DNA of 64,000 bases from Maribacter polysiphoniae (GTDB lineage: Bacteria > Bacteroidota > Bacteroidia > Flavobacteriales > Flavobacteriaceae), in assembly GCF_003148665.1 (NCBI RefSeq), contig NZ_QGGQ01000001.1, positions 922,133 through 986,132 on the forward strand. Reading direction: 5' to 3'. The position numbers and the translations under genes are program-made. A model generated the notes under the pieces. The model did not search any database. It was not told where the DNA came from and worked only from the letters and a program-made list of their open reading frames with translations. Shown here in pieces: positions 1 through 64,000 of this stretch; the stretch's first letter is position 1, and the number at the start of each line of letters is the position of its first letter.

Positions 1-379
1 TCTTAATGGCATTGGGATCATAATGAATGAAAAAGTTGATCCAAATATTTCTTGATAATCGTACGATTACCGGTAAAAAGACGATCATTGTAACTACAAT
101 GGCGATAAAGGAGGTGACCAGTGAAGTGCCAATGAACAAATAAGAGATTACAAAGGCAGCTACAGCAAAGGCGATACCTACACCATAACTAACATACATG
201 GCACCATAAAAGAAGGAAGGTTCAATCTTGTATTTGGTGTTGCAATGTGAACAACGCTCATGCATTTTGAACAATTTACCCAATTTGTACGGGTTTTTTT
301 CCAAATACATACTTTCACTCTGGCATTTGGGGCAAGTTCCTGTTAAAATGCTGTAGAGTTTGTTTCCTTTTTTTAACAT
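1..379 (-). CDS. DUF983 family membrane protein, C-terminus cut by window edge
   Basis: The minus-strand frame opens at the ATG complementary to 377-379 and runs off the left edge, giving about 126 residues without a stop. Near the N-terminus there is a CPKC pair and further on CSHC, resembling a small zinc ribbon. Two hydrophobic stretches follow (from about residue 50 and from about residue 75). This layout fits the DUF983 family, which is usually about 130 residues, so little is probably missing. The function of the family is not established. It is divergent from the ABC-F gene, with 64 bp between the two starts. Confidence 0.75.
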   Translation of the reverse strand, partial: MLKKGNKLYSILTGTCPKCQSESMYLEKNPYKLGKLFKMHERCSHCNTKYKIEPSFFYGAMYVSYGVGIAFAVAAFVISYLFIGTSLVTSFIAIVVTMIVFLPVIVRLSRNIWINFFIHYDPNAIK

Positions 380-424
380 TTGCAAAAGTTTCAGCGAAAA
401 TACAGTTTTTGTATTTTTTTAAAC

Positions 425-438
425 GTAACCTAGGTCAC
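425..438. promoter_or_regulatory. Imperfect palindrome between divergent DUF983 and ABC-F genes
   Basis: The sequence GTAACCTAGGTCAC pairs with itself at 12 of 14 positions and lies six bases before the ABC-F start codon. It could be an operator or a chance dyad in a short intergenic region. No regulator for it is identified here. Confidence 0.2.
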
Positions 439-443
439 AAATT

Positions 444-2360
444 ATGCTAAACATACATAACCTGTCAGTTTCTTTTGGTGGTGAATACTTATTTGAGGAA
501 ATCTCATTCAGGCTAAATGCTGGTGACCGCGTGGGCCTTATTGGAAAAAATGGGGCAGGGAAGTCCACACTCTTAAAATTACTGTCAAAAGATATGCCTA
601 TTGATTCGGGCACTATTGCTACCGAGAAGAATTTGAAGATAGGTTTTCTTCGACAGGACATAGATTTTAAACAGGGTAGAACGGTTTTGGAGGAAGCTTA
701 TCATGCTTTTGAGGAAATCAAGTCCTTGGAGGTGAAACTCGAGGATGTTAATCAACAATTGGCCGAACGTACCGATTATGAGAGTGAAGGCTATCATCAG
801 TTAATGGTAGATCTTAATGATTTTACACATCTGTATGAAATCCTTGGGGGATACAATTATCAAGGGGATACCGAAAAAATATTGCTGGGGCTGGGCTTTA
901 AGCGGGAAGATTTTGATAAAAAGACGGAAACCTTCTCCGGAGGTTGGCGTATGCGCATCGAATTGGCCAAATTATTGCTCCAAAGTAATGATGTTTTATT
1001 GTTGGATGAGCCTACCAACCACTTGGATATCGAGTCCATTATATGGTTGGAACAATTTTTGACCAACTATCCAGGTGCGGTTGTCATTGTATCGCATGAT
1101 AAGATGTTTTTAGACAATGTGACCAATAGAACCATTGAGATATCCTTAGGGCGTATTTATGATTATAACAAGCCCTATAGCGAATTTCTAAAATTGCGTG
1201 ATGAGATGAAAGGGCAACAACTCAATGCCCAAAAGAATCAAGAAAAGGAAATACAGCAAGCAGAACGTCTTATTGAAAAATTTCGGGCCAAGTCAACAAA
1301 GGCCTCAATGGCGCAATCCTTGATCAAGAAGTTGGATAAGATGGATAGGATCGAGGTCGATCAAGATGATAATGCCGTTATGAACTTGCGCTTTCCTATT
1401 TCGATTACACCGGGTAAGGTTGTTACTGAAATAGAAGGGCTATCCAAAAGATATGGCGATAATCTTGTGCTAAGTAATATTGACCTACTCATAGAACGTG
1501 ATAGTAAAACCGCCTTCGTAGGCCAAAACGGACAAGGGAAGTCAACCTTGGCCAAGATCATGGTCGGTGAATTGGAATATGAGGGTAAATGCAAGTTGGG
1601 CCATAATGTGCAGATTGGCTACTTTGCCCAGAACCAGGCCGAATATCTCGATGGTCGCAAAACGGTTTTGGATACGATGATCGATTCCGCGAATGAAACC
1701 AATAGAAGTAAGGTTCGCGATATTCTTGGCTCTTTCCTTTTCAGGGGGGAAGAGGTTGATAAATATGTTAGGGTACTTTCGGGAGGGGAACGCAATAGAC
1801 TCGCGTTGGCAAAAATGCTCCTACAACCCTTTAATGTGTTGGTAATGGATGAACCGACCAACCACTTGGATATTCAATCCAAGAATGTACTTAAAAAAGC
1901 CCTACAGAGTTTTGAGGGTACCTTGATACTTGTATCCCATGACAGGGATTTTCTACAGGGACTTACCAATAAGGTATATGAATTCCGCGATAGGAAGATC
2001 AAGGAGTATTTGGGTGACATTGATTTTTATCTTGAACAACGTAAGGTTGATGATTTCAGGGCCATTGAAAAGGAGAAGAGTGAGCCCGTAAAGAAAGCGA
2101 AGGCAGAAAAACCGTCCAATTCCTACCAAGATCAGAAAAAGATAAAGTCATTGAAGAATAGGTTGAGTTCCGTGGAAACCAAAATCTCCGACCTTGAGAA
2201 AGAACTGAAGAAAATAGACCATGATCTTTTGATGAACTATGATTCAACAATAGCAAAACCCAATTTCTTCGATGAATACCAAGGAAAGAAAAAAGACTTG
2301 GAAAAGTTCATGGAACAATGGACGGAAATCACCTTGGATTTGGAAAAATACGGTCAGTGA
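444..2360 (+). CDS. ABC-F family ATPase (Uup/EttA-like)
   Basis: This is a 638-residue protein with two ATP-binding cassettes and no membrane segment, the arrangement of ABC-F proteins that act on ribosomes rather than in transport. The first cassette has Walker A GKNGAGKST (residues 34-42), signature FSGGW and Walker B LLLDEPTNHLD. The second has GQNGQGKST, LSGGERNRLALAKML and VMDEPTNHLD. The charged linker between the cassettes fits the tRNA-interaction motif region. The last roughly 90 residues are lysine/glutamate-rich and look like the C-terminal coiled coil of Uup-type members. Housekeeping translation factors and antibiotic-resistance members share this plan and cannot be told apart here. 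It stands as a single gene. Confidence 0.93.
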   Translation: MLNIHNLSVSFGGEYLFEEISFRLNAGDRVGLIGKNGAGKSTLLKLLSKDMPIDSGTIATEKNLKIGFLRQDIDFKQGRTVLEEAYHAFEEIKSLEVKLEDVNQQLAERTDYESEGYHQLMVDLNDFTHLYEILGGYNYQGDTEKILLGLGFKREDFDKKTETFSGGWRMRIELAKLLLQSNDVLLLDEPTNHLDIESIIWLEQFLTNYPGAVVIVSHDKMFLDNVTNRTIEISLGRIYDYNKPYSEFLKLRDEMKGQQLNAQKNQEKEIQQAERLIEKFRAKSTKASMAQSLIKKLDKMDRIEVDQDDNAVMNLRFPISITPGKVVTEIEGLSKRYGDNLVLSNIDLLIERDSKTAFVGQNGQGKSTLAKIMVGELEYEGKCKLGHNVQIGYFAQNQAEYLDGRKTVLDTMIDSANETNRSKVRDILGSFLFRGEEVDKYVRVLSGGERNRLALAKMLLQPFNVLVMDEPTNHLDIQSKNVLKKALQSFEGTLILVSHDRDFLQGLTNKVYEFRDRKIKEYLGDIDFYLEQRKVDDFRAIEKEKSEPVKKAKAEKPSNSYQDQKKIKSLKNRLSSVETKISDLEKELKKIDHDLLMNYDSTIAKPNFFDEYQGKKKDLEKFMEQWTEITLDLEKYGQ

Positions 2361-2442
2361 TTTCAAAATGGCTTTGTCATAATTTCTTACACCACACATA
2401 ATCCAACTTTCACAACATTATAGGGCCGTTTAACGATAAAAG

Positions 2443-2474
2443 TTGCATTGTGACAGTTATTCGTTTTATTTTTG
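2443..2474 (+). promoter_or_regulatory. Predicted Bacteroidota-type promoter for the LRR gene
   Basis: A TTG at 2443-2445 is followed after 21 bp by TATTTTTG at 2467-2474, an exact match to the TAnnTTTG -7 element known from Bacteroides and Flavobacterium. Transcription would start near 2480, giving a leader of about 50 bases before the ATG at 2532. Confidence 0.55.
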
Positions 2475-2531
2475 TAGGGTAATTCTTAAGTTACATCAAA
2501 TAGCATTGTTTCTAATTAATTGATTTGCAAT

Positions 2532-3410
2532 ATGAAAAGGATTTTATGTTTGGTTTTGACCGCTATTGTTTGCAGTAATGCAGTACAAGCTGAAATTTCT
2601 GGAGATGAAAAGCAAGCCTTGGTGGATTTCTATAATAGCACCAATGGGTCAACATGGAAAGTTACTTGGGATTTGAACGCTTCCTATGATACATGGCACG
2701 GGGTTCAGGTTGTAAATGACCATGTCGTCGCGATTGATTTGTTTCATAATAATCTATCAGGTTCCTTACCCAATAGTATAGGTAAACTGGCTCGTCTTGA
2801 AAAATTGAATTTGGCTTTCAATTCAATTTCAGGAACATTGCCAACAAGCTTGGGCCTACTAAAGAATCTTAAGGTTTTAAAGCTGGAGATGAACCGTATC
2901 AAAGGGTCTTTGCCAAATACGATAGGCATGATGTCAGAACTTGAAGAATTGACCATTTTCAATAATTTCATTTCAGGAAGTATTCCAGAGGCTATTGGTG
3001 GACTTAAAAAATTGAAGGTTCTTAACCTATCCAGTAATAATTTAAAGGGGGAAATCCCCAAATCCTTAGGTGATTTGACCAAATTGGAAAGTCTAGGGCT
3101 TTTTGAAAACGGGTTGGACGGTAAGATTCCCAATGAAATAGGAAACTTGGGAAAATTGAAGGAACTGGTACTGGCAAATAATCAATTGGGAGGTGAAATA
3201 CCTGAAGAATTTGGACAATTGGCCAGTTTGGAAATATTCCAGATACAAAATAATAATTTCAATTCCTTTGAGAATTTAGGAATGATGGATACAAGAGGTT
3301 TGCTAGTCTTTGATTACGATAAGGACGATTCCCAATTGGATTTCAAAGACATTAACTTTAGCAAAACTAGAATGGCAGACACAAAGTTTGAGGATGATGT
3401 TGAAGAGTAG
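2532..3410 (+). CDS. Secreted leucine-rich-repeat protein
   Basis: The frame is open from a TTG at 2520, but the ATG at 2532 directly begins a signal peptide (MKRILCLVLTAIVCSNAVQA) and is preferred, giving 292 residues. After the signal comes a cap segment (DEKQALVDFYNSTNGSTW) like that in plant-type bacterial LRR proteins. About seven repeats of the form LxxLxxLxLxxNxLxGxIPxxIGxL follow, up to about residue 250. The last 45 residues are acidic and not repetitive, and no type IX sorting domain is visible. Such proteins usually mediate protein or glycan binding outside the cytoplasm, but the ligand is unknown. It has its own predicted promoter and terminator. Confidence 0.85.
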   Translation: MKRILCLVLTAIVCSNAVQAEISGDEKQALVDFYNSTNGSTWKVTWDLNASYDTWHGVQVVNDHVVAIDLFHNNLSGSLPNSIGKLARLEKLNLAFNSISGTLPTSLGLLKNLKVLKLEMNRIKGSLPNTIGMMSELEELTIFNNFISGSIPEAIGGLKKLKVLNLSSNNLKGEIPKSLGDLTKLESLGLFENGLDGKIPNEIGNLGKLKELVLANNQLGGEIPEEFGQLASLEIFQIQNNNFNSFENLGMMDTRGLLVFDYDKDDSQLDFKDINFSKTRMADTKFEDDVEE

Positions 3411-3441
3411 TTAGTGATTCATAGTTTTAGTTAGTTTGGTT

Positions 3442-3468
3442 AAAAGGGATGCAAGAGCATCCCTTTTT
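3442..3468 (+). terminator. Rho-independent terminator after the LRR gene
   Basis: An 11-bp stem (AAAAGGGATGC with GCATCCCTTTT) closes a four-base loop (AAGA) and runs into a T-rich tract. It lies about 30 bp after the LRR stop codon and separates that gene from the efflux operon. Confidence 0.85.
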
Positions 3469-3533
3469 GTTTTTCCATAGGTTTTTTTCGTAAAAAACAT
3501 TGATAAAAAAAATGATATTATGATAATTTTAAC

Positions 3534-3555
3534 ATTGGTTGCACCTGCAACCAAT
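3534..3555. promoter_or_regulatory. Perfect 22-bp dyad, candidate MarR operator
   Basis: The half-site ATTGGTTGCA at 3534-3543 is repeated exactly in inverted form at 3546-3555, with CC between. MarR dimers typically bind palindromes of this size near their own promoter. The left arm overlaps a possible -7 element, TAACATTG at 3530-3537 (one mismatch from TAnnTTTG), although no well-spaced -33 element is visible. The dyad lies 24 bp before the marR start codon, so binding would be expected to block the efflux operon. Confidence 0.65.
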
Positions 3556-3579
3556 AGCGATTTTCATTAGCTTCGTCCC

Positions 3580-4041
3580 GTGCAATCAAAGGAAGTATAT
3601 ATCGATTTCGAAAATTCAATAATTCCTTGGTTGGGAAGGACCTCCAAGTTTGTTGATCATTATTTGCATTTACTCCTTGTCCAGCATGGTTTGACCCTTA
3701 GTAAGGAGCAGGTTGTTGTTCTAAAAAGATTGCATGATCACGATGGTGACGGCCTCAATCAAAATGAACTAGCGTATCTTACCAATAGGGATAAATCGTC
3801 TTTGGCGCGTTTGCTTTCTAACATGGAAAAGAAAAGGTTTATCACAAGAAAACAGCACAAAGAGGACAAACGGATCAACCGGGTTTTTTTGACCGATGAG
3901 GGGAGAGCGGTTTTTATAAAAGCGAAGATGGCTATAAAAGAGCTTATTCAAACCATGGAAGAAGGGATAACGGAAGAGGAGAAAAAACAATTGATCAAAC
4001 TATTGAAGAAAGTACAAGTTAATTATAAGAAGGAAATATAG
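3580..4041 (+). CDS. MarR-family transcriptional regulator
   Basis: This 153-residue protein is the usual size for MarR. It has an N-terminal dimerisation helix and a winged helix-turn-helix (about residues 40-110) with the typical NELAYLTNRDKSSLARLLSNMEKKRFITR recognition region and the DKRINRVFLTDEGR wing. The start is a GTG; no upstream ATG in frame is available. It is followed 17 bp later by an RND efflux system, which matches the common arrangement in which the regulator represses the pump it sits beside until a small ligand binds. The 22-bp dyad just upstream is its likely operator. Confidence 0.9.
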   Translation: MQSKEVYIDFENSIIPWLGRTSKFVDHYLHLLLVQHGLTLSKEQVVVLKRLHDHDGDGLNQNELAYLTNRDKSSLARLLSNMEKKRFITRKQHKEDKRINRVFLTDEGRAVFIKAKMAIKELIQTMEEGITEEEKKQLIKLLKKVQVNYKKEI

Positions 4042-4058
4042 TACAATAACCGAACCGT

Positions 4059-5204
4059 ATGAGAAAATCAATTTTAAGCATTTTGGGTGTTCTGATTATT
4101 GTGGCATCCGTTTTTGTCGCGAAAATGATCATTGATAGTAAAAGCAATGCTCGCCCCAAAGCTGAAAAAATAGTGAAGACCGTCTTTGCTAAAAAAGTCA
4201 AAAATGGCAAAGTACCCATTATAGTGCCTGCCAATGGCAATTTAAAAGCGAAGAACCGCTTAGAGCTTTATGCCGAGGTACAAGGTGTTTTTCGCGGTGG
4301 CAGTAAGTTGTTTCGTCCTGGACAAAAATACAGTAAGGGGGAAAGCATCATACGAATAGATGCATCGGAATATAAGGCAAATGTACAATCGGCCAAAAGT
4401 AACCTGTATAATGAGCTTACTTCGATTATGCCTGACCTGCGATTGGATTATCCTGAAATATTTCCGAAGTGGCAAGCCTATCTTAGTGGTTTCAATATAG
4501 AGGAAACCACTCCAAAGCTACCTGAAATGACAAGCGAGAAGGAGAAGTTCTTTATTTCCGGCAGGGGTATTTTGACTACTTATTACAATGTGAAGAATTT
4601 GGAACAGCGACTCTCAAAATACAGGATTTCGGCTCCTTTCAATGGCATCCTTACCGATGCCTTGGTGACAGAGGGTACACTCATTCGTTCGGGTCAGAAA
4701 CTTGGGGAATTTATAAATACCGATGTCTATGAGTTGGAGGTATCCATCAGTAAAAAATTCAGTGACCTACTTAGGGTAGGAGAGCAGGTTATGCTTACGA
4801 ATCTTGATAAGGTAAATACCTATCAGGGCAAGGTTACACGGATCAATGGTAGTGTTGATCAAGCGACCCAAACCATAAAAGCATATATCGAGGTTCGTGA
4901 TAGTGGCCTCAGGGAAGGTATGTATTTGGAAGCCAATCTAGATGCCAAGGAAGAAGCCAATGCGATTGAAATTGATAGGAACCTGTTATTGGAGAACAAC
5001 CGCATCTTTGTGGTTCGCGATTCCATTTTGGATATGATCGATGTGGAACCCGTGTATTTTTCGAATAAAAAGGTTGTGTTGAAGAACGTACCTGACGGAT
5101 TGACCATTTTAAGTAAACCGGTCATAGGGGCTTATACCGGAATGTTGGTCAAACAATATCAAGAAAGTGAAGAGGGAAAGTCATCTAATCCAACGAACGA
5201 ATGA
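4059..5204 (+). CDS. RND efflux periplasmic adaptor (HlyD/membrane-fusion family)
   Basis: The 381-residue protein begins with one membrane anchor (about residues 5-24). It then shows a lipoyl/barrel-sandwich half (ANGNLKAKNRLELYAEVQGVF), a long helical hairpin region with an unusual insertion around residues 120-165, the return half (YRISAPFNGILTDALVTEGTLIRSGQKLG, about 190-220) and a beta-barrel domain. It would bridge the inner-membrane pump encoded next to it and the outer-membrane channel two genes on. Its stop codon overlaps the pump start (ATGA at 5201-5204), pointing to translational coupling. Confidence 0.92.
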   Translation: MRKSILSILGVLIIVASVFVAKMIIDSKSNARPKAEKIVKTVFAKKVKNGKVPIIVPANGNLKAKNRLELYAEVQGVFRGGSKLFRPGQKYSKGESIIRIDASEYKANVQSAKSNLYNELTSIMPDLRLDYPEIFPKWQAYLSGFNIEETTPKLPEMTSEKEKFFISGRGILTTYYNVKNLEQRLSKYRISAPFNGILTDALVTEGTLIRSGQKLGEFINTDVYELEVSISKKFSDLLRVGEQVMLTNLDKVNTYQGKVTRINGSVDQATQTIKAYIEVRDSGLREGMYLEANLDAKEEANAIEIDRNLLLENNRIFVVRDSILDMIDVEPVYFSNKKVVLKNVPDGLTILSKPVIGAYTGMLVKQYQESEEGKSSNPTNE

Positions 5205-8200
5205 GAAATATTATTTCCTATTTCATAAAGTACCATGTTGCCGTACATGTCTTTATTTTCGCAGTGTTCATTTTTGGGGTTTTAGGGGCTCTTTCCTTGA
5301 AATCCTCTTTTTTCCCACTTTCCGATTCCAAAAATATTTCTATCAATATTACGTATCCCGGTGCCTCACCCCAAGAAGTGGAAGAGGGTATTGTACTTAA
5401 AATCGAGGACAATCTAAAGGGCTTGGAAGGGGTAGATCGGGTAACATCGACCTCACGCGAGAATAGTGGAAACATAAATGTCGAGATCGAGAAGGGTCGC
5501 GATATAGATTTTATGTTGTTGCAAGTCAAGAATGCCGTGGATAGGGTGCCGACCTTTCCAACAGGAATGGAGCCCCTGATCGTTTCCAAATTGGAGGCCG
5601 TTCGGCAAACCATAAATTTTGCGATTAGTGGGGAGAACATTCCATTGGCGACCTTAAAGCAGATAGGGAGGCAAATAGAGAATGATATTCGGGCTATCGA
5701 CGGAATTTCACAGATTACCATTTCGGGATATCCCGAAGAGGAAATTGAAATTGCCGTAAATGAGAATAATCTGTTGGCGTATAACCTGTCTTTCAATGAG
5801 GTGGCCCTGGCTGTGGGCAATGCCAATATCCTTGTTACAGGGGGGAATATAAAAACGAATGCGGAAGAGTATTTGATACGGGCCAATAATAGATCGTATT
5901 ATGGCAATGAGTTTTCCAATATCATTGTGCGGGCAGACCCTAACGGGCAAACAATACGTCTGAAAGATGTAGCCGTTATCCGCGATCGGTTCTCTGAAAC
6001 CCCGAATGCGACCTATTTCAATGGTAATATGGCCATCAATACCACCATTACCAGTACCAATACGGAAGATTTACTCAGTTCTGCGGATAAGGTCAAGGAG
6101 TATGTTTCGAGTTTTAACGAGGAACATAACAATGTGCGTTTGGATGTGGTGAGTGACCAATCCAAGACATTGAACCAACGGACACAGTTGCTTACTGAAA
6201 ATGCCATAATGGGGATGATCTTGGTGCTGTTGTTCCTTTCGCTTTTTTTAAATACCAGATTGGCCTTTTGGGTGGCTTTTGGCTTACCGATTTCCTTTTT
6301 GGGAATGTTCATCTTTGCCGGTTTTTTCGATGTGACCATCAATGTGCTTTCATTGTTTGGGATGATCATCGTAATCGGTATCCTGGTCGATGATGGAATT
6401 GTTATAGCGGAGAACATCTATCAACATTATGAAAGGGGTAAATCGCCTTTGGCAGCGGCCATTGATGGTACAATGGAGGTTATTCCACCTATTGTTTCCG
6501 CGATTATAACTACCGTACTGGCATTCTCTATTTTCTTGTTTCTTGACGGTAGGATTGGGGATTTTTTCAGTGAGGTTTCCGTCATCGTGATCCTGACCCT
6601 TTTGGTTTCATTGATCGAGGCATTGATTATCCTGCCTGCCCATTTGGCCCATTCAAAAGCCCTGCAACCTGTAGATGATTCGGAAAAAACAGGATTGGCA
6701 AAAGCATTTGTACGCCTCAGGGGTATAAATCGGGCCGGGGATAGGTTTATGAAATGGATGCGCGATAGAATGTACAGTCCGACACTTAGGTTTGTGATGC
6801 GACATAAGTTGTTTTCTTTCGGGATTTTTGCCATGCTTTTGATCCTGACATTGGGTTCTATAGGCGGTGGTATTATAAGAACCTCCTTCTTTCCAAGGGT
6901 TGCCAGTGATAGGGTGCAAGTTGAATTATTGATGCCTAATGGTACCAATGAAAAAGTAACCGATTCCATTATTTCATTGATTGAGGATAAAGCTAAAATC
7001 GTAAATCAGGAATTGACCGAAAAATATTTAAAGGGAACAGGAAAGGAACTCTATGAAAATGTTATAAAGAATATTGGTCCGGGATCATCGGCCGCAACAC
7101 TTACGTTGAATCTTTTGCCTGGTGAGGAACGACCCGATGAAGTTATTTCGGATATGGTCACAAACCGCTTAAGGGAATTGGTTGGTCCGGTAATCGGTGT
7201 GGAAAGTTTGATCTATGGCTCTGGAGGTAATTTTGGGGGAAGTCCGGTTTCGGTATCCCTACTCGGTAATAATATACAAGAATTAAAAGCCGCGAAAGAA
7301 GAATTGAAAACGGCCATGTTGAACAATTCCGCCTTAAAGGATATTGAGGATAACGACCCTGCGGGGATCAAGGAAATACGGTTGGAACTTAAAGAAAATG
7401 CCTATTTGTTGGGCTTGGACCTGCGAACTGTCATGAGCCAGGTAAGAGCTGGTTTTTTTGGGGCCCAGGCACAACGCTTTCAACGAGGACAGGATGAAAT
7501 TCGGGTGTGGGTGCGTTATGACCGCGAAAATCGTTCTTCCATTACCGATTTGGATGAAATGCGCATACAGACCCCATCGGGAAATCGAGTGCCTTTAAAG
7601 GAAATTGCCGATTATACCATTGAAAGGGGTGATGTGGCCATAAACCGTTTGGAAGGTAGGCGTGAAATTCAAATATCTGCAGATCTGAAAGACGAGAAGG
7701 TTACTAGTGCAACCGATGTTATGGCTGAAATAAAGTCGGATATTATGCCTGCAATACAGTCTAAATACCCTACGGTGACACCTTCTTATGAAGGGCAGAA
7801 TAGGGAGGCGAATAAAATGATGAAATCATTGAAAGTGGTAGGTATTGCTGTTTTACTCTTGATTTATATCACCATTGCCTTTACCTTTCGAAGTTTCAGC
7901 CAGCCTTTAATGCTGATTTTGTTGGTGCCTTTCAGTATTACCGCAGTAGGATGGGGGCATTGGATACACGGGTTTCCAGTGAACTTCCTATCTATGTTGG
8001 GTATTATCGCCTTGGTAGGGATCATGGTGAATGACGGACTGGTACTTATAGGGAAGTTCAATGCCAACCTTAGGGATGGTATGCATTTTGACGAAGCGCT
8101 GATTGAAGCGGGTAGGTCTAGGTTTAGGGCTATTTTTCTAACCTCGGCAACTACTATTGCAGGTCTGGCTCCCTTACTTTTGGAGAAAAGTAGACAGGCA

Positions 8201-8449
8201 CAGTTTCTAAAGCCAATGGCGATTTCCATTGCTTACGGAATTGCCTTTGCGACAATCCTGACCTTATTGATGTTGCCCTTATTCCTTTCGTTCAGTAATA
8301 AAATCAAGGTGGGGACGAAATGGTTGAAGACCGGTAATAAGGTGACAAAGGAAGAAGTGGAAAGAGCGATTAAGGAACAAAAAGAAGAGGCTCATTTAAG
8401 TGGGGGACTTTCAAAAGGCCATGAAGCAACGAATATAGACAATGATTAA
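5201..8449 (+). CDS. RND-family efflux pump, inner-membrane permease (AcrB/HAE-like)
   Basis: At 1082 residues this has the full length of an AcrB/MdtB-type pump. The N-terminal helix is followed by the porter domain (SDSKNISINITYPGASPQEVEEGI), then a block of membrane helices with GIIVDDGIVIAENIY, the conserved acidic pair of the proton relay in helix 4. A second, repeated half contains GIIALVGIMVNDGLVLIGKFN. Substrates are probably hydrophobic compounds, but metal-type HME pumps are larger changes away and the Asp pair favours the drug/lipid group. It uses the adaptor upstream and the TolC-like protein downstream. Confidence 0.93.
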   Translation: MRNIISYFIKYHVAVHVFIFAVFIFGVLGALSLKSSFFPLSDSKNISINITYPGASPQEVEEGIVLKIEDNLKGLEGVDRVTSTSRENSGNINVEIEKGRDIDFMLLQVKNAVDRVPTFPTGMEPLIVSKLEAVRQTINFAISGENIPLATLKQIGRQIENDIRAIDGISQITISGYPEEEIEIAVNENNLLAYNLSFNEVALAVGNANILVTGGNIKTNAEEYLIRANNRSYYGNEFSNIIVRADPNGQTIRLKDVAVIRDRFSETPNATYFNGNMAINTTITSTNTEDLLSSADKVKEYVSSFNEEHNNVRLDVVSDQSKTLNQRTQLLTENAIMGMILVLLFLSLFLNTRLAFWVAFGLPISFLGMFIFAGFFDVTINVLSLFGMIIVIGILVDDGIVIAENIYQHYERGKSPLAAAIDGTMEVIPPIVSAIITTVLAFSIFLFLDGRIGDFFSEVSVIVILTLLVSLIEALIILPAHLAHSKALQPVDDSEKTGLAKAFVRLRGINRAGDRFMKWMRDRMYSPTLRFVMRHKLFSFGIFAMLLILTLGSIGGGIIRTSFFPRVASDRVQVELLMPNGTNEKVTDSIISLIEDKAKIVNQELTEKYLKGTGKELYENVIKNIGPGSSAATLTLNLLPGEERPDEVISDMVTNRLRELVGPVIGVESLIYGSGGNFGGSPVSVSLLGNNIQELKAAKEELKTAMLNNSALKDIEDNDPAGIKEIRLELKENAYLLGLDLRTVMSQVRAGFFGAQAQRFQRGQDEIRVWVRYDRENRSSITDLDEMRIQTPSGNRVPLKEIADYTIERGDVAINRLEGRREIQISADLKDEKVTSATDVMAEIKSDIMPAIQSKYPTVTPSYEGQNREANKMMKSLKVVGIAVLLLIYITIAFTFRSFSQPLMLILLVPFSITAVGWGHWIHGFPVNFLSMLGIIALVGIMVNDGLVLIGKFNANLRDGMHFDEALIEAGRSRFRAIFLTSATTIAGLAPLLLEKSRQAQFLKPMAISIAYGIAFATILTLLMLPLFLSFSNKIKVGTKWLKTGNKVTKEEVERAIKEQKEEAHLSGGLSKGHEATNIDND

Positions 8450-8519
8450 GTGCCTTATGATGTATAAAGAATCGGAACGCATGTACAAGAAACTTCAATC
8501 AATACAGAGGTCGAATACA

Positions 8520-9872
8520 ATGAGGAATAAAACTGCTTTTTTAATAGTGGTCCTTGGTCTCCTGGGAGTATGTACCCAGGCACAGGAAAAAACGTTGACC
8601 AAGGAAGAGGCCATAGCACTTGCCTTGGAGAACAATTACGGTATTAATGTAGCCAAAAACCAGGTTGAGGTTGCAGGGAATAATAAAGGTATATTGAATT
8701 CCGGTTATTTGCCAACACTTACGGGTACCGCCGGGGCCAGTTATAGCCGGGACGATTCCGTTATTGAGTTTCCCGGGCAATTCAATGAGGATGCAAGTCC
8801 TAGGGAAGATGTTGAATTGGAGAAGGCAGAGGCCCAAGCATATTCTTCAGCCCTTACGGCCAGGTATACATTGTTCGATGGAATGGGAAGATTCTACAAT
8901 TATAAAAAATTGAAAGAGCAATATCAGTTGAGTGAATTGCAGGCCAGGGAAACCATTGAAAATACAATAGTACAATTGTTCAGTGTTTACTATGAAATCG
9001 CGAGGCTTACCGAAAATGAATATGTATTGGGAAAAACACTGGATATATCCAAGGATCGATATAAGAGGGCGCAATATGCCTTCGAATATGGTCAGAGTAC
9101 CAAATTGGATGTTCTTAATGCACAAGTGGATATTACCAATGATAGTATAAATGTATTGAATACACGTCAAGAATTGTCAAATGCTAAACGGGATCTTAAC
9201 GTACTCTTGAGCCAAGATCTTAATATGCTTTATACTGTTGATACCTTGGTTACTTTTATACCGAAGATCAAACTGGAAGCGTTTGTTGAACAGGCAAAAA
9301 TCAATAACGTCTCTGTATTGCAGACCGAAAGGAATCTTGCTATAAATTCTTATGATATTAAAGTTCAGCGTTCGGGCTATCTTCCTACCATTGGTTTAAG
9401 TGGGGCTTATGGGTGGAACTTGAGCCAAAGTGCCCAGTCGGCATTTTTTCCGGGGACCAATACCGATAATAACAGTTTTGATTTAGGGGCCAGTCTTACT
9501 TGGAACCTGTTCGATGGAGGGGGTACAACGGTACGGGTCAAGAATGCCAAAATAGCCTATGAGAACCAAGAATTACTAAAAAAGCAAATAGAGATCGAAG
9601 TTGATAGGGATATAAGGAATGCGATGGCCAATTACGAGAATAAATTAGTGATACATGGCATTCAGGAACAAAATGTAATTACCAACCAAAACAATTTTGA
9701 ACGGTCCAAGGAACAGTTTCAATTGGGAAGGATTACATCGATAGAATTCAGGCAGGCACAAATAAATTTATTGAATGCCCAGACCAATAAGAATCTTGCC
9801 AAATATGATGCTAAATTGGCAGAACTTCAATTGTTGCAGCTAACAGGGCAATTGCTGAATGTAGAACTTTAG
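8520..9872 (+). CDS. TolC-family outer-membrane efflux protein
   Basis: The open frame extends back to 8442, overlapping the pump gene by eight bases. The ATG at 8520 is preferred because it begins a clean signal peptide (MRNKTAFLIVVLGLLGVCTQAQ), giving 450 residues. The mature protein shows the two-fold repeat of TolC, with long heptad-rich helices and the motifs LTKEEAIALALENNYGI near the start and LGASLTWNLFDGG in the second half. It would form the trimeric outer-membrane duct for the RND pump. It is the last efflux gene of the marR operon. Confidence 0.9.
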   Translation: MRNKTAFLIVVLGLLGVCTQAQEKTLTKEEAIALALENNYGINVAKNQVEVAGNNKGILNSGYLPTLTGTAGASYSRDDSVIEFPGQFNEDASPREDVELEKAEAQAYSSALTARYTLFDGMGRFYNYKKLKEQYQLSELQARETIENTIVQLFSVYYEIARLTENEYVLGKTLDISKDRYKRAQYAFEYGQSTKLDVLNAQVDITNDSINVLNTRQELSNAKRDLNVLLSQDLNMLYTVDTLVTFIPKIKLEAFVEQAKINNVSVLQTERNLAINSYDIKVQRSGYLPTIGLSGAYGWNLSQSAQSAFFPGTNTDNNSFDLGASLTWNLFDGGGTTVRVKNAKIAYENQELLKKQIEIEVDRDIRNAMANYENKLVIHGIQEQNVITNQNNFERSKEQFQLGRITSIEFRQAQINLLNAQTNKNLAKYDAKLAELQLLQLTGQLLNVEL

Positions 9873-9876
9873 ATAC

Positions 9877-10059
9877 ATGTACGAGCATTTTTTTCAATGT
9901 CCTTATTGTTGGGAGGAAATATCCATGTTACTCGATGCTTCCGTGGCCAAACAAACCTATGTGGAGGATTGCGAAGTATGTTGTAATCCGATGGAAATCA
10001 CGCCTGAATTTCAAAACAATATCCTGATGGCTTTTGAAGCCAATGGTTTGGAACAGTAA
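9877..10059 (+). CDS. CPXCG-type cysteine-rich small protein
   Basis: This 60-residue protein begins 4 bp after the TolC stop codon. It has CPYC near the N-terminus and CEVCC near residue 35, the two knuckles of a small zinc ribbon as in the CPXCG family. The family is found next to unrelated genes and its job is unknown. There is no signal peptide, so it is probably cytoplasmic. Its spacing suggests co-transcription with the efflux genes, but a functional link is not shown. Confidence 0.8.
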   Translation: MYEHFFQCPYCWEEISMLLDASVAKQTYVEDCEVCCNPMEITPEFQNNILMAFEANGLEQ

Positions 10060-10220
10060 AAATTTTTGACGATAAACTTCCGGTGTTTGACCTTCCATTT
10101 TGGGGGCCGGGGAATTGAGATTTGTTATTGGGTCATGAATAAATGGCAATTGCTGTAAATAGGTGTCATGTTTGCAGCTTATTGATCATAAATTTTAATA
10201 TTTTTAGTAAAATTTATGTA

Positions 10221-11249
10221 ATGACCTTTTCAACCACCAAATCCATAACTACGCTTTCTTTCGTATTGTCTTTTGTCTCTATTGCGATCTTGTCTGTATC
10301 CTGTAAGCCTTCATTGGCCGCGGTGAAAAAGACAAATGACAAAAGGGTCAATGACGTATATACGGAAACGATTCCACTTACCAGTAAATCCTTTGATATG
10401 GTCTTGATTCCGGAAGGGGAATTTCTTATGGGGAGTCCGCCTAATGAGCTGCATAGGAAAGATGATGAAGGTCCCCAAAAGAATGTTTCCTTGGATGCTT
10501 TTTGGATGGGTAAATACGAGGTGACATGGAGTGTTTTTGAACTTTTCTTTAAACAGAATCAGCAGCTTTTTGAAAATTTAGGGGCAGATAAACGCGATGC
10601 CATAGATGCCATAACGAGACCTAGTCCCCCTTATGAAGATCCTTCTTACGGTATGGGCAAGGATGATTTTCCTGCCGTCAGTATGTCGACCTACTCCGCT
10701 TTGGTGTTTTGTAAATGGCTTAGCGAAATAACAGGACGGTTCTATAGATTGCCCACAGAGGCCGAATGGGAATATGCCGCTCGGGCGGGATCGGAAACCA
10801 TATACGGATTTGGGGATGCTATCGAGGATCTGGACAAGTATGCGGTTTATTATGGGAATTCGAATGGGAAGTATGCCAAGGTGGGTTCAAAATTACCAAA
10901 CCAATGGGGATTGTATGATATGCATGGCAATGTTGCTGAATGGACGTTGGACGAATACAAGTCGGATGCCTATGCCGTAACAGGGGAGAAAAATCCCTGG
11001 GTGGTGCCAAAAGTGATTCATCCAAGGGTAATCCGGGGTGGTTCATGGGATGATGATGCCGAAAGTTTACGTTCTGCCTCACGAAGGGCCTCCAGTGTAA
11101 AATTACAGAAACGTGATCCACAAATACCAAAAAGCTTTTGGTGGTTTACCGATTCTAATTTTGTTGGGATGCGGTTAGTGAGTCCCAAAGAAGCGCCCAC
11201 TCCTGAAGAGCAAAAGAAATTCTGGCAAATGGTCCTTGATGAGGGATGA
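10221..11249 (+). CDS. Formylglycine-generating-enzyme-like lipoprotein (SUMF1/EgtB/PvdO family)
   Basis: The frame is open from 10143, but the ATG at 10221 begins a lipoprotein signal ending in the lipobox LSVSC, so that start (342 residues) is chosen. The FGE-sulfatase fold covers most of the mature part: MVLIPEGEFLMGS, YEVTWSVFELF, FPAVSMSTYSALVFCKWLSEITGRFYRLPTEAEWEYAARAG, then WGLYDMHGNVAEW and VIRGGSWDDD. Both active-site cysteines typical of true sulfatase activation seem absent from the C-terminal part, so it may be a structural or binding relative, as GldJ/GldK are in gliding bacteria. It is followed 15 bp later by the YceI gene. Confidence 0.85.
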   Translation: MTFSTTKSITTLSFVLSFVSIAILSVSCKPSLAAVKKTNDKRVNDVYTETIPLTSKSFDMVLIPEGEFLMGSPPNELHRKDDEGPQKNVSLDAFWMGKYEVTWSVFELFFKQNQQLFENLGADKRDAIDAITRPSPPYEDPSYGMGKDDFPAVSMSTYSALVFCKWLSEITGRFYRLPTEAEWEYAARAGSETIYGFGDAIEDLDKYAVYYGNSNGKYAKVGSKLPNQWGLYDMHGNVAEWTLDEYKSDAYAVTGEKNPWVVPKVIHPRVIRGGSWDDDAESLRSASRRASSVKLQKRDPQIPKSFWWFTDSNFVGMRLVSPKEAPTPEEQKKFWQMVLDEG

Positions 11250-11264
11250 TAAAAAGTTGTTTAT

Positions 11265-11807
11265 ATGAGAAATACGATACTTTTATTCTTGGTGTTTATG
11301 CAATCCCTGGTGGCAGTGGCCCAGGAGAACTATACCCTTACCGATAAGGGGGGCATAACGGTTGATGGTTCCTCGACCTTACACGATTGGACGGTTACGG
11401 CTAATGCCTATAGTGGAGCATTAGCACTAAATGACAAGGTCTTCACTTCGATTTCCTTAGAGGTTGATGTTATCTCGATTTTGAGTACAAGGGGGGCGAC
11501 CATGGACAAAAAGACACATAATGCCTTAAAATTTGAAGCGTTTCCCAAAATCAAGTTTGAAGCTAAGGATGTCGCTTTTTCCGAAGGGGATGGTCAAGCC
11601 ATTCCAGGTACGTTGCATATTGCCGGTGTTGGGAAAGAAGTGGTGATTCAAACGAGGATACAAACGCTGGAAGGCGGTATTCAAATAAGCGGTTCGTATA
11701 CCATTACCCTTCAGGATTTTAATATAGAACCACCTACGGCCATGTTTGGTTCTATAGTTGTTGGCGATGACGTAACCGTAAATTTCGATTTGGTCTTTGC
11801 GAAATAA
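11265..11807 (+). CDS. YceI-family periplasmic protein
   Basis: The 180-residue protein has a signal peptide (about residues 1-19). The YceI lipocalin-like barrel follows, with the opening GGITVDGSSTLHDWTVTA, the central DKKTHNALKFEAFPKIKFEAKDV and the late YTITLQDFNIEPPTA. YceI proteins bind isoprenoid-type lipids such as polyprenols or quinones in the periplasm; the ligand here is unknown. Its stop codon lies inside the start of the apbE-like gene (11-bp overlap), so the two are probably translated together. Confidence 0.9.
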   Translation: MRNTILLFLVFMQSLVAVAQENYTLTDKGGITVDGSSTLHDWTVTANAYSGALALNDKVFTSISLEVDVISILSTRGATMDKKTHNALKFEAFPKIKFEAKDVAFSEGDGQAIPGTLHIAGVGKEVVIQTRIQTLEGGIQISGSYTITLQDFNIEPPTAMFGSIVVGDDVTVNFDLVFAK

Positions 11808-12846
11808 CCGTAACCCATTCCATCGAACATACGTTTGCCGGGAATTTACTTTCGCAAGGCTTTTAGGGTGTTCCTTATTGTTCCTCGGACATCTATCCGT
11901 TTGGTCCCAAAGTAGATTTGAATATACCCATCAACAGATGGGTACCCAGATTAGATTGGTGCTGTATGACTCCGATAAGGAAAAAGCGGATTCAGTATCC
12001 GTATTGGCCTTTCAAAGAATAGATGAACTGAATACTATTTTGAGTGATTATCTCGTAAATAGTGAGCTCAACCTGCTTTGTGTTAAAAAACCCGGAACCT
12101 ATGAAGTAAGTGATGATCTGTATAGGGTCCTAAAAAAGGCAGATAGTGTTTCTAAGCTCACCGAAGGTGCTTTTGATGTTACTGCAGGGCCATTGATCGG
12201 GCTTTGGAGAAAGGCTAGAATGACCAAAAAGATGCCTGGGCAAACCGAACTGTCCATAGCAAGGGAAAGGGTTGGTTATAATTTATTGCAGTTAACGGCA
12301 CCCAACAAGGTTCGGCTTAACGTGGAAGGAATGCGATTGGATCTTGGTGGGATAGGAAAGGGTTTCGCTGCGGATGAGGTTATTGGAATTTTGGAAATGA
12401 ACGGTATTTTTTCCGGTTTGATAGATATGGGTGGTGATATACGGGTAAGTGGCCCTCCGCCGGAAAGGGAGTATTGGATTTTGGGATTCTCTTATTTTGA
12501 CCGACAAGGAAAGGAGTGTTTTCAGAAAATAAAATTGAAGGATGGGGCAGTGGCTACCTCTGGCAGCCTGTATCAATTTGTTGAAATAAACGGTATAAAG
12601 TTTTCGCATATCATCAATCCGAAATCAGGTCTGGCATTGAAGGATGGTATTCAGGTGACCACCATATCAAGATATGCTGCCGAGGCCGATGCTTTCGCAT
12701 CAGCCTTCAGTGTCATAGGCCTTGATCCAAGCATCCTTAGGGATGCCGATTATCAGCATTTGGAAGTTTTTATGACGAATCAATCCACAACGGGTTACGA
12801 GCAATGGGAAAGCTCTGGATTCAAACAGTTTTTAATGCCTGAATGA
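11797..12846 (+). CDS. apbE: FAD:protein FMN transferase
   Basis: ApbE attaches FMN through a phosphoester bond to Thr in S/TGAT motifs of exported or membrane flavoproteins. The family landmarks are present: MGTQIRLVLYD near residue 48, LDLGGIGKGFAADEV, LIDMGGDIRVSG, GAVATSGS and HIINPKSG, then the metal-binding ADAFASAF. The best start is a TTG at 11797, overlapping the YceI gene, because no in-frame ATG precedes the signal-like stretch LLGCSLLFLGHLSVWSQ. Candidate targets in this window are RnfG and RnfD, which carry the required motif. Confidence 0.88.
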   Translation: MRNNRNPFHRTYVCREFTFARLLGCSLLFLGHLSVWSQSRFEYTHQQMGTQIRLVLYDSDKEKADSVSVLAFQRIDELNTILSDYLVNSELNLLCVKKPGTYEVSDDLYRVLKKADSVSKLTEGAFDVTAGPLIGLWRKARMTKKMPGQTELSIARERVGYNLLQLTAPNKVRLNVEGMRLDLGGIGKGFAADEVIGILEMNGIFSGLIDMGGDIRVSGPPPEREYWILGFSYFDRQGKECFQKIKLKDGAVATSGSLYQFVEINGIKFSHIINPKSGLALKDGIQVTTISRYAAEADAFASAFSVIGLDPSILRDADYQHLEVFMTNQSTTGYEQWESSGFKQFLMPE

Positions 12847-13157
12847 TAAAAAAAGATAAAATTACCTTCCTCAAGAATCAATAGTAGTAGGGGAAATGGT
12901 ATTGGGAATGTAATATTATTCGGGATTTTAGCCGTGTAGGGTGTCTTAAAAATCACGAAGCTGCCCAGCCGTGTAATTTGTAAAATACGCTGGCATTACT
13001 TCTTAACAGGCAAAAATATTTGTCAAAACAGTCAAAAAATACGTTCAACGAACCAAATTAATAGCAAAAAGTATTAAAACCTATGAATTTTTGCTAGTAC
13101 AAAGTCTGGAACAATTAGTGAACTTTGACACCATAAGAACCCAATATCTTATTTATC
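12847..13157. other. Intergenic region, no gene seen
   Basis: These 311 bp are AT-rich, contain no credible reading frame and no strong hairpin. They should hold the promoter of the PD40 gene. A near-match to the -7 element, GAACTTTG at 13120-13127, is present but no -33 element lies at a proper distance, so no promoter is called. Confidence 0.5.
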
Positions 13158-14402
13158 ATGAAAAATACTATAACCTATAACGTGGCCCTTGGCCTTATTA
13201 TTACATTTTTCTGTTCTTCTTTAAACGCACAAAGCGTGAATAGTTCCAATACATCCGTTTCCGATGTTTACAAAGCAAACCAACGTGTAAGTCAATACAT
13301 GGAGTTAAGAAAACTAGGGTACGAGGAAAAGGCGATATTTGAAGATCTAGGGAATGCCAATTTTCTTGCTGGAAATTATGACAATGCTGTTTTCTGGTAT
13401 GATAAGTTGAAGGAAGTCAGTGATACTGATATGTTGAGCAATGGTTTCCAAAAGAGATATCAATATGCCTTGGGGAAAACATCAACAGGCCAGGTAGCGA
13501 CTCCAATGAAAAAGGAAGATTGGTTAGCGAGTATTAAGGAAGATTACGAATTGGATACACCAAAGCGTGAATTGGCGAAGTACCGACCCTTGGATACCCG
13601 ATTATCGCAGCAGGAAGTTTTGGAGCAAGAGTTGTTATTGGCTAATAATGCTGCTTCGAATAATGGAATGACCAACGGTAAAAATACCTTTACTGCCCCA
13701 ATAACCGTTACAGCGGATGGAAAAACGGCATTTTTCAGTAAGGCGGTGTATGTTAAGCCTGAAGTTGGTCTTTTTTCTAAAAAAGAGCTGGTGTATAAAA
13801 TATATAAGGCCAATAAAGTACATGGCAAATGGCAGAATATAAAGGAATTGGCCTTATGCCCAAAATACTATTCAGCCCTTCATCCTGCCGTTTCCTATGA
13901 TGGTAAACGATTGTTCTTCACTTCAGACATGCCTGGTACTTATGGTAAATACGATATTTATGTATCGAACATCCGTAAGGATGGAACATTGGATGTCGCC
14001 AAGAACCTTGGACAAAAGGTGAACACCAAGAAAAATGAGATGTATCCAAAGATTGTTGGAGCCAACACCCTGTTTTTTGCATCTGATGGGCGAAAAGGTC
14101 TTGGCGGACTGGATGTGTATATGGCGGAAGTCAATAGTTCTAATGTCGGCCTGGCCATTAATTTAGGGGATACCCTGAACAGTCGGGAAGATGATTACTC
14201 GATTCGTTTCTTGCCCGAACAAGGGATGGCCTACGTTGTTTCCAGTAGGGGTAAGGATGAAGGAGACCTACATCAAGTAGCATTCTCGTACCATCAACCG
14301 AGTACCAACATTCCAGAAGAAAAAACAGCCTATACCCTTTTGGAGGCTATAAACAGTGACTCAAAAACGGATTACAGTACCTCTGTATTTGAAGATGAAT
14401 AA
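13158..14402 (+). CDS. Secreted PD40-repeat protein (OmpA/PorE-like without the OmpA domain)
   Basis: The 414-residue protein has a signal peptide ending near residue 25 (SLNAQ), then a helical TPR-like segment (about 35-105). PD40 beta-propeller strands follow: VTADGKTAFFSK, VSYDGKRLFFTSD and ANTLFFASDGR with GGLDVYMAEV. This order matches the N-terminal two thirds of the long TPR-PD40-OmpA proteins that accompany PorP/SprF genes, but the peptidoglycan-binding OmpA domain is missing. Its neighbour downstream is a PorP/SprF protein carrying a SPOR domain, a different peptidoglycan-binding module. The anchoring function may have moved between partners; this is inference. Confidence 0.8.
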   Translation: MKNTITYNVALGLIITFFCSSLNAQSVNSSNTSVSDVYKANQRVSQYMELRKLGYEEKAIFEDLGNANFLAGNYDNAVFWYDKLKEVSDTDMLSNGFQKRYQYALGKTSTGQVATPMKKEDWLASIKEDYELDTPKRELAKYRPLDTRLSQQEVLEQELLLANNAASNNGMTNGKNTFTAPITVTADGKTAFFSKAVYVKPEVGLFSKKELVYKIYKANKVHGKWQNIKELALCPKYYSALHPAVSYDGKRLFFTSDMPGTYGKYDIYVSNIRKDGTLDVAKNLGQKVNTKKNEMYPKIVGANTLFFASDGRKGLGGLDVYMAEVNSSNVGLAINLGDTLNSREDDYSIRFLPEQGMAYVVSSRGKDEGDLHQVAFSYHQPSTNIPEEKTAYTLLEAINSDSKTDYSTSVFEDE

Positions 14403-14567
14403 GTGGTTGAATGTCGATTCAAACCGTAGGACTCCATATAATTTAAAAGCATTTTAAGTTCGCTCCAATGGATTTCTTTAAGCAACATACTGTATTGGTT
14501 TTCAAAGAGGGATGAATCGAACATCGCTTTAATGGGGCGCCTTAGTCTAATTTAAAATTTCGTCGTG

Positions 14568-16241
14568 ATGGATTACAACATAACAATTATATATAGATCG
14601 AGATTATTGATAGTAATTTACATGATGCTTTGTGTATTTACATCATTCGCACAGGAAACGGCTTCGGGCCTAAGTTCTCGTAGCGCGTATCACAATCAAT
14701 TGTTCTTCAATCGGTTTTTGATCAATCCGACTTTCTCCTTGGTAAGGGAAAATAAATCGTACCTGAATATCCTGCACAGAAACCAGTATGCTACTTTCGA
14801 GGACAATAGTCAAAACTATTTTTTGGGTTTCAGCAATAAATTGAACGAGAATACAGCCGTAGGAATCGGCGTATACAGTCAATGGGAGGGGGTTGTCCAA
14901 GAATTCGGTTTTAATGCGAACTATGCAAGGGCTGTACAGTTGGGAGAGAAAAGTAGACTGACTTTCGGAACCAATGTTTCGTATTACAACGAAGGATTGG
15001 ATAAAAACAGGGTCATAACCAATGAGAATGATCCTGAGGTTCTAGAAGCAAGCAAACAAAGTAAGATTGCGATACAGCCCGGTGTTACCTTGTCGGTAGG
15101 AAGCTTTGATTTTGGATTGTATGCCGAGGATTTGTTCAAATTCAATCAAACCACGAACGAGTTTTTAACGCAGCTCGACGATAAGAGTATAAAGGCTTCC
15201 CTACAGTACACCCATTCTTTTGGGGCCAATATGGGAATGTTTAAAAATGCGAGATTAATGCCGTTGCTCCAAGTTGGTAGAAATGATGATAATACCTTGT
15301 CCTATATGGGCTCAGTGCTCTTGGATATGCCAAAGTACGGTTGGTTGCAAACTACTTTGGACGATACCTATGGCTTATCAATGGGTCTTGGTTTTAATAT
15401 TAGCAATAAAATGTCCATCGGCTATTTAATGGAAAAGAACATTAAGCAGGAGGATGCCGATCTTGGGTTTAACCATGAGTTGTCATTGGCTTATACCTTT
15501 AAGGATTCACAGAATCTTAAAAATGCCTTTACCGACAATTCCGAGGATGAAAAGATTGATCGTATTGTTCGGAATTATGAAGAACAGATCTTGGCGTTAA
15601 TGGAGGAAAAGAAAAATAAGAGCAAGGTTGAGCCTAAAGCCGAGCCTATTGAGGAAATACTAACCGATAAAAATGATCTAGCCTATCAAAACCGTCTTAT
15701 CCTGGATGAGCTTATTTTGAGACAGGATTCATTGGAACGGGCACGGAACAATGAATTTGAAAAACGATTTGAGTCCATTGTCCGAGTGTTGCGTAATGAC
15801 CTTAAGAAGAATATAAAGTCCAATTTACAGGAATTCACCAATGGCAGTAGAACGGTATTGGTCACCAACGATAGGCAGCCCGTAGAATCTAAGGATCTGA
15901 ATGAATTGGAACATAAGGATTATGTTAAGTTACCGATTAAGGTTTTGGGCCAGTCAGATATGATAGGAGTGGAATCCGGTTATTATGTCATTGTCAATGT
16001 ATATAAGAACAAAAGGTATTTAAATGCCTTTGTGGATAATCTGAAGCATCAAGGATTGAATGCCAAACACTTCTTTAATAAATCAAACGGACTGTATTAT
16101 GTTTATTTGGCTGATTATGATATTAAGAAAGATGCCGAAACCGCTATAGTTTCCAATCTAGAGGGTGAATATAGGGATGAAAAATGGATCATGCAGGTTC
16201 AAAATTCTTCCGCAACGGCTGCAAATTTATACAATGATTAA
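14568..16241 (+). CDS. PorP/SprF-family outer-membrane protein fused to a C-terminal SPOR domain
   Basis: A GTG at 14565 directly precedes the chosen ATG at 14568 (557 residues). After a signal peptide (ending FTSFAQ) comes a PorP/SprF barrel of about 300 residues, opening with HNQLFFNRFLINPTFSLVRENKSYLNILHRNQYATFEDN and ending near LSLAYTFKD. A charged, coiled-coil-like linker follows (about 325-440). Last is a SPOR-like domain (about 465-545) beginning GYYVIVNVYKNKRYLNAFVDNLK. PorP/SprF proteins anchor type IX secreted proteins or gliding adhesins; typical members end after the barrel at about 300 residues. The PD40 gene just upstream is its usual kind of partner. Confidence 0.85.
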   Translation: MDYNITIIYRSRLLIVIYMMLCVFTSFAQETASGLSSRSAYHNQLFFNRFLINPTFSLVRENKSYLNILHRNQYATFEDNSQNYFLGFSNKLNENTAVGIGVYSQWEGVVQEFGFNANYARAVQLGEKSRLTFGTNVSYYNEGLDKNRVITNENDPEVLEASKQSKIAIQPGVTLSVGSFDFGLYAEDLFKFNQTTNEFLTQLDDKSIKASLQYTHSFGANMGMFKNARLMPLLQVGRNDDNTLSYMGSVLLDMPKYGWLQTTLDDTYGLSMGLGFNISNKMSIGYLMEKNIKQEDADLGFNHELSLAYTFKDSQNLKNAFTDNSEDEKIDRIVRNYEEQILALMEEKKNKSKVEPKAEPIEEILTDKNDLAYQNRLILDELILRQDSLERARNNEFEKRFESIVRVLRNDLKKNIKSNLQEFTNGSRTVLVTNDRQPVESKDLNELEHKDYVKLPIKVLGQSDMIGVESGYYVIVNVYKNKRYLNAFVDNLKHQGLNAKHFFNKSNGLYYVYLADYDIKKDAETAIVSNLEGEYRDEKWIMQVQNSSATAANLYND

Positions 16242-16352
16242 TTGAAAAAATGGGTCAAAATTGTGGGGACGTATCTAAACCTCAGCGGATTTACGCCACA
16301 CAAGAAAGTTGAAAATGAAACATAATATTTAAAAATTTCTGATTGGGTTGAT

Positions 16353-16396
16353 AAAAGGAGGGGTATCCGGGGGGATAGTATTTACCCCCTCCTTTT
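16353..16396 (+). terminator. Strong terminator-like hairpin downstream of the PorP/SprF-SPOR gene
   Basis: A 13-bp arm, AAAAGGAGGGGTA at 16353-16365, pairs with TACCCCCTCCTTTT at 16383-16396 apart from one bulged C. The right arm ends in four T. It lies about 110 bp after the stop codon and probably ends the PD40-PorP transcript. Confidence 0.7.
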
Positions 16397-16643
16397 CATT
16401 TGTAATAAGATGAAAACCTAAAGTAAGCTATCCCAAAAGTTGGATCTGTAACATTACCCATGGCCTTCACGGGCTCTTCTTAAATGGTTTGTATTATGTA
16501 GTTGAACGATGTTTTTCGAATGTGGACTTAAAATTCCGTGCATTTGAACGAAAACACCTATGTTAAATTGAAGTGTATTTCAATTTTATATATCATTGTA
16601 TCATAATATCAACCAATATTAACCTCCAAATCCCCCCCAAGAA

Positions 16644-16772
16644 ATGGAACCAGACCCAAACCTACAGTACTACAAAAAAAGCAAGCACATTGATGTGTTG
16701 AATGTTGAAACCCTTAAGGAATGGGATCCGTATCGGATTTTTCGATCCAAAGGATTTTCAGGGCTGAGTTAA
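16644..16772 (+). CDS. Possible small protein, 42 residues
   Basis: In the 776-bp gap before the response-regulator gene an ATG at 16644 opens a 42-residue frame beginning MEPDPNLQYYKKSKHIDVLN and ending with TAA at 16770-16772. The protein is soluble, with mixed charge and no signal or membrane stretch. There is no clear ribosome-binding site, although initiation signals are weak in this phylum. The rest of the gap holds a terminator and a weak 6-bp hairpin at 16811-16830 but no other gene. It may be a real small gene, a decayed fragment or chance. Confidence 0.3.
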   Translation: MEPDPNLQYYKKSKHIDVLNVETLKEWDPYRIFRSKGFSGLS

Positions 16773-17017
16773 GGCTTCTGTCAAGGCATTTAATAGGTCA
16801 TTTTGCATGGGGGAACCCATCTAAGTTCCCTGCTTATAAACCCTAGTAACAATTTCTATTTGTTGAGTTTTTTACCTGTTATATATCATAATGGGAAAGA
16901 GGCTATAGGTCTTATTATTTGATTTTTTAAGTGTCTGATTGGCGGCAAACTTGCCCTGTCCGTTCGTGGAATAATTCCAAAAAAATAGAAATATATGTAA
17001 CATAAATACGCTGAGGT

Positions 17018-17638
17018 ATGAAATCAACAATTTTAAAAATTATCATTGTAGATAATGATCAGGAGCTTTATGAAGGATACCGATTCTTCTTTGAAACTTA
17101 TAGGGATTACGGACTTGAAGGACTGTTTCCTTCGATTAAGGAAGCGCTGTTGGACTATGAAAATATAATGCCCGACATCGTGATTTTAGAAACAAATTTA
17201 TGGAAAGAGGATGGGATTGAGTCTATACATAAGTTTCGCAAAAAGGATCCCAATGTAAAAGTCATTATGATTAATGAACGTTCTGATTTTGAGCGTGTAA
17301 AAAAAGCATTTAAGAATGGTGCTAATGGCTATTTGACCAAGCCGTTGACAAAAAATCGATTGCACAATGCCCTGAACTCAATAAAGTATGAAGGGGCTGC
17401 CATGAGTAATGATATCGTGCAAAAGATAATATCGAATTTAAACGGGAAATCATATCAATCCTTCTCCAAAAGGGAGAACCAGATTATTGATTATCTGTGT
17501 AAGGGGGCGACCTATAAGGTCATTGCCGAAAAATTATTCGTGACCACCAGCACCATAAACTTTCACATACAGAACATATATTTAAAACTTAATGTGAATT
17601 CAAAATCAGAAGCCTTGGTTAAACTAAGGCAGTTGTAG
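17018..17638 (+). CDS. LuxR/NarL-type response regulator with an atypical receiver domain
   Basis: The 206-residue protein has an N-terminal receiver domain (about residues 5-125) and a C-terminal LuxR helix-turn-helix (about 145-206: SKRENQIIDYLCKGATYKVI, then TTSTINFHIQNIYLKLNV). In the receiver, the position of the phosphoacceptor Asp in PDIVILE is Glu58. The conserved Thr/Ser that follows the fourth strand appears as Asn in VIMINE. The lysine in YLTKPL is kept. Loss of the phosphorylation site suggests a receiver held in one state or controlled by another signal. No histidine kinase is nearby. Adjacent genes suggest control of the PorP/SprF cluster, but this is only positional. Confidence 0.88.
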   Translation: MKSTILKIIIVDNDQELYEGYRFFFETYRDYGLEGLFPSIKEALLDYENIMPDIVILETNLWKEDGIESIHKFRKKDPNVKVIMINERSDFERVKKAFKNGANGYLTKPLTKNRLHNALNSIKYEGAAMSNDIVQKIISNLNGKSYQSFSKRENQIIDYLCKGATYKVIAEKLFVTTSTINFHIQNIYLKLNVNSKSEALVKLRQL

Positions 17639-17796
17639 TCGTATTGTGCTATTCGGGGTTTTCCCAGTTGTGATTTCCAAATCGTGGTAAATGGCTTGGC
17701 AAGTGTATTTTACGGTTTGGAAGGTTCCGGTATTTCATGATTTATCGAAAATAGGGAAATCCGGCTTCCCCGAATGTGTTATATTTAATGATTGGT

Positions 17797-17814
17797 ACAA
17801 TCAAATCGGATTGT
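17797..17814. promoter_or_regulatory. Inverted repeat upstream of the esterase/GH43 gene
   Basis: ACAATC and GATTGT are exact inverted copies separated by six bases. The repeat lies ten bases after a near -7 element (TATATTTA at 17780-17787), but no -33 element is visible. It does not match the AATCGATT core of the proposed LacI sites, so if real it answers to another regulator. Confidence 0.3.
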
Positions 17815-17897
17815 GGTTTCCCAAGATTCTAGACGCTTTTTAGGGGCGATTTGTGGGTGACCACAGCGTACATTGAATCATTGCAATAACACAAGGA

Positions 17898-19712
17898 ATG
17901 ACAACATATAGGGAATTTGCAATGAAGATGGTTGTATGGTCTTTTATTCTGGCCATACCCTACGTCGTAAGGGCGCAAAATACAGTACTCCAGCTATGGG
18001 GTAAGGGTGTTCCAGGTGCGATAACCAATAAGGCTTATGTCCAAGGCACCCAATGGGATGCATTGGGGAATATTAGGGGTTATAGCAAGGTATCCCAACC
18101 TGATCTTACGTTATTTCTTGCTGACAGTACGATCGGTAATGGTACTTCGGTGGTCATATGTCCGGGAGGCGGGTATTCCCATTTGGCAATCAACAAAGAA
18201 GGTTACAAAGTAGCCAAATGGCTGAATACCTTGGGTATATCGGCCTTTGTCTTAAAATACCGCATGCCCAGTGATAAGATAATGATGGATAAGGCCATTG
18301 GTCCCTTGCAGGATGCACAGGAAGCAATACGTATAGTGCGTAGAAATGCCAAAAAGTGGAAGGTGGATCCGGATAAGATCGGTATTATGGGCTTTTCGGC
18401 AGGAGGCCACTTGGCGGCTACTTTGAGTACACATTATAATTGGCTTACATACCCTCCAATAGACAATGTTAGTGCGAAGCCTGATTTTTCTATTTTGATC
18501 TACCCTGTGGTCTCCATGCAAGACGGGGTAACCCATCAAGGTTCCAAAAAAAACCTATTGGGTAAAAATCCATCCAAGTCCCTAATTGAAGCCTTTTCCA
18601 ATGCGAATCAAGTAGACTCCGATACGCCGCCGGCATTTTTGGTGCATGCTACCGATGACACAGCGGTACCTGTCATGAACAGCCTGGAGTATTATTTAGC
18701 CTTAAAGAAATGGGACGTTCCTGTTGAAATGCATTTATACGAAAGGGGTGGACATGGTTTTGGTCTCGGAATTTCAGGAACCAATGCGAACTGGCCGCAA
18801 GACTTGAAGCAATGGTTTCAGGCGAACAATTATGTGAAAAACGATTCAGTGTACTTGTTCTCCTATTTCAAGGATAATGGGGAAGACGGACTTCATCTAG
18901 CCTATAGTGAGGATGGTTATACCTGGGAGTCGCTAAAGAATGATACTTCATTTTTGACCCCAAGGGTGGGTAAGGATAGTTTAATGAGGGATCCCTGTAT
19001 AATACAGGGGGGTGATGGTTTGTACCATATGGTTTGGACGGTTAGTTGGACGGACAAAGGTATTGGGTATGCATCATCGAAAGATTTGATTCATTGGTCG
19101 GAACAAAGGTATTTGCCGGTAATGGACCATGAAAAGGGAACAAGGAATACCTGGGCCCCGGAAATAACATATGATCGGGTTGCCGAACAATATATGATCT
19201 ATTGGGCAAGTACCATTACGGATAAGTTTCCGGAAACAAGAAGTGTCAAGGAAAATGGGTATAACCATCGAATGTATTATACCCTTACGAAGGACTTTAA
19301 GACTTTTACGGATATGGAATTGTTATTTGATCCAGGATTTAATGTAATCGATGCGACCATTAAAAAAGTGGATGATGGGTACTTGATGTTTTTGAAGGAC
19401 GAAACTGTTGTTCCGGAGCAAAAAAATATCAAAATGGCGTATAGTGAAACCCTCAATGGGCCATATTCCACACTTGGTTTGCCTATCACCGGGGATTATT
19501 GGGCCGAAGGACCCACAAGCCTGAAGGTCGATGGAAAGTGGATCGTGTATTTTGACAAGTACGTGGATAAGGAATATGGGGCAGTCCAATCAACCGATTT
19601 AAAAAAATGGGAAGACATTTCCGGTCAAATCAATTTTCCCAAAGGGGCTAGGCATGGAACTGTTTTTAAAGTGCCAAGGGGCTTATTGTCACAATTGAAG
19701 ACAATAAAGTGA
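17898..19712 (+). CDS. Secreted alpha/beta-hydrolase esterase fused to a GH43-like beta-propeller
   Basis: The 604-residue protein carries two enzyme-like modules. After a signal peptide (ending VVRAQ, about residue 27) residues 50-305 form an acetylxylan-esterase-like alpha/beta hydrolase: oxyanion region CPGGGYSHLA, nucleophile Ser167 in GFSAGG, acid around Asp253 in HATDD and His286 in RGGHGFG. Residues 310-604 resemble a five-bladed GH43/GH32-type propeller, with LMRDPCII, the central NTWAPEI and YWAEGPT in the places of the usual Asp-Asp-Glu residues. It would remove acyl groups and side-chain sugars from pectin or xylan. An ATG at 17922 is an alternative start. It sits 104 bp before kduI. 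Confidence 0.85.
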   Translation: MTTYREFAMKMVVWSFILAIPYVVRAQNTVLQLWGKGVPGAITNKAYVQGTQWDALGNIRGYSKVSQPDLTLFLADSTIGNGTSVVICPGGGYSHLAINKEGYKVAKWLNTLGISAFVLKYRMPSDKIMMDKAIGPLQDAQEAIRIVRRNAKKWKVDPDKIGIMGFSAGGHLAATLSTHYNWLTYPPIDNVSAKPDFSILIYPVVSMQDGVTHQGSKKNLLGKNPSKSLIEAFSNANQVDSDTPPAFLVHATDDTAVPVMNSLEYYLALKKWDVPVEMHLYERGGHGFGLGISGTNANWPQDLKQWFQANNYVKNDSVYLFSYFKDNGEDGLHLAYSEDGYTWESLKNDTSFLTPRVGKDSLMRDPCIIQGGDGLYHMVWTVSWTDKGIGYASSKDLIHWSEQRYLPVMDHEKGTRNTWAPEITYDRVAEQYMIYWASTITDKFPETRSVKENGYNHRMYYTLTKDFKTFTDMELLFDPGFNVIDATIKKVDDGYLMFLKDETVVPEQKNIKMAYSETLNGPYSTLGLPITGDYWAEGPTSLKVDGKWIVYFDKYVDKEYGAVQSTDLKKWEDISGQINFPKGARHGTVFKVPRGLLSQLKTIK

Positions 19713-19758
19713 TATCCTTAAAGAAAACACCCAAAAAAAAGAAATAGCACCATTTTTA

Positions 19759-19803
19759 TTGGCAATTATTAGAAATCCATTATCTTCGCGTAATCGATTA
19801 CGC
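19759..19803 (+). promoter_or_regulatory. Predicted kduI-operon promoter with perfect 16-bp LacI-type operator
   Basis: TTG at 19759-19761 is followed after 19 bp by TATCTTCG at 19781-19788, one mismatch from TAnnTTTG. The perfect palindrome GCGTAATCGATTACGC occupies 19788-19803, beginning on the last base of the -7 element, so a bound repressor would cover the start site. The ATG of kduI is 13 bp further on. The central CG and 16-bp length are typical of LacI-family sites. Confidence 0.75.
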
Positions 19804-19816
19804 AAAAGTTAAAAAG

Positions 19817-20653
19817 ATGACAAAACACGAACTTAGGTATGCGGCTAATCCTGTTGATGCCAGAAAATACGGGACAGAGGAACTACGTAAAGAGTTTTTG
19901 GTCGAAGCGGTGTTTGTCCAGGATGAAATACGGTTGACCTATTCGATGTATGATCGTTATATCATAGGTGGGGTAATGCCGGTCAGTAAAGATTTAACCT
20001 TGGAAACGATACCATATTTGAAATCGGAAAACTTTTTGGATCGACGGGAATTAGGGATTGTGAATGTCGGAGGAAAAGGAAAAGTAACCGTTGATGGCAA
20101 GGAATATGAACTCAACAAAAAGGAAGCGTTGTATGTTGGGCAAGGATCCAAAGAAGTGGTGTTTTCAAATATCGGGGAAGGGCAACCTTTATTCTATATA
20201 AATTCCGCCCCGGCGCACAAAAGTTTTCCTACCAAGAAAGTGGGTGCGGATGAGGCTGAGGTTGTTCAGCTGGGGGATGAAAAATACGCCAATAAGCGAG
20301 TGCTTAACAAGCTGATCGTAAATAGCATAGTCGAGACCTGCCAATTGCAAATGGGCCTAACGGAACTTTTGCAGGGCAATGTATGGAATACCATGCCGGC
20401 ACATACACATAGTAGACGAATGGAGGCCTATTTCTATTTTGATTTGGAAGAGGGGCAGACCATTAGTCACTTTATGGGTGAACCACAACATACCAGACAT
20501 ATTTTTATGGAGAATAACCAAGCGGTCTTATCGCCCGAATGGTCAATCCACTCTGGATCGGGTACCAGTAGCTATTCCTTTATTTGGGGAATGGCCGGCG
20601 AAAACCTTGATTATGGTGATATGGATGTTTGTGCACCGAACGAACTAAGATAA
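19817..20653 (+). CDS. kduI: 5-dehydro-4-deoxy-D-glucuronate isomerase
   Basis: KduI converts 5-keto-4-deoxyuronate (from unsaturated galacturonate) to 2,5-diketo-3-deoxygluconate in the cytoplasm. The 278-residue length matches the family. The opening HELRYAANPVDARKYGTEELRKEFLV is typical, and the metal site is visible as PAHTHSRRMEAYFYF in the C-terminal cupin half, with a second His near QHTRHIF. It is the first gene of a ten-gene operon with gaps of at most 24 bp, and kduD follows after 9 bp. Confidence 0.96.
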   Translation: MTKHELRYAANPVDARKYGTEELRKEFLVEAVFVQDEIRLTYSMYDRYIIGGVMPVSKDLTLETIPYLKSENFLDRRELGIVNVGGKGKVTVDGKEYELNKKEALYVGQGSKEVVFSNIGEGQPLFYINSAPAHKSFPTKKVGADEAEVVQLGDEKYANKRVLNKLIVNSIVETCQLQMGLTELLQGNVWNTMPAHTHSRRMEAYFYFDLEEGQTISHFMGEPQHTRHIFMENNQAVLSPEWSIHSGSGTSSYSFIWGMAGENLDYGDMDVCAPNELR

Positions 20654-20662
20654 ATTAACAAT

Positions 20663-21448
20663 ATGAAAGATTTATTTGATTTAACCGGAAAAAGAGCCTT
20701 GGTCACAGGAGCTGTCCATGGCTTGGGAATGGCTATGGCCAAAGGATTGGGTAAGGCAGGGGCTGAATTGATTGTGAACAATCATACCCCGGAAACGCTT
20801 GAAACTGCGAAGAAGGAATATGAAAAAGAAGGACTTAAGGTCCATACTTATGTGTTTGATGTTACGGATGATAAAGAAGTGGAAAAACATATAGATTTGA
20901 TTGAGAAGGAAGTGGGGCCCATTGATATTTTGATCAATAATGCCGGTATTATAAAGAGGGTTCCCATGCAGGATATGGAAACTAAGGATTTCGAGGCGGT
21001 TATTGATGTGAATTTGGTAGGGCCCTTCATAGTCTCAAAATATGTGGGTAGAAAGATGATCACCCGACGAGCAGGTAAGATCATCAACATCAATTCAATG
21101 ATGAGTGAATTGGGAAGGGACACTGTTTCGGCCTATGCGGCGTCCAAAGGCGGATTGAAAATGTTGACCAAGAATATGGCAACCGAATGGGCCAAATATA
21201 ACATTCAAACCAATGGGATCGGGCCAGGGTATTTTGCTACGGCCCAAACAGCACCTATACGGGTTAATGGACACCCATTTAATGATTTTATCATCAGTAG
21301 AACCCCTGCGGCCCGTTGGGGAGACCCTGAGGATTTGGTGGGTACGGCAGTATTTTTGGCATCAAAGGCGAGTGATTTCGTTAATGGTCAGATTATTTAT
21401 GTGGATGGTGGTATCTTGGCTACCATTGGTAAACCAGCTAACGAATAG
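20663..21448 (+). CDS. kduD: 2-deoxy-D-gluconate 3-dehydrogenase (KduD), SDR family
   Basis: KduD reduces 2,5-diketo-3-deoxygluconate to KDG with NAD(P)H. The 261-residue protein is a classical short-chain dehydrogenase: nucleotide motif TGAVHGLGMAMAKGLG, NNAGI, and the catalytic Ser with YAASK. The C-terminal VNGQIIYVDGGILATIG is characteristic of KduD-like members. Position directly behind kduI supports this over other SDR roles. An alginate-pathway DEH reductase has a similar fold, so it might also accept DEH; this is untested. Confidence 0.94.
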   Translation: MKDLFDLTGKRALVTGAVHGLGMAMAKGLGKAGAELIVNNHTPETLETAKKEYEKEGLKVHTYVFDVTDDKEVEKHIDLIEKEVGPIDILINNAGIIKRVPMQDMETKDFEAVIDVNLVGPFIVSKYVGRKMITRRAGKIININSMMSELGRDTVSAYAASKGGLKMLTKNMATEWAKYNIQTNGIGPGYFATAQTAPIRVNGHPFNDFIISRTPAARWGDPEDLVGTAVFLASKASDFVNGQIIYVDGGILATIGKPANE

Positions 21449-21461
21449 TAAAGAAACATTT

Positions 21462-22868
21462 ATGGCAGCAAGCAACCCTTTTATACATGATGATTTTCTG
21501 TTGGAAAATAAATTCGCAAAGGAATTGTATCATACCTATGCAAAGAATCAGCCCATAATCGATTACCACAATCATTTACCGCCCCAAGAGATAGCCGAGG
21601 ATAAGATCTTCGGGGATATTACAAAGGTGTGGATCAATGGTGACCATTACAAATGGCGGGCCATGCGTACTTTGGGTATCGATGAGAAATTCATTACCGG
21701 TGATGGATCCGATAAGGAGAAGTTTATGCACTGGGCCAAAACAGTACCTTATACCATGCGTAACCCTTTATATCATTGGACGCATTTGGAATTGGCCCGA
21801 TATTTTGATATCTACGACTTGTTAAATGAAAGTTCGGCGGAAAGGATATATTTGGATACTGCCGAAAAATTGAACACACCGGCATATAGTTGCCAGAACT
21901 TGCTTAGAAAGGCGAATGTTGAGGTCGTTTGTACTACGGAAGATCCATTGGATAATTTGGAGCATCACCAGACATTGGCGAAAAGCAATATCGATATTAA
22001 GGTAAGTACGGCCTTTAGGCCGGATAAGGCCATCCTGGTCGATGCGGAAGGTTATAATGACTACGTAGATGCCTTGGCTAAAGTCGCTGATCTGGAGATA
22101 AATACTTTTGGCGATTTATGTGATGCGCTTAAAAGTAGAATAGCCTATTTTGATAAGAATGGATGTAAGCTTTGTGACCATGGTTTGGATCGGATTCATT
22201 TCGAGAACTTTACGGATTCAGAAATAGAAGTTATTTTTAAAAGAAAAAGAAGCGGTGAAGTGATCTCTGATGAAGAAGCCTCAAAGTTTCAAGGAGCAGT
22301 TCTATTGTTCCTCTCAGAGACCTATCATGAATATGGTTGGGTACAACAATTCCATTTAGGGGCTTTAAGGAATAACAATGCCCGTATGCATCAAATTCTT
22401 GGTCCGGATACGGGATGGGATTCAATAGGGGATTATCCCCAGGCCGAAAAACTATCCGCCTTCTTGAATACATTGGATAGTAAGGATAAATTGGTGAAGA
22501 CCATTATTTACAACCTGAATCCAGCCGATAATGAGGTTATGGCCAGTATGATCGGTAATTTTAACGATGGTAGTGTAAAAGGGAAAGTGCAGTTTGGATC
22601 GGGTTGGTGGTTCTTGGATCAAAAAGACGGAATGACCAAGCAGATGAATGCGCTTTCAAATATGGGGCTTATAAGTTGTTTTATCGGAATGTTGACCGAT
22701 TCGAGAAGTTTCCTATCCTTTCCGAGACATGAATACTTTAGGCGTGTACTTTGCAACCTTTTCGGGAGTGAAATACAACGTGGTGAATTGCCAAATGATG
22801 TTGAATGGATTGGGAAACTGGTACAGGATATCTCATATAACAATGCCAAGGAATATTTTAATTTTTAA
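21462..22868 (+). CDS. uxaC: Uronate isomerase
   Basis: UxaC interconverts D-galacturonate and D-tagaturonate (also glucuronate and fructuronate). The frame is open back to 21213, but that would overlap kduD by 236 bp. The ATG at 21462 gives 468 residues, the family length, and begins MAASNPFIHDDFLLENKFAK. The metal-binding DYHNHLPPQEIA, then KWRAMRTLGI and the C-terminal FGSGWWFLDQKDGM with MLTDSRSFLSFPRHEYFRR all fit. It starts 13 bp after kduD. Confidence 0.96.
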   Translation: MAASNPFIHDDFLLENKFAKELYHTYAKNQPIIDYHNHLPPQEIAEDKIFGDITKVWINGDHYKWRAMRTLGIDEKFITGDGSDKEKFMHWAKTVPYTMRNPLYHWTHLELARYFDIYDLLNESSAERIYLDTAEKLNTPAYSCQNLLRKANVEVVCTTEDPLDNLEHHQTLAKSNIDIKVSTAFRPDKAILVDAEGYNDYVDALAKVADLEINTFGDLCDALKSRIAYFDKNGCKLCDHGLDRIHFENFTDSEIEVIFKRKRSGEVISDEEASKFQGAVLLFLSETYHEYGWVQQFHLGALRNNNARMHQILGPDTGWDSIGDYPQAEKLSAFLNTLDSKDKLVKTIIYNLNPADNEVMASMIGNFNDGSVKGKVQFGSGWWFLDQKDGMTKQMNALSNMGLISCFIGMLTDSRSFLSFPRHEYFRRVLCNLFGSEIQRGELPNDVEWIGKLVQDISYNNAKEYFNF

Positions 22869-22892
22869 AGAACAATAAACCAATCAAAAAAA

Positions 22893-23933
22893 ATGAAAAA
22901 AGTAGTTACATTCGGTGAGATCATGCTCAGATTATCCCCTCCTGGATTTTTAAGGTTTTCGCAAGCCAATAGTTTTGATGTTGTATACGGGGGCGGAGAG
23001 TCAAACGTTGCTGTATCCTTGGCGAATTACGGAGTACCGGTCGATTTTGTAACCCGTTTGCCTAAGAATGATATTGGGGAATGTGCCCTTATGGAAATGA
23101 GGAAAAGAGGGGTGAACACCCAGAACATTGTTTTTGGAGGTGACCGTTTAGGGATTTATTTCTTAGAGACCGGTGCGGTGAGTCGTGGCAGTAAGGTGGT
23201 TTATGACCGTGCACATTCGGCCATTTGTGAGATCAAACCAGGAATGATCGATTGGAAAAAAGTATTTGATGGTGCCGGTTGGTTTCATTGGACAGGTATA
23301 ACGCCAGCAATCTCACAAGGTGCGGCCGATGTTTGTCTTGAAGCTGTGAAAGTGGCCAGTGAAATGGGAATCACGATTTCAACCGATTTGAATTATAGGG
23401 CCAAATTATGGAACTATGGAGGCGATAGGGAGGCCATCATGACCGAACTTACTTCTTACTGTGATATTATTTTGGGCAATGAGGAAGATGCCGAAAAGCA
23501 TTTTGGAATTCATCCCGAAGGCTTGGACGTACATAAAGACGGCCATGATGTTAAGGCAGAGGCTTTTCTTTCAGTTTGCGAACAAATGATGAAAAAATTC
23601 CCGAAAGCAAAAAAAGTAATCACTACTTTAAGAGGGTCCATATCGGCATCCCATAATACATGGGCCGGTGTTCTCTATGATGGTAAAAAAATGTATGAGA
23701 CGCGTCAATATCAAATAACCGATATCGTTGACCGTGTTGGTGGTGGCGATTCCTTTATGGGTGGGTTGATTTATGGACTATTGCAGTATCCCGATGATGA
23801 CCAAAATGCATTGGACTTTGCTGTAGCGGCTTCCTGTTTGAAGCATACCATAAAAGGGGATGCGAATTTGGTGACCGTGGATGAAGTGAAAAAATTAATG
23901 GGAGGTGATGCCTCAGGTAGGGTAGCACGTTAA
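22893..23933 (+). CDS. kdgK: 2-keto-3-deoxygluconate kinase, PfkB family
   Basis: This enzyme phosphorylates KDG to KDPG, the point where the galacturonate and unsaturated-uronate branches meet. The 346-residue protein has PfkB motifs: the N-terminal FGEIMLRLSPPGFLRFSQA with GGGESNVAVSLANYG, and the catalytic signature VDRVGGGDSFMGGLIYGLL with the base Asp. The position between uxaC and the KDPG aldolase gene identifies the substrate. It is somewhat long for KdgK, with an extended region before the signature. Confidence 0.93.
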   Translation: MKKVVTFGEIMLRLSPPGFLRFSQANSFDVVYGGGESNVAVSLANYGVPVDFVTRLPKNDIGECALMEMRKRGVNTQNIVFGGDRLGIYFLETGAVSRGSKVVYDRAHSAICEIKPGMIDWKKVFDGAGWFHWTGITPAISQGAADVCLEAVKVASEMGITISTDLNYRAKLWNYGGDREAIMTELTSYCDIILGNEEDAEKHFGIHPEGLDVHKDGHDVKAEAFLSVCEQMMKKFPKAKKVITTLRGSISASHNTWAGVLYDGKKMYETRQYQITDIVDRVGGGDSFMGGLIYGLLQYPDDDQNALDFAVAASCLKHTIKGDANLVTVDEVKKLMGGDASGRVAR

Positions 23934-23950
23934 TAAAGAATATAAACATT

Positions 23951-24622
23951 ATGGCAAAATACTCAAGATTACATGTTGCAAAAGTGATGGAAGAAACAGG
24001 GATGATTCCCTTGTTTTACCATTCCGATATCGAATTGGGAAAAAAAGTACTCAAAGCCTGTTATGACGGGGGAGCCCGTTTAATGGAATTTACCGCAAGG
24101 GGCGATTTCGCTTTTGAGGTGTTTTCAGAATTGAATAAATATGCCCTTAAGGAATTACCAGGAATGATAATGGGGGTTGGTTCCATTACCGATGCTGGTG
24201 CGGCCAGTATGTTTATGCAAATGGGGGCCAATTTTATAGTAACCCCTTCCTTACGGGAAGATATTGCGTTGGTCTGCAATAGGAGAAAAGTACTTTGGTC
24301 TCCGGGCTGTGGATCATTGACTGAGATAAACCGTGCTGAAGAGCTTGGTTGCGAGATCATTAAACTATTTCCAGGTTCAACCTATGGTCCAGGCTTTGTA
24401 AAAGCGATAAAAGGACCACAACCTTGGACAAGTATTATGCCTACAGGAGGTGTGAGTACAGAGGAAAGCAACCTTAAAGGTTGGTTCGGTGCCGGTGTAA
24501 CCTGTGTGGGCATGGGTTCACAATTGATCAGCAAGGAAATTCTTATGAATAAGGATTATGACCTTTTGAAAAAGAAAGTCGGGGAAGCTCTCGAAACGAT
24601 TAAAAAGATCAGAAACAATTAG
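23951..24622 (+). CDS. kdgA: KDPG/KHG aldolase
   Basis: It cleaves KDPG to pyruvate and glyceraldehyde-3-phosphate. The 223-residue TIM barrel shows the catalytic Glu in LMEFTARGDFAF and the Schiff-base lysine in CEIIKLFPGSTYGPGFVKAIKGP, followed by the phosphate-binding PTGGVS. Family members are also called Eda; the name kdgA is used because it follows kdgK. The dctP-like gene starts three bases after its stop codon. Confidence 0.95.
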   Translation: MAKYSRLHVAKVMEETGMIPLFYHSDIELGKKVLKACYDGGARLMEFTARGDFAFEVFSELNKYALKELPGMIMGVGSITDAGAASMFMQMGANFIVTPSLREDIALVCNRRKVLWSPGCGSLTEINRAEELGCEIIKLFPGSTYGPGFVKAIKGPQPWTSIMPTGGVSTEESNLKGWFGAGVTCVGMGSQLISKEILMNKDYDLLKKKVGEALETIKKIRNN

Positions 24623-24625
24623 GAT

Positions 24626-25603
24626 ATGCAAATCTTTAGAAACCTTACCTTTTTATTTATAGTTCTTCTCATCCAAGGATGTGGCTCGGAAAATGCAACA
24701 AAGACTTTGCGATTAGGGCATGGTTTGGATGTTAGCCACTCCGTTCACAAAGCCATGGTGAAAATGGGTGAAGATCTAGCTCAACGTTCCGGCGGTAAAT
24801 TGAAATTGGAGATCTATCCAAGTCAGCAGTTGGGAACAGAGCGTGAATGTTTGGAACTATTACAAATCGGTAGCTTGGACATGACCAAGGTTTCTGTGGG
24901 TGTATTAGAGAATTTCGCCCCTAAAATGAAAGTTTTAGGGTTGCCCTTTTTATTTAGGGACAGGAAACATTCCTTTGATGTCCTGGATGGTCCTATAGGA
25001 CAATCCCTGTTGAACGAAGGTGAGAAATATTGGTTAAAAGGCTTGGGCTATTACGATGCGGGTAGCCGAAGTTTTTATACCATGAACAAACCTATTGAGA
25101 CTCCCGATGATCTTAAAGGGCAAAAAATAAGGGTCATGGAAAGTGTTACGGCAGTGCGTATGGTACAGGAATTGGGAGGTTCACCAACACCCATTTCATG
25201 GGGTGAACTCTACACATCCTTACAACAAGGTGTCGTTGATGGTGCGGAAAACAATCCACCTAGTTTTTATCTTTCGAGGCATTATGAAGTCTGTAAGTAT
25301 TATTCACTTGATGAACACACGGTCTTACCCGATGTATTACTCATGGGTACCTATAGATGGAACAAGCTGTCGAAGCAAGAACAACAATGGCTTACCGAAT
25401 CGGTACAGGAATCGGTCAAATACCAAAGAAAACTTTGGGCAGAGGCTGAAGCTGAGGCCCTAAGGGAAGTTGAGAAAGCAGGGGTTACCATCACACACCC
25501 CGATAAAACACTTTTTGCAGAAAAGGTCTCTAGTATCTATGAAGATTACAAAGATGATAAGGACATCTACCCACTTATCCAGCAAATAAAAGAAACCAAC
25601 TAA
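24626..25603 (+). CDS. TRAP transporter solute-binding lipoprotein (DctP family)
   Basis: This periplasmic receptor delivers a carboxylated sugar to the membrane subunits encoded next. The 325-residue protein has family motifs YPSQQLGTERECLE, IRVMESV (the arginine that grips the substrate carboxylate) and QQGVVDGAENN. Its signal ends in LLIQGC, so it is predicted to be lipidated, whereas classical DctP proteins are soluble. Context makes galacturonate or another uronate the likely substrate. Confidence 0.93.
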   Translation: MQIFRNLTFLFIVLLIQGCGSENATKTLRLGHGLDVSHSVHKAMVKMGEDLAQRSGGKLKLEIYPSQQLGTERECLELLQIGSLDMTKVSVGVLENFAPKMKVLGLPFLFRDRKHSFDVLDGPIGQSLLNEGEKYWLKGLGYYDAGSRSFYTMNKPIETPDDLKGQKIRVMESVTAVRMVQELGGSPTPISWGELYTSLQQGVVDGAENNPPSFYLSRHYEVCKYYSLDEHTVLPDVLLMGTYRWNKLSKQEQQWLTESVQESVKYQRKLWAEAEAEALREVEKAGVTITHPDKTLFAEKVSSIYEDYKDDKDIYPLIQQIKETN

Positions 25604-25604
25604 T

Positions 25605-26069
25605 ATGGCATTACGAAAACAAATTGATAAAATTCTTGGGAAAACCCTAGTGGTCATTATGGCCATTATGGTCATAAATGTACTCTGGCAGGTGTTTACA
25701 AGATATGTCACGGGCAACCCCAGTTCATTTACCGATGAATTGGCCCGATACCTAATGATATGGGTAGGTATTCTGGGAGCGGCTTATGTTGCCGGAAAGA
25801 ATTTGCATGTGGCCATTGACATCCTGCCCTCAAGGGCTACTGCCAAAACACAGAAAAAGTTAAAGGTCATAGTAACCATACTGATAATCCTATTCGTGTT
25901 TTGTGCTTTTATAGTAGGAGGTTCCCGATTGGTTTATATCTCCTATATTTTGGGACAACAGTCCCCAGCACTGCAAATACCTTTGGCGGTAGTGTATGTA
26001 ATTATTCCGATTAGTGGTCTTTTGATCATTTATTACAAAGTCTCGGATCTCTTAAACCTAAGGTCATGA
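25605..26069 (+). CDS. TRAP transporter small membrane subunit (DctQ family)
   Basis: The 154-residue protein has four predicted membrane helices. The DctQ signature NPSSFTDELARYLMIWVGILGAAYV follows the first helix and KNLHVAIDILPS comes after it. It starts one base after the receptor gene ends and overlaps the large permease gene by four bases, so all three subunits should be made together. It would form the small half of the sodium-driven transporter. Confidence 0.94.
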   Translation: MALRKQIDKILGKTLVVIMAIMVINVLWQVFTRYVTGNPSSFTDELARYLMIWVGILGAAYVAGKNLHVAIDILPSRATAKTQKKLKVIVTILIILFVFCAFIVGGSRLVYISYILGQQSPALQIPLAVVYVIIPISGLLIIYYKVSDLLNLRS

Positions 26070-27364
26070 TGGAAAATATACCCGTTTTAGTATTAGTGAT
26101 TAGTTTTATTTGTCTTTTGGCCATAGGTACGCCCGTTGCTTGGAGCATCGCTATCTCATCCTTATTGACCATGTTGGTAAGCATACCCGGAATACCGGCT
26201 TTTACCACAGTGTCACAACGAATGGCCACGGGACTCGATAGTTTTGCGCTGCTGGCCATACCCTTCTTTATACTTTCTGGGGAACTGATGAATAAGGGCG
26301 GTATTGCCCAACGGCTTATTGCCTTTGCAAAGACCCTAGTGGGTTCCCTACCTGGGGGACTTGCCCTGATCAATGTTATCGCTGCCATGTTAATGGGCGC
26401 TATTGCCGGGTCGGCTATGGCTTCAGCTTCGGCAATGGGTAGTATTCTTGGTCCGGAAATGGAGAAAGAAGGTTATTCCCGTGAGTTTGGTGCTGCCGTG
26501 AATATTACCTCGGCTACCACCGGATTGATAATTCCGCCAAGTAATGTTTTGATCGTGTATTCCTTGGCTAGTGGGGGCGCATCTATTGCCGCCTTGTTTT
26601 TGGCTGGATATATACCTGGGATTTTGACCGGCTTGTTCTTAATGATCGTAGCTTCTTTTTGGGCCAAAAAGAAAAAATATAAAGTAGGAAAACGGAGTAG
26701 CTTAAAAGAGGTTTTTAAAACCTTTATCGATGCCTTGCCCAGTCTTCTTATGCTCGTGGTCGTTATCGGGGGTATTGTAACCGGTATCTTTACCGCGACG
26801 GAAGCATCGGCCATAGCCGTTTTGTATAGTCTTATCCTGGGGTTTGTCTATAAGGAGATTTCTTCTGCGAAATTACCACAGATTTTATTGGACTCTGCTT
26901 CGACTACAGCCATAGTAATGCTGCTTATCGGGGCGTCTATGTGTATGTCATGGGCACTTTCATATGAGAACATTCCACAGGAAATAAGTTCTGGTTTATT
27001 GGGGTTGAGCGACAATAAGATCGTTATTCTTTTGATCATCAATTTGCTACTCTTGTTTGTGGGTGTGTTTATGGACATGACTCCGGCCGTATTGATTTTT
27101 ACCCCTATATTTTTACCTGTCGTCACAAAATTAGGATTGGATCCCGTACATTTTGGAATCATAATGGTGTTGAATCTTTGTATTGGACTCTGTACACCTC
27201 CCGTCGGTTCTGTACTCTTTGTTGGTGTGGGCGTGGCGAAGACAACCATAGAAAAGGTGTTTAAACCGCTTTTACCTTTGTTCATTGCAATGATAGTGGC
27301 CCTGTTCTTGGTTACCTATTTTCCACAGTTGAGTTTGTGGCTACCAAGTTTATTCGACCTTTAA
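26066..27364 (+). CDS. TRAP transporter large permease (DctM family)
   Basis: This is the 432-residue transport subunit with about 12 hydrophobic segments. Typical DctM stretches include GLDSFALLAIPFFILSGELMNKGGIAQRL, GAIAGSAMASASAMG, PEMEKEGYSREFGAAVNITSATTGLIIPPSN and the late NLCIGLCTPPVGSVLFVG. It is coupled by a four-base overlap to the small subunit gene. Uronate import is inferred from its place inside the uxa/kdu operon. Confidence 0.95.
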   Translation: MMENIPVLVLVISFICLLAIGTPVAWSIAISSLLTMLVSIPGIPAFTTVSQRMATGLDSFALLAIPFFILSGELMNKGGIAQRLIAFAKTLVGSLPGGLALINVIAAMLMGAIAGSAMASASAMGSILGPEMEKEGYSREFGAAVNITSATTGLIIPPSNVLIVYSLASGGASIAALFLAGYIPGILTGLFLMIVASFWAKKKKYKVGKRSSLKEVFKTFIDALPSLLMLVVVIGGIVTGIFTATEASAIAVLYSLILGFVYKEISSAKLPQILLDSASTTAIVMLLIGASMCMSWALSYENIPQEISSGLLGLSDNKIVILLIINLLLLFVGVFMDMTPAVLIFTPIFLPVVTKLGLDPVHFGIIMVLNLCIGLCTPPVGSVLFVGVGVAKTTIEKVFKPLLPLFIAMIVALFLVTYFPQLSLWLPSLFDL

Positions 27365-27383
27365 TAGAAAATCATAAAAGACT

Positions 27384-28832
27384 TTGAACATGCAACAATT
27401 AAATAGGGCAAATATCGGTTTAACCGAAAGCCTTCCTATCAAAGTGGTTCAATTTGGTGAAGGTAATTTTTTAAGGGCCTTTGTGGATTATGCCATTCAA
27501 AGGTTGAATAAGGAAGCTGGCTTCAATGCAGGGATTGCTGTTGTACAACCTATTGATAGGGGCATGGTTTCCATGCTGAATGATCAGGACGGCCTATATA
27601 CCCTTTTTTCAAAAGGAATCAAGGAGGGCCAGGAAGTTGAGGAAAAGGAACTTATTACCAATATTGTAAAAGGGATAGATCCATATGCTGATTTCCATGA
27701 TTTTTTGGATTTGGCCAAAGAGGAGCAACTTCAATTTATCATATCGAATACTACGGAAGCAGGTATTGCATATGCGGCAACCGATACCCGGGATATGAGG
27801 CCACCAAGTTCATATCCAGCAAAACTTACTGTATTGCTGCATGAGCGTTACCGGCATTTTGATGGGGCACAAGACAAAGGGCTTACCATTATCCCCTGTG
27901 AATTGATCAATTATAATTCGGATACGTTAAAAAAAATCATACTTGATTATATTGGTTTATGGAAGTTAGAGGAAGGTTTTAAAAACTGGGTTTTGAATGC
28001 CTGTACCTTCCACAATACTTTGGTAGATCGTATTGTACCAGGTTATCCTCGAGATCAAATAGAAGCCTATAATGCACAATTGGATTATGGGGATAAGCTA
28101 CTCGTGAGTGCTGAAACCTTCTTTTTGTGGGTGATAGAAGGGGATGATAGGCTGAAACAAAAACTGCCTTTTCATAAAACCGGCCTCGATGTCAAAATCG
28201 TAAAGGACATGCAGCCCTTCAGGACGCGTAAGGTGCGTATATTAAACGGTGCGCATACGGCAATGGTACCCATTTCAATCTTGTACGGAAACCAGACCGT
28301 AAAGGAAAGTGTTGATGAAAAATTCACGGGGCCATTCATCCAATCAGTGGTATTTGACGAAATAATACCCACCTTGGATATGGACAAGGCGGAATTGGAA
28401 GCTTTTGCAAAAGCGGTATTCGACCGTTTTCGAAATCCGTTTATTAAGCATCAGTTGGCAAGTATTGCCTTAAATTCCATTTCAAAATTTAAGGTTAGGG
28501 TTTTGCCTAGTCTTTTGGAGTTTGTGAAAAGAAAGAACAGCTTGCCCGTGCATATGGTTTTTGCCTTCGCCTGTCTGATCCGTTTTTATAAGGGGGATTT
28601 TAAGGGCAGGGAACTACCTGTCAATGATGATTCGGAAATCGTTGCTGAAATGGCTGGTATATGGCAGTCAGGAAATTATGATGCCATAGCGGAAAAAGTA
28701 TTGTCTAAAACGGAATACTGGGGAGAAGACCTTACAAAGATTAAGGATTTGAGGCAGCGTATCGCAAAAGCTTTACAACTTATAGATGAAGATGGAATAA
28801 GTGAAGGGTTTATTGCATTTAAGAACATATAA
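27384..28832 (+). CDS. uxaB: Tagaturonate reductase (altronate oxidoreductase)
   Basis: UxaB reduces tagaturonate to altronate with NADH. The 482-residue length suits the mannitol-dehydrogenase superfamily. Residues near the start (KVVQFGEGNFLRAFVDYAIQ) form the dinucleotide site, and the catalytic lysine region VRILNGAHTAMVPIS is diagnostic. It lies between the transporter and uxaA, completing the isomerase-reductase-dehydratase series. UxuB, which acts on fructuronate, is similar, but the adjacent UxaA-type dehydratase supports UxaB. Confidence 0.94.
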   Translation: MNMQQLNRANIGLTESLPIKVVQFGEGNFLRAFVDYAIQRLNKEAGFNAGIAVVQPIDRGMVSMLNDQDGLYTLFSKGIKEGQEVEEKELITNIVKGIDPYADFHDFLDLAKEEQLQFIISNTTEAGIAYAATDTRDMRPPSSYPAKLTVLLHERYRHFDGAQDKGLTIIPCELINYNSDTLKKIILDYIGLWKLEEGFKNWVLNACTFHNTLVDRIVPGYPRDQIEAYNAQLDYGDKLLVSAETFFLWVIEGDDRLKQKLPFHKTGLDVKIVKDMQPFRTRKVRILNGAHTAMVPISILYGNQTVKESVDEKFTGPFIQSVVFDEIIPTLDMDKAELEAFAKAVFDRFRNPFIKHQLASIALNSISKFKVRVLPSLLEFVKRKNSLPVHMVFAFACLIRFYKGDFKGRELPVNDDSEIVAEMAGIWQSGNYDAIAEKVLSKTEYWGEDLTKIKDLRQRIAKALQLIDEDGISEGFIAFKNI

Positions 28833-28842
28833 ATAATCATTT

Positions 28843-30456
28843 ATGCAAAAGTTGATCAAGGTTCAGAATGAAGATAATGTAGCTGTCGCTCTTGTTGATT
28901 TAAAGCAAGGGGAGAAATTGCATTTTGAGGGTGATGAGCTTGAAATTTTGGAAGATACCAAAGCCAAGCACAAAATATCCTTGGTCGAACTACAACCTAA
29001 TGATAACATCTACATGTATGGCGTACTGGTAGGTAAGGCAGTTACCCATATAGATAAGGGAGGGTTGTTGACGGTTGGGAATGTCAAACATCAAACCAAC
29101 CCTGTAAAAGGAAAGGCTATCAGCGTTTCGTGGACGGCACCATCCATTGAAAAATGGAAGGATAGGACTTTTATGGGCTATCATCGGCCCGATGGGCAGG
29201 TGGGTACCGAGAATGTTTGGTTGTTCTTTCCATTGGTGTTTTGTGAAAACAGGAACATAGAGGTCCTGAAAGATATTTTTGAAAAAGAACTTTCGATAGG
29301 TAAGGTCAGTAAACAACAACAGTTGTTGCGAAACCTCATTAGCGGGAATGCCACTGATGTGCATGTAGAAGAAGGGGTGCAACAACCCCTGAGCTTAGAG
29401 AACATCAAGGTTAAGTTCATTACCCATCAAGGAGGGTGTGGGGGAATCCGTCAAGATTCGGAGACTTTGGCCAAACTTTTGGCAGGTTATGTAAAAAACC
29501 CGAATGTTGCCGGGGCAACGGTATTGAGTTTAGGGTGTCAAAACCTGCAGGTCGATATCTTCAAAAAAGCATTGTCGAATATTGATCCCAATTTGGAGAA
29601 ACCCGTACTCATCTATGAACAGCAACAAATGGGTACTGTGGACCATATGATGAATACGATCATCAAGGAGTCTTTCGAGGCCATTAAAGAGGCTAATGGA
29701 ATAAAACGAAGACCAGCTCCCCTTTCCAAATTGAAGATGGGATTGGAGTGTGGTGGTTCTGATGGTTTCTCGGGCATATCCGCCAATCCGGCCTTGGGGT
29801 ATGCCTCCGATATTTTGGCGGCATTGGGTGGCTCACCGATACTTTCCGAGTTTCCGGAATTATGCGGGGTTGAACAGGAATTGGTAAACAGATGTGTGAA
29901 TGATGCCGATGGCATTCGATTTATGCAATTGATGCATGACTATGAAAAATCGGTTGTGCAAGCAGGTTCTGGTTTTGACATGAATCCGTCTCCAGGAAAT
30001 ATAAAGGATGGTCTCATTACCGACGCGATGAAGTCTGCAGGGGCAGCCAAAAAAGGGGGTACCTCGCCAATTGAAGCTGTATTGGACTACGCAGAGTACG
30101 TTACCAAACCCGGTCTTAATTTATTGTGTACTCCGGGCAATGATGTGGAAAGCACCACGGGTTTAGTGGGCTCGGGGGCGAATATTGTCCTATTTACAAC
30201 AGGTTTGGGCACGCCTACCGGTAATCCGATAGCCCCAGTGTTGAAAGTTTCAAGCAATACGGTATTGGCAGAACGAATGTCCGATATCATCGATATTGAT
30301 ACAGGGTCAGTCATACGTGGTGAAAAGTCTATTCCCGAAATGGGAGAGGAAATATTGGAGTATGTCATCAAAGTGGCAAGTGGAGAGGTGATGTCCAAAG
30401 CCGACCAATTGGGACAAGATGATTTTATCCCTTGGAAACGAGGGGTTTCCTTATGA
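28843..30456 (+). CDS. uxaA: Altronate dehydratase
   Basis: UxaA dehydrates altronate to KDG using an iron cofactor. The 537-residue protein has the two usual parts: a small SAF-like N-terminal domain (about residues 1-95) and the large D-galactarate dehydratase/altronate hydrolase domain with the motifs GYHRPDGQVGTENVW, THQGGCGG and GLECGGSDGFSGISANPALG. It is the last gene of the kduI operon and its stop overlaps the end of the convergent lacI gene by six bases. Confidence 0.95.
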   Translation: MQKLIKVQNEDNVAVALVDLKQGEKLHFEGDELEILEDTKAKHKISLVELQPNDNIYMYGVLVGKAVTHIDKGGLLTVGNVKHQTNPVKGKAISVSWTAPSIEKWKDRTFMGYHRPDGQVGTENVWLFFPLVFCENRNIEVLKDIFEKELSIGKVSKQQQLLRNLISGNATDVHVEEGVQQPLSLENIKVKFITHQGGCGGIRQDSETLAKLLAGYVKNPNVAGATVLSLGCQNLQVDIFKKALSNIDPNLEKPVLIYEQQQMGTVDHMMNTIIKESFEAIKEANGIKRRPAPLSKLKMGLECGGSDGFSGISANPALGYASDILAALGGSPILSEFPELCGVEQELVNRCVNDADGIRFMQLMHDYEKSVVQAGSGFDMNPSPGNIKDGLITDAMKSAGAAKKGGTSPIEAVLDYAEYVTKPGLNLLCTPGNDVESTTGLVGSGANIVLFTTGLGTPTGNPIAPVLKVSSNTVLAERMSDIIDIDTGSVIRGEKSIPEMGEEILEYVIKVASGEVMSKADQLGQDDFIPWKRGVSL

Positions 30457-31479
30457 GCTAGGATCGAGTCTAGATGAAGACTTGCGTATTTTTAGACTGG
30501 GAGCAAGGACCATTTGTTTTTCGATCTTTACATTGTTGGCACCCATCTGCTCCAAGAAAACCTTGGCAGCTGTTTTTCCCATTAATAGGGGGGATTGATC
30601 TACCGTACTTATCGTTAACTCCATAAACTGGGTAAATGGTTCATTACTGAACCCTACCACGCAGAAGTCTTTTGGAATCTGCAAACCGATACCTTTCAGA
30701 TATTGTATGGCTCCCAAAGCCCCGGGATCACTTGCCGAGAATATGGCATCAGGGGGAGTGGGAAGTTCCATTAATTTTTTGGCAGCATCCTTTCCTGCCT
30801 CGATATCACTTTCTAGGGTAACTATATAGTTTTCATCAAAGGCAATATTATTATCCTTCAAGGCTTGTTTATACCCATGAAATCTATTTTCATATATTTC
30901 GAGGTAGCGATCAACGGTAAAATGGGCAATTTTTGTACAACCTTGATCGATAAGATGTTGGGTGGCCTGATAAGCACCTTCATAATCATCGAGAGTAACC
31001 GAATTAGCCCCCCTTACATTTAATTTACGGTCAAAGAATATAAGAGGTACGTTTTTTCTCAAAATCTGATTGTAATGTTCCGTACCCTTGGTTTGCCTTG
31101 AAGCGGAAATAAGGATACCATCAACTTGGGCGTTCAGCAGGTTTTGCAAAACATCAGCTTCCTTTTTTGCATCCTCATGGGTTTGACAGATTATAACATT
31201 ATACCCCATAGGGTTCAGCTCTTCCTCTATACCGTGGATGACATTGGAGAAAAAAGACCTATTTATGTAGGGTACCACTACCCCAACATTCTTGCTTTTC
31301 CCGCTCTTTAAGGCCATAGCCAATCTATTGGGCTTGTAGTTTAATTCCGCTGCGGTCTCCAATACCATTTTCTTGGTGTCCGCACTTATCCTAGGATTGT
31401 TGTTTAGGGCTCTCGACACCGTTGCAGCAGTGATGTTCAGTGCTTTTGCGATATCATATATCGTCGTTTTTTTACTCAT
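30451..31479 (-). CDS. LacI-family transcriptional regulator
   Basis: The frame is open from a TTG at 31494, but the ATG at 31479 begins exactly at the DNA-binding domain (MSKKTTIYDIAKALNITAAT then VSRALN), giving 342 residues. The hinge region is NYKPNRLAMALKSGKS, and the periplasmic-binding-protein-like sensor domain follows (about 60-335). It is probably the local regulator of pectin genes, responding to a uronate intermediate such as KDG, but the ligand is not visible from sequence. It lies tail to tail with uxaA and head to head with the GH28 gene. Three similar palindromes nearby are proposed targets. Confidence 0.93.
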   Translation of the reverse strand: MSKKTTIYDIAKALNITAATVSRALNNNPRISADTKKMVLETAAELNYKPNRLAMALKSGKSKNVGVVVPYINRSFFSNVIHGIEEELNPMGYNVIICQTHEDAKKEADVLQNLLNAQVDGILISASRQTKGTEHYNQILRKNVPLIFFDRKLNVRGANSVTLDDYEGAYQATQHLIDQGCTKIAHFTVDRYLEIYENRFHGYKQALKDNNIAFDENYIVTLESDIEAGKDAAKKLMELPTPPDAIFSASDPGALGAIQYLKGIGLQIPKDFCVVGFSNEPFTQFMELTISTVDQSPLLMGKTAAKVFLEQMGANNVKIEKQMVLAPSLKIRKSSSRLDPSS

Positions 31480-31529
31480 TTGATTTTTTGTCAAAGAAAG
31501 ACATGATCCTGTTAAAATATAACATCAGT

Positions 31530-31545
31530 GTGTTATCGATTACAA
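31530..31545. promoter_or_regulatory. Degenerate LacI-type operator upstream of the lacI gene
   Basis: GTGTTATCGATTACAA shares the ATCGATTAC core of the kduI operator; its central 14 bases form a palindrome apart from one base pair. It lies 51 bp before the lacI start codon. Next to it on the minus strand is TATATTG, a -7-like sequence one T short of the consensus. Autoregulation is the likely purpose. Confidence 0.55.
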
Positions 31546-31694
31546 TATAAGTATTTGAGAGATAAAAGTACTGTTTTTAAGGAATAAATAGTAATGAACA
31601 ATGGGTTGTATTTTATTGCTTTCAATTTATAATCGCTAAATAGGGAATTTGAGAGCATCAATTTTATTAAAATCGCATTTTTTTCTCTAAAAAT

Positions 31695-31741
31695 TTTGTT
31701 AAATGGTATAATATTTCTTAGTATTGTGCAATCGATTGCAC
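31695..31741 (+). promoter_or_regulatory. Predicted PUL promoter with perfect 16-bp LacI-type operator
   Basis: TTTG at 31695-31698, 20 bp, then TAGTATTG at 31719-31726 (one mismatch to TAnnTTTG) form a promoter. The perfect palindrome GTGCAATCGATTGCAC at 31726-31741 begins on the last base of the -7 element, exactly as at kduI. It governs the GH28-SusC-SusD genes. Confidence 0.75.
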
Positions 31742-31794
31742 GTTGTATTGCAATTATGACCATAAATAGTATGTTGTTTAATACGTTTTATAAG

Positions 31795-33222
31795 ATGCAT
31801 AGGATTAAGGGTTTGGCCTTGTTAGGGGCTATTTTGTTATTTGCCTCATGTAAACAAAAAGAAAGTCAAGCATTTGACCCATGGAAGCAAATGACCCAGA
31901 TAGTCGATTCCATAACACTACCGACTTTTAGGGCGGATACCCTCAATATTCTTGATTTTGGTGCTGTTGCGGATGGGGTATTTGATAATACCGATGTTTT
32001 CAGGAAGGTCATGGATACTTGTTCGAAAGCTGGTGGTGGTACGGTATTGGTCCCAAAAGGAAGGTTTTTGACCGGACCCATACATTTAGAGAATAATGTC
32101 AATCTCCACTTGGAAGAAGGGTCGGAAATAATGTTCAGTAAAAATCTGGATGATTATTACCCACTTGTGCACACGTCCTATGAAGGTACTGAATTAATGA
32201 ATTTCTCACCCTTGATCTACGCTTACAAAAAGAAAAATATTGCTGTTACCGGAAAAGGGGTGTTGAATGGCCGGGCGGGTAATGATTTTTGGTGGCCTTG
32301 GTGCGGAAAGGATAGTTATGGTTGGCAAGAAGGAGCCCCAAAACAACATTCTTCCCTTAAAAAACTTAAGGAGGAAATGTCTGAGGTTGACGTTCCTGTA
32401 AATCAGAGGATATTTGGAAAAGGGGAATTTTTGAGACCAACATTCATTGAACCATTTTCCTGCGAGAATGTACTTATACAAGGGGTGAAGATCATAAACG
32501 CACCTTTTTGGGTTATCCATCCTATCAAATCAGTCAACGTGACTGTTGACGGTGTTGTTGTTGAGAGTCATGGTCCAAACAACGATGGCTGTGATCCGGA
32601 ATACTCAAAAAATGTTTTGATAAAGAATGCCGTATTCAATACGGGTGATGATTGTATTGCCATAAAATCGGGTAGAAATGAAGATGGTCGACGAGTAGGT
32701 ATAAAAAGTGAAAACATCGTAGTGCAGAATTGCAAAATGATCGATGGGCATGGAGGGGTCGTAATTGGAAGCGAGGTTTCTGCTGGGGTACGGAATGTGT
32801 TTGTTGAAAATTGTACCATGGACAGTCCCAATCTGGAACGGGCTATCCGTATAAAAACAAACTCCAAAAGAGGGGGTGTCATTGAAAATGTCTATGTACG
32901 GAACTTAAAGGTAGGGCAGGTTAGGGAAGCTGTGCTTAAGATCAATCTTTTTTATGGTATCTACGGAATCCAAAAAGGGGATTTTATTCCCGAGGTTAGA
33001 AATATCCATTTGGAAAATGTCCAGGTAAAGAATGGTGGGAAATATGGCATTCTGGCTAAAGGATATGCGCAATTACCTATTACGGACATTACTTTAAAGG
33101 ATGTCTTGATCGAAAAGGTAGATGCAGCCTATTCCCTTGAAAACGTAACGAACTTAAACTTTATTAATACAAGAATCAATGGAAAAATAATGCAAACTAA
33201 GAGTAACTCACTTGAACATTAA
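31795..33222 (+). CDS. Polygalacturonase, glycoside hydrolase family 28, lipoprotein
   Basis: GH28 enzymes hydrolyse alpha-1,4 bonds between galacturonic acid residues (or galacturonate-rhamnose bonds). The frame is open from 31696, but a start there would lie inside the promoter; the ATG at 31795 begins the lipoprotein signal MHRIKGLALLGAILLFASC and gives 475 residues. The right-handed helix has the four family motifs: NNDGCD, TGDDCIAIKSG, GHGGVVIGSE and RAIRIK. It is the first gene of the PUL, followed 18 bp later by susC. Confidence 0.93.
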   Translation: MHRIKGLALLGAILLFASCKQKESQAFDPWKQMTQIVDSITLPTFRADTLNILDFGAVADGVFDNTDVFRKVMDTCSKAGGGTVLVPKGRFLTGPIHLENNVNLHLEEGSEIMFSKNLDDYYPLVHTSYEGTELMNFSPLIYAYKKKNIAVTGKGVLNGRAGNDFWWPWCGKDSYGWQEGAPKQHSSLKKLKEEMSEVDVPVNQRIFGKGEFLRPTFIEPFSCENVLIQGVKIINAPFWVIHPIKSVNVTVDGVVVESHGPNNDGCDPEYSKNVLIKNAVFNTGDDCIAIKSGRNEDGRRVGIKSENIVVQNCKMIDGHGGVVIGSEVSAGVRNVFVENCTMDSPNLERAIRIKTNSKRGGVIENVYVRNLKVGQVREAVLKINLFYGIYGIQKGDFIPEVRNIHLENVQVKNGGKYGILAKGYAQLPITDITLKDVLIEKVDAAYSLENVTNLNFINTRINGKIMQTKSNSLEH

Positions 33223-33240
33223 CTTAACTAATTAACAATT

Positions 33241-36200
33241 ATGAAAATTAACTTACCAAAAGGGAAATCCTTTACATGGGTTTCAACAAGTGTCCTTTTC
33301 CTTTTTCTGCTGGTCGCAGGGAATGTAAAGGCACAACAGGGAAAAACGGTTAGCGGTTTAATCACCGAAGATGGGACACAAGGCCCACTTCCTGGGGTTA
33401 ACATCGTGGAAAAGGGTACTACAAATGGTACCCAAACAGATTTTGATGGTAACTACGCAATTACCTTAACTACGGATAATGCTGTTTTGGTATTGAGTTA
33501 TCTCGGGTATTCCACGCAAGAAATCAGTGTTGGTGGAAGAACCGAATTGAATGCAACCTTACAAGAAGACACCCAAGCCCTTGAAGAGGTAGTGGTGGTA
33601 GGTTACGGTACGCAGAAAAAGTCAGACCTTACGGGTGCGATTACTTCTGTAGGTACCGAAGCGCTGAACGAGCGAAATATGACAAGTCCTTTGGAAGCGA
33701 TCCAAGGTAATGTGGCCGGGGTTCAAATATCATCCTCTACGGGTCGTATCGGTGATGGTTTTGATATAGTGATCAGAGGTAAGAATTCGACAACGGGCGA
33801 TTCAGAACCCTTATACGTCGTTGATGGCGTACCAACGGACGGTATCGACTTTTTAAATCCCCAGGATATAGCGCAGATCGATATTTTGAAAGATGCATCC
33901 TCTACGGCTATTTACGGTTCAAGGGGAACAAATGGTGTCGTTATAGTAACGACAAAAAGTGGTACTTCGGCAAAAGGAGGGATTAATATTTCCTTTGATT
34001 CCTATTTGGGGGTTAAGGAAACGGCCCGGTTACCAAAAATGATGGGTGGTGATAAATGGTGGTATTACCATCAATCGGCTTATTTGGCCACAACAGCAAC
34101 CGATCCCATGACCATTTCACCGGAACTATTGCAGGAAAAGGTCGTTGGCACTGCCAATTCGGTCTTAAAACAACGCGCAGACAATGGTGAGGTATTTGAC
34201 TGGTACGATGCGGTTTTGAAAACAGGGATTCAGCAAAACAACTATTTGAATATTTCAGGACGGGCTGATAACGGACTTTCCTATAATATAGGTTTTGGAC
34301 TTCAAAATGAAACAGGAAACGTTGACAATGAGGAGTTGGATAAGTATACCTTTAAAATAGGGGTAAATCATCGAATCAGTGATAAATTTTCCACTGGAAT
34401 CAATTTAACAATGGCGCATACCATCCAAAATGATGGTAGTGATGTTGCCATGCGTGAAGCATTTAGATTAAATCCATTCTTAACACCTTATGCCATTGAT
34501 GACAATGGTAATGAAACCGATGAACTTTTCCCACAACCCGGTAAATTGGTGTATCCTACCAGTGGGGATTATGCAGTCAATAAAACAAGTACCTATAACC
34601 CCTTATTGGAAATTAAGAACTCAACTGATGAATATAGAAGGTGGAACGGTATCGGTAACGTGTTTTTCCAATACAGTCCTTTGGAATGGTTGAGCTTTAA
34701 AACTACGTATTCAGCAGGATTGAATACAGAACGTAGGGGTAGGGCATGGGGTGCCATGACCAATACAGGTATAGGCAATGATAATTTGCCATCTTCCGAA
34801 TTGACAAAAGAAGAGAGTTTCAATTATAGCTGGGATAATCAATTCAATATTGATTATACATTCAATGAAAAACACAATGTTAAGCTTTTGGGACTTCAGA
34901 GTTTATATTCCGATCGCTACGAAAGCTCATTTTCAAGTTCTAGAAACCAACCCTTTGAAACCGGTTTTTATAATCTTGGTTCGGGTGAACAGGGCACGTT
35001 CAACCTCAATTCCAATTTTGTGAAACAAACGTTGAGTTCTTATGCTGTTAGGTTGAACTATTCCTTTGATAATAGATATTTGGTGACCCTATCCAATAGA
35101 TGGGATGGATCGTCCTTGCTTTCCGAGAGTAAGAGATGGGACTCTTTTCCATCGGCCGCTGTAGCCTGGAGGATTAGTGAGGAATCATTTATGCAGGAAC
35201 AAGGGACTATTTCCAATTTAAAGTTAAGGGCTAGTTTTGGTTATACGGGTAATAACAACATTGATGCCTACAAAACAAAGAATATCTTGGACCAATCCAC
35301 TTATTATGATTTTGGAGGGACTGCTGCAAATGGATTTTTGGCCTCTTCATTAGCCAATCCTTATTTAGGTTGGGAGCGAACAAGGGAATTGAATGTTGGT
35401 GTTGATTTTGGTTTCTTGAAAAACAGGATTTCCGGTAGTGTGGATATTTATGACAGGCTGTCTGAAGATTTATTGGAAGACCTGGCGTTGCCTTTGGAAT
35501 CTGGATATCCTGTGATTACTGCGAATACAGGGTCGGTAAGTAATAAAGGGGTGGAAGTCGCCCTTAGGACACTCAATATAGATACTGAGAAAATTTCTTG
35601 GGAAACATCATTTACGTTCACCAAGAATACCAATACATTGGAATCCTTTCAGGGCCAAGATGAATCAGGTTTGGTTTTCGCAACGGACGAATCAAGGGTT
35701 TGGAGAATCATTGGGGAGTCATTGGATGCTCAGTATAATTATAAATTCGATGGTATTTGGCAGGCCGATGAAGTCGCCCAGGCCGAGTCTTATGGCCAAG
35801 GCGAAGGTCAAGCGAAAGTCGTTGATTTCAATGGGGACGGTGTAATTAGTCCCGGTGAAGGAAAATTAGGCATAGAAAATGACCGCGTGGTTTTAGGTTC
35901 ATCTGATCCCACATGGTCAGGTAGTGTCTTTACTAGATTGCGTGTAGGTAATTTTGATATTTCGGCTTCCGCAATAACCAACCAAGGTGTTTTTGTCTAT
36001 AGTCAATTCCACCAAAATTTTACCGATGTCCGCGACAGGGGGCGTCAAAAATTAGACATAGCTGATTGGTACATTCCTGCAAATGGTGCAAATATTCCAG
36101 CACAGTTTTCAAACAGTTATCCGCAAGCGAGGAACGCAGGCCAGTACTGGAGGAATGATCAAGTCGGGTACTATAGGGATGCCTCTTTTGTTAAGGTCAA

Positions 36201-36402
36201 GAATATTGCACTAGGCTATAATTTTGAAAAGAACACCTTGGATAGATTGGGTTTAAAATCGCTCAGGATTTATGCTAATGTTCTAAATCCATTTGTATTT
36301 ACCGATTATGATGGCTACGATCCAGAATGGGCGTCTGCAGGTTATGATGTAGGTAGGGTGAGTTCCATTACGTACCAATTAGGGCTAAGTGTAAAACTTT
36401 AA
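33241..36402 (+). CDS. SusC-like TonB-dependent outer-membrane receptor
   Basis: The 1053-residue protein has a signal peptide (ending VKAQ), a carboxypeptidase-regulatory-like domain (about 36-110), the conserved EEVVVVGYGTQKKSDLTGAI before the plug, the plug domain with YVVDGVP and ILKDASSTAIYGSRGTNGVV (about 120-235), and a large beta-barrel ending in YQLGLSVKL. It imports oligosaccharides across the outer membrane with the SusD partner encoded 10 bp downstream. Pectin oligomers are the expected cargo. Confidence 0.95.
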   Translation: MKINLPKGKSFTWVSTSVLFLFLLVAGNVKAQQGKTVSGLITEDGTQGPLPGVNIVEKGTTNGTQTDFDGNYAITLTTDNAVLVLSYLGYSTQEISVGGRTELNATLQEDTQALEEVVVVGYGTQKKSDLTGAITSVGTEALNERNMTSPLEAIQGNVAGVQISSSTGRIGDGFDIVIRGKNSTTGDSEPLYVVDGVPTDGIDFLNPQDIAQIDILKDASSTAIYGSRGTNGVVIVTTKSGTSAKGGINISFDSYLGVKETARLPKMMGGDKWWYYHQSAYLATTATDPMTISPELLQEKVVGTANSVLKQRADNGEVFDWYDAVLKTGIQQNNYLNISGRADNGLSYNIGFGLQNETGNVDNEELDKYTFKIGVNHRISDKFSTGINLTMAHTIQNDGSDVAMREAFRLNPFLTPYAIDDNGNETDELFPQPGKLVYPTSGDYAVNKTSTYNPLLEIKNSTDEYRRWNGIGNVFFQYSPLEWLSFKTTYSAGLNTERRGRAWGAMTNTGIGNDNLPSSELTKEESFNYSWDNQFNIDYTFNEKHNVKLLGLQSLYSDRYESSFSSSRNQPFETGFYNLGSGEQGTFNLNSNFVKQTLSSYAVRLNYSFDNRYLVTLSNRWDGSSLLSESKRWDSFPSAAVAWRISEESFMQEQGTISNLKLRASFGYTGNNNIDAYKTKNILDQSTYYDFGGTAANGFLASSLANPYLGWERTRELNVGVDFGFLKNRISGSVDIYDRLSEDLLEDLALPLESGYPVITANTGSVSNKGVEVALRTLNIDTEKISWETSFTFTKNTNTLESFQGQDESGLVFATDESRVWRIIGESLDAQYNYKFDGIWQADEVAQAESYGQGEGQAKVVDFNGDGVISPGEGKLGIENDRVVLGSSDPTWSGSVFTRLRVGNFDISASAITNQGVFVYSQFHQNFTDVRDRGRQKLDIADWYIPANGANIPAQFSNSYPQARNAGQYWRNDQVGYYRDASFVKVKNIALGYNFEKNTLDRLGLKSLRIYANVLNPFVFTDYDGYDPEWASAGYDVGRVSSITYQLGLSVKL

Positions 36403-36412
36403 AAAAAAAACG

Positions 36413-38029
36413 ATGAAAAAAATAATAACCATTTTAGGATTTTTAGGATTGATCCTTACCTCTTGTAGCGATTATCTGGAAGAGGAAAACCTAGCGAATG
36501 CAACTGCGGAGTCATTCTATTTGACAGAATCGGGCTTTGAGAGTTTGGTCAATGCCAATTATGCCCAATTAAGGGAAATTTATGGGGAGGAAGCTTATAT
36601 GTTTTGTTCCGGTACGGATCTCTATGCGCCAGGTAGGACCGAAGAACCACCAGGGTTAAGTCAATATACCCAATTGAACCCTTCATCCGAAGGTGTCGAC
36701 CATATTTACAATACGGCATATAAGGCCATTCAAACGGCCAATACGGCTTTGTATTATTCAGGGGAAACTGAGCAGACCGCAAATTTGGAGGCCCGTATAG
36801 GTGAAATTAAATACTTAAGGGCCAATGCGTATTTCTTATTGGTACAGACTTATGGCGGAGTGGGTATTGTCACGGATTTTATAGATAGTCCTGTATTGGA
36901 ATTTGATAGAAATTCGGCAGAAGAAGTTTATGATTTGATTATTACCGATTTGATCGATGCCTTGGGAACGGTTTCCACGGGAGGTTTTACGGGAAGGGTA
37001 AACCAAAGGGCAGTTCAGCATTTATTGGCTAAAGTATACTTGACAAGAGGTTATGAGTCTTTTGGTTCAGATGCGGATTTCACAACGGCTGCCGGTTATG
37101 CGGATGACGCTATAGGGGGACAAGCATTGAACTTGACCTTCGAGGAACTTTGGGCACCAAAGAATGACAAAAATGAAGAGGTGATATTCTCCGTACAGTA
37201 TGATGGATCATCCATTAGTACAGATCCCACAGTATTGGGTAACCGACAGGCTTCTTATTTTGGACCTTATTTAGGAGGGTCCGAGGTGGCTGGTGATGCA
37301 CCCTATAGAACGTATAACCTTTGTCCAACTGATTTTGCATTGAGTTTGTATACTCAGGATGATACCCGTTGGGAAGCCACATTCATGAATGAGGTGTTTG
37401 GTAGATATTTCGACTATTACGATGAAGGACCAGACAGCGGTTTGCCCATTAGCGATTTTTATGAACCACAATGGTTTACACCAGCAGACAGCTTGGCTTA
37501 CGTTACCACCCAAGCTTTAACTGCAGATTTCGAATACCACTCCTATGGTACGCATTCCGCACAAGTGGTAAGTTTGGATTATGAAACTATCCCCGTAAAG
37601 AAATTTGATGATCCAGAAGCACAATTCGGCGAAGAAACAAGTACTCGTGATATTATCCTCTCAAGACTTGGGGATACTTATTTAATTGCTGCTGAGGCTT
37701 ATTTGCAAGCCGCAGATCCAGCGACCGCGTTGAGCAGGCTCAATGTTGTCAGGGAACGTGCTGGGGTAGCTCCGGCAGAAATCGGTGATTTGGATATTGA
37801 TTATATATTGGATGAAAGGGCTCGCGAACTTTTAGGGGAATACCACAGATGGTTTGATTTAAAACGAACTGGAAAATTGGTTGAAAGAGCTTCGCTCCAC
37901 CATTATCTGATACAGGAAGCCAATTTTGTTGGTGCAGGAGGGGAACTTAAGATTTTAAGGCCAATTCCACAAAAGGCATTGGATTTAAATTTAAATAAAG
38001 ATTATCCTCAAAATCCCGCTTACAACTAG
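36413..38029 (+). CDS. SusD/RagB-like surface glycan-binding lipoprotein
   Basis: The 538-residue protein starts with a lipoprotein signal (lipobox LTSC), and the acidic residues right after the cysteine (SDYLEEE) resemble the surface-export signal of Bacteroidota lipoproteins. SusD features are the N-terminal TPR-like helices with EIKYLRANAYFLLVQTYGGV, and the C-terminal ILDERARELLGEYHRWFDLKRTGKL with the final LRPIPQKALDLN. It forms the lid of the SusC channel encoded just upstream. Confidence 0.95.
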   Translation: MKKIITILGFLGLILTSCSDYLEEENLANATAESFYLTESGFESLVNANYAQLREIYGEEAYMFCSGTDLYAPGRTEEPPGLSQYTQLNPSSEGVDHIYNTAYKAIQTANTALYYSGETEQTANLEARIGEIKYLRANAYFLLVQTYGGVGIVTDFIDSPVLEFDRNSAEEVYDLIITDLIDALGTVSTGGFTGRVNQRAVQHLLAKVYLTRGYESFGSDADFTTAAGYADDAIGGQALNLTFEELWAPKNDKNEEVIFSVQYDGSSISTDPTVLGNRQASYFGPYLGGSEVAGDAPYRTYNLCPTDFALSLYTQDDTRWEATFMNEVFGRYFDYYDEGPDSGLPISDFYEPQWFTPADSLAYVTTQALTADFEYHSYGTHSAQVVSLDYETIPVKKFDDPEAQFGEETSTRDIILSRLGDTYLIAAEAYLQAADPATALSRLNVVRERAGVAPAEIGDLDIDYILDERARELLGEYHRWFDLKRTGKLVERASLHHYLIQEANFVGAGGELKILRPIPQKALDLNLNKDYPQNPAYN

Positions 38030-38095
38030 AATTGTTTGTTTTGACTTTCTAATGAGGATAACAAATAGAATTATCGTTTGAGTTAGTTTAATTTA

Positions 38096-38127
38096 GGGAT
38101 TTGGTGAAAGTGATTTTATCAAATCCC
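38096..38127 (+). terminator. Hairpin between susD and the DUF4861 gene
   Basis: GGGATTTG at 38096-38103 pairs with CAAATCCC at 38120-38127; the loop is 16 bases and can add a few weaker pairs. The right arm runs into TTCTTTA rather than a pure T tract. It may be a partial terminator or RNA-stabilising stem that sets the ratio of SusCD to the downstream enzymes. No clear promoter is seen in the 200-bp gap. Confidence 0.45.
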
Positions 38128-38229
38128 TTCTTTACCTTAGACAGAACCACACCGTAAAGGCTTATTCTATTTGTCAATTTCGGATTCATGGTACAGATGT
38201 GACCGAGTTTAAAAAATAAAATCAATAGC

Positions 38230-39219
38230 ATGAAAAAAACAGTACTTCTTTTAATTTTATGTTTAGCGACATTTTTTGCTTGTAAAGAGGGGACTACAAA
38301 CAAGATAAATACAGAGGAAACTACCCAAGATCAAAAGGCTCCGAAAACCTATGCGGAGATATCCATTAAAGAGGGAGGTCATTGGGAAGGAAAAAAATAT
38401 GTTGGTGAAGCTTTTACTTTTAAAAATGTTGAATACCTGAAAGCTCCGGACAGTCTTACAGATCATTCGTATTATGTTCGTTATGAAGGTCCTGGTTGGG
38501 AAAGTAACAAAGTTGGGTACCGTTTGTACTTGGATTGGAGAAATGCCATTGATATTTTTGGAAAGAAAGTCGATACCATGGTGCTCTCCAAAGTAGGTTT
38601 GGATAATTATGACTCTTATCATGAGGATAGTGAATGGGGTCAAGATATCCTTAAGGCCGGTAAATCCTTAGGTATAGGGTCGTACGGACTTTTTGATGGG
38701 AATAAGAATGTTGCCCATTTCAAAAAGGTCGATTCCACGACAGCTAGGATAATGAATACGAAAGAAGGGTCGGGTGTTGTTGTCAATTATTACGGATGGA
38801 CCGTTATGGATAACACTATGGATCTACAGGCGGATCTGTTCATCGAGCCTGATTCACGTATGACGAAGGCTACCTTAACGCCCTCAAAAAGTATCCCCGG
38901 TCTTAGTACCGGTCTCGTAAAATTTGAAGGTATCGACCTTGTCAAAAAGGAAAGTGAAAATGGGGAATGGGCTTATATAGCTACATACGGGGAGCAGACC
39001 TTGGTTCCCGATCGCTTGGGCATGGCCCTATTTTATAAGGTAGACGATGTTGAAAAAATATCCGATTCCGAATTTGACCATTTGGTGGTTTTTAACCCTA
39101 CTACCAAGCCCATTACCTATTATTTTGCCGCTGCATGGGAAAAGGAAAAGGAAGGTTTGAAAAATAAGGCCGATTTCTTTGCTTATCTAGATGAATCGTT
39201 GACTTCACTAAGCCAATAA
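38230..39219 (+). CDS. DUF4861 lipoprotein
   Basis: The 329-residue protein begins with a lipoprotein signal (LATFFAC). The rest is a single domain of the DUF4861 type, with HSYYVRYEGPGWESNKVGYRLY, then DWRNAIDIFGKK, and the later SYHEDSEWGQDILKAGKSLG. This family is repeatedly found beside GH105 and GH28 genes in pectin loci of Bacteroidota and is suspected of carbohydrate binding or cleavage; no reaction is established to my knowledge. Two GH105 genes follow here. Confidence 0.8.
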   Translation: MKKTVLLLILCLATFFACKEGTTNKINTEETTQDQKAPKTYAEISIKEGGHWEGKKYVGEAFTFKNVEYLKAPDSLTDHSYYVRYEGPGWESNKVGYRLYLDWRNAIDIFGKKVDTMVLSKVGLDNYDSYHEDSEWGQDILKAGKSLGIGSYGLFDGNKNVAHFKKVDSTTARIMNTKEGSGVVVNYYGWTVMDNTMDLQADLFIEPDSRMTKATLTPSKSIPGLSTGLVKFEGIDLVKKESENGEWAYIATYGEQTLVPDRLGMALFYKVDDVEKISDSEFDHLVVFNPTTKPITYYFAAAWEKEKEGLKNKADFFAYLDESLTSLSQ

Positions 39220-39229
39220 AATATTTATT

Positions 39230-39670
39230 ATGCGTACTAAACACTTTTTTATTAGAATTAACCATTCTTTTACTTGCTTCATTTTTGTGTTCCTTTTGGT
39301 ACAAACCTTAGTAGCCCAAGAAAAAGTGTTCACTATTGAAAATTGTGTGAACACTTTTGATTTGGACAAAAAACATACGACTGAGGTCGGTTACCAATAT
39401 TGGTTTGCCGATAAGGATTTTTTGGATGGTAGAACGCTGAAGATGAGTGTTGTGGAACCAAATAAGGCAACACATGCGCCACACAAACACGTAGAGGATG
39501 AGTTTTTTTTCATTCTGGAAGGATCTGCGGAGTTTTATCTAGATGGAAAAACAGTTACCGTTCCACCGTATACGAGCCTATACTGTCCTTCGAATATAAT
39601 GCATGGGATACGTAATGTTGGTGATACGCAATTAAAGTATTTGGTCATTAAAAAATATCCTAGCAATTAA
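39230..39670 (+). CDS. Exported cupin, KdgF-like candidate
   Basis: The 146-residue protein has a long N-terminal hydrophobic stretch ending LVQTLVAQ, consistent with export to the periplasm. The mature part is one cupin with metal-ligand motifs APHKHVEDEFFFILEG and, later, NIMHGIRNVG. In pectin and alginate catabolism the cupin KdgF helps open unsaturated uronates to linear ketouronates, but KdgF is normally cytoplasmic. Placement 10 bp after the DUF4861 gene and one base before the first GH105 gene supports a role on the unsaturated product; identity with KdgF is not proven. Confidence 0.7.
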   Translation: MRTKHFFIRINHSFTCFIFVFLLVQTLVAQEKVFTIENCVNTFDLDKKHTTEVGYQYWFADKDFLDGRTLKMSVVEPNKATHAPHKHVEDEFFFILEGSAEFYLDGKTVTVPPYTSLYCPSNIMHGIRNVGDTQLKYLVIKKYPSN

Positions 39671-39671
39671 G

Positions 39672-40916
39672 ATGAATGCTTTTAGCCATAAGTTTATGAA
39701 GGTTGGATTTGAAATCGTCGGATTTGTTGTGTTCTTACTGCTGTCTTTTGGTTGCAAGCAATCAGTTAAGACGCCCAATGCGCAGGAACCATTGAATCCC
39801 ATGGTCATTTCGGATAGTTTGCCGTGGTCAGAACGAATGGCACTTTCGGTAATAAAACGTCATCCAGAGGCATGGCAGACAGAAAATGATTCGGTCGTAA
39901 AATGGAATTATAAGATAGGATTACTGTGTACCTCATTCGAGGAGCTCTTCAAGAAAACCAGAAATATAAAATACAGTGATTATGTGGAGGCGTATTCTAA
40001 AAAAGTCATAGATAGTTCTGGTCAAATCCTGAATTACCGGATGGACGCTTATAATATTGATATGATCAATTCGGGTAAAATACTTTTTTTCCTTTATGAT
40101 AAAACCAATGACAAGCGTTACTTAAATGCTTTAAGAACCCTTCGATTACAATTAAAGGGACATCCTCGGACAAAATCTGGTGGATTTTGGCACAAAAAGA
40201 TATATCCCAATCAAATGTGGTTGGATGGCCTGTATATGGGTGCCCCATTTTACGCAGCTTATAACGTGCGTTTTGAGAAAGCCGATAAAATCGATGACAT
40301 CATCAAACAATTCAGGTTGGTGTACCAAAATACCTTTGACGAAGAAACCGGTTTGCTTTACCACGCGTGGGACGAAAGTAAACAAATGGAATGGGCGGAT
40401 AAACTGACCGGTAAATCCCCTGGATTTTGGTCAAGATCAATGGGATGGTATATGATGGCCATGGTAGATGTGCTTGATTATATTCCTGATGGACATCCAG
40501 GACGTGATGAGATTATAGGCTATCTCAATAAGTTATCGGAGGCCTTGGCCAAGCATCAGCATGAAACGGGTCTTTGGTATCAAGTTACCGACCTGCCAAA
40601 TAAGGAAGGTAATTATTTGGAGGCTTCGGCCTCATGTATGTTCGTCTATGCATTTGCCAAAGGGCATACAAAGGGATATCTCCCTGAAAAATATTATTCA
40701 TTGGCCCAGAAAGCATTTAATGGTATTGTTAATGCATTGATAAAAATAGACGAAGATGGTGAAATACATATAACCCAAATATGCGGTAGTGCCGGCTTGG
40801 GAGGAATTCCATATCGTGATGGCTCTTTTGAATATTACGTCGGTGAGAAGATAAAGACCGATAATCTACATGGTACCGGTCCTTTTATTTTAGCGGCACT
40901 CTCACTGGATCAATAA
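39672..40916 (+). CDS. GH105 unsaturated uronyl hydrolase, lipoprotein (first copy)
   Basis: GH105 enzymes remove the unsaturated galacturonate left at the non-reducing end by pectate or rhamnogalacturonan lyases. The 414-residue protein has a lipoprotein signal (lipobox LSFGC), an (alpha/alpha)6 barrel, and the YteR-type catalytic Asp185 in QMWLDGLYMGAPFYA. Also present are YHAWDESKQMEWAD and FWSRSMGWYMMAMVDVLDYIP. A second GH105 gene follows 29 bp later and is clearly paralogous along its whole length. Confidence 0.93.
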   Translation: MNAFSHKFMKVGFEIVGFVVFLLLSFGCKQSVKTPNAQEPLNPMVISDSLPWSERMALSVIKRHPEAWQTENDSVVKWNYKIGLLCTSFEELFKKTRNIKYSDYVEAYSKKVIDSSGQILNYRMDAYNIDMINSGKILFFLYDKTNDKRYLNALRTLRLQLKGHPRTKSGGFWHKKIYPNQMWLDGLYMGAPFYAAYNVRFEKADKIDDIIKQFRLVYQNTFDEETGLLYHAWDESKQMEWADKLTGKSPGFWSRSMGWYMMAMVDVLDYIPDGHPGRDEIIGYLNKLSEALAKHQHETGLWYQVTDLPNKEGNYLEASASCMFVYAFAKGHTKGYLPEKYYSLAQKAFNGIVNALIKIDEDGEIHITQICGSAGLGGIPYRDGSFEYYVGEKIKTDNLHGTGPFILAALSLDQ

Positions 40917-40945
40917 CATTTTTGATAATAAAAAAACAAGACTAA

Positions 40946-42172
40946 ATGAACAAAATTTATCTTCCAATCGTTATCCTTCTCTTCTTCTTTTGCAACTGCA
41001 AGGAAGCTTCAAAAGGAAAGAATGCAGCAAACACATCCGTGGAAATGTCGGTCCCGACCAATCTAAAATGGTCAGAACGTATGGCTCTTTCCGAAATCCA
41101 TCGTTTCCCAGATCCAACCCTGCTCGATTTCCAAGAGAAGTCAAGATGGAGTTATACCAACGGTTTGGTCCTACAGGCCATGTCAAGGGTATATACACAG
41201 ACAAAGAACGAGAAATTATATGACTACATTTATGATTACGGGAATCGTATGATCAATAGCGATGGTAGTATAAAAACTTATAAATCAAGTAATTATAATT
41301 TGGATATGATCAAGTCCGGGGATGTCACTTTCTACTTGTATCAAAAAACCAAGGAACCGAGATTTAAAGCGGCTATGGATACCCTACATCGTCAGTTAGA
41401 GGGTCAGCCAACGACTTCGGAGGGTGGTTATTGGCATAAAAAACGCTATCCTTATCAAATGTGGCTGGATGGTGTTTTTATGGCAGAACCGTTTCATGCG
41501 AAATATGCGATGGAGTTTATGGATGGCGTGGAAGCCGAAAAAGTTTTGGATAAAATAGTATTGCAGTTCGATCTTATTGAGAAACACAATAAAGATCCCA
41601 AAACGGGACTATATTACCACGGATGGGATGAAAGTAAAGCGCAGAGATGGGCAGATAAGGAAACCGGACTTTCAGAAAATTTTTGGTCACGGGGTATGGG
41701 TTGGTACGGTATGGCACTGGTGGATGTCTTGGATTATCTTCCTAAGAACCATTCGGGCCGGGACCGTATTATTGGGTATTTAAATGGGTATGTTGAGGCC
41801 ATTGTAAAGTATCAGGATAAGACAGGTGCTTGGTATCAAGTACTTAATCTGCCGGAAAAAGAAGGAAATTATCTAGAGGCAACGGGTACATCAATGTTTA
41901 CTTATACCTTAGCAAAAGGGGTCAATAATGGGTATATTCCCAAAGAATATCTCGATTATGCCAAGAAGGGTTTTGAGGGTATTATAGAGCAGTTTGTGAC
42001 CATTGAGGACAATGGGGTCATTAACCTGAATAAATGTTGTGGTGTGGCCGGCTTGGGAGGTGACCCGTATAGGGACGGTAGCTTTGACTACTATATTAAT
42101 GAGATCATTCGGTCGAACGACCCCAAGGGTACCGGACCATTTATTTTCGCAGCATTGGAACTTGATAAATAA
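40946..42172 (+). CDS. GH105 unsaturated uronyl hydrolase, lipoprotein (second copy)
   Basis: This 408-residue paralogue of the preceding gene keeps all landmarks: QMWLDGVFMAEPFHA with Asp175 as the catalytic residue, YHGWDESKAQRWAD, NFWSRGMGWYGMALVDVLDYLP and the C-terminal CCGVAGLGGDPYRDGSFDYY. The signal peptide ends in a Cys-rich stretch (FFCNCKE) consistent with lipidation. Differences near the substrate pocket (for example MGAPFYA against MAEPFHA) suggest the two act on different unsaturated ends, such as homogalacturonan and rhamnogalacturonan products. Confidence 0.93.
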   Translation: MNKIYLPIVILLFFFCNCKEASKGKNAANTSVEMSVPTNLKWSERMALSEIHRFPDPTLLDFQEKSRWSYTNGLVLQAMSRVYTQTKNEKLYDYIYDYGNRMINSDGSIKTYKSSNYNLDMIKSGDVTFYLYQKTKEPRFKAAMDTLHRQLEGQPTTSEGGYWHKKRYPYQMWLDGVFMAEPFHAKYAMEFMDGVEAEKVLDKIVLQFDLIEKHNKDPKTGLYYHGWDESKAQRWADKETGLSENFWSRGMGWYGMALVDVLDYLPKNHSGRDRIIGYLNGYVEAIVKYQDKTGAWYQVLNLPEKEGNYLEATGTSMFTYTLAKGVNNGYIPKEYLDYAKKGFEGIIEQFVTIEDNGVINLNKCCGVAGLGGDPYRDGSFDYYINEIIRSNDPKGTGPFIFAALELDK

Positions 42173-42183
42173 AATATAAGCGC

Positions 42184-43590
42184 ATGAAGAATTCAAGAAG
42201 AAAATTTTTAACATCCATAAGCATGTTGGCAGCCGCCAGTGCTTTTCCGGTTCAATCTTTTGGTTTTGGCAAATCAAGGAAACTTAAGGTCGTACTTGTT
42301 GGGACAGGTATCCGTGGTACGAGTTTTTGGGGCAAAAGATTGGTGGATGAATATTCCGATATTTTGGAGTTCGTAGGTTTAAGTGACGTGAATTCGGGTA
42401 GATTGGACTATGCCAAGGAATATATTGGTGTTACATGCCCCTTGTTCACCAACTTTGATAAAATGCTAAAGAAGACCAAACCGGATTTGGTTATCGTGAC
42501 CACGGTTGATGCCACCCACCATGAGTTCATTATCAAGGGATTGGAATTCGGTTGTGATGTGCTAACGGAAAAACCACTTACAACCGATGGGGACAAGGCC
42601 CAAAGAATCCTGGATGCCGAAAGAAAATCGGGAAAAAACCTGATCGTAGGTTTCAATTACCGATGGAGTCCCTATAATACCAAGATCAAGGAGCTATTAA
42701 TGGACAAAACGATCGGCGATATTACGTCGGTTGATTTTCATTGGTACTTGAACACCTATCATGGGGCTTCTTATTTTCGGAGATGGCATGGTCTAAAGGA
42801 TAAAGGAGGTTCCCTATGGGTACATAAGGCCACACACCACTTTGATCTTCTGAACTGGTGGTTGGATTCCGACCCCAGTGAGGTATTTGCATATGGCAAT
42901 TTGGAACATTATGGTTCAAATGGACCATTTAAGGGTGCGAATTGTAGGACCTGTGAACATAAGGGAAATTGTGAGTATTATTTTGATATCACCAAGAATC
43001 AAAGATTGATGGATCTATATGTGGCCAACGAAAACCACGATGGTTATATCAGGGATAATTGTTTGTTCAGGGATGAAATAGATATTTATGATAAAATGTC
43101 GGCACAGATCAAATACGCCAATGATGTTACCGTAAACTATTCATTGACCACCTATTCGCCTTTTGAAGGTTGGAGGATAGCCTTTAACGGAACAAAAGGT
43201 AGGATTGAAGCATCCTTGGATATACCCTATAACATAAACACCAACGTTGACCAAGCAGAAATGCATGCCAAGGAGATGGAGCAAAATGCGGTGGAAGAGG
43301 CGATGACAGAAAACATAATCGTACATAAGCTTTGGAGTGATTTTGACACCGTGACGGTTCCTACAGAGAAAGGTGGCCATGGAGGTGGTGATAAACGTTT
43401 GCATGATAAAATATTCAAAACACCGGAAATAGAAGATCCTTATGCTAGATCCGCAGGGATCAGGGATGGTATCATGTCCATACTTATCGGAATTGGTGCA
43501 CGAAATAGTATTGAGACGGGGAATCCGATCAAAATAGCGGACTTAACCGATTTGGTCCCTCAGGCTAAGAGAATTAAAAGCACCAAATAA
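42184..43590 (+). CDS. Tat-exported Gfo/Idh/MocA-family oxidoreductase
   Basis: The 468-residue protein begins with a twin-arginine signal (NSRRKFLTSISMLAAASAF), meaning it is exported folded, probably with its nicotinamide cofactor. A Rossmann domain follows (KVVLVGTGIRGTSFWGK) and the family motif with the catalytic lysine, CDVLTEKPLTT. The C-terminal domain contains a CxxCxxxxxC cluster (CRTCEHKGNC, near residue 258) not present in the next protein, possibly a metal or disulfide site. Such proteins can be sugar dehydrogenases or NAD-dependent glycosidases of the GH109 kind. Here it likely modifies a pectin side-chain sugar; the substrate is unknown. Confidence 0.88.
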   Translation: MKNSRRKFLTSISMLAAASAFPVQSFGFGKSRKLKVVLVGTGIRGTSFWGKRLVDEYSDILEFVGLSDVNSGRLDYAKEYIGVTCPLFTNFDKMLKKTKPDLVIVTTVDATHHEFIIKGLEFGCDVLTEKPLTTDGDKAQRILDAERKSGKNLIVGFNYRWSPYNTKIKELLMDKTIGDITSVDFHWYLNTYHGASYFRRWHGLKDKGGSLWVHKATHHFDLLNWWLDSDPSEVFAYGNLEHYGSNGPFKGANCRTCEHKGNCEYYFDITKNQRLMDLYVANENHDGYIRDNCLFRDEIDIYDKMSAQIKYANDVTVNYSLTTYSPFEGWRIAFNGTKGRIEASLDIPYNINTNVDQAEMHAKEMEQNAVEEAMTENIIVHKLWSDFDTVTVPTEKGGHGGGDKRLHDKIFKTPEIEDPYARSAGIRDGIMSILIGIGARNSIETGNPIKIADLTDLVPQAKRIKSTK

Positions 43591-43626
43591 TATGAATCGC
43601 GTTTAGCTTTAAATAAAACCATTTTT

Positions 43627-44670
43627 ATGAAACCTGTTAAGACAGCAATATGCTCCTATGGTATTAGTGGCTCGGTTTTTCATGCGCCATTTATTTCTGT
43701 AAATCCAAATTTTGAGTTGTATGGGGTTTGGGAGCGGACCAAAAACAATGCACGGAAAAGATACCCCGACATTAAGACTTTTAGAAGTTTGGAAGAATTA
43801 TTGGCGGATGACAATATAGAATTGGTTGTTGTGAATACCCCGAGTGTTACCCATTTCGATTATGCCAAAAAGGTGATAACATCAGGGAAGCATCTCATCG
43901 TGGAAAAACCTTTTACGGCCACATCATCCCAAGCGAAGGAATTGATCGAATTGGCCAAAAAGGAGGGTGTTAAACTTTCCGTTTATCACAATAGAAGATA
44001 TGATAGCGATTGTAAAACGGTCGAAAAGGTACTAAAGGATGGTTTGCTGGGAAAAGTTGTGGAAGCGGAAATCCGTTATGACCGCTTTAACCCTGAACTG
44101 AGCTATAAAAAACACAAAGAAATACCTACCGAGGGGGTAGGAAGCTTATACGACTTGGGTTCCCATTTAATTGATCAAGCCATTCATCTGTTTGGGATGC
44201 CAAAGGCAGTATTTGCTGATTTGGATTCGTTACGCCCCAATTCAAGGGTGGTTGATTATTTTGATGTAAAACTGTTTTACGCTTCGCATAGGGTCTCCTT
44301 AAAATCGAGTTATTATGTGCGAGAGGCATTACCGGGAATTGTCTTTCACGGTACTAAGGGGTCATTTATAAAACCAAAGGGCGACATTCAAGAAGAAGAA
44401 CTACAAGCCGGTAAAACACCGGGTACAAAGGATTGGGGTCTTGAACCTAAGAGCGGGGAAGGATTATTGCACACTGAAATTGACGGGACGATTGTTAAGG
44501 AAAGGATCCCGACACTGCGCGGTGATTATATGGAATATTACGAAGGAATATACGAGGCTATTCGAAATAATAAACCGTTAAACGTCACAGCAACAGAGGC
44601 TATGCAAGTAATTAAGGTAATTGAGGCTGCCCAGAAAAGCAATATAGAAAAGAAAACAATTGATTTATGA
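43627..44670 (+). CDS. Cytoplasmic Gfo/Idh/MocA-family oxidoreductase
   Basis: This 347-residue protein lacks an export signal. It has the N-terminal nucleotide fold (KTAICSYGISGSVFHAPF, with the usual glycines partly changed to serine), the motif KHLIVEKPFTATSSQA and a C-terminal substrate domain with YDLGSHLIDQAIHLFG. Members of this subgroup (YvaA/IolW-like) oxidise or reduce sugars and inositols. Its stop codon overlaps the start of the DUF5060 gene (ATGA), tying it to that glycosidase. Confidence 0.88.
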   Translation: MKPVKTAICSYGISGSVFHAPFISVNPNFELYGVWERTKNNARKRYPDIKTFRSLEELLADDNIELVVVNTPSVTHFDYAKKVITSGKHLIVEKPFTATSSQAKELIELAKKEGVKLSVYHNRRYDSDCKTVEKVLKDGLLGKVVEAEIRYDRFNPELSYKKHKEIPTEGVGSLYDLGSHLIDQAIHLFGMPKAVFADLDSLRPNSRVVDYFDVKLFYASHRVSLKSSYYVREALPGIVFHGTKGSFIKPKGDIQEEELQAGKTPGTKDWGLEPKSGEGLLHTEIDGTIVKERIPTLRGDYMEYYEGIYEAIRNNKPLNVTATEAMQVIKVIEAAQKSNIEKKTIDL

Positions 44671-46280
44671 AAATTTCCAATATACTGATTGCCGGTCTGC
44701 TGTTTGTCCTAAGTCAAGCAGCTGTTTTTTCACAGGAAAAAGTTGAACAATGGAACCGTTTTGAGATTAGTTTAAACCATCGTATACAAGGTAATGGGTT
44801 TACTGATGTAGAACTTAAGGCCAAGTTCTATAATACGGACACCACCTTTTTAGTGAATGGTTTTTACGATGGGGATAATACGTTCAAGATTCGTTTTATG
44901 CCTCAGGAAATAGGTAGGTGGAACTATACGATTACAAGTAATATCAAGGAATTCAACAATAAGAAAGGCTATATTGAATGTGTAAGGGCCACAGGTGAAA
45001 ACCACGGTATAGTAAGGGTTGCTGATACGTATCATTTCAAGTATGCCGATGGTAAGCAGTATTATCCTTTCGGCACCACGGCCTATGCTTGGATCCACAT
45101 GGGTGAGGAGCTTCAAGAAGTAACCCTTGAGACCCTAAAAAAATCAGGCTTTAATAAAGTAAGGATGTGTGTATTTCCAAAGAGCTACAAACTGGTGCAT
45201 GAAGAACCACTTCGTTATCCATTTAAGATAAAGGAAATGACACAGGACGAAGAGGGTAATAAAGTTTTTTTATGGGATTTTGAACGTTTTAACCCAGAGT
45301 TCTTCCAGCATTTGGAAAAAAGAATCGACGAATTGGCCGCACGGGGTATACAGGCCGATCTGATCCTATTCCATCCCTATGACAAAGGACGTTGGGGTTT
45401 TGATTCAATGTCTGTAAAAATGGATGTTCGATATCTAGAATATATTACGGCCCGTTTGGCTTCCTTTAAAAATGTATGGTGGTCGATTGCCAATGAATGG
45501 AAGTTCCTAAAATCAAAGTCTGTTGCCGATTGGGACGCCCTAATAGAAACGGTGGCTAAAAACGACCCATACGGCCACTTGTGTTCTATTCATGGTCCTA
45601 CGTCTGTATATTATGATTATACAAAACCAGGGTTGACCCATGTCAGTATTCAGGATGAGGCTCCGGTCCTCAACTCCTATTCCACGGCAACTTTAAGGAA
45701 TATCTATAAGAAACCTATTGTATTGGATGAAGTGGGTTATGAAGGTAATTTAACGCAACGGTGGGGTAGGTTGAGTCCGGAAAAAATGACAAATATGGTT
45801 TGGAACGGTATTATCTCCGGGGGGTATGTAACCCATGGGGAGACCTACATGTATGGTGGCGAAAAGGATACTATCTTTTGGGCAGATGGAGGTACTTTAA
45901 AAGGAAGTAGCTGGAAACGGATTTCGTTTTTACGAAATATTTTGGAAGATGCTCCAGGCCCCTTGATCATGTCCGATATCAGTCGGGACCTAAAAACGGC
46001 ATCAGCAGGTAAGGGATACTATTTGGTCTACTTCGGGGAAGAAATGAACGAGTCCTGGATATTCAGTCTTCCTGTTAAAAATGGGGATAAAAAACGATTA
46101 CAACCCGGGACTAAATTCAAAGTCGACATTATAGATGCTTGGGATATGACGATTACAGCCTATCCACAGGTTTTTGAGACCAGGACAGTAGACGGGTATC
46201 GTGTTTTTGATAAGGATATGAAAGAAGTACGGTTGCCCTTAAAACCCTATATAGCCCTAAGGATTACGGAGACCGATTAA
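44667..46280 (+). CDS. Secreted DUF5060-domain glycoside hydrolase (clan GH-A-like)
   Basis: The 537-residue protein has a signal peptide (ending AVFSQ), an N-terminal DUF5060 beta-sandwich (about 25-115, WNRFEISLNHRIQGNGFTDV), a TIM-barrel of DUF4038/DUF5605 type (about 125-440), and a C-terminal beta domain. Likely catalytic acids are Glu277 in SIANEW and Glu355 in VLDEVGYEG, the spacing and strand-end context of clan GH-A retaining enzymes. Family relatives act on plant cell-wall side chains, such as apiosyl or arabinosyl groups; the linkage cut here is not known. Translation is coupled to the oxidoreductase before it. Confidence 0.82.
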   Translation: MKISNILIAGLLFVLSQAAVFSQEKVEQWNRFEISLNHRIQGNGFTDVELKAKFYNTDTTFLVNGFYDGDNTFKIRFMPQEIGRWNYTITSNIKEFNNKKGYIECVRATGENHGIVRVADTYHFKYADGKQYYPFGTTAYAWIHMGEELQEVTLETLKKSGFNKVRMCVFPKSYKLVHEEPLRYPFKIKEMTQDEEGNKVFLWDFERFNPEFFQHLEKRIDELAARGIQADLILFHPYDKGRWGFDSMSVKMDVRYLEYITARLASFKNVWWSIANEWKFLKSKSVADWDALIETVAKNDPYGHLCSIHGPTSVYYDYTKPGLTHVSIQDEAPVLNSYSTATLRNIYKKPIVLDEVGYEGNLTQRWGRLSPEKMTNMVWNGIISGGYVTHGETYMYGGEKDTIFWADGGTLKGSSWKRISFLRNILEDAPGPLIMSDISRDLKTASAGKGYYLVYFGEEMNESWIFSLPVKNGDKKRLQPGTKFKVDIIDAWDMTITAYPQVFETRTVDGYRVFDKDMKEVRLPLKPYIALRITETD

Positions 46281-46282
46281 TT

Positions 46283-47935
46283 ATGGTACGTAGAAAGAAA
46301 AGTGCTCTGGTACTAAACGGGGTTTTTGTTAAAAAGAATTGTTTTTTATTCCTTCTAGCCCCTTTATGGCTTTTAGGACAAACCCAACAGACCATATCGG
46401 AAGTATGGCAATCCGATCAAGGTGATGGTACGTATGCCAATCCAATCTTGCATGCTGATTATTCGGACCCCGATGTAGTTCGGGTAGGGGAGGATTACTA
46501 TATGACAGCTTCTTCCTTCAATTGTATCCCGGGATTACCTATTCTACATTCGAAAGATCTTGTCAACTGGCAGTTGGTAAACCATGCCTTGCCAAAACAA
46601 GTGCCTTTGGATGTTTTTGATGTGCCGCAGCATGGTAATGGGGTATGGGCTCCTTGTATTCGATTTCATGAAGGCATGTATTATATTTTTTATCCAGATC
46701 CGGATTTTGGTATTTACATGATCAAGACAGATGATCCCAATACCAATTGGTCAGAACCCCAATTGATAAAAAGTGGTAAAGGGTTGATTGACCCAGCTCC
46801 CTTATGGGATGATGACGGACAGGCATATTTAGCTTATGCCTTTGCCGGAAGCAGGGCGGGAATAAAGAGCATGCTCTTGGTTTGTTCCATGTCACCTGAT
46901 GCTACCAGAACTGTGGAAAATGATGTTTTGGTGTTTGATGGTCATGAAAAACAACCCACCATCGAAGGACCTAAATTTTATAAAAGAAATGGATACTACT
47001 ATCTTTTTGCACCAGCAGGAGGTGTTTCTACAGGTTGGCAATTGGTATTGCGTTCAAAAAATGTCTTTGGGCCCTATGAGGAAAAAATTGTGATGGAGCA
47101 AGGAGCAACACCTATAAATGGGCCACATCAAGGTGCTTGGGTCGATACTATTACGGGTGAGGATTGGTTTATCCATTTTCAGGATAAAGGGGCTTATGGC
47201 CGTGTTGTGCATTTACAGCCAATGAAATGGGAAAACGATTGGCCCATTATCGGTAAGGATCAGGGCAATGGTGTTGGTGTGCCTGTATTGGAGTATAAAA
47301 AATCCAATGTGGGTAAAACGTATCCTAAAGTAACCCCTCCGGATTCAGATGGGTTTAATGCAACTTCACTCGGATTGCAATGGCAATGGCATGCAAACCC
47401 GAAGTTGTATTGGGGACTTCCTACCTCCAACGGATATTTTAGACTGTTTTGCCAAGCAATTCCTGAAGGGGTAACTAATTTATGGGGTGTTCCGAATTTG
47501 TTGTTGCAAAAATGGCCTTCGAAAACATTCACAGCAACAACAAAGGTAACTTTCCGCGCTCATGAAGATGGCGAGAAAGCAGGCTTTTTGATAATGGGAA
47601 GATCTTATGCTTACCTCGAAGTTAAACGGGAGAATGATGAATTGTACGTCTCTCAGGTAATCTGTAATAATGCCGATTTGGAAGGTATTGAAACAGTGGG
47701 AAAATCCTATAAGGTAAAGTCTTACGAACTGTATTTGAGAATAGCCGTTGACAAAGGGGGAAAGTGCCAATTTGGTTATAGCAAGGATGGGAAGACTTTT
47801 AAAAATGTAGGGGAAGGATTCATCGCCCGGGAAGGGAAGTGGATCGGAGCCAAGATTGGGTATTTTGCCCAAAGGAAAGGGGTTACCAATAATGCGGGGT
47901 ATTTAGATATTGACTGGATTCGTTTTATGCCCTGA
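46283..47935 (+). CDS. Glycoside hydrolase family 43 enzyme with C-terminal beta-sandwich
   Basis: The 550-residue protein has an N-terminal signal region (ending LWLLGQ). A five-bladed propeller follows (about 48-350) with the three acidic residues in YSDPDVVR, IDPAPLWDDDG and TIEGPKFY. A concanavalin-like C-terminal domain (about 365-550) is typical of the GH43_12/GH43_11-like subfamilies. Activities in this group are beta-xylosidase, alpha-arabinofuranosidase or galactan hydrolysis; arabinan or galactan side chains of pectin are plausible targets. It starts two bases after the DUF5060 gene. Confidence 0.9.
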   Translation: MVRRKKSALVLNGVFVKKNCFLFLLAPLWLLGQTQQTISEVWQSDQGDGTYANPILHADYSDPDVVRVGEDYYMTASSFNCIPGLPILHSKDLVNWQLVNHALPKQVPLDVFDVPQHGNGVWAPCIRFHEGMYYIFYPDPDFGIYMIKTDDPNTNWSEPQLIKSGKGLIDPAPLWDDDGQAYLAYAFAGSRAGIKSMLLVCSMSPDATRTVENDVLVFDGHEKQPTIEGPKFYKRNGYYYLFAPAGGVSTGWQLVLRSKNVFGPYEEKIVMEQGATPINGPHQGAWVDTITGEDWFIHFQDKGAYGRVVHLQPMKWENDWPIIGKDQGNGVGVPVLEYKKSNVGKTYPKVTPPDSDGFNATSLGLQWQWHANPKLYWGLPTSNGYFRLFCQAIPEGVTNLWGVPNLLLQKWPSKTFTATTKVTFRAHEDGEKAGFLIMGRSYAYLEVKRENDELYVSQVICNNADLEGIETVGKSYKVKSYELYLRIAVDKGGKCQFGYSKDGKTFKNVGEGFIAREGKWIGAKIGYFAQRKGVTNNAGYLDIDWIRFMP

Positions 47936-47949
47936 CTAAATTTTTCTTT

Positions 47950-49968
47950 ATGTCCAATTTTTTAAGATGTAGCCTGTTTTTTATAATAACCAACTTGACC
48001 TATGCACAAGTACAGGTGTTGGATGCTTCGTGGAAAGAAATTGCCCACTTGAAAGACAGTTCTTGGTTCGCTACAAATGAGGCTAAGGCGGTAGCAGGGA
48101 ATGTTTTGTTGTTTCAAAGGGATATTGGGGGGTGGCCAAAGAACATTCAAATGCACAAGCCCCTTTCTGAAGGGAAAAAGCGTGAATTGAATGAACTGAA
48201 ATCAATACCTCGGGGATGTACCATAGACAATGGGGCTACTACCCAAGAAATGATATTCCTGTCCAAAATGTACCGACAAACCAAAAATGGGCAATATCGA
48301 ACGGCCTTTTTAAAGGGTTTGGATTATCTCTTGGAAGCCCAGTACGAAAATGGGGGGTGGCCGCAATTCTACCCTTTGCGCAAGGGCTATTATACGCACA
48401 TAACCTATAATGATGACGCCATGGTAAATGTGCTTCGCATCCTAAAGGATATTGCCGGTTCAAAGCGATTCGTACATCTCGATATACCCGTCGAAAAAGT
48501 AGAGAAGGTTAGACTGGCTTTTGAGAAGGGTATTGATTGTATTTTGAAAACACAATATGTTCAAAGCGGAAAGTTGACCGTGTGGTGTGCCCAACATGAT
48601 GAAAACACCTTACTTCCTGCTAAAGCAAGATCATATGAGTTGCCTTCATTAAGTGGGAGTGAATCCGCAAAGATCGTTTTACTTCTTTTAAGTGTTGAAA
48701 ACCCTTCAGACGGGGTTGTAGCAGCGATTGAATCCGCCGTGAAATGGTTTAAGGAAACAAAAATTGAAGGGTTACGGGAAGAGCGTGTCTACAATGACAA
48801 CGGTAAATTGATAAAAAAAATAATGGTGCCTGACGCTGGGGCCAAACCCCTTTGGGCCAGGTTTATGGAATTAGAGGATAACAGACCTTTTTTCTGTGAT
48901 CGTGATGGCATTAAAAAAGAAAGCATAGAAGAAATAGGGGAAGAGCGTAGAAATGGTTATAAATGGTATACCGATGAACCTCTGGAGGTATTGGTAAAAT
49001 ACCCGAAGTGGAAGGATAAAATTACGGGAAAGGCCATAATAAAAAGGGAAATCGATATCTACAATATGATTGTGGCCAAGGATGGCACGGGAGATTTCAC
49101 CTCTATTCAAGAAGCCATCAATAGTGCCAAGGGATTTCCTGATAAGCGTGTAACCATCAAGGTAAAAAATGGAATTTATAAGGAGAAAGTTGAGGTCTAT
49201 GAATGGAATACACATATGTCGATCATTGGGGAGGATAAGGATAAGACCATCATTACTTATGATGATTATTTTGACAGATTGAATCTGGGAAGAAACAGTA
49301 CCTTCCATACCCCTACATTCTTGGTGCAGGGCAATGACTTTTATGCCGAAAACCTTACCATTCAAAATACTGCCGGACAAAAAGGACAAGCCGTGGCCTT
49401 AGCGGTAAATGCGGACCGCGTTTTAATTGAGAATTGTAAAATCAAAGGAAATCAAGATACCTTATATACCACAGGGGAAGGTTTTAGGCAATACTATAAG
49501 GATTGCTATATCGAAGGAACGACCGACTTTATTTTTGGACAGGCGACAGCACTTTTTCAGAATAGTGTAATCCACAGTAAATCAGATTCCTATATCACAG
49601 CTGCCTCTACCCCAAAACATATGGAATTCGGCTATGTTTTCAAGGATTGTAAACTCACGGGCACTCCGGGATTGGGTAAAGTGTACTTAGGCAGACCATG
49701 GCGAACGTATGCAAAAACCGTTTTTATCAATTGTGTTATGGGAGATCATATCATCCCGGAGGGATGGGATAATTGGTCTAACGAGAAAGCCCTGAGAGGG
49801 ACGTTCTACGCGGAATATAATTGCAGCGGACCAGGATTTCAACCCGGTAAAAGGGTGGGGTGGTCGCATCAGTTAAAAAAAGTGGAAGCTAAAAAATATA
49901 CGGTTGGGAATATTCTAGGGAATCAAAAAATGGAGGGGAAACCATGGTATTTGAATTTCAGGAAATGA
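47950..49968 (+). CDS. Bifunctional pectate lyase (PL10) - pectin methylesterase (CE8) fusion
   Basis: The 672-residue secreted protein joins two enzymes that act in sequence on homogalacturonan. Residues about 20-330 are a PL10 pectate lyase: FQRDIGGWPKN, GCTIDNGATTQEM, NGGWPQFYPLRKGYYTHITYNDDAMVNVLR. Residues about 370-672 are a CE8 pectinesterase helix: AKDGTGDFTSIQEAINSA, the catalytic region GNQDTLYTTGEGFRQYYKDC, DFIFGQATALFQNS and YLGRPWRTYAKTVF. The esterase would free carboxylates that the lyase needs. The signal peptide ends near LTYAQ. The CE12 gene overlaps its last bases. Confidence 0.94.
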   Translation: MSNFLRCSLFFIITNLTYAQVQVLDASWKEIAHLKDSSWFATNEAKAVAGNVLLFQRDIGGWPKNIQMHKPLSEGKKRELNELKSIPRGCTIDNGATTQEMIFLSKMYRQTKNGQYRTAFLKGLDYLLEAQYENGGWPQFYPLRKGYYTHITYNDDAMVNVLRILKDIAGSKRFVHLDIPVEKVEKVRLAFEKGIDCILKTQYVQSGKLTVWCAQHDENTLLPAKARSYELPSLSGSESAKIVLLLLSVENPSDGVVAAIESAVKWFKETKIEGLREERVYNDNGKLIKKIMVPDAGAKPLWARFMELEDNRPFFCDRDGIKKESIEEIGEERRNGYKWYTDEPLEVLVKYPKWKDKITGKAIIKREIDIYNMIVAKDGTGDFTSIQEAINSAKGFPDKRVTIKVKNGIYKEKVEVYEWNTHMSIIGEDKDKTIITYDDYFDRLNLGRNSTFHTPTFLVQGNDFYAENLTIQNTAGQKGQAVALAVNADRVLIENCKIKGNQDTLYTTGEGFRQYYKDCYIEGTTDFIFGQATALFQNSVIHSKSDSYITAASTPKHMEFGYVFKDCKLTGTPGLGKVYLGRPWRTYAKTVFINCVMGDHIIPEGWDNWSNEKALRGTFYAEYNCSGPGFQPGKRVGWSHQLKKVEAKKYTVGNILGNQKMEGKPWYLNFRK

Positions 49969-50705
49969 GGGTAAAAGTATTTTTGATGGTTTTCGTGTTC
50001 CTCGGTGCAATCTGTAATGCACAGGAGACAACGATTTATTGTATTGGGGATTCGACAATGGCGAACAAGGATAATCCCAATGAAAATCCAGAGCGCGGTT
50101 GGGCGCAGGTTTTGCCACTTTTTTTTACCAAGGAGGTGAAGATAGACAATAGGGCCGTTAATGGTCGGAGTTCAAAAAGTTTTATCAATGAGAAAAGATG
50201 GGATTCGGTTTGCAAAGTATTAAAACCAAATGATTATGTGTTCATCCAGTTTGGACATAACGATCAAAAGATAAAGGATTCGACCCGTTATACCAATCCA
50301 CATACTGCCTATCGTTATAATTTGATTCGATTTGTCAAGGAAACAAGGGAAAAGGGGGCAATCCCAATACTTTTTTCATCCATTGCAAGAAGAAATTTCA
50401 ATGAATTTGGGACTTTGGTCGATACACACGGCGAATATCCTATGGAAGTGCGATTGGTGGCCCAGGAATTGAAGGTTCCATTTGTTGACCTTCAATACTT
50501 AACCGAGGAGTTGGAAATTTCCTATGGCCCCGAAGGGTCCAAAAAACTACACCTTCACTTTAAACCTGGGGAGCATCCGTACTATCCAAACGGAAAAGAG
50601 GATAATACACATTTGTCCAAAAAAGGGGCGTTGTTGGTTTCAGGATTGGTCATAGATGAGCTAATATCCTTAGAACTTCCATTGGTGGATATGATAAAAC
50701 CTTGA
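49965..50705 (+). CDS. Rhamnogalacturonan acetylesterase, CE12 (SGNH family)
   Basis: An upstream in-frame ATG at 49944 exists, but the ATG at 49965 overlaps the preceding stop as ATGA and directly begins a signal peptide (MRVKVFLMVFVFLGAICNAQ), giving 246 residues. SGNH motifs are IYCIGDSTMANKD (nucleophile Ser), then RAVNGRSSKSF, VFIQFGHNDQK and DNTHLSKKGA with the catalytic Asp and His. CE12 enzymes deacetylate galacturonate in the rhamnogalacturonan backbone. It works with the PL10-CE8 enzyme. Confidence 0.92.
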   Translation: MRVKVFLMVFVFLGAICNAQETTIYCIGDSTMANKDNPNENPERGWAQVLPLFFTKEVKIDNRAVNGRSSKSFINEKRWDSVCKVLKPNDYVFIQFGHNDQKIKDSTRYTNPHTAYRYNLIRFVKETREKGAIPILFSSIARRNFNEFGTLVDTHGEYPMEVRLVAQELKVPFVDLQYLTEELEISYGPEGSKKLHLHFKPGEHPYYPNGKEDNTHLSKKGALLVSGLVIDELISLELPLVDMIKP

Positions 50706-50824
50706 AGTCGGCTCATAAGGCTTTGGGTTGTTTTACTGGAGGGGAGTAGCATAATCCGAATAGGAGAAATGGCACATGGGAGAACGTTAAGACGCCCAGT
50801 TCGATAGCATAAACAAAATCAGGG

Positions 50825-51820
50825 ATGATAAAAACACGACCTTCTCAAAATTGGTTATTTGTACTGGTGCTTCTTGTTGCCCATTATAGCCTTGCACAAA
50901 ATCTAGATGGGATTACGGGGGTCAGAGATAGTTCATATACCACTTTAGCTGCGTATACCAAGGATGTGAAAAAACATCCAGGAATCAAAGTGGTTACGGA
51001 GTTCAGGTTCAATGACGTTAAAGAAAGTAGGAACATAGTCTATTCCATATTGGGTAATAGGAAGTTACTTTTGGATGTTTTTCAAAATACAACAAAAAGT
51101 CAGGTTCCAAGAACCGCCATAGTCATTATCCATGGCGGCGGCTGGCGCACAGGCGATAGAACACAACACTATCCTATGGCCCAGAAGCTTGCCGATCTGG
51201 GTTATGTCTGCTTTACCCCAGAGTACAGATTATCAACGGAAGCACTGTTCCCAGCTGCTGTATTTGATTTAAAGGCAGCTGTTCGATATGTGCGCGCAAA
51301 TGCTGTTGAATATCATATTGACCCTGATAAAATCGCAGTTTTAGGCTTTTCGGCAGGGGGCGAATTGGCTTCCTTTTTGGGGGTTACTGCCAATATGCCC
51401 CTTTTTGAAGGGAATTGTATGGGTAATGAACAACCCTCCACGGTCAATGCAGTAATTGATATTGATGGTATATTGTCTTTTGTACATCCTGATAGTGGGG
51501 AAGGTAATGATACGAATGGTATTTCAGCGGCTACGTATTGGTTTGGGTTCCCTAAGAATGACAATCCAGTTCTATGGGAAACGGCATCGCCTTTAAGCTA
51601 TGTGGGTCACAAAACACCACCTACTTTATTTATCAATAGTTCAATTGAGCGGATGCATGCTGGTAGGGACGATTATATTGCTGTTCTCGATAAGAACAGG
51701 ATATATTCAGAGGTTCATGAATTTAGGGATGCGCCACATTCATTTTGTTTGTATCACCCTTGGTTTCAGCCCACCATAGTGTATATTGATTTGTTTTTAA
51801 GGACGGTATTGGACAAATAA
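50825..51820 (+). CDS. Secreted alpha/beta-hydrolase esterase
   Basis: The 331-residue protein has a signal peptide ending SLAQN and the BD-FAE/HSL-like esterase fold: HGGGWRTGDR (oxyanion hole), VLGFSAGGELASFLG (nucleophile Ser), SSIERMHAGRDDY (acid region) and DAPHSFCLYHPWF (His). Acetyl or feruloyl groups on pectin are likely substrates by context. A 119-bp gap without a clear promoter separates it from the CE12 gene, and it is the last gene of the pectin region, facing rnfA. Confidence 0.87.
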   Translation: MIKTRPSQNWLFVLVLLVAHYSLAQNLDGITGVRDSSYTTLAAYTKDVKKHPGIKVVTEFRFNDVKESRNIVYSILGNRKLLLDVFQNTTKSQVPRTAIVIIHGGGWRTGDRTQHYPMAQKLADLGYVCFTPEYRLSTEALFPAAVFDLKAAVRYVRANAVEYHIDPDKIAVLGFSAGGELASFLGVTANMPLFEGNCMGNEQPSTVNAVIDIDGILSFVHPDSGEGNDTNGISAATYWFGFPKNDNPVLWETASPLSYVGHKTPPTLFINSSIERMHAGRDDYIAVLDKNRIYSEVHEFRDAPHSFCLYHPWFQPTIVYIDLFLRTVLDK

Positions 51821-51907
51821 ACTGACCCAAGACCCAGGTTGCTGGATTTTGGTTTTCAACTAATAATGGTTGAGCTATTGTGGCTTGTTTTTGGTCACAT
51901 TTTTCGA

Positions 51908-52483
51908 TTATACCAATCCGGTGAACCCTAAAAAGGCTAAGGATAATAGTCCGGCCACCAACAAATTGATAGGAACCCCTTTCATACCTTCAGGTATATT
52001 GGCGAGTTCTAGATATTCGCGAATACTGGCAAAGACGATCAAAGCCAAACCAAATCCAAGAGAATTGGAGAAAGCGAAGAAAACGGCCTTTAAAAGGCTG
52101 CTGTTTTCGAGGCCCAAAGCCAGGATGGCAACACCAAGGACGGCACAGTTCGTGGTAATCAGTGGAAGAAAAACCCCCAAAGCCTGGTATAAAGGTGGAC
52201 TCACTTTTTTAAGGATAATCTCTACCATTTGCACCAAAGCGGCAATAACAAGGATAAAGGTTATGGTCCGTAGATAATCCAATCCTGCAGGAAGTAGAAT
52301 ATAGTTGTGTAACAGATAGGTTGCGGTAGTCGCAATGGTCATTACGAACATTACGGCACCTGCCATACCCACCGAGGTCGATATTTTGTTGGAAACGCCT
52401 AAAAAGGGACATATGCCCAAAAATTGCGATAGTACAATATTATTGACGAATACAGCGGCTATGAGTATTACGATATAGTCCAT
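51908..52483 (-). CDS. rnfA: Electron transport complex subunit RnfA
   Basis: This 191-residue membrane protein has six hydrophobic segments and the RnfA/NqrE landmarks VNNIVLSQFLGICPFLGVSNK near the start, LGVFLPLITTNCAVLGVAI in the middle. RnfA with RnfE forms the core of the ion-translocating membrane part and binds an iron-sulfur centre. It is the last gene of the rnfBCDGEA series, one base after rnfE. Confidence 0.95.
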   Translation of the reverse strand: MDYIVILIAAVFVNNIVLSQFLGICPFLGVSNKISTSVGMAGAVMFVMTIATTATYLLHNYILLPAGLDYLRTITFILVIAALVQMVEIILKKVSPPLYQALGVFLPLITTNCAVLGVAILALGLENSSLLKAVFFAFSNSLGFGLALIVFASIREYLELANIPEGMKGVPINLLVAGLLSLAFLGFTGLV

Positions 52484-52484
52484 T

Positions 52485-53090
52485 CTAAGCTGTTTTAGCG
52501 GTTAGTTTATTAAACAAGATTGATAGATAGGCCAGGGCTATAAATGCTCCTGGAGGAAGAATGAAAAGGATGAACGTATTGGCGTCCTCTGACACGAATT
52601 TATAATCGAAAATACTTCCATTACCCAGAATTTCACGGGTTATACCCAAAACGGTAAGCGCAAGTACAAAACCCAGTCCCATGCCAAGTGCATCCAACAC
52701 CGAGGATTTTAAATCATTTTTTGAGGCAAAGGCCTCGGCCCTTCCCAGAATGAGGCAGTTTACCACGATTAAGGGGATAAAGATGCCCAGTTGCTCGTAA
52801 AGAAAGGGGATAAAAGCTTCCAAGACCATTTCAACGATGGTCACGAAAGAAGCGATTATGATGATAAAGGCAGGAATCCTGACCTTACTCGGTATTTGCG
52901 ATTTGACTAGGGAAACGACCGTATTGGACATTAAGAGTACGAATAAGGTGGCAACTCCCATCCCGAATCCGTTAAAGGCCGATGAAGTAACCCCCAAAGT
53001 AGGGCACATACCCAGAAGCATTACAAAGATGGGGTTCTCCTTGACGATACCTTTTAAGAAATTTTGCTTTTGATCAATGGTATTGGCCAT
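52485..53090 (-). CDS. rnfE: Electron transport complex subunit RnfE
   Basis: The 201-residue membrane protein is homologous to RnfA in inverted topology. It shows NPIFVMLLGMCPTLGVTSSA near the N-terminus and QLGIFIPLIVVNCLILGRAEA in the middle, containing the conserved cysteines of the NqrD/RnfE family. It lies between rnfG and rnfA with gaps of five and one bases. Confidence 0.95.
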   Translation of the reverse strand: MANTIDQKQNFLKGIVKENPIFVMLLGMCPTLGVTSSAFNGFGMGVATLFVLLMSNTVVSLVKSQIPSKVRIPAFIIIIASFVTIVEMVLEAFIPFLYEQLGIFIPLIVVNCLILGRAEAFASKNDLKSSVLDALGMGLGFVLALTVLGITREILGNGSIFDYKFVSEDANTFILFILPPGAFIALAYLSILFNKLTAKTA

Positions 53091-53095
53091 AATTT

Positions 53096-53692
53096 CTAGT
53101 TGTTCGATTTGGTTAAAGAATCCTTGATTTTCATATATTCATCATAGGCACTTTGGGCAGCTTCCGTAAAGGCCCTTGAACTGATCGTAGCTCCGGTCAA
53201 GGCATCGACCTCACCACCATCTTTGGAGACTTTTAGGTTATAGTCGGACGGATTTTTATCCCGAAATTGTCCCAAGAATTTTTCTTCTTTCATCTTGGTG
53301 CCTAGTCCAGGGGTTTCTTTCTGCTCCAGTACGACGATATTTTGAATACTTCCGTCGGGTTTAAAACCGACCATGATTTTCACCAAGCCACTAAAGCCTT
53401 TTTCCGAAGCACCGATAACGGCGGCACCTACGAATTTCCCACTTTTAAAAGCGGGGTAAACTTCCACACTATCCTTTGCTACAGTGGTTTTTATCCGAAC
53501 TACTTCGGATACGAGGTCGTTATCGAATTCCGGTAGTACAGCCTTAAGGGCATTGACTTTTTTGGCCAATTTGGCTTCGGCTTTAGGGGCCAAGGTTAGG
53601 TTATTGACAAAACCTAATGAGAATCCAGCCACTAGGGTGATCACGATAAGTGATAGGGCCATGTTCAAAAATGTTGATTCCTTCTTGCTCAT
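53096..53692 (-). CDS. rnfG: Electron transport complex subunit RnfG (FMN-binding)
   Basis: The 198-residue protein has one N-terminal membrane anchor and a periplasmic FMN-binding domain. The covalent flavin site is visible as DALTGATISSRAF, in which the Thr of TGAT is the residue flavinylated by ApbE. Also present is KETPGLGTKMKEEKFLGQF, typical of RnfG/NqrC. An apbE gene lies about 41 kb to the left. Confidence 0.95.
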   Translation of the reverse strand: MSKKESTFLNMALSLIVITLVAGFSLGFVNNLTLAPKAEAKLAKKVNALKAVLPEFDNDLVSEVVRIKTTVAKDSVEVYPAFKSGKFVGAAVIGASEKGFSGLVKIMVGFKPDGSIQNIVVLEQKETPGLGTKMKEEKFLGQFRDKNPSDYNLKVSKDGGEVDALTGATISSRAFTEAAQSAYDEYMKIKDSLTKSNN

Positions 53693-53694
53693 AA

Positions 53695-54705
53695 CTACAT
53701 TATTTTGGCTTTGATCTTAGAACCGAACCTGCGTGGTTTAAAATAACTGTTGATTAGGGGTACAAAAGCATTCATAATCAATATGGCAAAAGAGATGCCT
53801 TCAGGATAGGCGCCGTATAATCGAATGATGACGGTTATTGCTCCAATACCTATGGCGAAAATCACCATGCCCTTTTTGGTCATGGGACTCGTAACCATAT
53901 CCGTGGCCATAAAGAACGCCCCTAAAATGGCCCCGCCCGATAATAGATGTATTAATGGGTTGGCATAATGCTCGGGGTCTATAGACCAGAAAATACCGGT
54001 CATAATGGCCATTGTCAGTAATACCGTTACTGGAATATGCCATGAGATGACTTTGCGAATCATAAGATATAAACCTCCAAGTAGAAGGGCGATTGCCGAC
54101 ATCTCACCAAGGGAACCTCCTGTGATACCTAAAAGCATATCAACGCTCGATGGAAGCTTGGCACTTAACTCGGTCATGGTTCCTCCAAACTGTAAGCCTT
54201 CTTTAATAATGCCCAGTGTTGTAGCACCGGAAACGGCATCTGCGATGGTGGTATTATTTACTACCGCCATTGGCCAAAGCGTCATCTGTACGGGAAAGCA
54301 TACCAAAAGGAAAACCCTACCGACCAAAGCTGGATTGAAAACGTTGAACCCAAGTCCACCGAATGAGAGTTTCGCTATACCGATAGCGACCAAACTACCT
54401 ACGATTATCATCCAAATGGGTAGCCCGGCAGGTACGTTGAAAGCCAACAGTAATCCGGTTAATAAGGCTGAACCATCCGTTATGGTCACCTCGGTTTTCA
54501 TGAGGTATTTTTGAATGAGATATTCAAACAACAAACATGAAATAATGGCAATGGAGGTGGTTATTAATGCGTTAAAGCCAAATACGTACAACGATACCAA
54601 AAATGCGGGTACCAATGCAATGACTACATCGTACATTATTTTTTTGGAAGTTCTTTCAGAATGAACGTGTGGGGAGGCCGAAATAACAATTGGGGGGCTA
54701 TCCAT
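53695..54705 (-). CDS. rnfD: Electron transport complex subunit RnfD
   Basis: The 336-residue membrane protein begins SPHVHSERTSKKIMYDVVIA, as in RnfD/NqrB, and has about nine hydrophobic segments. The motif DAVSGATTLG is the second covalent FMN site. Conserved FNVFNPALVGRVFLL and GGAILGAFFMATDMVTSPMT are present. It lies two bases before rnfG and seven after rnfC. Confidence 0.95.
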   Translation of the reverse strand: MDSPPIVISASPHVHSERTSKKIMYDVVIALVPAFLVSLYVFGFNALITTSIAIISCLLFEYLIQKYLMKTEVTITDGSALLTGLLLAFNVPAGLPIWMIIVGSLVAIGIAKLSFGGLGFNVFNPALVGRVFLLVCFPVQMTLWPMAVVNNTTIADAVSGATTLGIIKEGLQFGGTMTELSAKLPSSVDMLLGITGGSLGEMSAIALLLGGLYLMIRKVISWHIPVTVLLTMAIMTGIFWSIDPEHYANPLIHLLSGGAILGAFFMATDMVTSPMTKKGMVIFAIGIGAITVIIRLYGAYPEGISFAILIMNAFVPLINSYFKPRRFGSKIKAKIM

Positions 54706-54712
54706 TATGTAT

Positions 54713-56041
54713 TTAATTTTTAGAAGATGCTAAATTTTTAGTGATATTTTTTCCAAACCTGATATAGTCTAACAAAGGACGGTTCGAAGGACATACATAA
54801 CTACACGAACCACATTCGATACAGGTCATTATGTCTTCTTGGGCTGCTTTTTCATACATGCCTTTCTCTGATAGATTCATTAAGAGGTGGGGTTCCAATC
54901 CCATAGGGCAGACATTGACACATTCGCCACAACGAATACAATTTTTGACCTCGCCCCTACAGGCCTCATCCTCATCGACGATCAGGATACCCGAAGTACC
55001 TTTGGTAACAGGCACATCGGTATTTTTTATGGCTTTGCCCATCATGGGGCCGCCGTTTATTATTTTTCGGGTTCCTTCTGGCATACCACCTACTTCCTCG
55101 ATCAGGTCCTTGATGGGGGTTCCTATCTTAACCCAGAAGTTAGAGGGGTTGTCCAGTTTTTTACCGGTTACGGTAACGACCCTTTCAATCAATGGTTTGT
55201 TATGCTGGATGGCTTCGTAAATGGCAAAAATCGTCCCAACGTTATTGACAACGACACCAACATCCATAGGTAGGCCATTTTTGGGAACCTCTCGACCCAA
55301 AATGGCACTTATCAATTGCTTTTCGCCACCTTGGGGATATTTCACCTGTAAGGCAGCTACTTGTATCTCTTTTTCGTCGGCGGTCAATCGTTTGAATAAT
55401 TCAACGGCATCGTGTTTGTTGTCCTCTATGCCGATGACCGCTTTGTGCACGTGTAGTGCTTTCATTAGGATTTTTATACCCACAATGATTTCCTCCCCTT
55501 TCTCGAGCATCAATCTATGGTCTGCCGTTAAATAGGGCTCGCATTCGACACCATTGATGATAAGGCAATCCATCTTTTTATCTTCCTTGATGTTCAGCTT
55601 TACATGGGAAGGGAAAGTAGCACCACCCAAACCTACGATTCCGAAATCGGAAATGCGTTTTACGATTTCCGCGGGCTCAAGATCTATTTCTTTTTTTAGG
55701 GGGTAATCGACTTCCTGGAAATTGGTCTCGTTCTTAACGTCTGTACGAATAACGATACATTGTTTTTTATATCCGCTGGAGTCGATGACCATATCCAATT
55801 TGGTAACGGTACCGGCAACGGGGGAATGGATGTTCGAAGAAACGAATCCTCCGGATTTGGCGATGACCTGGCCGATTTCTACCTTATCCTTTCGATCAAC
55901 AATGATTTCAGCAGGTATTCCAATATGCTGTGCTATAGGCACGTAAACCACCTTGGGTGGTGCCAGTCGCTTAATCTTCTTTGTTGATGTAAGTTTATTT
56001 TCTGGGGGATGTATACCTCCTTTTGAGAATGTTTTAAGCAT
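54713..56041 (-). CDS. rnfC: Electron transport complex subunit RnfC (NADH-binding)
   Basis: The 442-residue protein is the NADH- and FMN-binding entry subunit. It begins MLKTFSKGGIHPPENK, has the glycine-rich IVGLGGATFPSHVK and INGVECEPYLTADHR, and ends with two 4Fe-4S motifs, CIRCGECVNVCP and CIECGSCSYVCPS. The length is that of compact RnfC forms without the long Ala-rich tail of enterobacteria. It overlaps the end of rnfB by eight bases. Confidence 0.95.
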   Translation of the reverse strand: MLKTFSKGGIHPPENKLTSTKKIKRLAPPKVVYVPIAQHIGIPAEIIVDRKDKVEIGQVIAKSGGFVSSNIHSPVAGTVTKLDMVIDSSGYKKQCIVIRTDVKNETNFQEVDYPLKKEIDLEPAEIVKRISDFGIVGLGGATFPSHVKLNIKEDKKMDCLIINGVECEPYLTADHRLMLEKGEEIIVGIKILMKALHVHKAVIGIEDNKHDAVELFKRLTADEKEIQVAALQVKYPQGGEKQLISAILGREVPKNGLPMDVGVVVNNVGTIFAIYEAIQHNKPLIERVVTVTGKKLDNPSNFWVKIGTPIKDLIEEVGGMPEGTRKIINGGPMMGKAIKNTDVPVTKGTSGILIVDEDEACRGEVKNCIRCGECVNVCPMGLEPHLLMNLSEKGMYEKAAQEDIMTCIECGSCSYVCPSNRPLLDYIRFGKNITKNLASSKN

Positions 56042-56939
56042 CTTTTACAAGGTTTACCGATTTAACTTCGCCCGAGGGGTCAGCTTCTACCTTTTTTTCC
56101 ACTACCTTTTTTACTTTTGGTGGTGGGAAGTTTGTTTCAATAATGGAGTGTGTAGGACATACAGGGACACATTTTCTACATAATGTGCAATATTCAGGGT
56201 CTATATAGGCCAAGTTGTTCACCATGGTAATAGCGTCTTTTGGACAAACATCCTCGCATTTGGAACATCCTATACAAGCCACGGAACAGGCTTTTTTGGC
56301 AATACCACCTTTTTCCTCGTTTAAGCAACCCACATAGACCTTTAAGTCCCTCTTGTTTTTGGGACGCATCTCGATAATGTCACGGGGGCATGCTTCAACA
56401 CACATACCACACGATGTACATTTATCGGTTATAACAATGGGTAGTCCAGTGGTTTCATCCATGAACATGGCATCGAACTTACAGGCGGTAACGCAATCCC
56501 CATCGCCAAGACAACCGTATTGGCAATCGGTTTCACCACTATAGATCATGGCCGATATGGCGCAGGATTTTGGTCCTTGGTATTCAGTGGTCTTTGGTCG
56601 AACTTCACAGGAACCTTGACATCGGACCACGGCAACCGTTGGGTCTTTTTCGGCAACTTCCTTGCCTAAGGTTTCGGCAACCAATTTCATGACATCATTT
56701 CCCCCAACAGGACAAAACAAATCCGAAATATCCTCGGTGGCCACTAATTTTTCAGCGAATGATTTACATCCGGGAGAACCACAGCCGGCACAATTGGCCC
56801 CTGGCAATATATCTTCCACTTCAGCAATCAACGGGTCCTCATATACATAGAACTTTTTAGAGACCACAAACAGCACCAAGGCCGTTACAGCTCCTAAGGA
56901 AACGAGTAAAAGGACACTATTTAATATGGATTCATTCAT
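56034..56939 (-). CDS. rnfB: Electron transport complex subunit RnfB (ferredoxin-type)
   Basis: The 301-residue protein has an N-terminal anchor and the 4Fe-4S cluster motif GANCAGCGSPGCKSFAE with a distant Cys in LFCPVGG. Several ferredoxin-type pairs follow, including CTSCGMCVEACPRD, CIGCSKCEDVCPKDA and CTLCRKCVPVCPT. It receives electrons from ferredoxin, or donates them when run in reverse. The C-terminal ferredoxin extension is longer than in Escherichia coli but normal for this phylum. The rseC gene lies six bases upstream. Confidence 0.95.
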   Translation of the reverse strand: MNESILNSVLLLVSLGAVTALVLFVVSKKFYVYEDPLIAEVEDILPGANCAGCGSPGCKSFAEKLVATEDISDLFCPVGGNDVMKLVAETLGKEVAEKDPTVAVVRCQGSCEVRPKTTEYQGPKSCAISAMIYSGETDCQYGCLGDGDCVTACKFDAMFMDETTGLPIVITDKCTSCGMCVEACPRDIIEMRPKNKRDLKVYVGCLNEEKGGIAKKACSVACIGCSKCEDVCPKDAITMVNNLAYIDPEYCTLCRKCVPVCPTHSIIETNFPPPKVKKVVEKKVEADPSGEVKSVNLVKDA

Positions 56940-56945
56940 CGTTAG

Positions 56946-57374
56946 CTAAATTTTTACAACGGAAATTTTAAATGTTTTTTTAAAGACATTCCTTAAAACA
57001 TAGAGTAACAGGTAATAAGGTACCAAGATCAAAAGGGATAAAATACCCGCCATCCATTCTTTTAAGAATAAGGAAGAGACCATTAATGTCAATACCATAA
57101 GTAGAAAAGGGAAAATATATGCCCAGAAAACGGCTTTTAGTCCCAGTCCTTTCTTTAAAATCACATTAACCTGTTCATTCAAGGCAAAAGATTCATCTGT
57201 GCTGGAGATCTCCACTTCCTTGGAACCGGATTCGGAAATACCGCAAGTGCTTTTGGCACGGCACGATTCACAATGAACATTTTCATCTAAGGAAATAATC
57301 AGCGAACCATTGTCCTTTTTTGAAATAACACCAGAGTGTACGTATGCATCTTTTTCTGATAACCTTGATTCCAT
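56946..57374 (-). CDS. rseC: SoxR-reducing-system/RseC-like protein
   Basis: The 142-residue protein has three cysteines in HCESCRAKSTCG near residue 35, the RseC pattern, followed by two membrane helices (about 80-120). RseC-type proteins accompany Rnf operons in many bacteria and are thought to help assemble or control the complex. It is the first gene of the rnf operon here, and the start ATG at 57374 gives the full domain. Confidence 0.85.
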   Translation of the reverse strand: MESRLSEKDAYVHSGVISKKDNGSLIISLDENVHCESCRAKSTCGISESGSKEVEISSTDESFALNEQVNVILKKGLGLKAVFWAYIFPFLLMVLTLMVSSLFLKEWMAGILSLLILVPYYLLLYVLRNVFKKTFKISVVKI

Positions 57375-57439
57375 TTATAATGGGTGTTTGTCTCTTTTTT
57401 AGAGGCAATAAAGTTAAGTTGATTGGTTAGGTCAGAACA

Positions 57440-57451
57440 TGACATATGTCA
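57440..57451. promoter_or_regulatory. 12-bp palindrome upstream of rseC-rnf
   Basis: TGACATATGTCA is a perfect dyad 65 bp before the rseC start codon. Its TGAC/GTCA arms resemble those bound by Crp/FNR-family regulators, which would make sense for redox control of rnf. This is a guess from the shape only. Confidence 0.35.
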
Positions 57452-57481
57452 GGATTTGGCGCATGGGTAGGTGGTTTATAG

Positions 57482-57504
57482 CTCTTTAGAATCATTCTAA
57501 AGAG
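57482..57504. other. Hairpin between rraA and the rnf operon
   Basis: CTCTTTAGAA and TTCTAAAGAG form a perfect 10-bp stem with a three-base loop. It lies 13 bp beyond the stronger terminator of the rraA gene (reading leftwards) and may be a second stop signal or a binding site. Confidence 0.4.
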
Positions 57505-57517
57505 TGTTTCTTTAAAA

Positions 57518-57552
57518 AACAAGGGGCGAAATACATCATTTCGCCCCTTGTT
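57518..57552 (-). terminator. Terminator after the rraA-family gene
   Basis: A perfect 15-bp stem (AACAAGGGGCGAAAT with its inverse) closes a five-base loop. On the minus strand the stem ends in a run of T, which fits termination of the leftward rraA transcript 28 bp past its stop codon. Confidence 0.88.
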
Positions 57553-57579
57553 AAATTGTAAATTATTGATGGTAATATG

Positions 57580-58305
57580 TTATCGATTAGTCGTTTTGTT
57601 TTTCTTCCACGACTCAAACGCTTTTTTAATATTTTCATCAACAAGGGGGTAGAGGCCTATGACCGCATGTCCATTTTCAACTTGTTGTATGACATAATCC
57701 TCATATAAGGTCATCTGAACACATTCATCCGCTACTTCATCGGCTATATGGGCCGGTATTACCATGACACCATCATCGTCACCCACTAAAATATCACCGG
57801 GAAATACGGCAACATCGCCACAACCTATAGGTTCATTGATTGCAATGGCTTGGTGAAGGGTTAAATTGGTAGGAGCGGATGGTCGATTATGATAGGAAGG
57901 AAATTCCAATTCGGCAATCTCGGCGGAATCACGGAATCCGCCATCGGTGACGATTCCGGCGACACCCCTCACCATTAACCGTGTCGCTAAGATGGAACCT
58001 GCCGATGCTGCCCGGGCATCTTTCCTGCTGTCGATAACCAAAACCGCACCCTTAGGACATTCTTCTACGGCAACCCTTTGAAGATGGTTTGGGTCTCGGA
58101 ACACTTCTATTGGGTTGAGGTCTTCCCTTGCAGGAATGTATCTTAACGTATAAGCTTCGCCAACCATGTTTGGTTTGTTCGGCTTTAAGGGTTTTACATC
58201 TTGAATGAATTGATTCTTCAAGCCTCTTTTAAAAAGACAGGTGGCTATGGTCGCTGTACTGACTTTTCGTAACTTCTCCTTGGTGGTAGGTAAGGTTGTA
58301 CCCAT
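57580..58305 (-). CDS. RraA-family protein (HMG/oxaloacetate aldolase-like)
   Basis: The 241-residue protein belongs to the RraA/4-hydroxy-4-methyl-2-oxoglutarate aldolase family. It shows the metal and pyruvate site region GSILATRLMVRGVAGIVTDGGFRDSAEI and the hallmark FPGDILVGDDDGVMVIP. Members may be oxoacid aldolases, decarboxylases or the RNase E inhibitor RraA; RNase inhibition is unlikely in this context. It is in one transcript with a Tat-exported sugar-isomerase-like gene (gap 24 bp), so a carbohydrate-acid substrate is plausible. Confidence 0.82.
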   Translation of the reverse strand: MGTTLPTTKEKLRKVSTATIATCLFKRGLKNQFIQDVKPLKPNKPNMVGEAYTLRYIPAREDLNPIEVFRDPNHLQRVAVEECPKGAVLVIDSRKDARAASAGSILATRLMVRGVAGIVTDGGFRDSAEIAELEFPSYHNRPSAPTNLTLHQAIAINEPIGCGDVAVFPGDILVGDDDGVMVIPAHIADEVADECVQMTLYEDYVIQQVENGHAVIGLYPLVDENIKKAFESWKKNKTTNR

Positions 58306-58329
58306 AGTATCGATATTTTGATCGTTGTT

Positions 58330-59283
58330 TTATTTAGCTTTTTGCCATGCCTCTTTTAGGAAGGTCAAGTCTTTTTTCATCTGTTGGAAAACCTCCTTCT
58401 GGGGAATGGATATTTCCGAAGCTCCCTTTTCGGCGCCACCAAGGTCATATTCTAAATGAAGGGAAATCGGAACATTGATTTTATATTTCTTAAGTAACGA
58501 AAAGTACAGGTCAAAATTGACCATTCCCTCTCCCAAAGGGGTGTTTATCGGTTTCCATTTTCCGTTCACATTGCCCCATTTAAAATCCTTGATCACGATT
58601 GTTTTTATATAAGGACGTATGTGTCTTAAGCCTAACTCCCAACAGGAACCTCCTTCGACCACTGCATGTCTAATATCGTATTGACAGCCCATATATTCAT
58701 TTTGGGTATGTGAGAGAATCGGTGGTAAATCCCAAATTGGGGCACCGACATGGTTGCCGGCATGATTTTGATAGCATCCTATTAGTCCATACTTTTTATT
58801 AAGGATTTCCAATTCCTTGAATTGTTGACCGAAAATGGCCTGACTCTCCGTAATGGTACGGTCTTCTGGATAGGTAAGCCATCCTGTGCGGTAATGGGTC
58901 AACCCCAAGGAACCGGCTGTTTTCAAAACGGATAAGGTCTCCTTTTTTTCGGCATCGAGAATGTTGGTCGTCATCATTTGAGGAAGCAAATCGTTTTTTT
59001 GCATCGCCTCAACAGCTTTTGGCAATTCATCGACGACTTTCTCAGGGGATACATGGCCTTTGGGTCTCACCGTTAAGTCAAGTCCATTAAAACCCATTTC
59101 AGCAGTAGCTTCCGACATGGCATTATAGTCCAAGAATTGAAGATGCTTCGAAAACAAGAACACTTTGGGTAATTCGGAAGTGTTTTCTTTAAATAAATTA
59201 CCTGCAATACCCGATAAAGGAAGGATCATGGCGGAACCGGCAAGGGTTGATTGTTTTAGGAAGTGTCTTCTAGTGTGTTTCAT
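58330..59283 (-). CDS. Tat-exported sugar phosphate isomerase/epimerase-like TIM barrel
   Basis: The frame opens earlier, at 59331, but the ATG at 59283 begins a twin-arginine signal (MKHTRRHFLKQSTLAGSAMI) and gives 317 residues. The remaining part is an AP-endonuclease-2/xylose-isomerase-like barrel with MGFNGLDLTVRP, then YQNHAGNHVGAPIWDLP and CQYDIRHAVVEGG, where His and Asp residues are candidate metal ligands. The substrate is unknown. It is divergent from the alginate lyase gene across a 316-bp region and may be controlled by the same site. Confidence 0.8.
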   Translation of the reverse strand: MKHTRRHFLKQSTLAGSAMILPLSGIAGNLFKENTSELPKVFLFSKHLQFLDYNAMSEATAEMGFNGLDLTVRPKGHVSPEKVVDELPKAVEAMQKNDLLPQMMTTNILDAEKKETLSVLKTAGSLGLTHYRTGWLTYPEDRTITESQAIFGQQFKELEILNKKYGLIGCYQNHAGNHVGAPIWDLPPILSHTQNEYMGCQYDIRHAVVEGGSCWELGLRHIRPYIKTIVIKDFKWGNVNGKWKPINTPLGEGMVNFDLYFSLLKKYKINVPISLHLEYDLGGAEKGASEISIPQKEVFQQMKKDLTFLKEAWQKAK

Positions 59284-59539
59284 TCGTTCCGGTTTTAAGG
59301 TTGTTCTTTGTTTATACAATCGAATATACAAGCTCGGTATAATTTTTAGGATTACCTACTGAATAGGATGACTTCATGATTTTCGTTAAACTCCTAAATC
59401 CTCAAAGTTTCATTTTGCCAACCTATAGTCCATAATGGATAAAACAGGAGGCAACTAAAGGTGTTTCTAAATCACCTTTTTGCCGTTTACATATTAAGTG
59501 GCTTATAGGATTATCAGTTTAGGATTTTAATGTTAAAAA

Positions 59540-59591
59540 TTTGTCAGCTCCACAAATATACATATATTTGGTAAACCAAACTGGTTAACCA
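59540..59591 (+). promoter_or_regulatory. Predicted alginate-operon promoter with stacked palindromes
   Basis: TTTG at 59540-59543, 19 bp, then TATATTTG at 59563-59570 match the Bacteroidota consensus exactly. Three dyads overlap or follow: CAAATATA-CA-TATATTTG (59553-59570), TTTGGT-AA-ACCAAA (59567-59580) and TGGTTAACCA (59582-59591). The TGGT/ACCA half-sites resemble GntR/FadR-type operators. The first dyad also makes a minus-strand -7 element facing the isomerase gene. Confidence 0.7.
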
Positions 59592-59599
59592 ATTATAGT

Positions 59600-61933
59600 A
59601 TGAAACGTGTTATTCTATTTGCTTCCATAATATTTTTATCGATTTTAGCATCCTGTAACCCCAAAACCGAGGGAAATACGGTAAAGAGTGTCCAGGAATT
59701 CAATGATGCTGTTAAAAATGCAAATCCAGGGGATGTCATTACATTGGCCAATGGGGTTTGGAAAGATGCTGAACTGGTTTTTGAAGGCCATGGAACGGAA
59801 AAAGAACCGATTACCCTTACCGTGGAGGAAAAAGGGAAGGTTACGCTAGAGGGAGCCTCGAACCTTCAGATAGCAGGGGAATATTTAATTGTCGACGGAC
59901 TCGTTTTCAAAAATGGATATACACCAACAAATGCAGTTATTTCATTTAGGAAAAACAAAAAGGAAATCGCAAATAATTGTCGTTTAACAGAATGTGTTAT
60001 CGATAATTATAACAATCCAGAGCGTCATGTCCAGGATTATTGGATTACCATATATGGGAAAAACAATCGTATTGACCATAACCATATTGTTGGTAAAAAG
60101 AATTTGGGTGTTACCATGATTGTTGGTTTGGATACTGAGGACAGCTGGCAGAACAATCATAAAATAGATCATAATTATTTTGGTCCCCGACCTACCTTTG
60201 GGAATAATGGGGGAGAGACCCTACGCATCGGTACAAGTCATCATGCCATGGAAAATTCAAGTACCTTGGTTGAGTCCAATTATTTTGATAGATGTAATGG
60301 CGAGCATGAGATCATTTCGAACAAATCCTGTAATAACACCTTTAAGTATAATACATTTTACGAATGTACAGGTACATTGACCATGCGACATGGTAATGAG
60401 ACATTGGTTGATGGTAATGTCTTTATAGGGAACAACAAACCAAGTACTGGGGGGGTTCGGGTAATCAACGAATCGCAAACGGTCATAAATAATTACCATA
60501 TCGGATTAACAGGGTACCGTTTTAGGGGTGCATTCGTAATGATGAATGGTGTGCCTAATTCACCACCTAACCGTTATGTGCCGGTTATTGATTCCAAAGT
60601 AAGGAATAACACGTTTATCAATTGTGACAATATACAGTTATGTGCAGGAAGTGATGCCGAAAGAAGTCAGGCACCCAGCACTTCAGAGATTTCAGAAAAC
60701 ATTTTTTATCACGAAAACAAAAAGAATCTCTTCACGGTGTATGATGATATCAGTGGTATAACATTTAAGGATAATATTCTAGGTAAAAACCTGGAAGTTG
60801 ATATCCCTAGTGGATTCACCCATGCGGATATGCAATTGGTAAAAAACGAACAGGGATTTCTGATACCTACTTCGGATAAGATAAAAAATGAGGTTACGAT
60901 TAGTCCAAATATTGCAACCAAGGAGAATACGGGAATAGCATGGTATTCGAAAAAAGATAAGGGTGTAGCGTTAAATTCTGGGGAAACCATTCAAGTTGAG
61001 CCGGGAATCAATACCTTGTTTGAAGCAACAAGGAACTCCAATCCTGGGGATGTTATTGAGTTGGTTTCTGGTGAAACCTATTTATTGACCAAAGCGGTTA
61101 AGGTTAATCATCCCTTGACCTTCAAGTCTTCTGGAAAAGAAAAGGCGGTTATCTTATTTGAGCGTATGATGGCCTTTGAGATACAGAATGGTGGTAGTCT
61201 GTCATTGGAGAATGTGAAATTCGATGGTGCCAGTTCGCCCGATTATGCTGGAAATGCCGTGATTAGTACAAGTAAAAAGTCCATGATCGAAAACTATAGG
61301 TTGTTTATAGATAATTGTGATTTTGAAAATTTTACCGTGAATCATTCTTTTGATGTGTTGAGGGTCTCTAAGGGAACATTTGCGGATACCATTAGTATCC
61401 AAAATTCAAAATTCAGGAATATTACGGGCCATATCGCTGCATTGGATAAAGAGACTGATGATATCGGGGCATACAACGTTGAATATCTTATAATGAAAAA
61501 CAACGTACTTAAGGATGTGCAAGGTGCTGCATTACGATTGTACAGGGGAGGAAAAGATGAAAGTACCTTTGGTCCTTTCTTGGAATTGGAACATAATACA
61601 TTGGATAATGTAGGTTTTGGTTCCAAAAACAAATACAAAACAGCCTTGTCGTTATATGGTGTTCAGGTTATCGACATCAAGGATAACCTTTTCAACAAGA
61701 CCAAAGGGATCGAAATGCATTTGGTGGTAGGGGAACCTGTTGTGAATGTAAAGAACAATGACTTTTATAAATCGGATCTGCTTAAGGTTACCGGGGACCA
61801 AAAATACAATGTGGAGAATCTTTGGACCTTACCTATTGAGTTTGCCAACGAATCCGATTATATCCTAAAGGGGAATTCCCCATTGGTAAATAAGGCAACA
61901 GATGGTTTAAGCCTGGGTGTTGTTAAAAATTAA
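59600..61933 (+). CDS. Alginate lyase, polysaccharide lyase family 6, lipoprotein
   Basis: The 777-residue protein starts with a lipoprotein signal (lipobox ILASC). Residues about 30-460 form the PL6 parallel beta-helix, with the catalytic base and acid at Lys242 (IISNKSCNN) and Arg263 (LTMRHGNE), the same 21-residue spacing as in chondroitinase B. Calcium ligands are expected around GEHEIIS. Residues about 470-777 form a second helix domain, as in the long two-domain PL6 enzymes. It cuts alginate, often with preference for poly-MG or poly-G; specificity cannot be read here. The PL17 gene follows four bases later. Confidence 0.93.
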   Translation: MKRVILFASIIFLSILASCNPKTEGNTVKSVQEFNDAVKNANPGDVITLANGVWKDAELVFEGHGTEKEPITLTVEEKGKVTLEGASNLQIAGEYLIVDGLVFKNGYTPTNAVISFRKNKKEIANNCRLTECVIDNYNNPERHVQDYWITIYGKNNRIDHNHIVGKKNLGVTMIVGLDTEDSWQNNHKIDHNYFGPRPTFGNNGGETLRIGTSHHAMENSSTLVESNYFDRCNGEHEIISNKSCNNTFKYNTFYECTGTLTMRHGNETLVDGNVFIGNNKPSTGGVRVINESQTVINNYHIGLTGYRFRGAFVMMNGVPNSPPNRYVPVIDSKVRNNTFINCDNIQLCAGSDAERSQAPSTSEISENIFYHENKKNLFTVYDDISGITFKDNILGKNLEVDIPSGFTHADMQLVKNEQGFLIPTSDKIKNEVTISPNIATKENTGIAWYSKKDKGVALNSGETIQVEPGINTLFEATRNSNPGDVIELVSGETYLLTKAVKVNHPLTFKSSGKEKAVILFERMMAFEIQNGGSLSLENVKFDGASSPDYAGNAVISTSKKSMIENYRLFIDNCDFENFTVNHSFDVLRVSKGTFADTISIQNSKFRNITGHIAALDKETDDIGAYNVEYLIMKNNVLKDVQGAALRLYRGGKDESTFGPFLELEHNTLDNVGFGSKNKYKTALSLYGVQVIDIKDNLFNKTKGIEMHLVVGEPVVNVKNNDFYKSDLLKVTGDQKYNVENLWTLPIEFANESDYILKGNSPLVNKATDGLSLGVVKN

Positions 61934-61937
61934 AACT

Positions 61938-64000
61938 ATGAGGTTCATTGCATATTTATTACGTCGAGTTCTTGTCTTATGCTGTTTGATAACTTTTTTG
62001 GTTGGAGCGGAAGGGTTTTCCCAAGAACATCCAAATTTGATTCTTACCAAAGCCGGGGTTGAAAAAATAAGGGCGGAATTAGGGGGTATTCCCATTTTTG
62101 ACGCAACCTTAAAACAAGTGAAGGAAGAGGTTGATGCCGAAATAGCAATGGGCATCCATACCCCGATTCCGAAAGATTATTCAGGGGGGTATACCCACGA
62201 GCGTCACAAAAGGAATTTCATTATCCTTCAAAAGGCAGGGGTGTTGTTCCAGATTCTTGAAGATGAAAAATATGCTGTTTATGTGCGGGATATGCTGTTT
62301 CAATATGAGGCCATGTATAAAGATTTACCGGTGCACCCCAAAGAACGATCATATGCCCGTGGAAAATTGTTTTGGCAATGTCTCAATGATTCAAACTGGT
62401 TGGTGTATGTGAGTCAGGCCTATGATTGCGTATATGATTGGTTTTCTAAAAAAGAACGAAAAAAATTGGAGAAAAACCTGTTTAGGCCCTTTGCCGATTT
62501 TATTTCGGTAGGTAATCCACAGTTCTACAATAGGGTTCATAACCATAGTACCTGGGGCAATGCGGCCGTAGGAATGATTGGGTTGGTCATGAATGATGAT
62601 GAACTTATAGAACGGGCATTATACGGTATAAAGGATGTGAAATTGGATGTGAATGCCAAGGATAATGACGGTGGATTTATACAGTCAAAAGATAAGAAGG
62701 CCGGATTTTTGGCCAATTTGGACGAGCCTTTCTCCCCGGATGGTTATTATACCGAAGGACCGTACTATCAGAGGTACGCCATGTACCCATTCTTGATTTT
62801 TGCGGAAGGGTTGCAGAATGTGAGGCCAGAACTCAATATTTTTGCCCATAAGGATAGCGTTCTTTTAAAGTCGGTCAATGCCTTATTGAATCTTTCCGAT
62901 AAGGATGGGGAGTTTTTTCCATTGAACGATGGTCAAAAAGGAATGTCCTATTATTCCAGGGAATTGGTAACGGCGGTTGATATTGCTTATCATTTTGGAG
63001 GATATAATGCGGAATTATTGAGTGTAGCTGAAAAACAGGACCGTGTGGTTTTGGATGATTCAGGGCTGTCTGTTGCTTTGGGGCTAAAGGAAAACAAGGC
63101 AAAGCCATTTCCTAAAAAATCAATTTTGCTTAGTGATGGTCCAGAAGGAAACGAAGGTGGTGTGGGTATTATTCGATATGGCAATGAAGAGCTTTCATTG
63201 GTTTTTAAATATGCGGCCCAAGGACTAAGCCATGGCCATTATGACAAACTATCGTTTTCATTGTATGATGAAGGGGATGAGGTGCTTCAAGATTATGGTT
63301 TGGCCCGGTTTGTCAATATAGAACAAAAGGGTGGTGGTAATTATTTAAAGGAAAATAAAACATGGGCAAAACAGACCGTAGCCCATAACACAGTGGTCCA
63401 GAATATGACTTCCCATTTTAAGGGCAAATATGAAATAGGGAGTGAACATCATTCGGAGTTGTTCTTTTCGGATATCAGTGATCCCGACTTCCAGGTTATC
63501 AGCGCCAAGGAAGTAAACGCCTATCCGGGTACGTCGATGCACAGGACAATGGCGATGATAAAGGATACTGATTTTGAGCGACCCTTTGTTTTGGATGTCT
63601 TTAAAATAACATCCGATAGCGAAAACCAGTATGACCTTCCCTTTTATTTTATGGGCCAGGTGATGAAGACTAATTTTGAATACGATACGCCGACTAGCTT
63701 ACAGGCAATGGGTGGCGATAATGGCTATCAACACCTTTGGTTGGAAGGGAAGGGGAAACCTTCTGGGGACAATACCAAGTTATCGTGGTTGAACCAAGGG
63801 CATTTTTACACTTTGACCACGACGGCGGATAGTTCCGATGAACTGCTTTTTACAAGATTAGGGGCCAGTGACCCCGAATTCAATCTACGAAGGGATGCCG
63901 CTTTTATGGTACGGAGAAAAGCACGGAACACAGTGTTTGTCTCAGTGGTTGAACCCCATGGCCATTATAGTGCCGTATCTGAGTTTGCCGTAAATTCAAA
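61938..64000 (+). CDS. Oligoalginate lyase, polysaccharide lyase family 17, cut by window edge
   Basis: An ATG at 61938 opens a frame of 687 codons that runs off the right edge. After a signal peptide (ending AEGFSQ) come the alginate-lyase alpha/alpha barrel (HNHSTWGNAAVGM with the Asn-His pair, SPDGYYTEGPYYQRYAMYPF with the catalytic Tyr) and the heparinase II/III-like beta-sheet domain (LSHGHYDKLSFSLYDEG). PL17 enzymes release unsaturated monouronate from alginate oligomers, which becomes DEH and then KDG. Typical length is about 730 residues, so roughly 40 are missing. Confidence 0.93.
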   Translation, partial: MRFIAYLLRRVLVLCCLITFLVGAEGFSQEHPNLILTKAGVEKIRAELGGIPIFDATLKQVKEEVDAEIAMGIHTPIPKDYSGGYTHERHKRNFIILQKAGVLFQILEDEKYAVYVRDMLFQYEAMYKDLPVHPKERSYARGKLFWQCLNDSNWLVYVSQAYDCVYDWFSKKERKKLEKNLFRPFADFISVGNPQFYNRVHNHSTWGNAAVGMIGLVMNDDELIERALYGIKDVKLDVNAKDNDGGFIQSKDKKAGFLANLDEPFSPDGYYTEGPYYQRYAMYPFLIFAEGLQNVRPELNIFAHKDSVLLKSVNALLNLSDKDGEFFPLNDGQKGMSYYSRELVTAVDIAYHFGGYNAELLSVAEKQDRVVLDDSGLSVALGLKENKAKPFPKKSILLSDGPEGNEGGVGIIRYGNEELSLVFKYAAQGLSHGHYDKLSFSLYDEGDEVLQDYGLARFVNIEQKGGGNYLKENKTWAKQTVAHNTVVQNMTSHFKGKYEIGSEHHSELFFSDISDPDFQVISAKEVNAYPGTSMHRTMAMIKDTDFERPFVLDVFKITSDSENQYDLPFYFMGQVMKTNFEYDTPTSLQAMGGDNGYQHLWLEGKGKPSGDNTKLSWLNQGHFYTLTTTADSSDELLFTRLGASDPEFNLRRDAAFMVRRKARNTVFVSVVEPHGHYSAVSEFAVNS

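Follow-up and report, generated by a model that had tools for sequence, protein, structure and literature searches.

A LacI-family protein encoded at positions 30451–31479 very probably acts as the local repressor at the operators of a pectin/galacturonate locus in Maribacter polysiphoniae, where it would be released by an effector and be subject to negative feedback. The preliminary description had proposed a single repressor covering the start sites of both the catabolic operon and the PUL, and this reading of the sequence is supported by the register of the sites with the promoters, by their conservation and by their association with orthologs of the regulator.

Genes and candidate operators of the locus

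The window, i.e. the whole stretch of DNA analysed (64 kb), carries the following genes of the locus:

19817–20653, + strand: kduI, 5-dehydro-4-deoxy-D-glucuronate isomerase, first in the catabolic operon (NCBIfam NF002091, 3e-126)
20663–21448, + strand: SDR dehydrogenase, kduD-like by position (NCBIfam)
21357–22868, + strand: uxaC, uronate isomerase (PF02614, 4.3e-205)
22893–23933, + strand: KDG kinase-type sugar kinase (NCBIfam, below curated cut-offs)
23951–24622, + strand: eda, KDPG/KHG aldolase (NF005499, 1.5e-113; PF01081)
24626–27364, + strand: TRAP transporter with binding protein, small and large permease (NCBIfam; small permease below cut-off)
27384–28832, + strand: uxaB, tagaturonate reductase (NF002969, 2.8e-200)
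28843–30456, + strand: uxaA, altronate dehydratase (PF20629/PF04295/PF08666)
30451–31479, - strand: lacI-family gene, 342 aa, proposed regulator (PF00356, PF00532/PF13377)
31756–33222, + strand: GH28-family enzyme, first PUL gene (PF00295)
33241–38029, + strand: SusC and SusD homologs (Pfam)
38230–51820, + strand: rest of the PUL (Pfam)

The SDR dehydrogenase scores above the cut-off of the gluconate 5-dehydrogenase model and below those of the kduD models in NCBIfam. According to Pfam, the region 38230–51820 includes DUF4861, cupin, two Glyco_hydro_88-domain and two Gfo/Idh proteins as well as an apiosidase-like protein, GH43, a Pec_lyase plus pectinesterase protein, a GDSL esterase and a BD-FAE esterase. 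We take the two Glyco_hydro_88-domain proteins to be of the GH88/GH105 type, and the Pec_lyase plus pectinesterase protein is presumably of the PL10-CE8 type.

The promoter elements and candidate operators are located as follows:

19759–19761, + strand: TTG of the -33 element, kduI promoter (sequence)
19781–19788, + strand: -7 element TATCTTCG, kduI promoter (sequence; register kept in orthologs)
19788–19803, no strand: candidate operator of the catabolic operon, GCGTAATCGATTACGC (palindrome, genome scan, cross-genome comparison)
31530–31545, no strand: third candidate operator, asymmetric, upstream of the lacI-family gene (GTGTTATCGATTACAA; TGTAATCGATAACAC on the lacI strand)
31696–31698, + strand: TTG of the -33 element, PUL promoter (sequence)
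31719–31726, + strand: -7 element TAGTATTG, PUL promoter (sequence)
31726–31741, no strand: candidate operator of the pectin PUL, GTGCAATCGATTGCAC (palindrome, genome scan, cross-genome comparison)

As had been described, inspection of the sequence shows a palindrome that is perfect over 16/16 bp at each of the two promoters, and the first base of each palindrome is the last base of the -7 element. The TTG lies 19 nt (kduI) and 20 nt (PUL) upstream of the -7 element. Both perfect sites are even palindromes with a central CG, the form reported for LacI/GalR operators (PMC4052901). The weaker copy said to precede the lacI-family gene is likewise present, with 6/8 matching pairs at 51–66 nt upstream of that gene.

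Rarity of the motif in the genome

Palindromy by itself is ordinary, and it is the cross-genome comparison that is decisive. The view that these palindromes arose by chance or are structural repeats with no role in regulation can draw on the frequency of perfect 16-bp palindromes, of which the window holds three versus an expected mean of 1.25 per window in 100 first-order Markov simulations. However, two such palindromes with a common 8-bp core appeared in 0/100 simulations, and conservation, register and regulator association across 299 and 395 genomes speak against it. We rejected this view on the simulations and the cross-genome occurrence; short of a systematic bias it is refuted, and its probability is close to nil.

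Within the 5.13-Mb genome, exact RYGYAATCGATTRCRY has two occurrences only, both at pectin promoters, and its reversed control has 0 matches. The looser 14-mer YGYAATCGATTRCR is found in three places, the third of which (by inference C5:193900) falls within a reading frame of 147 aa and has no window-gene homolog in its vicinity. Eight sites with two mismatches were found outside the locus, and none of their 3-kb loci contains a homolog of a window gene. The strict motif is thus confined to the two pectin promoters and is not common at unrelated genes of this genome.

Association of site and proposed regulator across genomes

For the comparison between genomes we used a composite site consisting of the -7 element plus operator (TANNWTNG-NGYAATCGATTRC), which yielded 99 sites in 39/299 genomes of the family. 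The composite was present in 39/42 family genomes with a tight LacI ortholog vs 0/257 without, and in 21/23 vs 7/372 genomes of the phylum sample (395 genomes). The sites are conserved in related loci in the same register and track the ortholog of the proposed regulator. Considering only phylum genomes new to the analysis, the ratio was 17/18 vs 7/358, with 15 of the 18 previously unused ortholog genomes belonging to one genus. The cut-off for tight orthologs was set after a gap in the scores was seen; at E 1e-90 the counts are 39/44 vs 0/255 (family) and 23/36 vs 5/359 (phylum). The Fisher tests used ignore shared ancestry. A tight ortholog also occurs in all 46 genomes of the YGYAATCGATTRCR count, and further families of the phylum encode LacI homologs at 44–50% identity.

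Tight orthologs lacking a strict composite occurred in three family genomes (G009, G025, G193) and in two genomes of the phylum sample (G426, G063); in G009, the -7 element reads TATATTTA. Among the named ortholog loci the composite was present in 71/79 and absent in 8/79 (reversed control 0), and no composite site lay within 15 kb of 8/46 ortholog genes.

The same 99 sites bear on the extent of the operator. The central CG is set by the search pattern and hence offers no test of the LacI/GalR operator form, and the G at position 1 (99/99 sites) is fixed in the same way; position 16 is C in only 14/99. We therefore rejected the idea that the repressor site by itself has 16-bp perfection. Its outermost base is part of the -7 element and the base at the right-hand end is variable, so that the 14 bp of YGYAATCGATTRCR describe the repressor's own palindrome better.

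Candidate target genes and promoter register

Homologs of uronate-catabolic, SusC/pectinase or pectate-lyase genes lie within about 3.5 kb downstream of 95/99 composite sites. Uronate-catabolic homologs account for 36 of the 99 sites and SusC/pectinase-type homologs for 47, many of the SusC assignments being at about 30% identity, which is insufficient to demonstrate pectin specificity. For the remaining 16 sites, the first reading frame of at least 100 aa is a PF00544 pectate lyase in 11 cases, five of which carry CBM77, and a Pel9A-like helix in one; the four sites L184, L192, L194 and L231 are not followed by any gene of the expected kinds. For L180 and L247, the assignment is by weak similarity (25–26% to the PL10 gene). 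The 109 sites of the named ortholog loci divide into 58 PUL/pectinase and 51 uronate sites, categories that are not independent evidence because these are pectin loci already.

When the operator was searched without the promoter, the full TAnnTTYG was found at gap 0 in 33/83 sites and at each of eight other gaps in 0 or 1, among the matches listed. In 29/83 of these same listed sites, no sequence at the register reached a score of 5 out of 6 as a -7 element; three or more of these 29 cases are artefacts of filter or keying. A TTG at a gap of 18–21 upstream of the -7 element accompanies 54/99 composite sites, versus 1–17 in ten other four-wide ranges. Given the -7 box of F. psychrophilum at -12 to -5 (PMC9723704), the operator would span approximately -5 to +11, as one would expect of a blocking site.

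This placement, directly 3' of the -7 element and over the start region at both kduI and the PUL, argues against the protein being an activator or a dual regulator like Cra rather than a pure repressor. Activating LacI-family proteins such as Cra/FruR are known (PMC4052901), and the operator at lacI sits upstream instead of over an evident start site; nonetheless, we regard this role as very unlikely.

The LacI-family protein and its relatives

The proposed repressor shows LacI/GalR architecture, an N-terminal helix-turn-helix domain (PF00356 at 52.6 bits, cut-off 27) preceding a domain like those of periplasmic binding proteins (PF00532 and PF13377), and no named regulator model of NCBIfam scored above cut-off. 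The solved structures closest to it in sequence are of the CcpA type and are uninformative on the effector.

The recognition residues AATVSR are found in 34/36 tight orthologs with an examined locus; the count of 78/79 in the named loci is circular because the loci scan used that peptide as its pattern. The genome encodes eight other LacI-domain proteins, and the core AATCGATT is common to several LacI subgroups, so the sites might instead be bound by another paralog, with the linked gene as a bystander. Against this, 0/8 of these proteins have AATVSR, which is unique to the linked protein in this genome, and an ortholog is present in 39/39 family genomes with a composite site and in 21/28 such genomes of the phylum set (23/28 at E 1e-90). 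We consider a bystander role extremely improbable.

The subgroups sharing this core also have adjoining uronate genes. Two LacI proteins with PSAVSK adjoin GTTCAATCGATTGAAC, namely in G008 (by kdgK/eda) and G046 (by uxaA/uxaB), while three with SSTVSR (G013, G014, G032) have ATACAATCGATTGTAT or GTACAATCGATTGTAT at kduI. These proteins differ from the linked protein (43–45% identity) in operator flanks and recognition residues, a link between flank and recognition helix that covers five genomes. No perfect palindrome of that kind was found for paralogs with PAAVSK or AAAVSK (L044, L045, L048, L049).

A LacI-type repressor probably controls its own gene, as the site upstream of lacI suggests. 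The asymmetric form of this site is found in 15/36 ortholog loci; where ortholog loci have a symmetric site in front of lacI (19 loci), a TANNWTNG octamer faces away from lacI in 14. Alternatively, the site at 31530 could form a loop with the PUL operator instead of serving autoregulation; the two are 196 bp apart here and in G010, and 185 bp apart in G041. However, the match to CcpA ends at residue 335 of 342, and a protein ending so shortly after the core domain should lack the space for a tetramerisation tail of the lac type. Furthermore, the asymmetric site persists in G005, G006 and G009, where lacI has no symmetric site within 400 nt upstream. Looping is thus unlikely.

From these observations we infer a simple switch under autoregulation. 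The LacI-family protein, as a dimer, would bind the palindrome YGYAATCGATTRCR; with the operator abutting the -7 element at the catabolic operon and the PUL, the bound repressor would cover the transcription start and block RNA polymerase. Release would come from a cytoplasmic intermediate of the uronate pathway, and KDG, at which the uxa and kdu branches meet, is the most plausible candidate. The weaker asymmetric operator upstream of lacI would provide negative feedback. More tentatively, and with somewhat less than even confidence, the -7 element and operator may form a fused module (TAnnTTTG directly followed by YGYAATCGATTRCR), in which the final G of the -7 element doubles as the outer operator base. 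Such a module would have been placed ahead of SusC/D, pectate-lyase and catabolic operons that are unrelated to one another, across the whole of the Flavobacteriaceae, with the regulator's own operator kept in a conserved form away from the consensus (AATCGATA) and thereby setting the level of feedback.

Relation to known systems

In Bacillus, a LacI-family KdgR regulates KDG/pectin catabolism, and in enterobacteria this is the role of an IclR-family KdgR. Both belong to other phyla than Bacteroidota, and the enterobacterial protein also to another family. Closer examples are KdgR (BT0487) and UxaR (BT0824) of B. thetaiotaomicron, with predicted LacI-family uronate regulons (PMC3878776, PMC4052901). 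By their published description, they share with the present protein the LacI family and the phylum, and probably also a role in glucuronate/galacturonate catabolism. The KdgR regulon of B. thetaiotaomicron is among those reported to have a limited number of genes for periplasmic/extracellular proteins (PMC3878776), whereas in the present case the operator is found at whole PULs and at secreted pectate lyases.

The preliminary description had set LacI control apart from the hybrid two-component and anti-sigma systems common for PULs. No hybrid two-component or ECF/anti-sigma domain was found by NCBIfam and Pfam in the genes scanned at 17898–51820. The rhamnogalacturonan PULs of B. thetaiotaomicron have been assigned to hybrid two-component systems (PMC3878776). 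The distinction is too strong, because the one-component regulators ManR (GntR family) and AraR (NrtR family) of B. thetaiotaomicron are predicted over catabolic and extracellular/PUL-type operons (PMC3878776). There too, one cytoplasmic regulator is assigned to monosaccharide catabolism together with extracellular/periplasmic enzymes, in the case of ManR also SusC/SusD; the protein families and the sugars are different. A LuxR-type response regulator is encoded at 17018–17635, outside the PUL and the linked operon.

In Gramella flava, growth on pectin reportedly induced uxa/kdgK/eda but left susC-susD of a pectin PUL uninduced (PMC5306329). No description of a pectin regulon of this kind was found in the literature covered, subscription journals lying outside it. 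LacI regulation of uronate use is already known, as a prediction in Bacteroides, and the present regulon is a well-supported new example.

The finding provides a motif that predicts pectin-regulated genes from sequence in 35 sampled genera, names a candidate regulator, and suggests a design for inducible promoters in flavobacteria. It also makes the identity of the cytoplasmic intermediate that reports pectin availability testable. If the -7 element and operator are indeed a fused module, everything from secreted enzymes to central metabolism would be a single-input switch. Altogether, a repressor with a promoter-overlapping site appears to link the extracellular digestion of pectin with the intracellular catabolism of sugar acids in many flavobacteria.

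Paired putative operators at the catabolic operon and the pectin locus

The preliminary description placed perfect operators identically at two pectin promoters, with a weaker third copy before the lacI-family gene. All three sites lie where they were placed, and both palindromes are perfect over 16 bp. The first base of each is also the final base of a Bacteroidota -7 element (TATCTTCG and TAGTATTG), with a TTG 19 or 20 nt upstream of these elements.

Features in the window

5722-5737, perfect 16-bp palindrome TTCGGGATATCCCGAA within an AcrB-type efflux gene, expected by chance
17018-17635, gene for a 206-aa LuxR-type response regulator, lying before the catabolic operon
19788-19803, first palindrome, before the catabolic operon
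30451-31479, minus strand, lacI-family gene (342 aa), between catabolic operon and pectin locus and opposite to them in strand
31530-31545, third copy, imperfect (6/8 pairs), upstream of the lacI-family gene
31726-31741, second palindrome, before the pectin polysaccharide utilization locus (PUL)
59600-61933, gene for a chondroitinase-B-type polysaccharide lyase (PF14592) at the window end, outside the regulon

The operon after the first site comprises kduI, a kduD-like dehydrogenase, uxaC, a KDG-kinase-type sugar kinase, KDPG aldolase, a TRAP transporter, uxaB and uxaA, and encodes both pectin-sugar routes to KDG and beyond. The PUL after the second site starts with GH28, SusC and SusD and also holds two GH88/GH105-type hydrolases, a pectic acid lyase-pectinesterase fusion, GH43, an apiosidase-like enzyme and esterases. 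Domain scans of the catabolic-operon, lacI and PUL genes found no hybrid two-component, sigma or anti-sigma domains. In three related genomes (L096, L097, L099), frames of 206-212 aa whose starts resemble one another precede the operon.

Perfect 16-bp palindromes as such are not rare (three in the window vs 1.25 expected), and two sharing the same 8-bp core occurred in 0 of 100 simulated windows. In the 5.13-Mb genome, RYGYAATCGATTRCRY was found only at the two pectin-operon sites, and the reversed control (the motif written backwards) gave no match. Allowing two mismatches to GYGYAATCGATTRCRC added nine matches, namely the lacI site and eight elsewhere, whose 3-kb loci contained no homolog of any window gene; the motif is not common at unrelated genes.

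Conservation and association with the LacI ortholog

The LacI protein was searched against 99 genomes (its own and relatives), which revealed a group of 53-84% identity in 12 genomes besides its own, before identity fell to 45%; the nearest named ortholog is that of Maribacter luteus (83%). Conservation of the site before kduI held in the window, G010, G005, G006, G022, G041, G050, G059 (two loci) and G026, while in G009 such a site precedes kduD. Each of these kduI/kduD sites immediately follows a -7-like octamer (TATATTTA in G009). No such kdu site was found in G025 and G028, where the compared stretches lack a kduI homolog, and in G063 it lies ~730 nt from kduI. Of 36 ortholog loci, 19 have a symmetric site no more than 400 nt upstream of lacI; at 14 of these 19, TANNWTNG matches the octamer that points away from lacI. 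G005, G006 and G009 lack a homolog of the window SusC at E 1e-200 and any symmetric site within 400 nt upstream of lacI, yet retain both the kdu and the lacI site.

The exact 16-mer occurred in 14 of the 99 genomes (11/13 with a tight, i.e. close, ortholog vs 3/86 others). From the orthologs, we defined the composite TANNWTNGNGYAATCGATTRC, joining -7 element and operator, and searched 299 family genomes. It matched 99 sites in 39 genomes (reversed control, 3 matches), representing 35 of the 236 genera sampled. Tight orthologs were defined by a best match better than 1e-107 (42/299 genomes; the next match was 2.4e-97, and 44 genomes qualify at 1e-90). All 39 composite-bearing genomes fall within these 42, leaving G009, G025 and G193 with a tight ortholog and no composite site (Fisher p 9e-46, which ignores shared ancestry). 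Across 395 genomes sampled from the phylum, the same cut-off gave 21/23 ortholog genomes vs 7/372 others, and E 1e-90 gave a weaker association (23/36 vs 5/359). Two of the seven others (G431, G475) carry a 45-48% LacI homolog within ~4 kb of the site; the remaining five are G388, G421, G565, G569 and G667, none with a close ortholog. G421, G569 and G667 belong to one other family and share the identical match TAAGTTCGAGCAATCGATTGC. Among 376 previously unused genomes the counts were 17/18 vs 7/358, with 15 of those 18 from one genus. At least one composite site was present at 71 of 79 named ortholog loci, which come from Maribacter, Flavobacterium, Galbibacter and others (109 sites; reversed control 0).

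Recognition helix and possible autoregulation

The recognition helix reads AATVSR in 34 of the 36 tight orthologs whose locus was compared (GATVSR in L034, VATVSR in L037); the eight further LacI proteins encoded in the window's genome all lack AATVSR. PSAVSK paralogs are adjoined by GTTCAATCGATTGAAC in G008 (L084, by kdgK/eda) and G046 (L088, by uxaA/uxaB), and genomes with SSTVSR paralogs, G013 (L085), G014 (L083) and G032 (L086), carry ATACAATCGATTGTAT or GTACAATCGATTGTAT at kduI; no perfect palindrome of this kind accompanied the PAAVSK or AAAVSK paralogs. In this small sample, the operator core is common and its flanks seem to track the recognition helix, which is what one would expect were these sites read by the linked LacI protein. 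The GTTCAATCGATTGAAC- and ATACAATCGATTGTAT-type subgroups may represent sister uronate regulons in which the flanks have changed.

In 15 of 36 ortholog loci, the regulator gene itself has, 63-81 nt upstream, an operator in which AATCGATA replaces AATCGATT. Among 79 named loci, 45 have a AATCGATA-type site within 400 nt of lacI, and the reversed control gave none. The one-sided deviation, seen in the window at 31530-31545, is constant in those 15 loci, as though a weakened site were selected. Judged from sequence, this conserved weakened site suggests tuned autoregulation.

Promoter-operator geometry

Because the composite has its register built in, the operator was also searched without the -7 element in 46 genomes, each of which has a tight ortholog, using a pattern that misses sites having C at one upstream base. 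Among the 83 sites drawn from the 150 matches listed, the full TAnnTTYG stood directly upstream at 33 and a -7 score of at least 5/6 at 54, compared with 0-1 and 2-6 sites at eight other gaps and means of 0.2 and 4.9 in shuffled flanks. The remaining 29 scored below 5/6, including G146:174202, G041:72194 and G295:223536, which are really composite (other strand counted apart or filtered). TTG was enriched 18-21 nt upstream of the -7 element (54 of 99 composite sites), and the kduI start codon lies 26-30 nt past it in 21 of 24 kduI cases. A passage of PMC9723704 places the F. psychrophilum -7 box at -12 to -5. With the box in the same position here, the operator would extend from about -5 to +11 and cover the transcription start site.

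Genes behind the sites and known regulators

Comparing ~3.5 kb downstream of all 99 sites (as the contig allowed) with the window genes, we found uronate-catabolic homologs at 36, SusC/pectinase-type homologs at 47 (many SusC matches being near 30%, and L180 and L247 assigned on weak PL10 similarity) and neither at 16. The first reading frame at 11 of these 16 is a PF00544 pectate lyase, five with CBM77, and at one a Pel9A-like helix; it had no domain at L184 and L194 and none above the cut-off at L231. At L192 (G176:C26:11883), the composite precedes a small Crp-like protein with a cyclic-nucleotide-binding domain just above the cut-off, and a regulatory cascade is possible there.

Passages of PMC3878776 and PMC4052901 describe the Bacteroides LacI regulators KdgR, UxaR and UxuR as predicted for glucuronate/galacturonate use, ManR and AraR as predicted one-component regulators that cover both catabolism and extracellular or PUL-type operons, and the rhamnogalacturonan PULs of B. 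thetaiotaomicron as assigned to hybrid two-component systems. Like KdgR, UxaR and UxuR, the regulator proposed here from sequence is of the LacI family and would act on uronate use; in contrast to the B. thetaiotaomicron PULs, the window's pectin PUL stands behind a putative LacI operator. Since such regulators have already been predicted, the present regulon belongs to a known kind. What makes this predicted regulon notable is that it takes in whole PULs and secreted lyases, is spread over 35 of the family's 236 sampled genera and has a fused promoter-operator.
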